46,272 nt of DNA from a virus, in IMG/VR virus record IMGVR_UViG_3300032282_004213, positions 1-46,272 of that record, one strand, 5' to 3'. Below are positions 1-46,272 of this stretch, piece after piece; the first letter of the stretch is position 1, and each line of letters begins with the position of its first letter. The translations under genes and the position numbers were made by a program. The notes beneath the pieces are model-generated. The model had not been told where the DNA came from. It searched no databases and was given only the letters and a program-made list of their open reading frames with translations.

Positions 1-2
1 AA

Positions 3-974
3 ACAACATATCATCTTTTTGTAATTAGCAGTACGGTAATGCCAGGTTCAATACAGGATAGTTTTGTACCTCTTATAGAATCCATTACAAATTGGAAATT
101 GAATAAAGAATACGGACTTTGTTATATTCCAGATTTTGTTGCTCTTGGGACAATTATTAAAGATTTTGAAAATCCAGAATTTGTTGTGTTAGGGCAAAGT
201 GATCAAAAAGCTGGTGATAAAGCTTTAGAATTATATTCCAAAGTATTTGTGAACAATCCACCAGTAAAGAGAATGTCATTAATAGAAGCAGAAATAGCAA
301 AAATTAGTTTAAATGCTTATATTTGTACAAAGATTAGTTTTTCTAATTTCTTAACAAGAATTTGTGAAAAGTTTGATAATGTAAATGTTGATAACATAAC
401 TGAATCAATTGGAATTGATAAAAGAATCTCACCACATTACTTTAAAGGCGGATTATCTTTTGGTGGAACTTGTTTTCCAAGAGATACATGGGCTTTTATG
501 AAAATGTCAGAGAAATTAGGTATGAAAGCCTACCATATAGAGGCAGCAGAAAAGTTGAACCAAGAACAAGATAGGCATTTACTTGATAAGGTAATTAAAG
601 TATCAATTGATAATAATTTGCCAAATAAAATTTCTATTTTAGGATTAGGGTTCAAAAACAACACACCAGTTATTAACGAATCTGCTTCAATAAAATTAAT
701 AGAAAAATTATTAAATATGAATTATAAGATTTATGTATATGATCCAGTAGAAGAAGCTGTAGAAAATACTAAACAGTTATTTGGAGATAAAATAGAGTAC
801 TGCAACACACCAAAAGAATGTATAGAGAATTCAAAATTGTGTGTAATAACCAATCCAAACAAAGAATATGAAAACTTACTTAGTACTGCTCAGAAAGATT
901 CATATATAATAGATTGTTGGAGATATTACAAAAATAAAAATAATTTAAATATTATAAATATAGGTAAAAAATAA
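3..974 (+). CDS. UDP-glucose/UDP-sugar 6-dehydrogenase, 5' end cut by window
   Basis: This is an NAD-dependent nucleotide-sugar dehydrogenase that would oxidise C6 of a UDP-sugar (most likely UDP-glucose to UDP-glucuronate) in the cytoplasm. The frame is open to the left edge. The first ATG, at 39, lies inside the conserved STVMPGS segment that follows the Rossmann domain, so it is not the start, and the NAD-binding half is outside the window. Visible parts are the central-domain helix EAEIAKISLNAY with its conserved Lys, the catalytic cysteine motif FGGTCFPRD, and a C-terminal UDP-binding domain opening with GLGFKNNTP. The stop overlaps the ATG of the next gene (TAATG), so translation is probably coupled. 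Specificity (UDP-glucose, GDP-mannose or UDP-HexNAc) cannot be fixed from this fragment. The motifs fit UDP-glucose dehydrogenase best. Confidence 0.88.
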   Translation, partial: TTYHLFVISSTVMPGSIQDSFVPLIESITNWKLNKEYGLCYIPDFVALGTIIKDFENPEFVVLGQSDQKAGDKALELYSKVFVNNPPVKRMSLIEAEIAKISLNAYICTKISFSNFLTRICEKFDNVNVDNITESIGIDKRISPHYFKGGLSFGGTCFPRDTWAFMKMSEKLGMKAYHIEAAEKLNQEQDRHLLDKVIKVSIDNNLPNKISILGLGFKNNTPVINESASIKLIEKLLNMNYKIYVYDPVEEAVENTKQLFGDKIEYCNTPKECIENSKLCVITNPNKEYENLLSTAQKDSYIIDCWRYYKNKNNLNIINIGKK

Positions 975-1789
975 TGTTAGGATTTTTAATTATTGCAACT
1001 GGTAATTATTATAAATATTTACCAAATTTGATAAAATCAATTGAAAAATTTTTTCCATCTAACCTAGAGAAAAAATATTATATCTTTTCAAACCATAAAC
1101 TTGATATTAAATTTATAAAAAATTATCAAACTTTTTATTTTAAACATCAAGGCTTTCCAAGTAGCACATTATTAAGATTTCGTGTTTTTGACCAAATAAA
1201 AGATATTTTAAGCAAAGAAACTGAGAGATTGTTTTATATTGATGCAGATAGTCTTTTTGTTAGACCACCAATAGATGAACTATTTGATAAAAACATAGAT
1301 ATCTTTGGATTTGAGCATGGAGAAAATATAGTAAGAGATAAAAGTAATTTACCATATGAAAGAAACCCATCATCTTTAGCTTGTGTGAACTATGGAGATG
1401 AAAGAAAATATATTATAGGTGGATTTTATGGTGGTAATACAAAAAGAATGATTGAAGTGTTTAGTTTGCTAAACAATAATGTAGATAAAGACCTTCAAAA
1501 TAATATTATTGCTAAGTTTCATGATGAAAGTCATATGAATAACTATTTTGTAAACAATAAAGATACAATAATTTTGAATACTAAGAATATTTTAGGTGAA
1601 GTAGATTCTTATAGAAAATTGAAAGCTTGGAATATCAATGAAAATTTAGAAACCTGTAGAGATTTGTTTATATTAAATAACAATAAAGAAATATTGACAA
1701 CAGAAGATTTTTTTGTTATATTTTTGGAAAAAGATCACAACAAAGAAAGAAATTACAACGGTTCTGATACCGAAATCATATTAAATTAA
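974..1789 (+). CDS. Family 6 glycosyltransferase (ABO blood-group enzyme type)
   Basis: This is a retaining GT6-type glycosyltransferase, the family that adds alpha-1,3-linked Gal or GalNAc to a galactoside acceptor. The GT6 landmarks appear in order: an N-terminal strand (FLIIATGNYYKYL), the metal-binding DXD motif as DADSLF, then LPYERNPSSLA, then the donor-pocket block YIIGGFYGGNTKRM, and finally HDESHMNNYF. The last block corresponds to HDESHLNKY in the vertebrate ABO enzymes and holds the Glu proposed as catalytic nucleophile. At 271 residues it is a bare catalytic domain without transmembrane anchor or signal peptide, as in bacterial members. It sits between a UDP-sugar dehydrogenase and a methyltransferase, which supports a role in building a surface glycan. 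Donor and acceptor are unknown. All Arg codons I read are AGA/AGG. Confidence 0.88.
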   Translation: MLGFLIIATGNYYKYLPNLIKSIEKFFPSNLEKKYYIFSNHKLDIKFIKNYQTFYFKHQGFPSSTLLRFRVFDQIKDILSKETERLFYIDADSLFVRPPIDELFDKNIDIFGFEHGENIVRDKSNLPYERNPSSLACVNYGDERKYIIGGFYGGNTKRMIEVFSLLNNNVDKDLQNNIIAKFHDESHMNNYFVNNKDTIILNTKNILGEVDSYRKLKAWNINENLETCRDLFILNNNKEILTTEDFFVIFLEKDHNKERNYNGSDTEIILN

Positions 1790-1797
1790 GGATAAAG

Positions 1798-2400
1798 ATG
1801 GACAAAATTTTAAAACAAACATGGTGGGACAACAACCTACCAGATCAAAGAATGTTTAATACATTTTTGGGTTGGATTGGTGGAACAGATGCAGCTTCAA
1901 AAGTAAAATTTAGATCTTTTTTGAAAGATAAAGATTATAAATCAATTATAGATATAGGATGTGGTCCTGCCACTGAATATGAAGGATTTAAAAAAGATAG
2001 TATTGATATACAATATACTGGTGTTGATTCAAGTGAGTTTTTGTGTAATTATAACTCAAATAGAGGTGTGCCTATGATAAAAGCAGAAGCACACTCTATA
2101 CCTGTAGAAGATTCTGCTTTTGATGTTGCACACTCAAGGCATGTGTTAGAACATCAACCAGATTTTAGACCAGTTTTAGATGAAATTGTAAGAGTTGCAT
2201 CAAAACTAGCAGTACATATCTGGTTTCACAAACCAGAAGATAAAGAGATAATAGATCATGATTCATCAACAAATTTATATCATAATTTTTACAAAAAAGA
2301 AGATATAGAAAACTATTTGGCACAAAACAAAAAAGTTCAAAAAGTAGAATGGTTAAATGTTGATGAAAAAGAGAATATATTATTAATTTGGCTAAATTAA
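1798..2400 (+). CDS. Class I SAM-dependent methyltransferase
   Basis: This 200-residue protein has the class I (Rossmann-like, Methyltransf_11-type) signature. Motif I is IIDIGCGPATEY near residues 50-61, an acidic strand end follows at TGVDSS, and motif IV/post-IV is the HSRHVLEHQPDFRPVLDEI region. The fold binds S-adenosylmethionine; the substrate is not evident. Because it lies inside a sugar nucleotide and glycosyltransferase cassette, a sugar or glycan O-methyltransferase is the natural inference, but nothing in the sequence proves the acceptor. The start is supported by an AAGGA Shine-Dalgarno at 1788-1792 that overlaps the stop of the preceding gene. Confidence 0.8.
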   Translation: MDKILKQTWWDNNLPDQRMFNTFLGWIGGTDAASKVKFRSFLKDKDYKSIIDIGCGPATEYEGFKKDSIDIQYTGVDSSEFLCNYNSNRGVPMIKAEAHSIPVEDSAFDVAHSRHVLEHQPDFRPVLDEIVRVASKLAVHIWFHKPEDKEIIDHDSSTNLYHNFYKKEDIENYLAQNKKVQKVEWLNVDEKENILLIWLN

Positions 2401-2415
2401 TTTTATGAGGCACAA

Positions 2416-3423
2416 ATGAAACGTATTTTAGTATTGGGAGCTGGTGGCTTTATTGGCTCTCATTTGGTAAAGAGATTAAAGTTAGAAGGATATTGGGTTC
2501 GTGGCGTTGATGTAAAACATCCAGAATTTTCTAAAACTGTAGCAGATGAATTTATTATCGGAGACTTAAGAGATTCAAAAGTATGTGATTTGGTTGTAGA
2601 CAAATCAATTGATGAAATATATCAACTAGCAGCAGATATGGGTGGTGCTGGATATGTATTTACTGGTGACCACGACGCAGATATTATGCATAATTCTGCT
2701 ATTATAAATCTTAATATTATGGAACAAGCCGTAAAAAAGAACGTAAAAAAGATTTTCTACAGTTCTTCTGCTTGCATGTACCCAGCTTACAACCAAGAAG
2801 ATGAAAATAATCCAGTATGCACAGAACCTTCTGCATATCCAGCGGCACCAGATTCTGAATATGGTTGGGAAAAATTGTTTAGTGAGCGTCTGTTTCTATC
2901 TCTGATGAGAAATTATGGTATTCAAGTGCGTGTTGCTCGTTACCATAACATTTTTGGACCAGAAGGAACATGGCATGGTGGTAGAGAAAAGTCACCAGCC
3001 GCTCTTTGTCGTAAAGTAGCTGAAGCTAAATCGGGTGGTTTAATAGAAGTTTGGGGTGATGGTAAACAAACACGTTCTTTTATGTATATTGACGAGTGTG
3101 TAGAAGCTACTCGTAGATTGATGGACTCTGATTTTACTGGACCTGTCAATATTGGTTCTGAAGAAATGATTGCAATTAATGATTTAGCTCAAATGGTTAT
3201 TGATGTATCTAGTAAGCCATTAGCTATTAAAAACATTCCTGGCCCCGTTGGAGTTAGAGGAAGAAATTCTGATAATAAACTTTACAAAGAGAAGATTGGA
3301 TGGGAAACTGAAAAGAAATTAATAGATGGAATACGCTCCACTTATTTTTGGATTGAAAAACAAGTAAAAGAAAACAGATATTCTGACAACGATCTTAAAG
3401 TATTATTGAAATTAGGAAATTAA
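2416..3423 (+). CDS. GDP-mannose 3,5-epimerase-like NAD-dependent sugar epimerase
   Basis: This extended short-chain dehydrogenase has an N-terminal GAGGFIG dinucleotide-binding loop and resembles plant GDP-mannose 3,5-epimerase along its length. Shared blocks are AADMGGAGY, SSACMYP (with the cysteine used as acid/base in the plant enzyme), YGWEK (the YxxxK catalytic pair), RYHNIFGPEGTWHGGREK (with the second catalytic Lys), WGDGKQTRSFMYIDECVE and PVNIGSEEM. The known reaction converts GDP-D-mannose to GDP-L-galactose or GDP-L-gulose. A GAGG ribosome site at 2407-2410 supports the start. Codon use differs from its neighbours: about half the Arg codons are CGT/CGC, whereas the flanking genes use almost only AGA/AGG, hinting at a separate origin. 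The stop overlaps the next ATG. Confidence 0.85.
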   Translation: MKRILVLGAGGFIGSHLVKRLKLEGYWVRGVDVKHPEFSKTVADEFIIGDLRDSKVCDLVVDKSIDEIYQLAADMGGAGYVFTGDHDADIMHNSAIINLNIMEQAVKKNVKKIFYSSSACMYPAYNQEDENNPVCTEPSAYPAAPDSEYGWEKLFSERLFLSLMRNYGIQVRVARYHNIFGPEGTWHGGREKSPAALCRKVAEAKSGGLIEVWGDGKQTRSFMYIDECVEATRRLMDSDFTGPVNIGSEEMIAINDLAQMVIDVSSKPLAIKNIPGPVGVRGRNSDNKLYKEKIGWETEKKLIDGIRSTYFWIEKQVKENRYSDNDLKVLLKLGN

Positions 3424-4247
3424 TGAAAATTTTAGTAACAGGTCATAAAGGCTATATTGGCAATAAAGTATTTAATAAATTAAACCAAATTGGTTATGAA
3501 ACTATTGGTATTGATTTGAAAGATGGTCATGATATTAATGACTGTTTACCAAAAAATAAAACTTTTGATTATGTTTTTCATTTAGCAGCATTACCAAGCG
3601 TGGAATATTCGGTATTAAATCCTAGCTATACAATGAGACACAACGTATTAGCAACTTCAAAATTACTAGAATGGTCAAAAGATAATAAAGTAAAAAGATT
3701 TATTTTTTCATCTTCATCTGCAATTTATGGGGACGGAAATGGTCCAAAATCTCCTTATGGGTTACATAAATTAATATCAGAACAAGAGTGTCAACTTTAT
3801 TCAAGACTCTATAACTTAGATACTGTATGCTTAAGGTATTATAACCTATACTCAGAGGACCAAAAGTATGGAGGAGCATATTCCACTGCTATATCTGCTT
3901 GGATGGAAATGATTAAAACCAATCGCCCTTTAAGAATGGATGGAGATGGTGAACAAACAAGAGATTTCATTCATGTTAGCGATGTTGTAGAAGCAAATCT
4001 ATTTTGTATGAATTATGAAAATAAATTTAATGGTAATTGTTATGATATTGGTAGTGGGAAATCAATATCTTTAAATTATATTAAAGATTATATCAATAAA
4101 TATAATAAAGTAGAGTGGGTTCAATTTTCAGAAAGAATTGGTGATGTAAAGAACACAAAATCAGATATAAGTAAAATATTACAAATCGGTTGGTCACCAA
4201 AAGTTAGTATAGAAGATGGTTTAAAACTTTGTTTTTATAAGGAGTAA
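3423..4247 (+). CDS. NAD-dependent sugar nucleotide epimerase/dehydratase
   Basis: This 274-residue extended SDR protein has the nucleotide-binding GHKGYIG at its N-terminus, HLAALPSVEYS after the third strand, SSSSAIYGDG, the catalytic YGLHK (YxxxK) and a substrate-domain block RYYNLYSEDQ. DGDGEQTRDFIHVSDVVEA is the conserved C-terminal signature of the UDP-glucose 4-epimerase group. It probably interconverts or dehydrates a nucleotide sugar in the same pathway as the preceding epimerase, with which it overlaps by one base (TAATG). The exact substrate is not determinable. At 274 residues it is somewhat shorter than a typical GalE (about 330-340), with a trimmed C-terminal domain. Confidence 0.82.
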   Translation: MKILVTGHKGYIGNKVFNKLNQIGYETIGIDLKDGHDINDCLPKNKTFDYVFHLAALPSVEYSVLNPSYTMRHNVLATSKLLEWSKDNKVKRFIFSSSSAIYGDGNGPKSPYGLHKLISEQECQLYSRLYNLDTVCLRYYNLYSEDQKYGGAYSTAISAWMEMIKTNRPLRMDGDGEQTRDFIHVSDVVEANLFCMNYENKFNGNCYDIGSGKSISLNYIKDYINKYNKVEWVQFSERIGDVKNTKSDISKILQIGWSPKVSIEDGLKLCFYKE

Positions 4248-4249
4248 AA

Positions 4250-4423
4250 ATGCAACTTTCAAATCAAGCAGTAGGAGCAATTATGATGGCTCTTCAAAAA
4301 TCGCTTATGGAACAATCAGACATTGTTCCAGTTATCAAAGAATTTAATTTAATTGAAACAGAAGAAGGATTGGTAGTTACAAACCCTCCAGTTCTCTCTA
4401 TGGATTCCGTAGAGCCTAACTAA
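4250..4423 (+). CDS. Small conserved-looking phage protein, 57 residues
   Basis: This short gene runs from ATG at 4250 to TAA at 4421-4423 and would be missed by length filters. An AAGGAG Shine-Dalgarno at 4239-4244, overlapping the previous stop, supports the start. Its own stop overlaps the ATG of the next gene. The product begins MQLSNQAVGAIMMALQKSLM and continues with an acidic middle and a NPPVLSMDS segment. It has no Cys pairs, membrane segment or enzymatic motif. Small proteins of this kind with an N-terminal helix are common next to late-sigma genes in aquatic T4-like phages (recollection, not searched). Function unknown. Confidence 0.75.
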   Translation: MQLSNQAVGAIMMALQKSLMEQSDIVPVIKEFNLIETEEGLVVTNPPVLSMDSVEPN

Positions 4424-4683
4424 TGCCAAGATACTCTTACACTTGTACAAGCTGTGAGAGCACTGTAGAAGCCTCTCATTCAATCAATGAGAGGCTTTCT
4501 TATTGTGACTCATGTGGTACAGACACCTTAAAGAAAAATCTGTCAATTCCAATAATAACCAAGCAATCAGAAACCAATAATTTGACAAGTAATAAAAATG
4601 GTGCTATAGTTAAAGAGAAGATCGAAGAATTTAAAAAAGATCTTAAAGAACAAAAACAACAATTAAAGAATAGGGACTTATGA
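4423..4683 (+). CDS. FmdB-type zinc ribbon protein
   Basis: This 86-residue protein starts MPRYSYTC and has CxxC pairs at Cys8/Cys11 and Cys28/Cys31, the four-cysteine zinc ribbon of the FmdB regulatory family. The rest is a Lys/Glu-rich helix ending the protein. In phages such proteins are usually small regulators or adaptors; no target can be read from sequence. The start codon overlaps the preceding stop (TAATG), and the end overlaps the next gene as ATGA at 4680. The coding region contains a perfect 12-bp inverted repeat at 4469-4497, listed separately, which encodes the linker between the two cysteine pairs. Confidence 0.72.
   Translation: MPRYSYTCTSCESTVEASHSINERLSYCDSCGTDTLKKNLSIPIITKQSETNNLTSNKNGAIVKEKIEEFKKDLKEQKQQLKNRDL
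4469..4504 (+). terminator. Candidate terminator-like hairpin inside the zinc ribbon gene
   Basis: A perfect 12-bp inverted repeat, AAGCCTCTCATT (4469-4480) and AATGAGAGGCTT (4486-4497), encloses a 5-base CAATC loop and is followed by TCTTATT. The stem has five G-C pairs and would fold strongly in RNA. The downstream tract is only moderately U-rich, so it may instead be a regulatory or RNA-stabilising hairpin. It lies 46 bases into a coding region, just after the glycan cassette and the small gene, where an attenuator between transcription units would make sense. Confidence 0.45.
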
Positions 4684-4997
4684 TTACTTTATCAATCTTA
4701 TTGTTAATATCGATTACAATAAATGGCTTGTTATTTTGGTATACAAGAAAACTGTTAGAAAAGCTTTCTGTATTTACTGAAGGCGTTATTGAATTTAGAA
4801 TGAAACTGCAAGAATTGGCAGGACATTTGGAGTCTGTTCATCAATTGGAAATGTTTTATGGAGAGCCTGTATTACAAAGGCTTATTCAACATATGAAACT
4901 TACAGTTATAGAGATAAAAATGTTTAGTGATTCCTTCATCATTAGCGAAGGTGAAGAAAAAGAGGAACCAGTTAATGACCAAGAAAAAGCAGAATAA
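4680..4997 (+). CDS. Small membrane protein, N-terminal anchor
   Basis: This 105-residue protein has one hydrophobic segment at about residues 2-20 (ITLSILLLISITINGLLFWY), then a helical cytoplasmic-type region containing HLESVHQLEMFYGEPVLQ and an acidic C-terminus. No enzymatic motif is present. Its start overlaps the end of the zinc ribbon gene by four bases (ATGA), and its end overlaps the sigma factor gene by 23 bases, so the three are probably translated together. Similar anchored proteins with a conserved YG(D/E)P segment occur in this position in marine T4-like phages as far as I recall. Function unknown. Confidence 0.7.
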   Translation: MITLSILLLISITINGLLFWYTRKLLEKLSVFTEGVIEFRMKLQELAGHLESVHQLEMFYGEPVLQRLIQHMKLTVIEIKMFSDSFIISEGEEKEEPVNDQEKAE

Positions 4998-5655
4998 TTA
5001 TTTCACAGATGCTCATGAACAAGCAATAATCAACTATGCACTGACAGATGATAATAAGATTAGAACCGAACTTTATGTAACCTACATTGAACCAGCGTTT
5101 AATGAAATGGTGGATAAAATAGTATTTACATATAAGTTTACTACTCTTCCAAACATTGATGACCTTAGATCTGAATGCAAGATTTGGCTTACTACTATAT
5201 TAGATAAGTTTAATCCTTCATCTGGCTCTAAGGCTTTTTCGTATTTTTCTGTTATTACTAAAAATTGGTTTATTCATAAAGTTAAGAAAACAGCAGAGCA
5301 AACTAAAAGAGAAGTTGGTATTGAAGACCTTACCAAAACCTCTTGCCACGAAACTCTTATTGTTGAACACAATTACTTTATAAACAGAGAAGGAAATGAA
5401 TTTTGGAGAGAGTTTTGGTATGAGATAAACAGTTGGGAACATGTAGAAATGAAAGTTAACGAAAGAAGAGTTGTAGAAGCAATTAAGATATTAATGCAAG
5501 AGCCAGATCACATTGAAATTTTTAATAAAAAAGCAATATATCTTTATATAAGAGAAATTACTGGTCTTAATACAAAACAAATTGTCAATAACTTAACAAA
5601 AGTTCGCAATAGATACAAAGACTTTAAGAATGATTGGGATTCTGGAAATATTTGA
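4975..5655 (+). CDS. 55: gp55-like late transcription sigma factor
   Basis: This is a 226-residue sigma-70-family protein of the T4 gp55 type, which replaces the host sigma factor and directs RNA polymerase to late promoters. The region-2-like core is at residues 58-105: LPNIDDLRSECKIW, then LDKFNPSSGSKAFSYFSVITK, then NWFIHKVKK. The C-terminal part contains FNKKAIYLYIREITGL and a following helix that may act as a DNA-binding element. ATG 4975 is preferred over the longer frame from 4927 because GAGGA lies about 8 bases upstream, the upstream residues do not look like sigma sequence, and the overlap with the membrane protein gene stays short. A hydrophobic/acidic sliding-clamp epitope like the one ending T4 gp55 is not visible at the C-terminus. 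Confidence 0.82.
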   Translation: MTKKKQNNYFTDAHEQAIINYALTDDNKIRTELYVTYIEPAFNEMVDKIVFTYKFTTLPNIDDLRSECKIWLTTILDKFNPSSGSKAFSYFSVITKNWFIHKVKKTAEQTKREVGIEDLTKTSCHETLIVEHNYFINREGNEFWREFWYEINSWEHVEMKVNERRVVEAIKILMQEPDHIEIFNKKAIYLYIREITGLNTKQIVNNLTKVRNRYKDFKNDWDSGNI

Positions 5656-5673
5656 TAAGGTTCTAATTATAGT

Positions 5674-5970
5674 ATGGCAAAAAGAAAAACATTAGATGAT
5701 TATGTTCAACAAGCATTACAAAATATAGAAAAAGATAGAGAAATAACTAACGAGCTTTTGCAAGATGTTTCTCAATATATTGGTAAAGATGAGCACAGAC
5801 ACGCTGAAGTTGGTCATGTGGCTGCAAAATACGTTGAATCATTACAAAGATCAAATGAGCAACTAGTAAAATTAACCGCTTTGATGATGAAAAGAGAATC
5901 ATCTATATATGGTGACTTAAACGACTCAGACAGAGAAGAAATTTATAATTCTTTAAACGAGGAATCGTAA
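5674..5970 (+). CDS. Helical small phage protein, unknown function
   Basis: This 98-residue, highly charged, predicted all-helical protein starts MAKRKTLDDYVQQAL and contains HRHAEVGHVAAKYVESLQRS followed by NEQLVKLTALMMKRES. It has no Cys, membrane segment or catalytic motif. It lies between the late sigma gene and the tail hub gene, separated from the latter by no bases (stop at 5968-5970, next ATG at 5971). Such short proteins with the same central helix recur beside gp55-like genes in aquatic T4-like phages (recollection). It could be a transcription accessory or an assembly factor; neither is shown by the sequence. Confidence 0.7.
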   Translation: MAKRKTLDDYVQQALQNIEKDREITNELLQDVSQYIGKDEHRHAEVGHVAAKYVESLQRSNEQLVKLTALMMKRESSIYGDLNDSDREEIYNSLNEES

Positions 5971-7209
5971 ATGCCTAATGATCCTATAGATAATAAAGAT
6001 AATCTAAAAAAGTATATATATGGTAATTTAAACGTAGCTACTACTCAAAAAAATAGAGATAAATTATATCCAACAAAAATTACCAATACATTTTTGAATA
6101 CAATAGAAGCTGGTGAGAAGCTATTTGAGCCAAACGTGCTCGATTCTACAGGCCCGTATAGAGCTATTGTTTTAAGTGTTAGCGATGCTGCTCCTTTTGA
6201 AAGCACAGACAGCATATTATCAGTATTATTTAATTTTCCTTGGGAAACTACTAAAAAAACTGCAATAGCAAGAATAAATGAATACCATCATGCTGCAATA
6301 CCAATGCCACCAAAGTTTGATGACGGCACAGATGGTATACATCAATTTTTTATTGATATGCATGATAGATTTACATCATTAGAACCAATTGATATTGCAG
6401 TTGGTGATATAATATTAGTTGATTACAAAGATAGAAAAAATAAAAAAGATGGATTTATAATAAAGTCTATTTCAAAAGCTGATACTGCTGGTGGTGAATC
6501 AAACCCAGGAGCACAACAGGCTTCTGAAGAATATCCTACATCTGAAAATGATGATTCGTTTCAACCAGTACAACCTTCTAAAACTTACAAAGCACAAAAT
6601 TTATGTGGTGATTCTGCTGAAGTTATAGCAACTGCTTTAGAAATTGGTATAGAACCTGCAATGTTGGCTGCATTTAGGTCTGTTGAAAGTGGAGGAGGAA
6701 GAAATCCAAAGACCATAAGATTTGAACCTCATATTTTTAATCCTTGTGTTAGCAAATCTAACCCTAGAGGAGTTCCAATGTCAGATACAAGAGGTATTGG
6801 AAAAGATGGAAAAGAAGAAAGTTTTTCTAGAGTAGGCTCAGAAACTAAAGAAGCAGCTTTTAAAAAAGCTTATTCAATAAATAAACAATGTGCTTTAAAT
6901 TCAACAAGTTTTGGAATATACCAAGTATTGGGTTCTAATTTTTCAGGTATCAATAGTAACCCAGACGAAGCACTTAAATTATTTGATCAAGATCCTGTTG
7001 CAATATCAAAAAAATTAGTTAAAATATGGTTTAAAAATGCGCCAATAGCAGTTAAACATGCAAATGATTTAAATTTTGCAAAATTAGCTGAAAAATATAA
7101 TGGATCATCATACAAGCAAAACAATTACGATGAATATATGGCTGCTGCTTATGAACAAGCACTCGCTCAATGTCCAGAATATGTTCAATACGCATCATCA
7201 GAAGGTTAA
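5971..7209 (+). CDS. Tail hub lysozyme: OB-like domain plus N-acetylmuramidase (gp5-like)
   Basis: This 412-residue protein is probably the baseplate hub enzyme that locally opens peptidoglycan during injection. The N-terminal half (about residues 55-170) has the alternating strand pattern of a gp5-type OB domain, including PYRAIVLSVSDAAPF and VGDIILVDYKDRKN. A Ser/Pro/Glu-rich linker follows. The C-terminal half (about 215-400) matches the phage N-acetylmuramidase domain: EIGIEPAMLAAFRSVESGGG with presumed catalytic Glu239, IRFEPHIFN, STSFGIYQVLGSNF and EKYNGSSYKQNNYDEY. T4 gp5 instead carries a T4L-type lysozyme, so the hydrolase module differs. The beta-helical spike expected at the C-terminus is missing and may be supplied by the next gene. 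Confidence 0.78.
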   Translation: MPNDPIDNKDNLKKYIYGNLNVATTQKNRDKLYPTKITNTFLNTIEAGEKLFEPNVLDSTGPYRAIVLSVSDAAPFESTDSILSVLFNFPWETTKKTAIARINEYHHAAIPMPPKFDDGTDGIHQFFIDMHDRFTSLEPIDIAVGDIILVDYKDRKNKKDGFIIKSISKADTAGGESNPGAQQASEEYPTSENDDSFQPVQPSKTYKAQNLCGDSAEVIATALEIGIEPAMLAAFRSVESGGGRNPKTIRFEPHIFNPCVSKSNPRGVPMSDTRGIGKDGKEESFSRVGSETKEAAFKKAYSINKQCALNSTSFGIYQVLGSNFSGINSNPDEALKLFDQDPVAISKKLVKIWFKNAPIAVKHANDLNFAKLAEKYNGSSYKQNNYDEYMAAAYEQALAQCPEYVQYASSEG

Positions 7210-7211
7210 AA

Positions 7212-8141
7212 ATGGCAGAAAATAAAAATATATCTTCAAAAACAAACGATAAATTAGCTAACGGTGCTTCTAGTTTTTATATAAATAATGGAATTGGTTC
7301 AAGTTATAAACCATATCCAAAAGTAAGAAGAAATACAAGCGAAACAGAAACTTCATTGAATGTTAATTCATCAAATTCTTATATAGTGTTAGGTAAGGAT
7401 AGACCAGCAAGTCTATTTAGTGGAGAAGGTGGTGCTGGTTCTGATAACTGTGATGCTATTGATATAGTTGCTGGTCCTTTAAATAAAGACTTAAAATTAC
7501 AAGATTCAAGTGATAATAACATATTAAGTTTTAATCCTAATTTTGCAAAAGATGCTAGCAGAATTTATATAACCCAAAACGGTAATATAGATGATTATTT
7601 TGGTTTAAGAGATGGTCTAGAATTAGACAACAATAATAAAACTAAGAAATTTGCAAGTTCAAGAGGAAAATCTGCTATTGCACTAAAATCTGACCATATA
7701 AGAATAATTTCAAGAGAATTAATAAAGCTAGTTTCTTCTGGAACTGATGATACAGATAATAATGGAGGAGTTTGTTTAATAGCACAAAACGACGAAGATA
7801 GTTTAGAACCTATGGTATTAGGTAATAAACTAGTAAATTATTTAGATGAAAAGTTGATAAAAGTATTAACCGAAGTAATTCAATTAATATATGAGTTTAT
7901 GAATGAACAGGTTGAATTTAATTCACAAGTAATGATACATAATCATGTAAGTCCATTTTTTGGAATTGTTGTTCCTCCAAGTATTTCTCTTGCCAGTAGA
8001 GGTGGGAAGAATCAGCTAAACCACCTTAAGACAATAATCAATTCCATAAAAACTTCATCAAATAATGAGATTGGTAACAAGATGCCATTATTTCCAGTAA
8101 GCAAGGATTATATATTAAGTAACTATCATAAATTAAACTAA
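7212..8141 (+). CDS. Putative baseplate spike protein (gp5 C-terminal-like)
   Basis: This 309-residue protein starts at ATG 7212. The frame extends back to 7170, but that part overlaps the end of the muramidase gene and reads as out-of-frame sequence. The middle contains short strand-rich repeats, KSAIALKSDHIRIISRELIKL, then GGVCLIAQND, then EPMVLGNKLVNYLDEKL. These resemble the spike/needle region that follows the OB fold in gp5-type proteins. HNHVSPFFGIVVPPS provides the His-rich turn common near the end of such proteins. With the muramidase gene directly upstream it would give a hub and spike split over two genes. The assignment is from pattern only; another baseplate role is possible. Confidence 0.5.
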   Translation: MAENKNISSKTNDKLANGASSFYINNGIGSSYKPYPKVRRNTSETETSLNVNSSNSYIVLGKDRPASLFSGEGGAGSDNCDAIDIVAGPLNKDLKLQDSSDNNILSFNPNFAKDASRIYITQNGNIDDYFGLRDGLELDNNNKTKKFASSRGKSAIALKSDHIRIISRELIKLVSSGTDDTDNNGGVCLIAQNDEDSLEPMVLGNKLVNYLDEKLIKVLTEVIQLIYEFMNEQVEFNSQVMIHNHVSPFFGIVVPPSISLASRGGKNQLNHLKTIINSIKTSSNNEIGNKMPLFPVSKDYILSNYHKLN

Positions 8142-8149
8142 ATATATAT

Positions 8150-9928
8150 ATGGCTACTCACTTCCTTTACAACGCATCGAATCTAATAAAACTATATAGA
8201 CAACCATCTTACGATACACTTGCTTTAACTGCACCAAACAACACTTATGTAACTGTATTATCAGAATTTGAAGGATCTAATTGTTCACTACATAAAATTG
8301 AATTTAATGGAAAAAATTATTATGTAGATGTAGATGATGTTAAGAGGTCCGCAAACACACCAGAATCTGCTCCTTATGTTTGCACGGTAGAGTATATTAA
8401 TAATTTTATACAACCAGATTGGACAATGATGGAACCAGATGTTCCATACTACGATTCATCCGATAAAACATATACCATACCAATAATAACAAATTATACT
8501 AAAATTGATAATAAAGAATTGTTTATAAAAGATTCAATAAGAACAGGAACAAAAAAATTACTAGACTTTTATTATAAAGATTCATCTGATGAAAATATTG
8601 ATAAACTCCTGTCTTATTTTAAATTTGCATTTTTTAAAGATTATTATGTGCGACCAATATCTAATTCTAGAATTAAAAGTTTAGTATCTATTCCAAAAAA
8701 ATACTTTGATGCCGCCCCAGCTAAAGATATTCTATTAGATATACCACAAAATTCACAAGTTTTTAGTTTATCAACAAAAGATTTAAGAAATAAACTATTC
8801 TATATTAAAAATGTTATGAATTTTTATGATAAAGCTTTATCATCTTCAAATGTGCAAATACAAAATTTTTCTTTTTCAAAAGAATTTAAAAAATTAATTA
8901 ATTTTTATCAAAAATTATATAATATATTTTCTTTAAACGATATACAAATAAAAGACAATGTAGATGAAACATTAGAAATTTTACTAGATGAATGTGGTAG
9001 ATTTCACTCTGCATCTTTAAGAGTTAATAACGTTTGTAAATATCCTTTAGTTGGCTTAAACAATTTAAGGAATAACGATTACGGAAGAAGTCAGAGAACA
9101 TTAAATTTATTTAAATATATTGATTCACTATACTTTGTTGATCCGTGTAGAATGTCGTTGTCTGATTTTGTTGAAAAATATGTTCTATATCCTCCAATCA
9201 TAACAGCAGCAGCTCAAAATTTATTAGATCAAAATCAATTAGATTTTGATAAAATGCTTTCTTTTGTAAATTCTACAACTCAAACATTAAATTCAATTTC
9301 GTTAAAAACATCAATTTCAAATGAATTTGAAAATAAATACAGTTTAGAATTAAAAAAATCAATTGATCATTTGAAAAAATATTATAGCTGGGAAAGTTTT
9401 TATGATAAAGATAAAGATATATTTAAAGATCTAAATTTTACTGAAGACCTAACTAAATTACAAAATAAAAAAACATCTGGAACTGATTTTGAAAAATTTC
9501 AAGCTTCACTAATACCAAACAATATAGAAAATCAATCTAGACAAAGAAAAAATGCTATAAAGTTTGTTTACAGCGTACTTTCTTTAAATCAAATATTGTG
9601 TAAATTAGGACCAAAAGCTTTAAATTGTTTACTCAACCTTTTAGCTACTACTATAGGTACTAACAATGGTGTAAACAATAGTTTATCTTTAATTGCAACA
9701 ACTACTTATAGCTTAGAAGAAATAAAAACTAAAGTTTTTCCATTTTTATCAAAAGAAGAAAAACAGATTGTTCTCTCTGAACTAATGGAACAATTCTGTC
9801 TGACAAATTCAGATTTAGTAGATGTTTTAAAGAAAAGTAAAAATTTAACAAAAACAGAAATACAAAAATATAGTTCTTATAGTTTTGATATGTTAAAACA
9901 AACAATTTTAAATGAGATTATAACATGA
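8150..9928 (+). CDS. Large virion structural protein, possible SH3-like N-terminus
   Basis: This 592-residue protein is not recognised overall. The first 65 residues (NLIKLYRQPSYDTLALTAP, then NYYVDVDDVK) have the short-strand pattern of bacterial SH3-like domains, as in proteins that touch cell-wall or glycan. The rest is Lys/Asn/Phe-rich with long helical stretches and no catalytic motif. Position between the spike-like gene and a 1317-residue gene, upstream of gp25 and gp6, suggests a baseplate or tail component. No clear Shine-Dalgarno precedes the ATG (only AT-rich TAAATATATAT). The end overlaps the next gene by four bases (ATGA). Confidence 0.6.
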   Translation: MATHFLYNASNLIKLYRQPSYDTLALTAPNNTYVTVLSEFEGSNCSLHKIEFNGKNYYVDVDDVKRSANTPESAPYVCTVEYINNFIQPDWTMMEPDVPYYDSSDKTYTIPIITNYTKIDNKELFIKDSIRTGTKKLLDFYYKDSSDENIDKLLSYFKFAFFKDYYVRPISNSRIKSLVSIPKKYFDAAPAKDILLDIPQNSQVFSLSTKDLRNKLFYIKNVMNFYDKALSSSNVQIQNFSFSKEFKKLINFYQKLYNIFSLNDIQIKDNVDETLEILLDECGRFHSASLRVNNVCKYPLVGLNNLRNNDYGRSQRTLNLFKYIDSLYFVDPCRMSLSDFVEKYVLYPPIITAAAQNLLDQNQLDFDKMLSFVNSTTQTLNSISLKTSISNEFENKYSLELKKSIDHLKKYYSWESFYDKDKDIFKDLNFTEDLTKLQNKKTSGTDFEKFQASLIPNNIENQSRQRKNAIKFVYSVLSLNQILCKLGPKALNCLLNLLATTIGTNNGVNNSLSLIATTTYSLEEIKTKVFPFLSKEEKQIVLSELMEQFCLTNSDLVDVLKKSKNLTKTEIQKYSSYSFDMLKQTILNEIIT

Positions 9929-12900
9929 ACGATGAAACCTGTTTCCCAGAAGTACAGTACAACGAACTAATACAAACTAAAATCATTAATTCTATATTCG
10001 ATAAGATTTCTGAATGTTCTAACGAAAAAGAAGTAAAAGATAAAATTAACGATTTGCTTACAGAAAAATCAAAATTAGGTTTAATCTCTTTAGAATCATT
10101 AAGAGATAGTGATGATTTTAAAGATAAAATAAATTTATTGCTTGAATGTTCATTAACTGAGGTGAATAATACAATAGGTGAAGAAGTAGATGTTTCTTAC
10201 ATAGTTAAGGGAATTACATCTTTTGTTTGTAATCCACCAACATTTCAATTTCCAGATATAAATATTAATTTCAATTTTTCTCTAAAAGATGTTTTTAACA
10301 AAATATTATTTGAATTAATAGACATACTTGTTCAAACAATTATGCAAATTTTACAAAAAATATTAGATGTAGTTACCAACTTATGTGAGGGTGGCATAGA
10401 GAATTTGATTCAAGGTTACGAAAGTATATCAAATATATTAAACCAAGGTTTTGCTGATTCTTTTAACTTAAAAATAGACGCTATACAAAAAGAATTAGAA
10501 AAAATATTTAACACATTTGGTTTTCAAGCAGATGGAAATATTATAAGGTCATCAAACTTTCCAGAATGTGATGAGAATCTAGAAAGTATTAAAAGTATCA
10601 ATAATTTCTTAAATGATTTATCTATGATGCTTACTCCAAATGAAATATGCCTTTTATTAGAAGGAAATCCAAATAACTTAACTCTAGATACTATAAAAGA
10701 ATTGTTAAATTTTGATTATAAATTATTAAAATCAAGATTAAGTGATGACATAATCATAGTTGATTTTTTTGCAAAATTAGGAAGGTTTGTTCCAACTAAA
10801 ATATGCAATGATATTAGACAAAGACACCAAGAGATTACAGATTCAAGATTTAGTGATGTATGTGATACAAATGAATCTACAAGAGAGACAATTCGTTCAA
10901 GATTATTGCGTGCTGCTGGCAACTCTGACGAAGAAATTAAACAACTTTTAGAAAACGAAAGAAAAAGATACGCAGATAGATTTAATAGCTTAGCTAAATT
11001 TCTTGGAAACTATAGAAAAGATCCAAATTCTGTTTTTAACGAACTACAAACTAATATATTTTGTAAAAATGGAAAAGCAGGTTCTTTAACATTAAAGAAT
11101 TTTCCACTAATTGAAAATACAGCAAAAACTGTTATTGATACCTATTTTGCAACAACCAGAAGTACTCATTTTAGAGAATCACAAAATGTACAAGATTTAT
11201 TTTTTAATAAGAAAACTCAAAGAAGAAAAGTAACTAGATTTTATAGTGCAGTACCACAAGACAAAAGAAGAATTGGAAATATAAGAATTGAGAATGGTGA
11301 GAACGTAGATTATAAAAGAGTTCAAGCATTAGGAAATCCTTTGTACTACACAGACAAAGAAGAATATGCACTTGTAGTAGAGAAATATTCACCAGATATA
11401 ATATTAAATTTTACAAATGAAATATCTAAAAAAATATTTATTTATATAAATGATTATTTATCAAGAGTTGGTGACGTAATTGTACAAGGTCAAGGTTCTG
11501 ATATATATGAAGATATTTTTGATGATCGCAGTATTGAAGCTGTAAGCAACGTATATAATCAGATCATAAACTCTGAGGCTCTTTTACGATTAAGCGAAAA
11601 ATTGTATCAAGACTATTTCATTGGTGATAATGCACCTGTTTATGATGCTTATGATCTAAATAAGATTACACAAAATAAAATAGTAAATTATTTTTCAAAT
11701 GAATTTAACTATGAAGATAAGCCAAATAAAAAAGAAATATTAGAGGAAATGATTAGTTATAAATTTGAATTCTCAGATTCATATTATGTGGAAATTCCAA
11801 AACCAGATGGCACTAGATTAAAAGCTTATCAGTTTTCTAATGCTGCTGGTTTTGCTACAAATTCTTTAGATTTAGAATTAATTTTAGAAAACTTTTTTGA
11901 ATATGGTGATTTTATTAGACAAAATGTTAGCGAAGACACGTTAAGAGAATCAGATGATCAATATTATGCTTTATCAGATTATGGTTTGTCATCTTATGAA
12001 GTTAATCAATTGCCAAAAAGAGAAGTTTACACTTTAAGACAATTAAGAGTAACAAATACAGAAAATATAGATAATAGATGGTTAGCAGATATCAATAAAA
12101 TAATGAAAGATAACGCAACTGAGGAACAGCCAATAGGTATTTTAGAAGAATATCAAACTTCAAATTTAATAAATTATTTAGAGGAAACCCCCAGTTTTTC
12201 TAGTCAAGAAAAAATAATTAACAGTTTAGATTTAAAATATACATCTATATTTAATCAAACAAATCTAATACTACCACAAGATAATTCAGTTCTAACAATT
12301 AATGAGCTGTACACTGACGAGCTTTCAAATATTATAAACTCTCTTGATGTTCAACAAATTGATCAAGTAAATTATTTATTAAATAAAGATTATAATATTG
12401 ATAACGTTGAAAAATTAAATAAAAAAACTCTTTTATACGAAACATCAAATTTTACAAATGGCCCTTTCAGAGAAACACCAGAATCTATAAAACGACAAAT
12501 AAAAGATATAGTTAATTATAAAAACGCAAACACATCTTGGCAAATTGATGCATTTAAAAGAATAACAAATCTTGATGAATCAAAATACTATGAAAATTTT
12601 GCAAATATTTTAAACTATCTTCAAACAAATATAGATCTTACAGTAGATATATCCAATAAAGAATTGATAAATTTAATTTTAATTATTCCTTTTGAACAAA
12701 TCATTGGATTAAAATCTGTAAAAAATAAATGCACTAACGACTATCTTAACGATCCATGTGCAATTAGTGAGGAAAACAATTTAAACGAACCACCTATGCT
12801 AAATAAATACATTGCTGTGGCTCAAATAAGATTATTAATTAGAACGTTATGCCTCAGACAAGAACTCAAAGATTTATTGAGTTTGTCAAAAATAAATGCA

Positions 12901-13878
12901 TATAACTATGTTCACAATGATGATACATATATTGAATTTCTATTACAAGTAATAAAACAAGATTTGAGAAGACTATCTGGTGCTTCTACTTTATTTTATG
13001 ACTTGGTAGTGAAGTATATTGAAGAAAGTGTTGATTTATTAATTGAAACACAAAATACTTTAATTGATCCTATTTCAAATCAAGAAATTAAATTAGACCA
13101 AGAATTAAGTACAGATTTTAAAATTAGATATTTTATAAAACAAGAATATTCTCAAATATTAGATAAAATTGAAAATTTGTTTATCAGCACAGATTTAAAT
13201 TTAGCAAAAGAAACAAATAGAAATATTATTGAGAATAAAATTTTACAAACAATAGATATACCAAACGAATTGAAGACTCAGTACAGAGATGTTTTACTAG
13301 AATTTATTTATCCAACTTCTAAAATTTTATCAATAATGAAAATTAATAAAATTGTAACAGTTTCTACCAAGTATAGTCAATTTAATTCTATATTTACATC
13401 AACGTTATTTTCTTTGAGGTCAAACATATTCACTCTTTTAACCGTTGATCCTTTATACAAAGATTGTTTTGACCCATTCTCAATCGAAGGGCTTGATATA
13501 GATAGTTATAATCTTGATGCTATAGCAGATATGATAAAGAAATTTATCATACAAGCACCAATAGAAATTATTAAAGGTTTAGCAGAATCTTTTGATCCAA
13601 ATATTAGAATTGCTAATCCAATAAGAAACGCAGCAGAATTTGTTTCTAAAACAACGCTGCCTTGTTTGCCTTTCTCACTTGCTTTATTACCAGTTGGTCT
13701 AGTACCCTTTGGTTTTGGACCACCAGTTCTTCCACCTTGGGGATTTGCATATTTAGCTTTAGATACTGCTCAATTTTTACTTACTCCAAAACAAAAAGCA
13801 TTAAAACTTAAAGCAGCAAAAGGAATTGGTTTATTTAATAAATTAGAAGAACTTTTTGAAAAGTCAGAAGATTGTTAG
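9925..13878 (+). CDS. Very large tail/baseplate structural protein, function unknown
   Basis: This 1317-residue protein was not recognised as a known family. Visible features are an amphipathic helical stretch around residues 115-175 (DVFNKILFELIDILVQTIMQ and onward), a long Asn/Glu/Lys-rich body, and a distinctive hydrophobic Pro/Gly-rich segment near residues 1245-1290 (LPFSLALLPVGLVPFGFGPP) before a basic helical tail. Such a C-terminal apolar segment could contact a membrane or a buried hub interface. Its place just upstream of gp25 and gp6 argues for a baseplate hub or central tail role. A tape-measure function is an alternative, given the size, but the body lacks the regular coiled-coil pattern typical of tape measures. 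Confidence 0.6.
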   Translation: MNDETCFPEVQYNELIQTKIINSIFDKISECSNEKEVKDKINDLLTEKSKLGLISLESLRDSDDFKDKINLLLECSLTEVNNTIGEEVDVSYIVKGITSFVCNPPTFQFPDININFNFSLKDVFNKILFELIDILVQTIMQILQKILDVVTNLCEGGIENLIQGYESISNILNQGFADSFNLKIDAIQKELEKIFNTFGFQADGNIIRSSNFPECDENLESIKSINNFLNDLSMMLTPNEICLLLEGNPNNLTLDTIKELLNFDYKLLKSRLSDDIIIVDFFAKLGRFVPTKICNDIRQRHQEITDSRFSDVCDTNESTRETIRSRLLRAAGNSDEEIKQLLENERKRYADRFNSLAKFLGNYRKDPNSVFNELQTNIFCKNGKAGSLTLKNFPLIENTAKTVIDTYFATTRSTHFRESQNVQDLFFNKKTQRRKVTRFYSAVPQDKRRIGNIRIENGENVDYKRVQALGNPLYYTDKEEYALVVEKYSPDIILNFTNEISKKIFIYINDYLSRVGDVIVQGQGSDIYEDIFDDRSIEAVSNVYNQIINSEALLRLSEKLYQDYFIGDNAPVYDAYDLNKITQNKIVNYFSNEFNYEDKPNKKEILEEMISYKFEFSDSYYVEIPKPDGTRLKAYQFSNAAGFATNSLDLELILENFFEYGDFIRQNVSEDTLRESDDQYYALSDYGLSSYEVNQLPKREVYTLRQLRVTNTENIDNRWLADINKIMKDNATEEQPIGILEEYQTSNLINYLEETPSFSSQEKIINSLDLKYTSIFNQTNLILPQDNSVLTINELYTDELSNIINSLDVQQIDQVNYLLNKDYNIDNVEKLNKKTLLYETSNFTNGPFRETPESIKRQIKDIVNYKNANTSWQIDAFKRITNLDESKYYENFANILNYLQTNIDLTVDISNKELINLILIIPFEQIIGLKSVKNKCTNDYLNDPCAISEENNLNEPPMLNKYIAVAQIRLLIRTLCLRQELKDLLSLSKINAYNYVHNDDTYIEFLLQVIKQDLRRLSGASTLFYDLVVKYIEESVDLLIETQNTLIDPISNQEIKLDQELSTDFKIRYFIKQEYSQILDKIENLFISTDLNLAKETNRNIIENKILQTIDIPNELKTQYRDVLLEFIYPTSKILSIMKINKIVTVSTKYSQFNSIFTSTLFSLRSNIFTLLTVDPLYKDCFDPFSIEGLDIDSYNLDAIADMIKKFIIQAPIEIIKGLAESFDPNIRIANPIRNAAEFVSKTTLPCLPFSLALLPVGLVPFGFGPPVLPPWGFAYLALDTAQFLLTPKQKALKLKAAKGIGLFNKLEELFEKSEDC

Positions 13879-13888
13879 GAGATAAAAG

Positions 13889-14272
13889 ATGCCAAATTAT
13901 GCGCCAAGATTACCATTAACAATAGATAAAATAGATGGTGCTTATTCTTTAGTAAAAGATTTAAAGATATTGGCACAACAAAATTTAAAAATGTTGTTAT
14001 TAACAGAACCTGGGGAAAGAATCATGCTTCCATCCTATGGAGTTGGGTTAAAAAGAAGATTATTTGAAATATCTTCTCCAAGTCTTGGTGATGAAATTAA
14101 AAGCTCTATACTTCAAAAAGTTAGAATTTATTTACCATATATATCAATAACAAATATTGAAGTTCAAGAAAGTTCAACTAACCAAAATATAACTGAATAT
14201 GCGTTAGAGATTAAAATTTATTATAATATTTTACCAATTAAAGAAAATGATTTATTGACTATTCAATTGTGA
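13889..14272 (+). CDS. 25: Baseplate wedge protein, gp25 family
   Basis: This 127-residue member of the GPW/gp25 family forms part of the T4-type baseplate wedge and initiates sheath assembly. The family hallmark EPGER is at residues 40-44, followed by LPSYGVGLKRRLFE and the C-terminal strands ISITNIEVQ and LEIKIYYNI. Length and motif positions fit the family (T4 gp25 is about 130 residues). An AGGAG ribosome site overlapping the preceding TAG stop supports the start. It is followed after 27 bases by the gp6-like gene, the same neighbour order as in many contractile-tail systems. Confidence 0.9.
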   Translation: MPNYAPRLPLTIDKIDGAYSLVKDLKILAQQNLKMLLLTEPGERIMLPSYGVGLKRRLFEISSPSLGDEIKSSILQKVRIYLPYISITNIEVQESSTNQNITEYALEIKIYYNILPIKENDLLTIQL

Positions 14273-14299
14273 ACTATTTAATAATTGGAAACATAATAA

Positions 14300-16087
14300 A
14301 TGGCTGATAAGAAAGTACCAATAAAATATACTGCTAGAGACTTTAATTCTATAAAGAACGAATTGATAGACCACGCTAGAAGGTATTATCCAGATACAGT
14401 AAAGGATTTTTCAGATTCGTCTTTTGCTTCTTTAATGCTGGATACGGTTTCGTATGTTGGAGATGTATTATCGTTTTACCTAGATTATAGTGTAAACGAA
14501 TCTTTGCTTAATACTGCAACAGAAAGAAAAAACGTAATGTCATTAGCTAGACAAATGGGCTTTAAAGTACCAGCAAAAGCTATATCTTATGGTAACGTTA
14601 GTTTATATATTGCAGTTCCAGCAAACGCATCCTCTACTGGCCCAGATTCAGCATATATTCCAATTATAGAAAAAAATAGTACGTTTAAATCAACAAATGG
14701 TCAACAATATATATTGATGGAAGATGTTGATTTTAGCAATACAAATAACAGAATAGTAGTAGCAAGAGTTGATTCAAGTACTGGTTTGCCAACAAGTTAT
14801 GCAATTAAAGCAAACGGTAAAGTTATGTCTGGAAGATTTAGAGAACAAGTAATAGATATTGGTTCTTTTGAAAAATTCAAAAAAGTTCCCTTAAATAGCA
14901 CAAACATTACTGAGATTATAAGTATTACTGATTTAGAAGGTCACGAATATTATGAAGTAGATTTCTTATCTCAAGACGTAATATTTAAAGAAGTAAAAAA
15001 TACTGATACTTCAACTATAACAAGTATTTTAAAACCAATACCAGTTCCTAGAAGATTTGTACTCGAAAGAACAATTGATAATACATATGTTCAATTTGGG
15101 TACGGCTCAGAGAATGAGGTAACAAATGAAACAGTTGTAGATCCAGCTCAACTAGTTTTGTCTTTACAATCAAAAACATATGTTACAAATACTTCGTTTG
15201 ATCCTACAAACATAATAAAAACAGATAAACTTGGTGTTGGTCCATCTAATACAACAATAAGAGTTTTATATCTAGAAAGTGATACAGATACTGCAAATTC
15301 ACCAACAAACAGCGTTTCTACTGTTTTACAAAAAAATCTAAGATTTAAAGATAGATTAAATTTAACAAATACTTTAGTATCGTCTGTTGCTGGTAGTTTG
15401 GAGGTAAATAACGAAGAACCAATAGTTGGAGAAGTTGGAAGTTTAGAAACTGACGAAATTAAAATTAGAACTTTAGATTTTTATGCATCGCAAAATAGAG
15501 CAGTATCAAGACAAGATTATATATCTTTAGTTTATGCTATGCCAAATAAGTTTGGTGCAATTAAAAGATGTAATATAATACAAGACCCTAATTCTTTTAA
15601 AAGAAACTTAAATCTATATGTAATATCAGAAAACGATGTTGGTAATTTAGTACAAACAAACTCTATTATAAAAGAGAATCTAAAAAATTGGTTGAATTCC
15701 AATAGAATGGTTAATGATACAATAGATATATTAGACGCAAAAATAGTAAATATAGGTATAAATTTCTCAGTTATAACTACAAAAGATTCTGATAAATATG
15801 ATGTTTTACAACAATGTTACTTGGCATTGATAGCAAAATATAATTTAAATTTTGATATTGGAGAACCATTTAGTATTAGTGATGTATACACAACATTAAA
15901 TAAATTAGATGGTGTTTCTGACGTAACAAACGTTGAAATAATAAATAAAACAAATGGTTTTTATTCAACAACAAAATTAGATATAAGATCCCAAACTTCA
16001 TCAGATGGTAGATATATAAACGTACCACATAATGTAATTTTAGAAATAAAAGATTTAAGTAGCGACATAAAAGGAACCGTTAGATAA
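14300..16087 (+). CDS. 6: Baseplate wedge protein gp6 (baseplate J-like)
   Basis: This 595-residue protein is of the T4 gp6/baseplate J family, whose dimers form the ring that holds the baseplate wedges together. The N-terminal block is typical: KYTARDFNSIKNELIDHA, then DFSDSSFASLMLDTVSYVGD, then FYLDYSVNESLLNTATERKN and ARQMGFKVPAK. The central beta-rich region contains VQFGYGSENE. A conserved J-like segment, FYASQNRAVSRQDYISLVYAMP, precedes the C-terminal domain. The stop overlaps the next start (TAATG), implying coupled translation. The length is close to that of T4 gp6 (about 660). Confidence 0.88.
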   Translation: MADKKVPIKYTARDFNSIKNELIDHARRYYPDTVKDFSDSSFASLMLDTVSYVGDVLSFYLDYSVNESLLNTATERKNVMSLARQMGFKVPAKAISYGNVSLYIAVPANASSTGPDSAYIPIIEKNSTFKSTNGQQYILMEDVDFSNTNNRIVVARVDSSTGLPTSYAIKANGKVMSGRFREQVIDIGSFEKFKKVPLNSTNITEIISITDLEGHEYYEVDFLSQDVIFKEVKNTDTSTITSILKPIPVPRRFVLERTIDNTYVQFGYGSENEVTNETVVDPAQLVLSLQSKTYVTNTSFDPTNIIKTDKLGVGPSNTTIRVLYLESDTDTANSPTNSVSTVLQKNLRFKDRLNLTNTLVSSVAGSLEVNNEEPIVGEVGSLETDEIKIRTLDFYASQNRAVSRQDYISLVYAMPNKFGAIKRCNIIQDPNSFKRNLNLYVISENDVGNLVQTNSIIKENLKNWLNSNRMVNDTIDILDAKIVNIGINFSVITTKDSDKYDVLQQCYLALIAKYNLNFDIGEPFSISDVYTTLNKLDGVSDVTNVEIINKTNGFYSTTKLDIRSQTSSDGRYINVPHNVILEIKDLSSDIKGTVR

Positions 16088-17526
16088 TGGCAATAAAAAG
16101 ATATTTAGCTGATTCCGATACAACAATAACAAATGCTTATAAAGCAAATCTAACTAGCACTGGTGTTAGTGGAAATATGGGTTTATCTGATATTCTAGAG
16201 ATATTTAAAATATTTGGACAAGCTAGCTCTGGTTCTTCAGAATTATCTAGAATATTGGTTAAGTTTCCAGTAGATCAAATAGTTTCAGATAGAAATGCAA
16301 ATTTGATTGCAAGTTCTGGTTCTGTAGAGTGGTATTTAAAACTTTATAATGCAAGACACTCTCAAACATTACCAAAAGACTATACCCTAACTGTATCAGC
16401 AGTATCTAGATCATGGGATGAAGGATACGGTTTAGATATGGAAGAGTATAGTGATATTGGTTATGCAAATTGGATATCAGCAGCATCATCTTCTAATTCT
16501 GGTATAACTAACTGGACAACTTCTGGTGGCGATTATCACACTACGCCTACATCATCTCAATACTTTTCAAATGGTACTGAAGATTTAATTATTAATGTCT
16601 CAAACATAGTAGAACAGTGGATTAATAATACAAAACAAAATTATGGTTTTGGTATTAAATTATCTTCAAGTCACGAAAATGCATTGCAATCTTTTTATAC
16701 TAAAAAATTCTTTGCAAGAGGTACTGAATTTTTCTTTAAAAGACCAGTTCTAGAAGCACGTTGGAATTCTGTAAGAAAAGATAATAGAGGACATTTTTAT
16801 GCAAGTAGTTCGTTAGCATCAGCCCAAGATAATCTAAATACAATTTATCTTTACAATGTTGTTAGGGGTCGTTTGGCTAACATACCAGCAATTGGAACTG
16901 GTAACATCTATGTAAGGGTGTTTGACGATCCATCTGGCAACAATACAATTACAGCAACACCAAATAATCCTGTAACTGGTGGATGGGTTTCTACTGGCAT
17001 TTACTCGGCTTCTTTCGCATTGAACACGACAGCATCAGAAGTATTTGATCGTTGGTTTAATAGCACACTTACAACCTGTTTCCACACGGGTTCAATAGAT
17101 ATTTATGATTTAGATTCACAAGATTATAACGTAACAAATCGCTATGTTGTTTCTTGTACGAATCTTAAAACAAATTATTACTCTGAAGAACAAGCAAGAT
17201 TCAGATTCTTTGTTCGCAAGAAAGATTGGCAACCAACTATTTATACAGTAGCAACTAATTTCATTCCATCTGAAATGATAGAAAGTGCGTCATATAAATT
17301 GGTTAGAGTTATTGATAATTTAGAGGTTGTACCTTATGGAACAGGTTCTACAATGCATACTGGTCTTTCATATGATGTTTCTGGAAGTTATTTTGATTTA
17401 GATATGAACACTTTAGAAGCAGGTTATTCATACCAAATTAAATTAGCATTTTACGATGGTTTTACAAATAATTGGAAAGAACAACCAGATACATTTAAAT
17501 TTAGAGTAGAAAAGAATGAGTCTTAA
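16087..17526 (+). CDS. Tail structural protein with DNRLRE-like domain
   Basis: This 479-residue beta-rich protein begins MAIKRYLADSDTTITNAY and has the DNRLRE-type pattern. An ordered set of strands contains GSSELSRILVKFP, WYLKLYNARHSQTLP, SAVSRSWDEGYGLDMEEY, VSNIVEQWIN and YGFGIKLSSS. That domain usually makes stable beta-sandwich stalks in secreted or virion proteins. The C-terminal 100 residues look Ig-like (AGYSYQIKLAFYDGF to FKFRVEK). It lies between gp6 and the LamG giant and overlaps the latter by 11 bases. A baseplate-periphery role is inferred from position only. Confidence 0.62.
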   Translation: MAIKRYLADSDTTITNAYKANLTSTGVSGNMGLSDILEIFKIFGQASSGSSELSRILVKFPVDQIVSDRNANLIASSGSVEWYLKLYNARHSQTLPKDYTLTVSAVSRSWDEGYGLDMEEYSDIGYANWISAASSSNSGITNWTTSGGDYHTTPTSSQYFSNGTEDLIINVSNIVEQWINNTKQNYGFGIKLSSSHENALQSFYTKKFFARGTEFFFKRPVLEARWNSVRKDNRGHFYASSSLASAQDNLNTIYLYNVVRGRLANIPAIGTGNIYVRVFDDPSGNNTITATPNNPVTGGWVSTGIYSASFALNTTASEVFDRWFNSTLTTCFHTGSIDIYDLDSQDYNVTNRYVVSCTNLKTNYYSEEQARFRFFVRKKDWQPTIYTVATNFIPSEMIESASYKLVRVIDNLEVVPYGTGSTMHTGLSYDVSGSYFDLDMNTLEAGYSYQIKLAFYDGFTNNWKEQPDTFKFRVEKNES

Positions 17527-20500
17527 AGATATTTTTTTAAAAAATACAAATATCATAAATCAAGTAAGTTCTAATGAAATTGAACAAGATTTAGAATCTA
17601 AAGGTTATTTAACTGAGTATAAAATTGATAAAGATCAATTTATACCAACAGTTGATTTTGAAGATCCTAAAAATTTTGTATTTTTTGGCTCAGCAAGAAA
17701 GCTTTATTTAAGTGCAATTTCTAGAATTTATAATACATACCCATATGATGGTTCTAAGTCTGAAAAATTAAATTGGCAGAATTCTTCATCTTATTTTGAT
17801 AAGTGGTTTTATGAAAATAAATATCCTAAATCAACTGGTTATGCTGTTTTTTCTGGAAATGGTTGGACTACTAAATTAGGTTCTACAATTAGTGGATACG
17901 GCGAACCAACTACTAAAGAATATATACAAGTCAAAGGTGGACCAAATAACTATTCTAATACTACTTTATTAGAAAATTTTCCATACTCTAATATTTATGA
18001 TTCAAATACTAATAGACTTTCTAATTTAAGATTAAACTTAAATAGTGGTTCTACAATAGAGTTTTGGTTAAATAAACAATCTTTTAATACTTCAAATACA
18101 CAAAAAGAAGTAATTTTTGATTTGTGGAATGGTCAAGCTTCTTCTAGTAATGATTATGGAAGATTAACTATTGAATTATCTGGTAATACTTCTTCTCCAT
18201 TTTATGTAACATTACAATCTGGTTCTTCTGGTTTTTATAACCAACAAATTAATTCAACATTAACAACATCATCTTTATCTAATTGGCATCATTATGCATT
18301 TAGTTTCTTAAATAACGAAACTAGTGGTATTGATGTAAAATTTTACTATGATGGAACTTTAGTTTCTACATCAAATTATGGAACTTCTGTTGGTGAAGTT
18401 GGTAAAACTTTAATAGCAAACATAGGAGCATTAAGGACAGCACCATCTGGTGTTATGTCCGTATCTGAAGGTTGGGGTAAACTTTCTGGTTCTATAGATG
18501 AATTTAGATATTGGAAAACAAAAAGAAACTCACAACAAATAGCAAGATATTGGTGGAATAACATTGATGGTGGTTCAAATAGCGATGATTATAATACAAA
18601 TATTGGTGTTTATTATAAATTTAATGAAGGTATAACATTAAATGATTCAAGAGATTCTGTAGTATTAGATTATTCTGGTAGAATTTCAAATGGTCGTTGG
18701 GTAGGTTACAATTCAAATTCAAGAAATACAAGTTCTGCAATAACGTTATACTCTGGCAACGACTATGCAGAGCAAGCAGATCCAATTATATATTCTACAC
18801 ACCCACAGGTTGAGGCAGCAATCAACGAGTACACTACCTCTGGTTCATCTCACGACTTTAATAATCCATCTTCAATTTATAATTCTTTACCACAATGGAT
18901 ACTTGACGAAGATGCAGAAAATGGTGAAATACTTTTAGAATTGGTATCAATTTTATCAAGTTATTTAGATAAATTATATATTCAAATAAAAAGTTTAAAT
19001 TCTTTAAAAAATCAAAATAATTTTATTTCTGGTTCATTACAGAAACCATTACCATACTCTAAAGAATTACTTACTTCTTCTGGTTTGGTTTCTCCAAGTT
19101 TATTCATAGATGCAAATGTATTTGAATCTATATTATCTAGAACTGATTCTGAGCAATTTGAAGAAAAATTAAGTGATATAAAAAATATCATATATCAAAA
19201 TATATATTCAAATTTAGTAAACATATATAAATCAAAAGGAACCGAAAAAGGTTTTAGAAACCTACTTCACTGTTTTGGTATAGATGAAAAATTAGTTAAT
19301 ATAAACCTTTATAGTTCAAATGTAGAATATCAATTTAAAGATAATTTTGAAAACATTTCTATAAAGAAAAAAATGATTGATTTTAACAATGCTGACAGAA
19401 GAGCGGCTACTGTTTATCAATTTAAAGATTCTACTAATTCTAACAGTAAATCTTATTTTACTGGTTCAACAGAACTTCTATATGTTCCAACTACGATAGA
19501 AGCAGAAGTATATTTTCCATTATTGCAATTAAATTTTGATGATTCATATAAAAGTGAAATATTAAATTCATCTTTATTTGGTATGCACACTGCAATTAAT
19601 AATGCAGATGACTTAACTTGGAATACAAATGATTATGCTAATTTTCAAGTTGTTAGTAATAAATTAGATTACTTATCTAAAGGTGCATACTTTTCTTTAA
19701 GTTCATCAAACCCCTATCCAATACCGCTATTAACATCTTCATATTATTATGATGTATATGATAATACAAAGTGGAATTTTAGCGTTACACTAAAACCAAC
19801 AAAAGAATTTAATAACTTTATATCTGGAAGCGTAATAACATCAAGCACTTCAACGACACCAGATATAAATTATGAAATAATATTCTCTGGCTATAATCTT
19901 ATGGCAGATAGTGTTGTTAATGAATTCTCTGTTTCTTCTTCAATTTCTTATAATGTAGCTAAGAATTTTATTTTATCAAATAAAAGATTATATGCTGGTA
20001 CAGAAAGAACAAACTTTACTGGTTCTGTAATAACCAATTCAGACGTAAGAGTTAGCGATATAAAGTATTGGTTAAAGGATTTGTCTAGAGAAGAACAAAT
20101 AGCTCATTCAAGAGATTTAGAAAATTATGGTTCTATAAATCCATTATATAATTCGTTCTTTTACAATTTAAGTTCAAGTAATTTTTCTTATATTCAAAAT
20201 AAAACTTTATTAATGAATTTAAATTTTGAATATGTAACCGCATCAGATTCAAATGGACGTTTCACTGTAATAGATGCTACTTCTGGAAGCTCTACAAATT
20301 CTTACAATTACCCAGCTTGGCTGAGTTCCTATGCAAATTCTCATTACACTGCAAGAGGAGATTTCTTCAATACTAATGGCAGTGACGTTGTAGATGTAAA
20401 TTATGTGGTATCAGCTAGACAAAGACTACCAGAAGTAATTAATAGTTCTGATATGATCAACATCTTAACACAAGATGATGATGTGTTTACTAGAGAGTCA

Positions 20501-23371
20501 AGACCAGTTAAATATCAAATAAATTTTGAAAAGAGTATGTATCAAACAATTTCTAGCGAAATGCTAAAAATGTTTGCAACAATAAAAGATTTTAATAATT
20601 TAATTGGTAATCCAATTTACAAATATAGACAAGAATATAAAGATCTTAATTATTTAAAACAAGTATTTTTTGAAAATGTTGGGAACGAGCCAGATTTAGA
20701 TAAATATTTAGATTTTTATAAATGGTTTGATTCTTCACTTGGTTCGTTCTTAATTCAGCTTACTCCAGCTTCTGCTGATACATCAAATGGATTATTAAAT
20801 GTAATTGAAAGTCATATACTTGAACGCAACAAATATCAACACAAATTTCCATCTCTAGAGTTTAGGCAAAATGATTTAGAAGCTGGTGCTATTTCAATCA
20901 ATAGACACCTTTACAATTGGCGTACTGGTTACAGACCAATTAGTAATCTTGAGAATGAAAATTGTTTTTATTGGAATCAAAGAGCTGAAAGAGCAGTTCC
21001 ACCAATTTCATCATCAAATGCTAGTGTTAATACTTCAAGAACAAACATTCTCAATGTTTCTTTGCAAGTATTAAACAGGTCTTTTACAACTCCTTATCGT
21101 TTTGATATTGAACAATCTAAACAAATTAAAGGCGGTGTAAATTTTGAAGTAAATAAAAATATAGATTTTGCTTCAATTGCTGTTGCGCCACATGGGCCTT
21201 TAGATACAGATAGTGTAGTTAATGTTCCAGCAAATTATCTTGTTTCATTAATTGAAAACACATCTTCATTATTGCAAGATTGTAATGATGTAACAAATCC
21301 AAATAAAAAAATTAAATATTACTTTAATACAATACAAGGAAGAGATTATATATCATCTTCGCTTGCATATGGTGAAGTACTAAACAGCAAAATAGCATTA
21401 CCATTTAACGTTGTAAGCGGATCAGATAATAGCGGTTATCAAACTCAAGTATCCAATCAGTTTATGAGTGGTGCAATAATAACCAACATACATAATGATA
21501 CATATGGTTCTATGAATGAAATATCAATTCAAGGACCATTTACAAATGCTTGGGTTGGTGGTCGTCAATCAAGACACATTAAATTAAACAGCGGAGCAGA
21601 TAATTATCTCAATAGGCCAGAAGCTTGGAAAATACTTTTAGGAATTGGTAGTTTTACTGGTTCTTATCAAACCGCACTTGGAATAGTTGGAGCAGATTAT
21701 CCATTCCCAGAAGGTAATCCAGATGATCCTTCTTATCCTGTTCGTACTCATTTAAGAGCTACATATCTTAGAGAAGAAACTGCAAAAAGACCAGTAAATA
21801 TTAAAAATATTCAATCAACAACCAGTTCTGCCGTATTAGGTAATTATTCTAATACTTATGAAGTTTTGCATACATTTGGTGCTACCTCAAATAATAGAAT
21901 GCTTGTTGACGCTGTTAATCCATCAAATGCTAGTGAATTCTACAGAATTTTAAGAACAGATACTGATGGAAGAGTAGATTTTGAGTTACCAATAATTCCA
22001 AAATCTCAAACTGTTATTAAAAATATATTTTCTGCTCCTGGCGATTACAGAACAAATTCAAGAGGATATTTAAGCAGATACTCAGAAGAAACTTCACCAT
22101 ACAATGTATTACCATTTAGAAATAGAGACATAATTGGTACAGGTAGAGGTAATAGAGATTTAAGAGGTGCAACAAGCGATTCTGTATATGTACCAAATAT
22201 AGTTTCTGGTTCTTTAAGAGATTACAATAGTTTAGTATGTTATTATTCTGAATTTGGTGGTACTGTTTCTGGGTCTAGTGGACAACTTCCCTCAATACAC
22301 AAAGTAAATAGAAATACATTATTTACAGTAGCATACTCTGGCTCAACCATAGTTAGAAAACTTGATTATGACAATGGATTTATATCACATGCAATACCAC
22401 AATCTGACGAAGGTTATTCTTGGATTACTGCATCTTTAGCAACAAATACTTCTAGAAGATCAGTGTTTGCTGCTGGTGGTAGATTAGGTCCACCACGTTT
22501 ATTTAGTAGATTCACTACCGCATCTGGAAGCACTTCTGAATTTATAGTTAATACATTTGTATCTTCAAGTGGTATAGGATCGTATTTTGATACAATTGGC
22601 TTAAATGGTAGAATGTTTCCAGAAGATATTGCTGATATTTCTCTTGGCGGCAAATCACAGTTTATACCAATTGATTTTGTTGGTTTAAATACTTTAGTCT
22701 ATGAGACTTCTTCATACACTACTTTGGGTCAAACCGTAACTGATTACGCTATATTTGTTAATGCAACTTTTGTCGATACAGTAGCACCAAACAAAAATGC
22801 TGTGTTTACTGCACTGCTACAACATAGAGGCGGTTCATATGGTTACCCAATATTCAAGCAATTAAGAGTTGGAGAACACAGAGTAGCTAGAAACATTAAA
22901 GAAGATAATTATATATCTATAGATAAAGGAAGAAATCTTAGAACCTCTTTTGGATCAAGACCAGTATTTTATGAATTAGGTGTACAATTATTTAAAGAGC
23001 CAACATTAGAGTTAAACTCTTTACCACTCATAATTAATATAAAAGATGTTAATCTACCAAACGAAGAGAATAATATAAAATTAAAAATTAGTTATGAAAA
23101 TATAATTAAAAATTTCTCAAATACTGATTTAAATAGTGTTCTAAATTTGCCTAGATTTAAAAATGAAGTTACAATTTATGATACAATATTAACTTTACAA
23201 AATTTAGATAATACTAGATATATAATTGATAATGTTGAATATCAAACAGTAATATTACCAAATCCACAAAATATTACATTTGAAACTAACAGAGAAAGAA
23301 CTTCATTTAATTTTAATTGGAAAAATACAAGAGAAAATAGAAGAAGATCAAACGTAAATAATATATTTTAG
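17516..23371 (+). CDS. Giant LamG-domain baseplate/tail protein, 1951 residues
   Basis: This is the longest gene of the window. Residues about 170-400 form a concanavalin/LamG-like domain (SGSTIEFWLNK, then LSNWHHYAFSF, VKFYYDGTLV and GSIDEFRYWKTKRNSQQI). A second, more divergent copy seems present at about 735-880, ending in VSDIKYWLKDLSREEQI. Around residue 575 the segment YKSKGTEKGFRNLLHCFGI resembles the KGT-type motif of baseplate wedge proteins such as gp7 or tail protein I. The C-terminal third is beta-rich with many T/S-G-S turns. The position after gp6 and the size suggest a gp7-like wedge or peripheral component with carbohydrate-binding insertions. Direct gp7 homology is not proven. 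Confidence 0.68.
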   Translation: MSLKDIFLKNTNIINQVSSNEIEQDLESKGYLTEYKIDKDQFIPTVDFEDPKNFVFFGSARKLYLSAISRIYNTYPYDGSKSEKLNWQNSSSYFDKWFYENKYPKSTGYAVFSGNGWTTKLGSTISGYGEPTTKEYIQVKGGPNNYSNTTLLENFPYSNIYDSNTNRLSNLRLNLNSGSTIEFWLNKQSFNTSNTQKEVIFDLWNGQASSSNDYGRLTIELSGNTSSPFYVTLQSGSSGFYNQQINSTLTTSSLSNWHHYAFSFLNNETSGIDVKFYYDGTLVSTSNYGTSVGEVGKTLIANIGALRTAPSGVMSVSEGWGKLSGSIDEFRYWKTKRNSQQIARYWWNNIDGGSNSDDYNTNIGVYYKFNEGITLNDSRDSVVLDYSGRISNGRWVGYNSNSRNTSSAITLYSGNDYAEQADPIIYSTHPQVEAAINEYTTSGSSHDFNNPSSIYNSLPQWILDEDAENGEILLELVSILSSYLDKLYIQIKSLNSLKNQNNFISGSLQKPLPYSKELLTSSGLVSPSLFIDANVFESILSRTDSEQFEEKLSDIKNIIYQNIYSNLVNIYKSKGTEKGFRNLLHCFGIDEKLVNINLYSSNVEYQFKDNFENISIKKKMIDFNNADRRAATVYQFKDSTNSNSKSYFTGSTELLYVPTTIEAEVYFPLLQLNFDDSYKSEILNSSLFGMHTAINNADDLTWNTNDYANFQVVSNKLDYLSKGAYFSLSSSNPYPIPLLTSSYYYDVYDNTKWNFSVTLKPTKEFNNFISGSVITSSTSTTPDINYEIIFSGYNLMADSVVNEFSVSSSISYNVAKNFILSNKRLYAGTERTNFTGSVITNSDVRVSDIKYWLKDLSREEQIAHSRDLENYGSINPLYNSFFYNLSSSNFSYIQNKTLLMNLNFEYVTASDSNGRFTVIDATSGSSTNSYNYPAWLSSYANSHYTARGDFFNTNGSDVVDVNYVVSARQRLPEVINSSDMINILTQDDDVFTRESRPVKYQINFEKSMYQTISSEMLKMFATIKDFNNLIGNPIYKYRQEYKDLNYLKQVFFENVGNEPDLDKYLDFYKWFDSSLGSFLIQLTPASADTSNGLLNVIESHILERNKYQHKFPSLEFRQNDLEAGAISINRHLYNWRTGYRPISNLENENCFYWNQRAERAVPPISSSNASVNTSRTNILNVSLQVLNRSFTTPYRFDIEQSKQIKGGVNFEVNKNIDFASIAVAPHGPLDTDSVVNVPANYLVSLIENTSSLLQDCNDVTNPNKKIKYYFNTIQGRDYISSSLAYGEVLNSKIALPFNVVSGSDNSGYQTQVSNQFMSGAIITNIHNDTYGSMNEISIQGPFTNAWVGGRQSRHIKLNSGADNYLNRPEAWKILLGIGSFTGSYQTALGIVGADYPFPEGNPDDPSYPVRTHLRATYLREETAKRPVNIKNIQSTTSSAVLGNYSNTYEVLHTFGATSNNRMLVDAVNPSNASEFYRILRTDTDGRVDFELPIIPKSQTVIKNIFSAPGDYRTNSRGYLSRYSEETSPYNVLPFRNRDIIGTGRGNRDLRGATSDSVYVPNIVSGSLRDYNSLVCYYSEFGGTVSGSSGQLPSIHKVNRNTLFTVAYSGSTIVRKLDYDNGFISHAIPQSDEGYSWITASLATNTSRRSVFAAGGRLGPPRLFSRFTTASGSTSEFIVNTFVSSSGIGSYFDTIGLNGRMFPEDIADISLGGKSQFIPIDFVGLNTLVYETSSYTTLGQTVTDYAIFVNATFVDTVAPNKNAVFTALLQHRGGSYGYPIFKQLRVGEHRVARNIKEDNYISIDKGRNLRTSFGSRPVFYELGVQLFKEPTLELNSLPLIINIKDVNLPNEENNIKLKISYENIIKNFSNTDLNSVLNLPRFKNEVTIYDTILTLQNLDNTRYIIDNVEYQTVILPNPQNITFETNRERTSFNFNWKNTRENRRRSNVNNIF

Positions 23372-23379
23372 GGAGCAAT

Positions 23380-26223
23380 ATGAGCATAATTATAGCAAGT
23401 CAGAGTGTTTGGCCGTTAGATGGAAGATATAATTTTACCAGCACAACACCAACAACTGGTTCTTCACTTGGGGAAGGACTGTTGCAGAATAATTATTCTT
23501 TTTTAACAAGCTCTGGTTTAAGCAATTTTACTTCTTCTATTGCCTATTTTTACAAACATACTCTTCCATCAAGAATAAGTATTAAATCTAAATCTGGATT
23601 ATCAAGTATTGTAACATCTTCAACCAGTTTACCAACAGATCTTATGTTTAACAATTCTGCAAACTGGGATGTTGCTGATCAAGCTGGTAAGGGTCCATAT
23701 TATGATTCATACGAAGAATGGCTAGGTGAAGCAAAATATGCAACAAAAGATTTCTCTATATTACCAGAGTATAAAATAAGTGATGCTGGTTTAAGATTTT
23801 ATAACGATAATACAATTGATTTAACAGAAGGAGATGAATCATTTCTTTCTATTACAGGTGCTTACTACAGCAGTTCAATAGAACAAAATTTCTATGAAAC
23901 ATATGCTCATTCTGAAAACAACGAAAAACTTTTACAAATAATTAAACAACTTCCAAATCGAGTTGGAAAAATTGATATTAGTATAGATGCACTAATAAAA
24001 TTTAATCCATATGAAGGATTTTATCCTGTAGAGCGGACAATACAATTAGCATCATTATTCTCTTCTTCTTATGCAGATGATTTTAGTTATTCTAAAAATG
24101 GTGTTACTACAACTTCTTCAGTAGAGAAAAAAGCTTTATTAGGAAAAGCTATACAACCATTTTATGCTCCTGGCATAATGTATAATACTATAAAATCTGG
24201 TATCGCTGTTGATTATCCATTAATATCTTCTAGCTTTTCTTATAATACTTCACCAAGATATTATGATGGAGTAGATGAGAAAAATTATTTAATTACAAAA
24301 GATAGGTTTGATTATAGATTGCCATTTGATGCAATAGTTTACCCAGAACAATATTATGATTCAGCAGTAGATATGAATCCAAATCCATCTGGTAATTTTG
24401 GTTATACTGCTTCTTTTATAGATGTTAGAGGTAATACATATTATTCTCAAGCAGTTTCTAACTTCCTTGGAGAAGTAGAAAATTTTTATGTAGCAAAAAA
24501 TAGAATAATAATAAGACCAAATACTATAGGTACTAGTGGATTTGTTGGTGGAGATGCTGTAAGCAAAATTAATATTGATAGTAATAAAATAGGAAAAACA
24601 TATTCTGCTTTAATACAACTTTATAAAACAACTGATTATAACGTTAGACCATCACCAGTAAGATTAAGAACCAATACTTCTTCTGCTCCAACACCACAAA
24701 GTTTTGATGAAGAAAGTATAACAATGTATTCTTCACCCTCTGCATTTGGTCCACCTTGTGGCGGCGGTCATAATAACAACAACATTAGTGGTGTTATTGA
24801 TGCTTGTAATGGATACAATTCTCCATTTACACCACCATATTATGATGGAGCAGCATGGGCATTTATAGATTTTACTCCCTTAGCTGCTGGCACATATACT
24901 ATGTCAGATATTTTAAACTCTTCCAGTATAACTTATTTGAGATATGAATTTGTTTCAGCAAGTATTTCAGATGGTTTTGGTTATTACTATGGAAACAGTA
25001 TAACTAAAGATGAACCACAAGGATGGAATAATATAAATGAAAATGCTATGCAACTTGATTCTTCTGTTAGAATTTACGAATCTAACGATACTTGGATAAT
25101 AGAAAGTAAATTTGAAACACCTATTTTGAATTTTGATCCAAATTTTACAGATAATAGTCCATCTATAACACTAAAAGGTGATATACCAACTGATTCTTTA
25201 GTACCAAGAGGAATGTGGCACCAATATGGTAAAAAATCATCCGATGATCAAGGAATTTTTATAAAAATATCTGATATACCAAATTCATATAAAAAATATG
25301 GAAGTAGAAGTTCTGTTAGAGTAACTGGTACTGTTTATGCGGCTCCTTCATTGACAGGTTCTTTGCTTACAGAAATATTAAGATTTGATGGTAATAAGAA
25401 AATAAAATTAGGAAATGTAAGACCACAGAAGGTACTTTCAGAAGCAGTTGTTGCTGTTCCTTTTACTATTAAAAATAATAAAAGAGAATTTTTTACTATT
25501 CCTTTACATTATCAAGTCCCATCAGAACTTATAAAATTTGATAATGGAAATGGTTCTTGGGCATCTGATGAAACAAAAAAGAACTTTCAAGATTGTTCGT
25601 CAATTATAACAAAACAAAAAAATCTAATGGATAGATATGCATTACCACCACATCTTAATTGGTTAAAATATGATGTTCCAAAATATTTAATGTTTTTAAC
25701 TGAAGTAAATGAGACAGTTGATGAACAAGATCTTATAGATATGTGGCAAAACATTTTGCCATCGATAGGAACATTAGAAAATTGGAAACTTAAAAATATT
25801 GAATTTAAAAATATTCCTATTCAATTGTTTAACGATAGGTTACCAAACTATATAGCACAACCAATATATGGTACAGAAACAAACGACGTAGGTAATTCAT
25901 CAATTGGAGGCATAGATAATACTTTTAATCAAGAACAGCAAGTTGTTGTAGATACAATAGATACTGAATATATAATTGGTGACTCTGCTTTGATAGATTA
26001 TACAATGTTAGATAAAATTGATAATCTACAATGGTTAATATTTAAAGTAAAGAAACTAAGCAAATCTGACTATTCTGCTGCAACAACCCCACAAGAACAA
26101 GCTAGAGGTTATGGCGGCGGCGGTGGTGCACCTGTTTCTAACACACTAAAGTATCATAATTGGCCTTATGATTATTTTTCATTAATTGAGAGTGCAAAAA
26201 TTAAAATTAAATACAAGAACTAA
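23380..26223 (+). CDS. Large tail structural protein, unknown family
   Basis: This 947-residue protein is preceded by a strong GGGAG ribosome site directly after the previous stop. It is rich in Ser, Tyr and Asn, without membrane segments or enzymatic motifs. Notable local features are a Cys/Gly/Asn-rich loop PPCGGGHNNNNIS near residue 465, and a Gly run YGGGGGAP near residue 911 just before a conserved-looking C-terminus. The middle has repeated beta strands, including VRVTGTVYAAPSLTGSLLTE. By location it is part of the baseplate or its periphery, possibly a gp8/gp10-like position, but sequence does not allow a family call. Confidence 0.6.
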   Translation: MSIIIASQSVWPLDGRYNFTSTTPTTGSSLGEGLLQNNYSFLTSSGLSNFTSSIAYFYKHTLPSRISIKSKSGLSSIVTSSTSLPTDLMFNNSANWDVADQAGKGPYYDSYEEWLGEAKYATKDFSILPEYKISDAGLRFYNDNTIDLTEGDESFLSITGAYYSSSIEQNFYETYAHSENNEKLLQIIKQLPNRVGKIDISIDALIKFNPYEGFYPVERTIQLASLFSSSYADDFSYSKNGVTTTSSVEKKALLGKAIQPFYAPGIMYNTIKSGIAVDYPLISSSFSYNTSPRYYDGVDEKNYLITKDRFDYRLPFDAIVYPEQYYDSAVDMNPNPSGNFGYTASFIDVRGNTYYSQAVSNFLGEVENFYVAKNRIIIRPNTIGTSGFVGGDAVSKINIDSNKIGKTYSALIQLYKTTDYNVRPSPVRLRTNTSSAPTPQSFDEESITMYSSPSAFGPPCGGGHNNNNISGVIDACNGYNSPFTPPYYDGAAWAFIDFTPLAAGTYTMSDILNSSSITYLRYEFVSASISDGFGYYYGNSITKDEPQGWNNINENAMQLDSSVRIYESNDTWIIESKFETPILNFDPNFTDNSPSITLKGDIPTDSLVPRGMWHQYGKKSSDDQGIFIKISDIPNSYKKYGSRSSVRVTGTVYAAPSLTGSLLTEILRFDGNKKIKLGNVRPQKVLSEAVVAVPFTIKNNKREFFTIPLHYQVPSELIKFDNGNGSWASDETKKNFQDCSSIITKQKNLMDRYALPPHLNWLKYDVPKYLMFLTEVNETVDEQDLIDMWQNILPSIGTLENWKLKNIEFKNIPIQLFNDRLPNYIAQPIYGTETNDVGNSSIGGIDNTFNQEQQVVVDTIDTEYIIGDSALIDYTMLDKIDNLQWLIFKVKKLSKSDYSAATTPQEQARGYGGGGGAPVSNTLKYHNWPYDYFSLIESAKIKIKYKN

Positions 26224-26245
26224 TTATTTTACAGGAAATTTATAA

Positions 26246-27310
26246 ATGTCTTTCTTTAACTCAAAAGAAGAAGTTCTTGATATTCAGTTAACTCAATATG
26301 GAAAACTTTTATATTCTAAAGCAAAGTTCAAACCAATGTACTATGCTTTTTTTGACGATGATGTAATTTATGATTCACAGTATACAAACAATACAGAATC
26401 ACAAAATTTAATAGAAGCTAGAATACAAGAAGAAACGCCATATATAAAAACAATATCTTCTTTAGTAGGATGTGAAACAAACCTTCAAAGCTTAAACGAA
26501 GAAATATATAATAAAAATAATATTTTTAATTTTACTAAAATATTAGGAACTTCTGACTTAGATTATAACTATGCTGCATCTTGGAGCATAAATTTATTAA
26601 AAGGAACTATAAAAGATTTTAAAAATTATTTTACTGGTTCTAACAACCTAAACGTTAATGTTCCTCAAATAGATACTTCTGTTGTCTATGAAACTAGTGT
26701 TGTTGATGATTTTGTAACTTTAAGAGGAAGAATTACAAATAGCAACGTTCTTACTGTAGAAGAATATAATTTATTATTAAATTCACCTAATGGATTTTTT
26801 AATGCTGTTGAAGCAAGCAAAGAACTAATAATCAACGAAAAAAGAGATCAAAAAAATTATAATAACTTTGACTTATCTGATATATTTGCTGATGGCTCTG
26901 CTATATTAGTAGAGCAAAAAACACTATTAGTTGATATTGGTGAACTGTATACGCAATTAGATAATGATATGTTTGAGATAGAAGTATTTCGCTACGATAA
27001 AGATTCGGAAGGGCAAGATGTTTTAACTAAATTGTTTTTTAAACACAAAGCACCTTCAATAGTCAATAACATACTAATGGATGAAACCTCAGAAAACTAT
27101 TTTTTATTAGATAATTCCTATGTAGAATATTATTTTGATGTTTTTGCAGATAACGAAATAGATAATGAAACTGTTTGTAACTTTATCAGTCCAACACAAA
27201 ACAGTAGAAACACAATGGTTTCTGTTGTTGCTTGCGATGAAACTATTAATCAGAAAACAACAAATAGTTTATATGCTACAGCAGCAAAACCAAACGGAGA
27301 TAATTGTTAA
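26246..27310 (+). CDS. Tail structural protein with shared N-terminal adaptor-like domain
   Basis: This 354-residue protein starts MSFFNSKEEVLDIQLTQYGK and continues with FKPMYYAFFDDDVIYDS. This N-terminal block aligns with the start of the protein encoded at 32996 (LDAVLTDAGRARLARADG, then KFAFGDDEINYG), so the two share a domain. The rest is acidic and mixed alpha/beta, ending in a Cys-containing region near CNFISPTQNSRN. No enzyme motif is present. AGGAA upstream supports the start. The N-terminal type is found in virion proteins of aquatic T4-like phages as I recall. The likely role is a tail or baseplate attachment component. Confidence 0.62.
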   Translation: MSFFNSKEEVLDIQLTQYGKLLYSKAKFKPMYYAFFDDDVIYDSQYTNNTESQNLIEARIQEETPYIKTISSLVGCETNLQSLNEEIYNKNNIFNFTKILGTSDLDYNYAASWSINLLKGTIKDFKNYFTGSNNLNVNVPQIDTSVVYETSVVDDFVTLRGRITNSNVLTVEEYNLLLNSPNGFFNAVEASKELIINEKRDQKNYNNFDLSDIFADGSAILVEQKTLLVDIGELYTQLDNDMFEIEVFRYDKDSEGQDVLTKLFFKHKAPSIVNNILMDETSENYFLLDNSYVEYYFDVFADNEIDNETVCNFISPTQNSRNTMVSVVACDETINQKTTNSLYATAAKPNGDNC

Positions 27311-27312
27311 AA

Positions 27313-30102
27313 ATGTTTGCACCATCCATAAAATTTACTAATATATTGATAGAAAATGGTGGCAAACCTTTAGTTGTTTCTAACCCTCACATTGATTCTG
27401 ATGCTGAGACAACAACAAATACTGGTTCTCAAAATTTATATAAATTAACTATAAAATTCTCAATACTTGATCAATATAATGATAGTGGTGTTGCTTCTTG
27501 GATAGAAGATGAAGATGTTAGAAAATATATAAAATATAGTATATCTTACTATAAATCAAATGGAAGAATAACTACAAAATTAAATTCTATATTTGAAAAC
27601 ACAAACTTTGATTTAATTAGTTATTTAAAATATGATTCTAATGGAAATAGATATTATGAATATCCAATAACATATAAAATTGATGATTTTGTAAAAAATA
27701 TTCAAACACAAACAATAACAATAATACCATATTTTGATTTAAAAAATTATGTATTAGATAAAGGTTTGCCAAACAATAATATTACAAATGAATTTGGTAG
27801 ATCATTGATTGTAGAAGTTATTAGAAACTTTAATATTGTAAACTCTCAAAATATTATAAATAATTCAATTCTAGAAGATATAGTTAAAGTACCAATAAAT
27901 ACTTATTTTGTTAATTCATTAGAAAATCAATTAATTTCAATTATCGAATCAAACAAAACAAATAAAGATATATCACCATATTTTACAAATTTATTTATTT
28001 CTAAAGATGAATCAAATAAAAATCATATTTTATTTGGTATTGATAAAAAAAGAATAATAAGAACAAAATCACAAATAGGAAATTATGTTGATTCAATCGT
28101 TAATTCTACTGCTCTAAGAGAAGCTATTATAAATAATATTTTTATTAAAGATATTAAAATATTTAAAAATCAAGTTAAAAAAATTAATAGTATAAATAAA
28201 CTAGAAGAAGTAACAGATGATTACGTTGTTGTTGAAAATTCACAACAAAAAATAATTGAATTAAATGATAGTAACCAAGTCAATTTATTTATTGATTCAG
28301 ATCTTACTTATTATAATTTCATTGATGACGATGAAAGCAATGCAGAAAATAGTAGTTTTCAATACTCAATATATATAACTATTCAAGATTCTTTTAATGA
28401 AGTTCTTTATCAATTATATAACAATTTATTAAATGATATAAAAGTTTTAGAAAATTACTATAATTTAATATCAATACCTTATGCAAGCTCAGATAGTTTA
28501 ACTGTCATTAACCCACATATAGACTCTAGTTCTGAAACTTCTATTAGAACACGCTCTGTTGGTTACTATGATCTTAAGACAAATACATTTAAAAATGTAA
28601 CTTCTGATCTTATACCAAATCTTGAACAAATATCGTTGAATTTTTCTTCTTTATATTTTATGGTTTTCTCTTTAAATAAATCTATAATATTAGATGTTCT
28701 TGTTTATTCTTTGGCCCTTAAAGAAGAATTGGTAAAATCTTTATTTGTAAGTTCAACAGATGAACCAAGTTCAACATTATATGTGGTTTCTAAAACTATA
28801 GAATTGATAAAATCTTTTTCTTCAATAGTTGAAAGAACTTTTAAATTTAAATCTGTAGATATAGATAGCGAAACTTCATCCTTTTCTACTATTAAAATTG
28901 GAAGTTCCACTAACAATATTATAGAATTAAATTATGTGTTTCAAGATATTGTAACAAATAATTATTTTAATAATTTTAAAAGAAATAAATTTTTACTTAT
29001 CGAGCCTAGCTATGTAGATAATTATCCTTCCATTAATTCTTCAAAATTATCAAATTATTTATCTACAACAGCAGGTAATTTGCAACCAATACTTGATTCA
29101 AATTTAAACATAATATATGATAATTTTATTAATTTAAGTAATTCAACAAACATAGACAGTAAAGAGTTTAGATTACTTGTATCTTTTTTTAATAATTATT
29201 TAATATACTTAAATAAAAATTTAACAAATATTGATTTTGATTTAAGTGAAGAATATAATTTAACCTCTACAAGAGGAGAATTTTTAAAACCATACAAGTC
29301 TTTAGTATTGGATGTTCTACAAAAAAATAGTTTAAATGTAGAATCATTTAAAATTAATAAAATATTAGAAGTCACCAGAAACCCTGTACCAGAGCCATCG
29401 TTTACACAAACAGACCCTTTAACTTACTCTATACCAACTCCAAGAGAAACATTTGTAAATTCTTCACCAGTATTTGACATAGAATTGGATAATAAAAAAC
29501 GCGAATCAATTGAAAAATTATTAAATTATGTACTATCTTCTTACAACGATAACCAAGTCTTGACAATAGATTATAAACAATATGCCAAAAAAGATACTGA
29601 TTTAAGTAATTTTTATAACTTCTATATACCAAAATATCAAATAACATATCTTGAAAACTTTGGAAATTCTATAAAAGATAATAATTGGACTTCTTTAAAC
29701 CAAACTACATTTGCCAATATTCCATTACGATCTAGAGTGTTGTGCAGATTTGAACCTATATTGAATCAACTATCTTATGAAGTAAAAAATGTTATAAACA
29801 ATTTGCAAATTCCATATATGTATTTTATATTGTTTAAAGATAATACTCAATTTGGCTCAACAACATCTTCTTTGTTAAATGAAAGATTAGGAAATTTTAT
29901 AACTCCGCAAGAACGCAACGGCCCAGAAATAAATATGAATAATGAATTTATACAAGATAGAAATAATCAAACATATACGGAAAGAGAATCACAGTTTCCA
30001 AATCCTTCAAATAATGCTCCATTTGTAGAAGTACAAATAACAGCAGAACGTGAACCAAGATATTCTTTAGCAACAACTAGACCAAGGATCACTAGAAGGT
30101 AA
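27313..30102 (+). CDS. Large structural protein with internal NPHIDS duplication
   Basis: This 929-residue protein reads from ATG 27313. The TTG at 27304 would lie only three bases after the GGAGA ribosome site at 27296-27300, so ATG is preferred. It is Asn/Ile/Ser-rich with no known family recognised. A 25-residue block at residues 21-45 (core SNPHIDSDAET) is repeated at 397-421 (core INPHIDSSSET) with 13 identities by eye, suggesting an old duplication or two copies of a small binding element. The C-terminus is Pro/Arg-rich and looks disordered (EREPRYSLATTRPRITRR). Its role in the tail is inferred from position. Confidence 0.6.
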   Translation: MFAPSIKFTNILIENGGKPLVVSNPHIDSDAETTTNTGSQNLYKLTIKFSILDQYNDSGVASWIEDEDVRKYIKYSISYYKSNGRITTKLNSIFENTNFDLISYLKYDSNGNRYYEYPITYKIDDFVKNIQTQTITIIPYFDLKNYVLDKGLPNNNITNEFGRSLIVEVIRNFNIVNSQNIINNSILEDIVKVPINTYFVNSLENQLISIIESNKTNKDISPYFTNLFISKDESNKNHILFGIDKKRIIRTKSQIGNYVDSIVNSTALREAIINNIFIKDIKIFKNQVKKINSINKLEEVTDDYVVVENSQQKIIELNDSNQVNLFIDSDLTYYNFIDDDESNAENSSFQYSIYITIQDSFNEVLYQLYNNLLNDIKVLENYYNLISIPYASSDSLTVINPHIDSSSETSIRTRSVGYYDLKTNTFKNVTSDLIPNLEQISLNFSSLYFMVFSLNKSIILDVLVYSLALKEELVKSLFVSSTDEPSSTLYVVSKTIELIKSFSSIVERTFKFKSVDIDSETSSFSTIKIGSSTNNIIELNYVFQDIVTNNYFNNFKRNKFLLIEPSYVDNYPSINSSKLSNYLSTTAGNLQPILDSNLNIIYDNFINLSNSTNIDSKEFRLLVSFFNNYLIYLNKNLTNIDFDLSEEYNLTSTRGEFLKPYKSLVLDVLQKNSLNVESFKINKILEVTRNPVPEPSFTQTDPLTYSIPTPRETFVNSSPVFDIELDNKKRESIEKLLNYVLSSYNDNQVLTIDYKQYAKKDTDLSNFYNFYIPKYQITYLENFGNSIKDNNWTSLNQTTFANIPLRSRVLCRFEPILNQLSYEVKNVINNLQIPYMYFILFKDNTQFGSTTSSLLNERLGNFITPQERNGPEINMNNEFIQDRNNQTYTERESQFPNPSNNAPFVEVQITAEREPRYSLATTRPRITRR
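27373..27447 (+). repeat. First copy of 25-codon NPHIDS block
   Basis: Residues 21-45 of the protein encoded at 27313 contain NPHIDSDAET followed by a Thr/Ser-rich stretch and YKL. It aligns without gaps to the block at 28501-28575 with 13 of 25 residues identical by eye. Confidence 0.6.
28501..28575 (+). repeat. Second copy of 25-codon NPHIDS block
   Basis: Residues 397-421 of the same protein contain NPHIDSSSET, then T-R-S and YDL. The nucleotide sequences of the two copies differ at many positions, so this is an old protein-level duplication rather than a recent DNA repeat. Confidence 0.6.
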
Positions 30103-30105
30103 AAT

Positions 30106-30603
30106 ATGAGTTATTCAATATCTAAAATAAATTATTATATAAATAAAGTTTCTTTTGGTAATAACCAAACTACAAGAAACAACACTGATTTTGGTATATA
30201 CACACCATCAACAGAAGATACTAGCAGTTTACCTTTATCAGAAATATTAGTCGGACCACAAGTAGTATTCGCGGAACCATCAGTAACTGTAACGGTTGGC
30301 CCAGTTACAAGCAACCAATCTGGAGCACCAACAGGCAGTCCATTAAATGGACCAAGTTCTGTATTAGAGCAACAAAACATATTGAATAATAACAACGCTA
30401 GAGGACCAACAGGTAGTCCTTTGAATACACCAAATTCAGTATTAGAGCAACAAAATATATTGCCACAAGAAACTGTAGAAAGTAATGTAGCAAATATATT
30501 TTCTAACGTAAGAACAAGCAGGGCTAGAGAAGCAGTAAGAAACGCTCAACAAGCAGCAGAAAGAGCCTCAACAAATAATTTCGGAAGAGGTAATAGAAGA
30601 TAA
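30106..30603 (+). CDS. Small low-complexity protein with tandem repeat
   Basis: This 165-residue protein has three parts: an N-terminal third starting MSYSISKINYYINKVSFGNN, a middle with two copies of a 19-residue unit (PTGSPLNxPxSVLEQQNIL) at a 26-residue period, and a basic Arg/Ala-rich C-terminus (RAREAVRNAQQAAERAS). No family is recognised. It looks like an extended linker or chaperone-type tail protein wedged between two large structural genes. An AGAAGG site upstream supports the start, and its stop overlaps the next start (TAATG). The antisense frame here is a shadow of this gene. Confidence 0.58.
   Translation: MSYSISKINYYINKVSFGNNQTTRNNTDFGIYTPSTEDTSSLPLSEILVGPQVVFAEPSVTVTVGPVTSNQSGAPTGSPLNGPSSVLEQQNILNNNNARGPTGSPLNTPNSVLEQQNILPQETVESNVANIFSNVRTSRAREAVRNAQQAAERASTNNFGRGNRR
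30328..30462 (+). repeat. In-frame tandem repeat, 78-base period, two copies
   Basis: Copies at 30328-30384 and 30406-30462 encode the same 19-residue unit with substitutions at two positions (G/T and S/N). The third codon positions have partly diverged. The 21-base spacer encodes an Asn-rich linker. Confidence 0.75.
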
Positions 30604-32954
30604 TGGCAACACTACAAGAAATAGCTAATAAAGTAGTTGAAATAGGATTATCTGGAGATATTGATCCAATACGCTCTATCAAAGGAAAGTATAGGACAAT
30701 AGATGAAAATAATAATTTAATTAATTTTCAGACTGAAGATCTGGCATCAAAACTTTTTAATATATCAATATCTGACCCCGTAGAAGTGCCAATGTCTGGT
30801 ACTCTGTTCACCAATCAAAGCACTTTCAAAGTTAATAAAGAATTAGTATTCTTAACGTTTAATAACTCAAATATTTCAGAATTTCTTAGATCAATAGGAA
30901 TAAATGTAACTAGAGTTTTGGTAGAAGATTTTAAAGAAAAATTAAAATTAGCTATGTTAAACAAAATTGCTACCATAGATCTTTTTATTCCTCAAATAAA
31001 TCCAAAAATATTTGAAGAATATTCGTTTGATTATAAAACACCATATTCAAAAACAGAACAAGAAATATATAATTTTGGTCTTTGTGATTTCTATGATGTT
31101 AATTCAAACTATAACTTTTATGAAAAACAATATGAAAATTCTTTACCAAGTGTAAATGAAAAAATATTACCTAATCTTTATTTAACTCAAAAAACTAGTA
31201 GTTTTGCTACTCAACATAGTCAATTAGAAGTTCCTGGGTTTGCTGGGCCTGTGGCTTTGGTATCGGACTCTGACTTTACGAATGGATCTTATTTTGATTC
31301 TTGGGCATCTCAAGTAGACCCCTATATTAGTATATATCAATCTGTATACAACAAAACTATAAATCAAGTAAATTATTTTGCAATAAACAATGATTTTAAT
31401 TTTTTAGCTGACAACGATAATCGTAGAGAAAATTTTCCATTTTATAACAAAGTAAACTTTACTACAGATTTTGGCGATGTTGGTATTAACTCTTTAATCT
31501 ATGATTTAAATATTAATTGCTCTTTTATTAACACATGCTTAAAAGAAGGAATTAATACAGTTTTAACATTTGGTAATGGATCTCTTGGAGGACAATTAGA
31601 AAGATCTATAAACATTGTACAAGATAGTAATGTATCTTTTGATAATAATAATATTCCTCAAATAACTTACAGTTATGTAAAGAATGATTTTATTGGTTTA
31701 GAATTAGATTTTATGAATGTATTATCTTCTTCAATCTTTGATGGAAGTAGACCAACTGTGCCTATAGCAAATGGCACAACAACAGAACAAATACCTGTAA
31801 TTACATATCTAGACGAATGTTCAGACACTAATCAAAGTATTGCTGCTAAAACATTAAACTGGATATTGTCAAAAATTGAAGTAGGACAATTGGTAAACCC
31901 ACATTTCAGAAACTATAAACAAATATATAATGGTGATTTAACAAAAAATGAAACAACAATTTACAGTGTAAGAAAGCTATTAAATGGTGTAGTTCCAGTT
32001 CAGTCTTTATTGTTTATGAATCCTTTAGAAGTAAAAAATTTCTTATATTATGATACACAAATAAAATACAATCAAAACTATACTTATGAAGTAGATGCAT
32101 ATCAAGTTGTAATAGGTACTAACTATTACTTTGATGATTATGTATCAGAAGAAAATTTACTTATACTAGGTTGTTATTCAACTCCAACAATAAAAATAAT
32201 ACAAACAAAATATTTTAATAAAAATGTAATAGTTTGTGATTCCCCTCCTGTTCCATTGGATGTACAATTTATTCCTTATTTTGGAATAAATAACAAAATT
32301 TCATTTTATATGAATAATCAAGTTGCAAGACAAATTGCAGATCCAATTAAAATTTTTAATGAAGATCAACAATTTATAGATATTGCTAGAAGATCACAAC
32401 AAAAATTAACAGGACCAATTTTGTTTGAAACAGATGATACAACAACATTCTTTCAGATTTTAAAGTTAGAAACTAAGCCATCATCATATAGTGATTTTAA
32501 AAATGCAAGTATTACAAATGTTGCTCTGCTATCTGGTTCTTTCTCAGAAAGTTATTTAGAAACTATACAGCCAAATAAGTATTATTATTACACATTTAGA
32601 ACTGTAGATGTTCATAATCTAATATCTAATCCAACAGCAGTATATGAAATTAAATTAATTGATGATGCTGGTGCTGTTTATCCAGAAATAAACGTTATAA
32701 ATGAATTTGGTGAAATAAGAAAAAAAGAACCATATAAAATGCTTAAAAAATATTTACATATAGTTCCTTCAATACAACAATCCTATATTGACACAGAAGA
32801 TGAGTCTGAGAGTGCAAAAAATATTACAAATGTAAAGCTTGGAATTGCTGATGATACTATATGGAATAAGAAGTTTAAAATAAGATTGCGCTCCAAAGCT
32901 ACTGGAAAATTAGTAGATTTTAATATTGATTTTTTGAAAAATAAAATTAATTAG
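30603..32954 (+). CDS. Large tail structural protein, FN3-like C-terminal region
   Basis: This 783-residue protein has an N-terminus MATLQEIANKVVEIGLSGDI and no recognised family. A region near residues 610-700 (beginning LTGPILFETDDTTTFFQILK, then YYYYTFRTVDVHNLISNPT) has the strand pattern of a fibronectin type III or related Ig-like domain. This is common in tail proteins that bind surfaces. No transmembrane or catalytic motif is visible. The start overlaps the preceding stop (TAATG). It is the last gene before the one clear intergenic late-promoter match, so it may end an upstream transcription segment. Confidence 0.6.
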   Translation: MATLQEIANKVVEIGLSGDIDPIRSIKGKYRTIDENNNLINFQTEDLASKLFNISISDPVEVPMSGTLFTNQSTFKVNKELVFLTFNNSNISEFLRSIGINVTRVLVEDFKEKLKLAMLNKIATIDLFIPQINPKIFEEYSFDYKTPYSKTEQEIYNFGLCDFYDVNSNYNFYEKQYENSLPSVNEKILPNLYLTQKTSSFATQHSQLEVPGFAGPVALVSDSDFTNGSYFDSWASQVDPYISIYQSVYNKTINQVNYFAINNDFNFLADNDNRRENFPFYNKVNFTTDFGDVGINSLIYDLNINCSFINTCLKEGINTVLTFGNGSLGGQLERSINIVQDSNVSFDNNNIPQITYSYVKNDFIGLELDFMNVLSSSIFDGSRPTVPIANGTTTEQIPVITYLDECSDTNQSIAAKTLNWILSKIEVGQLVNPHFRNYKQIYNGDLTKNETTIYSVRKLLNGVVPVQSLLFMNPLEVKNFLYYDTQIKYNQNYTYEVDAYQVVIGTNYYFDDYVSEENLLILGCYSTPTIKIIQTKYFNKNVIVCDSPPVPLDVQFIPYFGINNKISFYMNNQVARQIADPIKIFNEDQQFIDIARRSQQKLTGPILFETDDTTTFFQILKLETKPSSYSDFKNASITNVALLSGSFSESYLETIQPNKYYYYTFRTVDVHNLISNPTAVYEIKLIDDAGAVYPEINVINEFGEIRKKEPYKMLKKYLHIVPSIQQSYIDTEDESESAKNITNVKLGIADDTIWNKKFKIRLRSKATGKLVDFNIDFLKNKIN

Positions 32955-32962
32955 AATATTTA

Positions 32963-32970
32963 TATAAATA
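32963..32970 (+). promoter_or_regulatory. T4-type late promoter motif TATAAATA
   Basis: A perfect match to the T4 late promoter -10 element, TATAAATA, lies in the 41-base gap between two genes, 26 bases before the ATG at 32996. An AGAGG ribosome site at 32984-32988 leaves room for a start of transcription near 32976-32978. The window carries a gp55-like sigma factor, the protein that reads this motif in T4. Matches to the same 8-mer elsewhere fall inside coding regions and are expected by chance in such A+T-rich DNA, so the intergenic position is the main support. Confidence 0.6.
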
Positions 32971-32995
32971 CACTATTTATGAAAGAGGTAATAAC

Positions 32996-33913
32996 ATGGG
33001 TTTCTTAGATAATAGCGGCGATATTATATTAGACGCAGTATTAACAGATGCTGGTAGAGCAAGACTAGCAAGAGCAGATGGTTCTTTTCAAATAGCAAAA
33101 TTTGCATTTGGAGATGATGAAATTAATTATGGTTCTTATAACAAGAATCACCCATCTGGTTCAGCATATTATGATTTAGATATTCTACAAACCCCTGTCT
33201 TTGAAGCTTTTACCAATAATACATCAATTTTGAAATACAAGCTTCAATCAATCTCAAGAACAAATTTACTTTATTTACCAGTATTAAAACTAAATACCGT
33301 AAACGATGGTGGTTCTAACGATTATACGGCTGATCGTTCATCAAACAATTATGTTGTTGCTTGTGACGAAGTTACAGAAACTTCTTTTGGTACAACAGAG
33401 GGTGTAATAAAAGGAGTATCAGTATCTTCAAAATATATTGTTGTTGATCAAGGTTTAGATACAAATGAGATATCTAGAACCTTTACTATAGATTCAGACT
33501 TAAAAGAAACACAATATTTAATAGAAATTGATAATAGATTTGGTTCAATAATATACAATTCAACATTAGCTACTTTGTCTTTTATTGATGATGATAATGT
33601 TGCAAGCTATTATTTATCAACTGCCGATTCACCATTCGTCACATCAATTTCATTACCTTCGTCAACCAATCAAAATAGTTCAATTTTAGGACCAGTTGGA
33701 ACAAGATTAAAATTTGCTATTAGAGCTTCACTTGATCTTAATAGTAGCACATTTTTATTTACACAATTAGGTACAGTTTCTGGACCTGGAGTATTACTTG
33801 GTACTGGCACTGATTCTTATTATGTAATATCAACTAATATAAAAGTCACTGGGGTTACCACTGGTTATTCAATAAATATTCCAGTTAGATTTGCAAAGAA
33901 AATAGTAGTATAA
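32996..33913 (+). CDS. Virion structural protein with shared N-terminal domain
   Basis: This 305-residue protein begins MGFLDNSGDIILDAVLTDAG and then ARLARADGSFQIAKFAFGDD. The block is shared with the gene at 26246 and, from memory, with tail proteins of many aquatic T4-like phages. The C-terminal two thirds are beta-rich, with an Ig-like end (VTGVTTGYSINIPVRFAKK). The gene has a good AGAGG ribosome site and its own candidate late promoter, which would fit a protein needed in many copies. Whether it is a fibre, collar or tail-surface protein cannot be told from sequence. Confidence 0.65.
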   Translation: MGFLDNSGDIILDAVLTDAGRARLARADGSFQIAKFAFGDDEINYGSYNKNHPSGSAYYDLDILQTPVFEAFTNNTSILKYKLQSISRTNLLYLPVLKLNTVNDGGSNDYTADRSSNNYVVACDEVTETSFGTTEGVIKGVSVSSKYIVVDQGLDTNEISRTFTIDSDLKETQYLIEIDNRFGSIIYNSTLATLSFIDDDNVASYYLSTADSPFVTSISLPSSTNQNSSILGPVGTRLKFAIRASLDLNSSTFLFTQLGTVSGPGVLLGTGTDSYYVISTNIKVTGVTTGYSINIPVRFAKKIVV

Positions 33914-33932
33914 TAAAAACAAGGATATAAAC

Positions 33933-34952
33933 ATGGCGACAACTTTTAAAACATTATCAACATCAGATGTAACAAGTACAAAAACTTTACTTCATGAGGT
34001 AATTCCACTTACTGGAACCATAGTGTCTGGTACTTACTCAGATAATAATATTAAGAACTATTCGCATGGATTGTTCCAAAGTGTATATGATTATCCTTAT
34101 TTAAGCTCCTCTGCAAATCACATATTTGATATAACGGTAGGCTATTCTTCAGCTAATTCTTTATCAAGTTCTACAAATACACAAAATTCTAAAAAAATAA
34201 ACATTTATAATCAAATGGCACAAGTTTTGGTTGGACACGATGTAACTGGAACTATCATGGCATTTGACCAAAATGGTGATATTACTAGCGGTGAAACTAA
34301 ATTTAGAGAATGTTATTTTATGTCTTTTGCTAGATTACTTGCAAAAGATGAAATTAAAAAAGGCTCTTTTACTTTAACATTAGGTACTGGATCTTCTACT
34401 ACACCATTTGCTGGAACTAAAACATTATCTGATTATAATGCAGCAAATGCTTTCAAAGTCAATTCACCAGCAGGAGAATATGGTCTACTATACACATCTT
34501 CTGCTGACGCTGGAACAACTTCATTGGCCGTTGGTCATGTTTACTACCAAGCTGGTATTGCCGTCCTTACAGCCTCTGTATTTGAAAGTGCCAATTTTAG
34601 CGGATCATTCTCTAGAACTGATTCCCTTACTGGCTCTACCATACAACAGTTATCAGACACACTCAGAAAAAGAATTCAAAATGTTCAATTTAACAACACT
34701 ACAGAATTAAACTCAACAATTTATTTCTGTCGCGCTTCTCATAATGAGTTTAATTATTCTTCTAATCCAACATATCTTTCTTCAAGTAAGATTGTTGTAA
34801 AGAATACTTCAACAGATTCTCCAGTTTCTTACATAACAACTGTTGGTTTATATTCTGCTGATAATGAACTTTTAGCTGTAGCAAAACTTTCTGAACCTTT
34901 AAGAAAAGATCCAACAAACGAACTTACAGTAAGAGTAAGATTAGACTACTAA
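33933..34952 (+). CDS. Virion structural protein, paralogue of the next gene
   Basis: This 339-residue protein starts MATTFKTLSTSDVTSTKTLL with an AAGGA site upstream. Three blocks recur in the gene that follows: IKKGSFTLTLGTG, the VYYQAGIAVLTAS strand pair, and a C-terminal domain with NYSSNPTYL and VGLYSADNELLAVAKLSEPL ending in a VRVRLDY-type strand. The composition is Ser/Thr-rich and beta-rich. It probably forms a virion surface or fibre-like element together with its neighbours. No family name is assigned. Confidence 0.63.
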   Translation: MATTFKTLSTSDVTSTKTLLHEVIPLTGTIVSGTYSDNNIKNYSHGLFQSVYDYPYLSSSANHIFDITVGYSSANSLSSSTNTQNSKKINIYNQMAQVLVGHDVTGTIMAFDQNGDITSGETKFRECYFMSFARLLAKDEIKKGSFTLTLGTGSSTTPFAGTKTLSDYNAANAFKVNSPAGEYGLLYTSSADAGTTSLAVGHVYYQAGIAVLTASVFESANFSGSFSRTDSLTGSTIQQLSDTLRKRIQNVQFNNTTELNSTIYFCRASHNEFNYSSNPTYLSSSKIVVKNTSTDSPVSYITTVGLYSADNELLAVAKLSEPLRKDPTNELTVRVRLDY

Positions 34953-34956
34953 TGAT

Positions 34957-36132
34957 ATGTCAATATATAAATTTAAAAATTCAGATATTTTATTAAATTA
35001 TGTAAAAACTTATCCACAAAACAATTTTTTTATTTATAATTCTAAAGCATACTATAACTATAAACCACAAATCAGTGGTGCTTTTACTAGTTCAATAACG
35101 TGTGTAGAACCTGGATTTGTGAGTCTGTATGAGTTAAATATAGATAGAAATGAAACACAAACTGGTTTTATATATCCATTTATAACAAAAAATGGTACGT
35201 TAAGTTCATTTAAAACAGTAACAACAACCGAGTTTGATAGTGAATTTGATTATGGTGATACAATTACTGGCTCTTATCCTTTGTCTTCTAGTTTGTATAG
35301 AAACTACTATCAAATTGGACAGTCTAGACCGCACATAAACTCATTAGAAAATACTTTAAATTATTATAAGAATATTTCTACTCATTATTCTTATTCTTCT
35401 TCTTTAGGAAATAAAGCTAATCAAGAATTAACTTTAATAAGTATACCATCAATATTTTTTGGAAAACAAATAAAAAAGCGTTCTGTAAAATTAGATTTTT
35501 ATATTACTGGTTCTTTAATAGGAACTTTAGAAGATAAAAATGCAAATGGTGAATTAATTCAAACAGCTCCTTATGGTTCAACTGGGTCTGGTTCTACTGC
35601 TGGTGTTGTATTATACAACGAAGGTTTTATTATCTTAACTGGCTCTTGGAAGCTTGAAAATGGTATAGCTAGAGATTATATTAGTGATACAGATAATCTT
35701 TTAACATCTTCTTGGATATATTTTGGAAATGGAATAAATGGTGATATAAAGACCCAAGCAGGTAGTTTGTCAGATGTATCTTATAATTTATATTTTGAAG
35801 GAACACACACTATTCCAACAATAACTTTATTTGCACACGCACCAAGAGGAGAGTTGAATCATTCAAACAATCCAACTTATATAAAGTATTCTACTTCTAG
35901 TTCGTTTGCAACAAGTTCTACTTCTTTTGTTGAAAGTAATGTTTTAGAAATTAAAAACACAGTTTACTCACAGTATGACGAACCAACTGGATCTTTTCAA
36001 AAACAAACATTTATAAGTAAAGTTGGAATATACGATGAAAATAAAAATCTTATAGGTATTGCAAAATTAGCTAAACCAGTTAAAAAGACTGAAGAAAGAG
36101 ACTTAACTTTTAAACTTAAAATTGATTTGTAG
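34957..36132 (+). CDS. Virion structural protein, paralogue of the preceding gene
   Basis: This 391-residue protein has the blocks IKKRSVKLDFYITG, GVVLYNEGFIILTGSW, NHSNNPTYIKYS and VGIYDENKNLIGIAKLAKPV, ending FKLKIDL. They appear in the same order as the related blocks of the preceding protein, so the two genes are tandem paralogues. The N-terminal 140 residues differ between them, consistent with different attachment or partner domains. It closes the tail region and is followed seven bases later by the resolvase gene. Confidence 0.63.
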   Translation: MSIYKFKNSDILLNYVKTYPQNNFFIYNSKAYYNYKPQISGAFTSSITCVEPGFVSLYELNIDRNETQTGFIYPFITKNGTLSSFKTVTTTEFDSEFDYGDTITGSYPLSSSLYRNYYQIGQSRPHINSLENTLNYYKNISTHYSYSSSLGNKANQELTLISIPSIFFGKQIKKRSVKLDFYITGSLIGTLEDKNANGELIQTAPYGSTGSGSTAGVVLYNEGFIILTGSWKLENGIARDYISDTDNLLTSSWIYFGNGINGDIKTQAGSLSDVSYNLYFEGTHTIPTITLFAHAPRGELNHSNNPTYIKYSTSSSFATSSTSFVESNVLEIKNTVYSQYDEPTGSFQKQTFISKVGIYDENKNLIGIAKLAKPVKKTEERDLTFKLKIDL

Positions 36133-36138
36133 GTAAAT

Positions 36139-36669
36139 ATGAAACCTGGAATATTAGGGCTTGATGTAAGTTCTTCCAAAATAGGGATTGCCGTTTTGGG
36201 TGAAGATAGAAAGATATTAACATCTGAAGTTATAAAATTAAAATCTGACGATTCATTAGAGAATCGTGCTTTGATGTTAGAAAATAAGTTAGAAAAATTA
36301 AAAAAGTTTTATTTTATTGAAGACATATATGTTGAAGAACCATTTATAGCTTTTGGTGGTGGAAAAACAACCGCACAGACTATGGCAACTCTTCAAAGAT
36401 TTAATGGAATGTGCTGTTATACCGTTTACAGAGTGTTTGATAAATCACCAAATATGGTTCAAGTTAGAAGTGCAAGAAGTAAATTAGGAATTAAAATACC
36501 TAAAGGAACTGCACAAAAAGATTCTAAAAAGTACATAATTGAGTATGTCGAAAAGAACCACCCAGAATTTAAATATAATTTAACAGTTCACGGTAATCCA
36601 CAACCAGGAACAGATGATAGAGCCGATGCAATTGTTATTGCTCTATACGGGCTTGACCAACAAGTTTAA
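36139..36669 (+). CDS. RuvC-like Holliday junction resolvase
   Basis: This 176-residue RNase H-fold nuclease would cut four-way DNA junctions and branches before packaging. The acidic catalytic set is visible: Asp9 in GILGLDVSSSKIGIAV, Glu66/Glu67 in IYVEEPFIAFGGG, and Asp159, Asp160 and Asp163 in TDDRADAIVIAL. T4 uses the unrelated endonuclease VII (gp49) for this, so this is a functional replacement, as in several other large phages. Its neighbours primase and Mre11-Rad50 form a DNA metabolism group. Short hairpins in the first 130 bases were judged weak. Confidence 0.82.
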   Translation: MKPGILGLDVSSSKIGIAVLGEDRKILTSEVIKLKSDDSLENRALMLENKLEKLKKFYFIEDIYVEEPFIAFGGGKTTAQTMATLQRFNGMCCYTVYRVFDKSPNMVQVRSARSKLGIKIPKGTAQKDSKKYIIEYVEKNHPEFKYNLTVHGNPQPGTDDRADAIVIALYGLDQQV

Positions 36670-36687
36670 CAATGCTATGATTGATTC

Positions 36688-37617
36688 ATGGCAACCAAAA
36701 CATCACTACTAAGTTCGGCACTCGGAGATTACAGAAAGTCTGGTGACGAACTTCTTTTTTTCTGTCCTTTCTGTCAGCATCATAAAAAGAAACTATCTGT
36801 AAATTTAAAAACAAACAACTATAAATGTTGGGTTTGTGATGAACGTGGTCGAAACGTTCGTCGCTTGCTTAAGACTCGTCTATCCTATTCTCAGCTTTAT
36901 GAATGGGATAAAATTAATAATGTTGTTGATCTAACGCAGCTTGACTCCAGCATTTTTGATGAAGAGCAGGCAGTAGTTGAAGAAATAATTGAACTACCAC
37001 CAGAATTTATTTCTCTTGCAAACAAAAATGTTCCATTATCTGCACGATTTGCTTTGAAATATCTTTACGACAGAGGCTTCAAAAAAGAAGATGTTGTAAT
37101 GTGGAAAGCTGGTTGTTGCTTGACAGGCGAGTACAAAAATAGAATTATCATTCCATCTTTCAATGAAAATGGAGATGTGAATTATTTTATTGCTCGTTCA
37201 TACACAAATGACTTTCCAAAATACATGAATCCAAAAGTATCTAAAGACATTGTATTTAATGAACTTTATCTTGATTGGAACGAAGATATTACAATTGTTG
37301 AAGGCGTATTTGACGCGATGAAAGCAATAAATGCAATTCCTCTATTGGGGTCTACACTAAATCAACAATCAAATCTGTTTAGAAAAATTGTTCAATATGA
37401 CCCAAAAGTCTACATTGCTCTTGACCCAGATGCAGAGAAGAAAGCATCAACACTTATTCAGAACCTCGTTGGTTACGACATTGAGCTTTACAAAATAGAC
37501 GTTTGCGGTTATGATGATGTAGGTACAATGCCAAAACACGTTTTCTTAAACAGAAAAGAAAGAGCAGAACCAATCGGAGAAGATTGGGTACTAGAGCATA
37601 GTTTGCTTGCAATCTAA
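36688..37617 (+). CDS. DNA primase, zinc finger plus Toprim (gp61-like)
   Basis: This 309-residue primase has the CHC2-type zinc-binding domain at its N-terminus, FFCPFCQHHKKK with Cys26, Cys29 and His31/32, then CWVC with Cys47 and Cys50. The Toprim catalytic domain follows, with VEGVFDAMK (Glu205) and IALDPDAEK (Asp246, Asp248). It would make RNA primers with a replicative helicase, which is not in this window. The gene uses CGT/CGA/CGC Arg codons noticeably more than the structural genes before it. A 19-base gap precedes it, with no convincing Shine-Dalgarno. The C-terminal tail is short, as in phage primases lacking a helicase domain. Confidence 0.85.
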   Translation: MATKTSLLSSALGDYRKSGDELLFFCPFCQHHKKKLSVNLKTNNYKCWVCDERGRNVRRLLKTRLSYSQLYEWDKINNVVDLTQLDSSIFDEEQAVVEEIIELPPEFISLANKNVPLSARFALKYLYDRGFKKEDVVMWKAGCCLTGEYKNRIIIPSFNENGDVNYFIARSYTNDFPKYMNPKVSKDIVFNELYLDWNEDITIVEGVFDAMKAINAIPLLGSTLNQQSNLFRKIVQYDPKVYIALDPDAEKKASTLIQNLVGYDIELYKIDVCGYDDVGTMPKHVFLNRKERAEPIGEDWVLEHSLLAI

Positions 37618-37627
37618 AGAGGAATAA

Positions 37628-40600
37628 ATGAAAATAGCACATATTAGTGATACTCATGTAAAATTAAATAAATTTCATAAAGAATATAGAGAAGTATTTT
37701 CAAAAATTTACTCAATAATAAAAGAGGAAAAAGTAGATTATGTAGTACATACTGGTGATTTGTTTCACAACAAACTGGCTTTATCGCCAGAGGCCGTCAA
37801 CCTTGCAGCAGAATTTTTACAAAACTTAGCAAATATAGCCCCAACCTATATAATTGCTGGTAACCACGACGCAAACTTGTCTAATAGCGATAGAATGGAT
37901 GCAATCACACCAGTAGTAAACTTATTAAATCATAAACAACTATTTTACTTAAAAAAGTCTGGTGAAACAAAACTAAAAGACAATTTTACTCTTAATGTTC
38001 TTTCGGTATTTGATGAAGAAGGTTGGGTTAAACCTTCTAACTCAGACGCTATTAATATCGCTCTTTATCATGGTTCTGTAAACGGAGTAAAAACAGATAC
38101 AGGGTTTGTTCTTGAAAAAGCTGACCACGACGTATCAATTTTTGAGGGTCACGATTACGCTTTTCTTGGAGACATTCACAAGACCAACCAAACTCTCGAT
38201 AATGAAGGAAGAATTCGATACCCAGGATCTACTCTTCAGCAGAATCACGGCGAGACAAATGATAAAGGATTCCTTATTTGGGACATTCAAGATAAGCTCT
38301 CATTTGATTGCAGACACGTTGTAATCGATAATCCTAATCCGTTTATCACAGTTGAAATTGAAGAGAACGGAGAGCTTCCCAGCAACGTTTCAATACCTCC
38401 TAATGCAAGACTTCGATTGCTTTCTAGAACCAATCTTCCAGCAGAGATTATGAAGAATGTTGGTGACCTAATCAAAGAAAAATGGAAGCCAGAAAGTGTT
38501 TCTTTTTTATCCAAGAACGTCGCCAGATCAAAAGAACTAAGGGAAAGTGTAGATGGTATTGAAAAAGAAGATTTGCGTAATGTAAAAGTTCAAGAACAAT
38601 TAATTGAAGAGTTCCTTGTAAACTACAAAGTACCACCAGAAGTATTAGAGAAAGTATTTGAGATTAACAAAAAGTTTAATACAGAAGTTGAATCAAAAGA
38701 AGAAGTTGCACGAAACATTAATTGGAAAGTTGAGTCTTTAGAATGGGATAATCTTTTTAATTATGGTGGCGGCAACAAGATTAATTTTAAGAACCTACAA
38801 GGTATTGTTGGAATCTTTGGCAAGAATTATTCTGGCAAGTCTTCAGTGATTGATAGTATCCTTTACGCTCTTTTCAACACAACTTCCAAGAACGAAAAGA
38901 AATCATCAAATGTAATCAATACAGCAAAGAAAAATGCTGTTGTAAATCTTAAACTATCAATAGATGATAACGAATACGTTGTTGCTCGTACTTGTGAAAA
39001 AACAATCAAGAAAGATGGAACTGAAGAAGCTAAGACAGTTCTAAATTTTATTGGTGACGGTGTTTCGCTTAACGGAGATAGCAGAGTACAAACAGATGCA
39101 AACATCAAAAAAATGTTTGGAACTATTGATGATTTTATGCTTACATCAATGTCTTCCCAGCTCGACTCACTTTCATTTATTCGTGAAGGTTCAACAAAAC
39201 GTAAAGAGATTCTTGGTAGGTTCCTAGACTTGGAAATCTTTGATGCTAAGAATAAATTAGCTAAAGAAGAATCAGCAAGCATCAAGGCGCTTATTAAGAA
39301 ACTTGAAGCAACAGATTACGATACTCAAATCTTAAAAGCACAAGATGAAATTGATTCAATTAATAATAATACTGAAAGGCTAAAGAACAATGTAAAAGTA
39401 TCTAATGACACTCTTGCTAGTTTAAAAAGTGAAATTGATTCATTAGAAGGACAACTTAAAAACATTAACGTAGAATCAATTGACATTTCTAAAACAATTG
39501 AGAGAAAAGAGTATCTTGAAGCCACGCTAAAGAAAGCTGTTAAAGCAAAAGCAGATAAGACAGCAGAAATAGCAAATAGCAATACTGATTTAGAAAAGAT
39601 TCTAGAATTTCTCAACGAGTATGACATTGAAAGTCTTAAGAAAACAAAACAAGAGATTGTTGATTACCAAACAAAACTTTCTGCAATTACTCAAGATGTT
39701 GGGCTAAACAATAAAGAAACAAAACATCTAAAAGATAAAATTAAATTGCTTGAAGAAGTTCCTTGTGGTACTCAATTCACAACTTGTAAATTTATTAAAG
39801 ATGCTATTGCTGCTTCTAACAAAATTGAAAGTCAAGAAGAGAAAACAAACAATTTAGTTGAAGAACAAAATAAACTTGGTAATGTTCTACAATCACTAAA
39901 CCCAGAGACTGTAGAAAACCAAATTGCAAAACATCAGCAACTAACAACTAAGCAAGCTAATCTTGAGAAACAAATTCTTGAATTAAAAGTAGATGTTGAA
40001 AAATTCAATACAATCATTTCTAACATCAATAAGGAAATGAATACTGTTAATGATAAGATTGAACAGTACAAGAAAAACGAAGAACTATTCAAACAAGTAC
40101 AATCACTAACAGAAGATAAATCTGCTAAACAATCACAGCTAAGCAAGTTGGAGAAAGAAGCAAAAGCTGCAAATGATGAATTATTATCATCACACATTAG
40201 GTTTGGTTCGTTGAGCGAAAAGATTGTTGGACTCAAATCTTCTAAAGAAGAGTTAGAAAATTATAGAAATGAATTTGCTGCTTATGATTATTTTATGAAA
40301 GCAACAAGCTCAAATGGAATCTCATACGAGATTATCAAAAAGAAACTTCCAGTAATTAACGAAGAGATTTCAACAATTCTTTCTAATATTGTAGACTTTC
40401 AAGTTTACTTTGAGGATGATGGTTCTAAACTAAACATTATGATTGAGCATCAAAACTCAGAACCAAGACCAATTGAAATGGGTTCGGGTGCAGAGAAATC
40501 AATTGCTGCTATGGCTATTAGACTTTCTATGCTTCAAGTATCCAATCTTCCTAAGTCAAATCTATTCATACTTGATGAGCCAGGAACTGCTCTTGATAAT

Positions 40601-40753
40601 GAAAACATGGAAGGATTTATTAGAATACTAGATATGATTAAAAATTATTACGATACTGTTCTTCTTATATCACACATGGATGCTTTGAAAGATGTTGCAG
40701 ATCAAATTATTACAATTGATAATATTGATGGATTTGCAAAGATTACTATTTAG
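37628..40753 (+). CDS. Fused Mre11-like nuclease and Rad50-like ATPase (gp47-gp46)
   Basis: This single 1041-residue protein carries both halves of the SbcCD/gp46-gp47 exonuclease. Residues 1 to about 345 are the calcineurin-like nuclease: Asp8/His10 (SDTH), Asp44 (GDLFH), Asn79/His80 (GNHD), His148 (YHGS) and His184 (GDIH). From about residue 366 the ATPase starts (WKVESLEWDNLFNYGGGNK), with Walker A GKNYSGKSS at 398-406. A long coiled coil follows, with a Cys713-x6-Cys720 pair at its apex. The protein ends with signature MGSGAEKSIAA, Walker B LFILDEPG and LLISHMD. The frame is continuous with no stop or internal start needed. It would resect DNA ends for recombination-dependent replication. 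Confidence 0.9.
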   Translation: MKIAHISDTHVKLNKFHKEYREVFSKIYSIIKEEKVDYVVHTGDLFHNKLALSPEAVNLAAEFLQNLANIAPTYIIAGNHDANLSNSDRMDAITPVVNLLNHKQLFYLKKSGETKLKDNFTLNVLSVFDEEGWVKPSNSDAINIALYHGSVNGVKTDTGFVLEKADHDVSIFEGHDYAFLGDIHKTNQTLDNEGRIRYPGSTLQQNHGETNDKGFLIWDIQDKLSFDCRHVVIDNPNPFITVEIEENGELPSNVSIPPNARLRLLSRTNLPAEIMKNVGDLIKEKWKPESVSFLSKNVARSKELRESVDGIEKEDLRNVKVQEQLIEEFLVNYKVPPEVLEKVFEINKKFNTEVESKEEVARNINWKVESLEWDNLFNYGGGNKINFKNLQGIVGIFGKNYSGKSSVIDSILYALFNTTSKNEKKSSNVINTAKKNAVVNLKLSIDDNEYVVARTCEKTIKKDGTEEAKTVLNFIGDGVSLNGDSRVQTDANIKKMFGTIDDFMLTSMSSQLDSLSFIREGSTKRKEILGRFLDLEIFDAKNKLAKEESASIKALIKKLEATDYDTQILKAQDEIDSINNNTERLKNNVKVSNDTLASLKSEIDSLEGQLKNINVESIDISKTIERKEYLEATLKKAVKAKADKTAEIANSNTDLEKILEFLNEYDIESLKKTKQEIVDYQTKLSAITQDVGLNNKETKHLKDKIKLLEEVPCGTQFTTCKFIKDAIAASNKIESQEEKTNNLVEEQNKLGNVLQSLNPETVENQIAKHQQLTTKQANLEKQILELKVDVEKFNTIISNINKEMNTVNDKIEQYKKNEELFKQVQSLTEDKSAKQSQLSKLEKEAKAANDELLSSHIRFGSLSEKIVGLKSSKEELENYRNEFAAYDYFMKATSSNGISYEIIKKKLPVINEEISTILSNIVDFQVYFEDDGSKLNIMIEHQNSEPRPIEMGSGAEKSIAAMAIRLSMLQVSNLPKSNLFILDEPGTALDNENMEGFIRILDMIKNYYDTVLLISHMDALKDVADQIITIDNIDGFAKITI

Positions 40754-40756
40754 TAT

Positions 40757-41125
40757 ATGGCTTTTATATTACAACATTGGAAATTAATAGCAGGTATAGC
40801 ATACACAATTGCTATACCTGTTTATTTTAGTATTAAATCTGATAATGCAGTTAAAAATATGGAATCTGCTTTAGATACTTCACAACAGTCTAATCAAAAA
40901 CAAATAAAAGTTTTACAAGATGCTGTAAAAGATCAAAGAGAAGCATATGATAAAATGTTTAAAGATTATCAAGATAAAGTTAAAAAACTTGAAGAAGACT
41001 ATCAAAAAGATTTAAAACAAGTTAAAGATAAACAAGCAAAACAACAAAAAGATTTGCAAGAAAGATTTGCTGATCCAAAAGTTGTTGATAAAGAATTAGA
41101 AGAAAGGTTTGGACTTAAAAAATGA
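40757..41125 (+). CDS. Membrane-anchored coiled-coil protein (possible i-spanin-like)
   Basis: This 122-residue protein has one N-terminal hydrophobic segment at about residues 8-25 (WKLIAGIAYTIAIPVYF) and then a long Lys/Gln/Glu-rich coiled coil to the end. That topology matches inner-membrane spanins, and the next gene encodes an exported protein overlapping by four bases, which is also the arrangement of spanin pairs. No holin or endolysin is adjacent, so a lysis role is only a suggestion. The ATG follows the recombination gene by three bases without a clear ribosome site. A perfect 11-bp inverted repeat sits inside its first 65 bases. Confidence 0.65.
   Translation: MAFILQHWKLIAGIAYTIAIPVYFSIKSDNAVKNMESALDTSQQSNQKQIKVLQDAVKDQREAYDKMFKDYQDKVKKLEEDYQKDLKQVKDKQAKQQKDLQERFADPKVVDKELEERFGLKK
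40791..40830 (+). terminator. Candidate intrinsic terminator inside the 5' end of the next gene
   Basis: A perfect 11-bp inverted repeat, CAGGTATAGCA (40791-40801) and TGCTATACCTG (40810-40820), has an 8-base loop and is followed at once by TTTATTTTAG. Stem plus U-rich tract is the form of a rho-independent terminator, and it lies 38 bases after the stop of the recombination gene. It overlaps codons 12-21 of the following coding region, so it would also attenuate that gene. Confidence 0.5.
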
Positions 41126-41538
41126 TTATACTATTAATATTAACAAAATTGGCATTTGCACAAGACTATGCACCAATTAAAAAAGGCGAAGTAGCACCAT
41201 TATCTGGTACTATTCTCGCTCCTTCTGGTATGGCAACTATTATTGCTAAATGTGATGCAGATACTGCTGAAGCAAAATTAAAAGGTAAATATGATTTGGA
41301 TAAGTTACAAACTGAATGTGACTTAAATGAAGAAAAATTACAATATGATTTAGATTTACAAATTAAAACTAGTGAAGAAATAGTTGCAATAAAAGATAAA
41401 GAATTAGAAAAAGCATACGAAATAATAAAATCAACAAGCAAAAATAATACATCACTTTGGATTGGTGTAGGGTTTGCTGCTGGTATTGCTACATCTTTTG
41501 GTACTATTTATGCTTATGAAACAATAACAAACGAGTAA
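41122..41538 (+). CDS. Exported coiled-coil protein with C-terminal membrane segment
   Basis: This 138-residue protein has a signal-peptide-like N-terminus (MIILLILTKLAFA, likely cleaved before Gln14), a conserved-looking APLSGTILAP motif, a charged coiled coil and a C-terminal hydrophobic segment at about 111-130 (SLWIGVGFAAGIATSFGTIY). There is no lipobox cysteine, so it is not a standard o-spanin. A similar layout with an (A/P)xSGTLL-type motif recurs in aquatic phages next to a coiled-coil membrane protein, as far as I recall. It overlaps the upstream gene as ATGA, suggesting a co-translated pair acting at the envelope. Confidence 0.62.
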   Translation: MIILLILTKLAFAQDYAPIKKGEVAPLSGTILAPSGMATIIAKCDADTAEAKLKGKYDLDKLQTECDLNEEKLQYDLDLQIKTSEEIVAIKDKELEKAYEIIKSTSKNNTSLWIGVGFAAGIATSFGTIYAYETITNE

Positions 41539-41541
41539 AAT

Positions 41542-42024
41542 ATGAAAAATAATTTATTTATTTCTCAAGAATATGAGAATAAATTAATAAATTGGATAAA
41601 GAATAGTATAAAAAATAAAGTATTTGTTAATGAAAAAACAGCAATAATTCAATTAAGTTATGAATATTCTGGCATTTTAGCTCAAAGATTGGCGCATTTG
41701 CTATCAACATATAATAGACCATTGGATATAGAACCAATTAATATTCCATATAAAAATGAATTTAATATTTTTATTAATCCAAATATTATGGATAGTTATG
41801 AAAAATTTATTATTGTTGACTCTGGATGTTTGAGTGGTAATAACTTTACTAATGTTTTAAACATATTCTTAAACTATGGAATAAAAAGAGAAAATATATT
41901 GCTTGTATGCCAAGGTTGTGATTTGAATTCTAAAATAGTTCCAGATATATGCCCTTTACATTTTGATGGAACTACCGATATGATTCATTTTTGGTGGGAA
42001 ACAAGAACTAATAAATTTGAGTGA
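41542..42024 (+). CDS. Phage protein, possible phosphoribosyltransferase-like fold
   Basis: This 160-residue protein has no certain family. The segment KFIIVDSGCLSGNNFTNVLN looks like the strand-acidic-loop of phosphoribosyltransferases (IIVDD...TG.T), and the preceding part has the alternating alpha/beta spacing expected. The second acidic residue of the PRPP loop is not present, so binding of PRPP is doubtful. It ends with DMIHFWWETRTNKFE, a Trp-rich tail. It sits in a run of small phage genes with three-base gaps. Function unknown. Confidence 0.58.
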   Translation: MKNNLFISQEYENKLINWIKNSIKNKVFVNEKTAIIQLSYEYSGILAQRLAHLLSTYNRPLDIEPINIPYKNEFNIFINPNIMDSYEKFIIVDSGCLSGNNFTNVLNIFLNYGIKRENILLVCQGCDLNSKIVPDICPLHFDGTTDMIHFWWETRTNKFE

Positions 42025-42027
42025 TAC

Positions 42028-42408
42028 ATGAAAGATCCAAATGAAATTGTAAAAATAGAAAAAGCCATAGCTCAAAAATATGGTGAAGATACAATTGCAA
42101 ATCCAAAACACTATTGGAACGAAGATAAAGAAAAAGAATATTTGAATCAATTAAAAGAAGTTGCTAAAAAAGAACAACAAAAAGATCAAAAGATTGATGT
42201 TGGTGGTCTTTTTATTTCTAAAAAACTACTTAATAAAGACAGCAAAAGAAGTTGTCCAGTTTGTCACATTTATTCTTTTGATCTCAATGATGATTTATAT
42301 ATGAATCGATTTGAATGTTGCAAAAAATGTTACATTCAATGGGTTGAGGGAAGAGAAGAAAGATGGAAAACAGGATGGAGGCCAAATGAAAATAACAGTA
42401 AGTCGTGA
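42028..42408 (+). CDS. Zinc finger-like small phage protein
   Basis: This 126-residue protein has a Lys/Glu-rich helical N-terminal half and a C-terminal cysteine cluster: Cys76-x2-Cys79 (SCPVCHIYSF) and Cys97, Cys98, Cys101 (FECCKKCYIQWVEGRE). This would bind one zinc ion in a compact treble-clef or ribbon fold. The conserved-looking CYIQWVEGREERWKTGW tail is characteristic of small proteins near terminase genes in aquatic T4-like phages (recollection). The next gene starts inside its 3' end. Role unknown; packaging or assembly is possible from position. Confidence 0.65.
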   Translation: MKDPNEIVKIEKAIAQKYGEDTIANPKHYWNEDKEKEYLNQLKEVAKKEQQKDQKIDVGGLFISKKLLNKDSKRSCPVCHIYSFDLNDDLYMNRFECCKKCYIQWVEGREERWKTGWRPNENNSKS

Positions 42409-42778
42409 AGAACTTAAACAAATAATTAAAGAAGAATGGGAACGTGAAATGCTTCTAGAGATGCATGGATCAGAAATGGCACATTCTGCTTTAGGTTCAG
42501 ATGAAGCAGAAGAATTTGGTTTTGATAATCCACCATCAGATATGCCACAAGGCTATGATGAAACCGTTGAAGGTCAAGATCAAGAATTAGATTATGAAGG
42601 TTATATGTCAAAAAGTCAACTTTATAAAATTGGCGAAGCAGCTTTAAAACTGCATGATATGATCCAAGATGGTGATAATCTCCCAGAGTGGATGCAATCT
42701 AAAATAGCACAAGCTGAGCAAATGATTCAATCCGCATACAATGCATTTAAATACGATAAAGTAAGAGGGACTGTATAA
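42386..42778 (+). CDS. Small acidic phage protein with MKIT...IIKEE N-terminus
   Basis: ATG 42386 is chosen because GGAGG at 42377-42381 lies just upstream and the protein then starts MKITVSREELKQIIKEEWER. This N-terminal helix type is seen on many otherwise unrelated proteins of aquatic phages. The frame extends further back to 42311 but duplicates out-of-frame sequence of the previous gene. The 130-residue product has an acidic Gly/Asp/Glu linker and a C-terminal helical domain (MSKSQLYKIGEAALKLHDMI, then LPEWMQSKIAQAEQMIQSA). It could be a small head or packaging protein; it is not recognisable as gp16. Confidence 0.65.
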   Translation: MKITVSREELKQIIKEEWEREMLLEMHGSEMAHSALGSDEAEEFGFDNPPSDMPQGYDETVEGQDQELDYEGYMSKSQLYKIGEAALKLHDMIQDGDNLPEWMQSKIAQAEQMIQSAYNAFKYDKVRGTV

Positions 42779-43347
42779 TGGCTACTACTCTTGAAATAAT
42801 TCAAGGCATCGCACAAGCAGCAGCAAATGCTTATGATGGCTCACACATTGGTAAATACAATGTTGATGGAGAAGAAAAGAAAATAGGACTCCGTAGAGAA
42901 GAGGGTGACCCAATCCTTGATTCAAGAGTTATTGATGGTTTTAAAGTCAAGTTTAAAGGAAACAAACTTTGTGTTAATTACCAAAGTGAAATTTCCATGA
43001 AAGAAGTTCACAAAGGTGCAAAATTTGAATCTGAAATGGAAGGCGTAATGGCTGATATTATTAAATTCTTAAAGAAAGAATACAAAACAATAACAGGTAA
43101 CACTCTTTCGTTGAAACCAGTTGGAGAAGTGAACATTTTTGTTCAACCTATTTCAAGATCAAGAACAGACCTTTCTATGTATCAAGAGTTTGAGATAACA
43201 TCTTTTGATAGCAAAGTTGTTATTGCCGTAGGACTTCCAAGTGAAGATACGACAAGAGAGATTACAAAAAAGTTTCTCTCTATGGGAAGACAAAAAGCTA
43301 AGAAACCAGAAAACGACAAAAGACCAGCAGAAAAGAAAAAAGACTAA
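42778..43347 (+). CDS. Phage protein upstream of terminase, unknown function
   Basis: This 189-residue protein begins MATTLEIIQGIAQAAANAYD and contains KIGLRREEGDPILDSRVIDG followed by FKVKFKGNKLCVNYQSEIS. It then has a helix with FLKKEYKTITG and a Lys/Pro-rich tail. It has no Cys pairs, membrane segment or catalytic signature. Its start overlaps the preceding stop (TAATG), and terminase follows seven bases after its end. I recall similar proteins in the head-gene neighbourhood of marine T4-like phages. A small terminase or assembly role is possible from position but not shown. Confidence 0.65.
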   Translation: MATTLEIIQGIAQAAANAYDGSHIGKYNVDGEEKKIGLRREEGDPILDSRVIDGFKVKFKGNKLCVNYQSEISMKEVHKGAKFESEMEGVMADIIKFLKKEYKTITGNTLSLKPVGEVNIFVQPISRSRTDLSMYQEFEITSFDSKVVIAVGLPSEDTTREITKKFLSMGRQKAKKPENDKRPAEKKKD

Positions 43348-43353
43348 AATGAA

Positions 43354-44940
43354 ATGGCTGTTTACCGACCAACAAAACAACAAATACAATCTGAGATTTT
43401 AAAGTGTGGTAAAGATCCAGTCTATTTTTTAAATACATACGCTAAAATTTCTGATACGCAAAAAGGTCCAATTCCTTTTAGAACATTTGAGTTTCAAGAT
43501 CAAGTGCTAAAAGATATGAAGGACTATAGATTTAACGTAGTTTTAAAAGCAAGACAGTTAGGTCTTTCTACAATTGTTGCAGGTTACATCGCTTGGTTAA
43601 TGTTGTTTCACAGAGACAAGAATGTTCTCATTTTAGCAACTAAACTTTTATCAGCATCAAACTTAGTAAAGAAAGTTAAATACATTATTAAGAGTCTACC
43701 AGATTGGCTAATGATTGCTGATGTATCTGTAGACAATAGAAACTCATTTGAACTTACAAACGGTTCTCAAATTAAAGCTTCAGCAACTTCTGGCGATGCT
43801 GGTCGTTCTGAGGCTCTTTCTTTACTTGTTCTGGACGAAGCAGCCTTCATAGAAAATATGAAAGACCTCTGGACAGGTGTTTATCCTACAATGGCTACTG
43901 GTGGTCGCTGTATTGCTATATCAACCCCAAACGGTGTAGGTAACTGGTTTCATCAAACCTATATTGACGCAGAAAGCGGAACAAATGATTTTCATCCAAT
44001 AAAACTTCATTGGACTGTCCATCCACACAGAGATCAAGCTTGGTTTGAAAAAGAAACTAAAAATCTTTCAAGAAGAGAAATTGCTCAAGAATATGAGTGT
44101 TCTTTCAATGCATCTGGTGAAACCGTCATCGAATCAGACGATCTAGAAAGATTGCACTCAACCTGCAAAGATCCAAAGCATAGAACAAACTCAGATAGAA
44201 ATTATTGGATCTGGAAAGAGTTTAATTCAGATCGTTCTTATGTTCTTGTTGCTGACGTTGCTAGAGGTGATGGTAAAGATAATTCTGTATTTCATATAAT
44301 TGACATTGATTCATTCGAACAAGTTGCAGAATACCAAGGTAAATTAAGTACAGAAGATTTTGCTAATTTATTAGTAACTGCTGGACGCGAATATGGTAAT
44401 TGTATGATAGTAGTAGAAAATAATAATCTTGGCTATTCAGTAGTTGAAAAAATTATTGTTTCTAATTATCCAAACATATATTATTCTACAAAAGGTTCTG
44501 GTGATTATGTAGATCAAGTAACTGCCGAAGGAACTTTAAATACAGTCCCAGGATTTACAACTTCACACAAATCAAGACCATTAATAATTGCAAAATTAGA
44601 AGAATTTATTAGAAACAAATCAGTTACAATTAATTCATTAAGAACAATAAATGAATTAGATACTTTTATTTGGTCACTAGGTAGACCACAAGCAATGCAA
44701 GGATACAATGATGATTTAGTAATGTCACTTGCAATTGCGTGTTGGATTAAAGATACAGTATTTCAAACCAACCAAAGAGAACTAGAATATAAGAAAGCTA
44801 TGTTGACAAGTCTTGTAAAAACTAATACAATGATAGATACTAAAATACCTGGTATGGCTGGCTACAATAAAGACCTATCAATTTCTATAAACGAAGCAAA
44901 ACAACAATACCAAAATTATTTCTGGGTTTATAAAGGATAA
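43354..44940 (+). CDS. 17: Terminase large subunit (gp17-like)
   Basis: This 528-residue packaging motor protein has an N-terminal ATPase and C-terminal RNase H-type nuclease. The Walker A-like segment is VLKARQLGLSTIVAGY (residues 64-78, the phage variant RQxGxST), Walker B is LLVLDEAAF with Asp161/Glu162, and the coupling motif is STPNG at 190-194. The nuclease acids are Asp301 in VADVARGDGKDNS, Glu355 in VVENNN and Asp453/454 in NDDLVMSLA. The length is a little below T4 gp17 (610). It lies directly before the portal gene, the partner it docks on during headful packaging. Confidence 0.93.
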   Translation: MAVYRPTKQQIQSEILKCGKDPVYFLNTYAKISDTQKGPIPFRTFEFQDQVLKDMKDYRFNVVLKARQLGLSTIVAGYIAWLMLFHRDKNVLILATKLLSASNLVKKVKYIIKSLPDWLMIADVSVDNRNSFELTNGSQIKASATSGDAGRSEALSLLVLDEAAFIENMKDLWTGVYPTMATGGRCIAISTPNGVGNWFHQTYIDAESGTNDFHPIKLHWTVHPHRDQAWFEKETKNLSRREIAQEYECSFNASGETVIESDDLERLHSTCKDPKHRTNSDRNYWIWKEFNSDRSYVLVADVARGDGKDNSVFHIIDIDSFEQVAEYQGKLSTEDFANLLVTAGREYGNCMIVVENNNLGYSVVEKIIVSNYPNIYYSTKGSGDYVDQVTAEGTLNTVPGFTTSHKSRPLIIAKLEEFIRNKSVTINSLRTINELDTFIWSLGRPQAMQGYNDDLVMSLAIACWIKDTVFQTNQRELEYKKAMLTSLVKTNTMIDTKIPGMAGYNKDLSISINEAKQQYQNYFWVYKG

Positions 44941-44942
44941 AA

Positions 44943-46272
44943 ATGGCAGAACAAAAATTTAAAAATACAAAAAATGAAGACTCCGAATTATTTAAAAGGT
45001 TAACCAAGCTTTTTTCTGGGCCTATAGTTAATTACAATCAGCCAGTTCAAAGTAGATATAGACGTAACCAAATGGACAAGTTTGGTCAAAAATTTACATC
45101 TGCTGGTGGATTAGAGTTTAAGAAATCTGCCTATAATCCATACGAAAATTTCTCATCTAAAATGATGGCAAATCAAAATCGTGCTGATAGGTACATTGAT
45201 TTTGATCAAATGGAATACATGCCAGAGATAGCATCTGCTCTTGATATTTATGCAGATGAAATGACAACATCTAATGAACTTAATAGTATGTTAAATATTA
45301 AATGTGCAAACGAAGAAATCAAATCTATTCTTAGCACATTATATAATAAAACTTTAAATCTTGATTCTAATTTATTTAATTGGTGCCGTAATATGTGTAA
45401 ATATGGTGACCATTATTTATATTTAGATATTGACGAAAGACTAGGTATTAAATCTGCTCTAGGACTTCCAGCAAATCAAATTGAAAGAATGGAAGGTAAA
45501 GACCCAACAAATCCAAACTATGTTCAATTTCAATGGAATTCTGGTGGTTTAACTTTTGAAAATTGGCAAGTTGCACATTTTAGAATTCTTGGAAACGATA
45601 AATATTCTCCATATGGTACTTCTGTATTAGACTCTGCAAGAAGAATTTGGAGACAATTAACTCTTCTTGAAGACGCAATGATGGCATATCGTATCACAAG
45701 ATCACCAGAAAGAAAAGTATTTTACATTGATGTTGGAAACGTTCCACCACAAGATGTAGAACAATATATGCAAAAGATTATGACTTCAATGAAGCGTAAT
45801 CAAATTGTAGATCAAAATACTGGTCGTGTTGATTTACGTTATAATCCTATGTCAGTTGATGAAGATTACTTCATTCCTGTTCGTGGTGGACAAAACAATA
45901 CAAAGATTGATGCACTTCCAGGTGGTCAATTTGCTTCTGCTATTGAAGACGTAAAATATCTTAGAGATAAGCTTTTTGCTGCTCTTAAAGTTCCTATGTC
46001 TTACCTTATTAGAGGCGAAGGTGCAACAGAAGATAAAGCTACTCTTGCACAAAAAGACATTCGTTTTGCAAGAACTATACAAAGACTTCAAAGAGTTGCA
46101 GTTGCTGAGTTAGAAAAGATTGGTATCATTCACTTGTTCACACTTGGTTATAGAGGATCGGATTTAATTTCATTCAAACTTTCTTTGAACAATCCATCAA
46201 AGATTGCTGCTCTACAAGAACTTGAACATTGGAAAACAAAGTTTGACGTTGCTGGTGCAGCTACTGAAGGAT
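44943..46272 (+). CDS. 20: Portal protein (gp20-like), 3' end cut by window
   Basis: The frame is open from ATG 44943 to the right edge, giving 443 codons, about four fifths of a T4-type portal (gp20 is about 520 residues). Typical portal segments are RADRYIDFDQMEYMPEIASA, LDIYADEMTT, WCRNMCKYGDHYLYLDI, VAHFRILGNDKYSPYGTSVL, then ALKVPMSYLIRGEGATEDKA. The portal is the dodecameric ring at one head vertex through which DNA is packaged and ejected. The gene starts two bases after the terminase stop, which lies in an AAAGGATAAAA context that also provides the ribosome site. The antisense frame at 45852-46091 is a shadow of it. Confidence 0.92.
   Translation, partial: MAEQKFKNTKNEDSELFKRLTKLFSGPIVNYNQPVQSRYRRNQMDKFGQKFTSAGGLEFKKSAYNPYENFSSKMMANQNRADRYIDFDQMEYMPEIASALDIYADEMTTSNELNSMLNIKCANEEIKSILSTLYNKTLNLDSNLFNWCRNMCKYGDHYLYLDIDERLGIKSALGLPANQIERMEGKDPTNPNYVQFQWNSGGLTFENWQVAHFRILGNDKYSPYGTSVLDSARRIWRQLTLLEDAMMAYRITRSPERKVFYIDVGNVPPQDVEQYMQKIMTSMKRNQIVDQNTGRVDLRYNPMSVDEDYFIPVRGGQNNTKIDALPGGQFASAIEDVKYLRDKLFAALKVPMSYLIRGEGATEDKATLAQKDIRFARTIQRLQRVAVAELEKIGIIHLFTLGYRGSDLISFKLSLNNPSKIAALQELEHWKTKFDVAGAATEG

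Follow-up and report, generated by a model that had tools for sequence, protein, structure and literature searches.

The window analysed here, a stretch of viral DNA of 46,272 nucleotides, contains a gene in which an Mre11-type nuclease and a Rad50-type ATPase are joined in a single polypeptide. Taking the evidence jointly, this protein is very probably a single-chain Mre11-Rad50 nuclease of the kind described for Mimivirus R555, which would act as an M2R2-like dimer and process DNA ends for recombination-dependent replication. The fusion, its domains and motifs and its fixed junction are established; no second copy has been seen in large relatives, and recombinases are present in 14 relatives.

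The fused gene is a single frame that starts with ATG and extends for 1041 amino acids without interruption, at exactly the position (37628-40753, plus strand) given in a preliminary description of this DNA. Judging from the bases before the start codon, it is preceded by what reads as a good ribosome-binding site (Table 1). The Pfam matches are Metallophos, over residues 1-169 (E 2.1e-14), and AAA_23, over residues 372-609 (E 4e-11), and PHROGs assigns an SbcD-like family to residues 1-369 and an SbcC-like family to residues 213-1039. The nuclease therefore comes first and the ATPase second in the same frame, as in R555-like viral fusions, and the N-terminal location of the nuclease that had been proposed is confirmed.

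Table 1. Features of the fused gene and of the genes next to it (residues are numbered on the 1041-aa protein)
Feature	Position	Strand	Basis or remark
RuvC-like Holliday junction resolvase	36139..36669	+	phrog_159, E 1.8e-12
DnaG-like primase	36688..37617	+	phrog_47, E 3.3e-45; 10 nt 5' of the fusion
Shine-Dalgarno-like AAAGAGGA	37616..37623	+	sequence reading; 4 nt 5' of the ATG
Mre11-Rad50 fusion gene, 1041 aa	37628..40753	+
Mre11 phosphodiesterase core and capping domain (residues 1-295)	37628..38512	+	Pfam/PHROG, 7dog fold match, motif alignment
Predicted Mre11 helix-loop-helix (residues 319-356), Rad50-binding element	38582..38695	+	AlphaFold2; position relative to known MR complexes (PMC3175470)
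Fusion junction N347-W366, 20 residues	38666..38725	+	alignment, structure match
Rad50 ATPase N-lobe (residues 366-535): Walker A GKNYSGKSS 398-406, Q-loop Q511	38723..39232	+	Pfam, alignment, model
Ascending coiled-coil arm (residues 536-710)	39233..39757	+	model helices
Apex loop VPCGTQFTTC (residues 711-720), Cys713-X6-Cys720 noncanonical hook	39758..39787	+	model, conservation
Descending coiled-coil arm (residues 721-893)	39788..40306	+	model helices
Rad50 ATPase C-lobe (residues 894-1041): signature SGAE 953-956, Walker B/Glu D983-E984, D-loop D990, H-loop H1016	40307..40750	+

The fusion is widespread in viral metagenomes, where 384 relatives were reported by one viral-contig scan and at least 595 by an alignment search. 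Both domains lie in one frame at 175 independent fetched loci, with identities down to about 26-30%, and this excludes chance or an assembly indel as the origin of the 1041-aa protein. The idea that such an error joined two separate genes consequently has practically no probability here, and it is further contradicted by the fixed length of the junction and by the fact that the changes found in it with respect to two relatives are synonymous only. Nevertheless, an artefact of this type probably does occur elsewhere. In Listeria phage LMTA-57 (locus L083) a fused gene of 3030 bases has been annotated, whereas the matching stretch of near-identical Listeria phages (100.0% identity) is 3031 bases long and is annotated as two genes. 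The LMTA-57 fusion is thus probably a sequencing error or a very recent mutation, and this one-base comparison led us to discount it as a second origin of the fusion. The fusion of the window, on the other hand, is genuine and belongs to a type that is very common in aquatic phages.

In a tree built from the Rad50 head lobes, the gp46 tree proposed as a check in the preliminary description, the fused sequences cluster together in a single large group (43 rows, SH-aLRT 93), separate from the split phage gp46 proteins and from E. coli SbcC. The only fused row outside the main group is that of LMTA-57. The deep branching order is unsure because several branches are long. No ordinary split pair was seen within the fused clade, although two genes there are interrupted. 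In jumbo phage LR756508 (L158:1444-5669) a 305-aa cysteine-rich, endonuclease-like reading frame splits the fused gene beside Mre11 motif V, which suggests a mobile insertion; a group I intron was considered and rejected for this gene, with no Rfam match. At the same place, the fused gene of L184 is split into two overlapping frames.

A second, split copy was also sought in 13 contigs of 132-204 kb, and the candidates came down to the fused gene and marginal partial matches. Marginal hits aside, the SbcC-like region lies solely in the fusion in all 13 contigs, and the SbcD profile does so in 12 of them. In the remaining contig (G013), whose fusion is locus L172, that profile gives only E 0.007 at a different place. 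These relatives, of unrated completeness, are therefore likely to have no further copy. Among bacterial and archaeal assemblies there were 13 matches, all of them in metagenome-assembled genomes and mostly on short contigs, and cellular hosts of the fusion were consequently discarded. The chromosomal match, in a WOR-3 record (L146:5995-8052), stops in a run of N followed by unrelated sequence, and this record looks like a misjoined assembly. No plasmid match covered 80% of the query and, among the matches listed, the best ones corresponded to the Rad50 part only.

Regarding the nuclease half, model residues 1-296 match the fold of SbcD from S. aureus (7dog; nuclease and capping domains) with a Z of 25.5. 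The ligand residues are D8, H10, D44, N79, H80, H148 and H184, which are invariant in the alignment of 54 relatives, together with D182, which replaces a His. The motif alignment reveals the five motifs of calcineurin-like phosphoesterases, with a His-to-Asp change in motif V. The complete metallophosphatase set previously attributed to the protein is standard in motifs I, III and IV but noncanonical in the other two, motif II being GDxxH and motif V GDIH, and Asp182 occupies the metal-ligand position of His206 in Mre11 from P. furiosus. GDxxH is found in nearly all the main fused-clade members and GDIH in each member tested, whereas most split phage gp47 proteins and E. coli SbcD have GHxH at motif V; Asp also occurs there in a T5-like Vibrio protein (L161). 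As Asp replaces one His ligand, the specificity of the nuclease or its metal preference may differ.

The Asp182 substitution and the GDxxH motif could also be the marks of a protein that has lost its nuclease activity and works only as a DNA-tethering ATPase. This is very unlikely, considering that Asp is also able to bind metal, that the remaining ligands are invariant and that the Mre11 part shows pN/pS values of 0.06-0.29, indicative of purifying selection. An active nuclease is the preferred reading. Beyond the capping domain, the AlphaFold2 model contains two helices (residues 319-333 and 337-356) that form a predicted helix-loop-helix, so that the protein would have both elements expected of Mre11/SbcD, and the second of them is predicted to bind Rad50.

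The two halves are joined by a segment of exactly 20 residues (N347-W366), gapless in 54 of 54 relatives. The last Mre11 helix stops at about residue 356 and W366 aligns with residue 1 of the solved Rad50 chains, leaving about 9 residues between both halves. The short linker that had been proposed near residues 345-366 is indeed short; nevertheless, it is not a loose connection but a fixed structural piece, kept both in length and in sequence (RNxNW). Between residues 345 and 370 there are 3 synonymous differences with respect to L002 and 6 with respect to L004, and no nonsynonymous ones; the junction evolves under purifying selection. The RNxxW motif recurs in most of the divergent members, including a 735-kb jumbo phage, which favours one ancestral fusion within the fused clade.

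It is also conceivable that separate subunits are supplied, through an internal start or by proteolysis, and that the protein acts as an ordinary two-protein complex. This is improbable, because the Rad50 boundary has no start codon and both the length and the sequence of the junction are conserved. An internal translation start at that boundary was rejected for lack of a suitable codon: from residue 300 to residue 420 there are just two possible ones, TTG at 316 and GTG at 407, and the latter falls within the ATPase, beside Walker A. As regards the single chain, a subunit ratio fixed at 1:1 is a trivial consequence of the fusion and does not by itself point to a new stoichiometry, since the separate Mre11 and Rad50 proteins already assemble 2:2, as (Mre11)2(Rad50)2 (PMC9569753). 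The AlphaFold2 model has a mean pLDDT of 82.6 and a pTM of only 0.48, so the placement of the nuclease on the ATPase head is unreliable in it.

The second half is a bipartite ABC ATPase arranged around an antiparallel coiled coil, as in Rad50 and SbcC, and its modelled structure matches 3av0 and 7yzo with a Z of about 31. Walker A, coiled coil, signature, Walker B and H-loop, all announced in the preliminary description, were located, and the key residues of the ATPase motifs are invariant across the alignment of 54 sequences.

A departure from the usual Rad50 architecture is found at the apex of the coil. Zinc hooks are in general said to consist of a conserved CXXC element (PMC9569753), which is common in Rad50/SbcC proteins although not universal. 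The apex loop of the model, located between helices 667-710 and 721-757, instead carries a CX6C arrangement (C713 and C720). Membership of the Rad50 family stands without CXXC, because it is based on the ATPase fold and motifs and close relatives have CXXC. The cysteine pair is kept in all of the 167 fusions aligned, and its spacing is CX6C or CX7C in 132, CX2C (that is, CXXC) in 31 and CX1C or CX3C in 4. When the hook columns are left out of the tree, the two types (CX6C and CXXC) switch at least 7 times on it. Close pairs of sequences, for example L055/L062, L139/L103 and L070/L061, are 75-77% identical over residues 1-690, yet the whole hook cassette differs within each pair, the CX6C form being VPCGxxFxxC-KFIKDA and the CXXC form HEYDPDCxYCCENxFVKDA. 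It is possible, although we propose it tentatively, that the coil apex of the fused family is a swappable cassette in which CX6C and CXXC interchange while the cysteine pair is retained.

The CX6C apex peptide had no significant match when cultured phages, plasmids and the PDB were searched with it, which for such a short peptide is weak evidence of absence, and no CX6C variant appeared among the papers listed by literature searches on the hook. The Pfam zinc-hook family did not match any of five proteins; as these included CXXC carriers, that model is uninformative about CX6C. The pN/pS values of coil and hook against L006 are left out, no realignment having been made. The hook variant may be of moderate novelty, and it would be the freshest feature of this protein, one absent from the preliminary description. 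If both hooks bind metal, the dimerisation tip would be a module of Rad50 that these phages exchange, perhaps preventing mixed complexes with co-infecting phages. Besides, a repeated change of spacing within one family would allow hook specificity to be tested comparatively.

The genes around the fusion follow the order RuvC, primase and fusion, with terminase and portal downstream, and genes for a contractile-tail baseplate are present in the window. The primase is upstream of the fusion in 113 of the 140 loci with enough flanking sequence. A RecA-family (RecA/UvsX) recombinase gene is present in 14 of 14 larger relatives searched; none was found within the 46-kb window, which is a fragment. 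By analogy with T4 gp46/gp47, the primase, RuvC and RecA-family genes would fit DNA-end processing in recombination-dependent replication.

Other genes of the window were also noted. Two small overlapping genes lie 3' of the fusion (40757-41538), the first encoding an N-terminally hydrophobic coiled-coil protein with a weak Rz-spanin match and the second a small, secreted-looking protein; relatives of them occupy a similar place at 79 and 111 loci, respectively, and they are possibly a lysis pair. Sugar genes follow one another over positions 3-4247 (UDP-glucose dehydrogenase, glycosyltransferase, methyltransferase and two nucleotide-sugar epimerases). In the tail region, a reading frame of 1951 aa (17516-23371) has no PHROG match, and matches are likewise lacking for the large reading frames at 9925, 23380, 27304 and 30603.

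The most likely mode of action would be as follows. Two chains would form one M2R2-like head, in which the short, fixed junction would keep each nuclease at the root of the ATPase to which it is joined, the arrangement of the two-chain enzyme. The Rad50 halves would dimerise on ATP and act as a gate between DNA ends and the Mre11 sites, while the coiled coils would point outward and pair via the apex cysteine hook, which would bind metal. Such an enzyme would resect or open DNA ends and hairpins in the phage, and the resulting 3' ends would be taken by a phage RecA/UvsX-like recombinase for recombination-dependent replication, followed by packaging.

Mre11/Rad50 fusions have been known since 2011 in viruses, phages, plasmids and bacteria (Yoshida, Claverie, Ogata; PMC3175470). 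That study described Mimivirus R555 and twelve further fusions, including that of Bacillus phage 0305phi8-36 and plasmid-borne cases, as well as relatives that abound in aquatic viral fractions and in some cases lie on scaffolds with phage primases; according to its authors, the N-to-C order is well suited to the known complex with a linker of 9-12 residues, and the fusion is the only copy in Mimivirus (PMC3175470). No experimental work on the viral fusion family was found in our literature search. By that description, R555 and the protein reported here have in common Mre11 followed by Rad50 in one chain and an active site with GDxxH and Asp for His206, and the phage primase neighbour is shared with relatives of R555 (PMC3175470). 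On the other hand, R555 has 1351 aa and a longer predicted coil, compared with 1041 aa here, in a tailed phage. The protein agrees with PMC3175470 on each point tested, so the fusion itself is not new.

Among predicted viral structures, the best matches are R555-like fusions of 969-1389 aa from giant viruses (Tupanvirus, Harvfovirus, Yasminevirus and Catovirus), annotated as DNA repair exonucleases. Proteins from two cultured phages of Tenacibaculum, pT24 and PTm1 (1310-1318 aa, annotated as DNA repair (exonuclease)), are also among them and are matched by fold only. Microcystis phage Mel-JY01 also has one gene (WWT39521.1), 28.7% identical over the whole length, but with a CXXC hook (HEYDPKCKHCC) instead of CX6C. 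T4 gp46/gp47, which act in recombination-dependent replication (PMC3175470), and their cyanophage homologues are the same two enzymes, with gp47 upstream of gp46 as here; nevertheless, they are encoded by two genes with small reading frames between them and have GHxH at motif V, and the cyanophage proteins carry a CXXC hook. E. coli SbcCD and archaeal Mre11-Rad50 share the fold of each half but are made of separate subunits instead of one chain; E. coli SbcD keeps the canonical Mre11 histidine and E. coli SbcC is distant on the Rad50 tree. A single chain, whose halves are in fixed register, would be a handy object for structural work. The fusion adds a well-supported phage branch to the known family and extends two points that were open in 2011, as it is complete and widespread in phage contigs and is the sole copy found in the large relatives checked.
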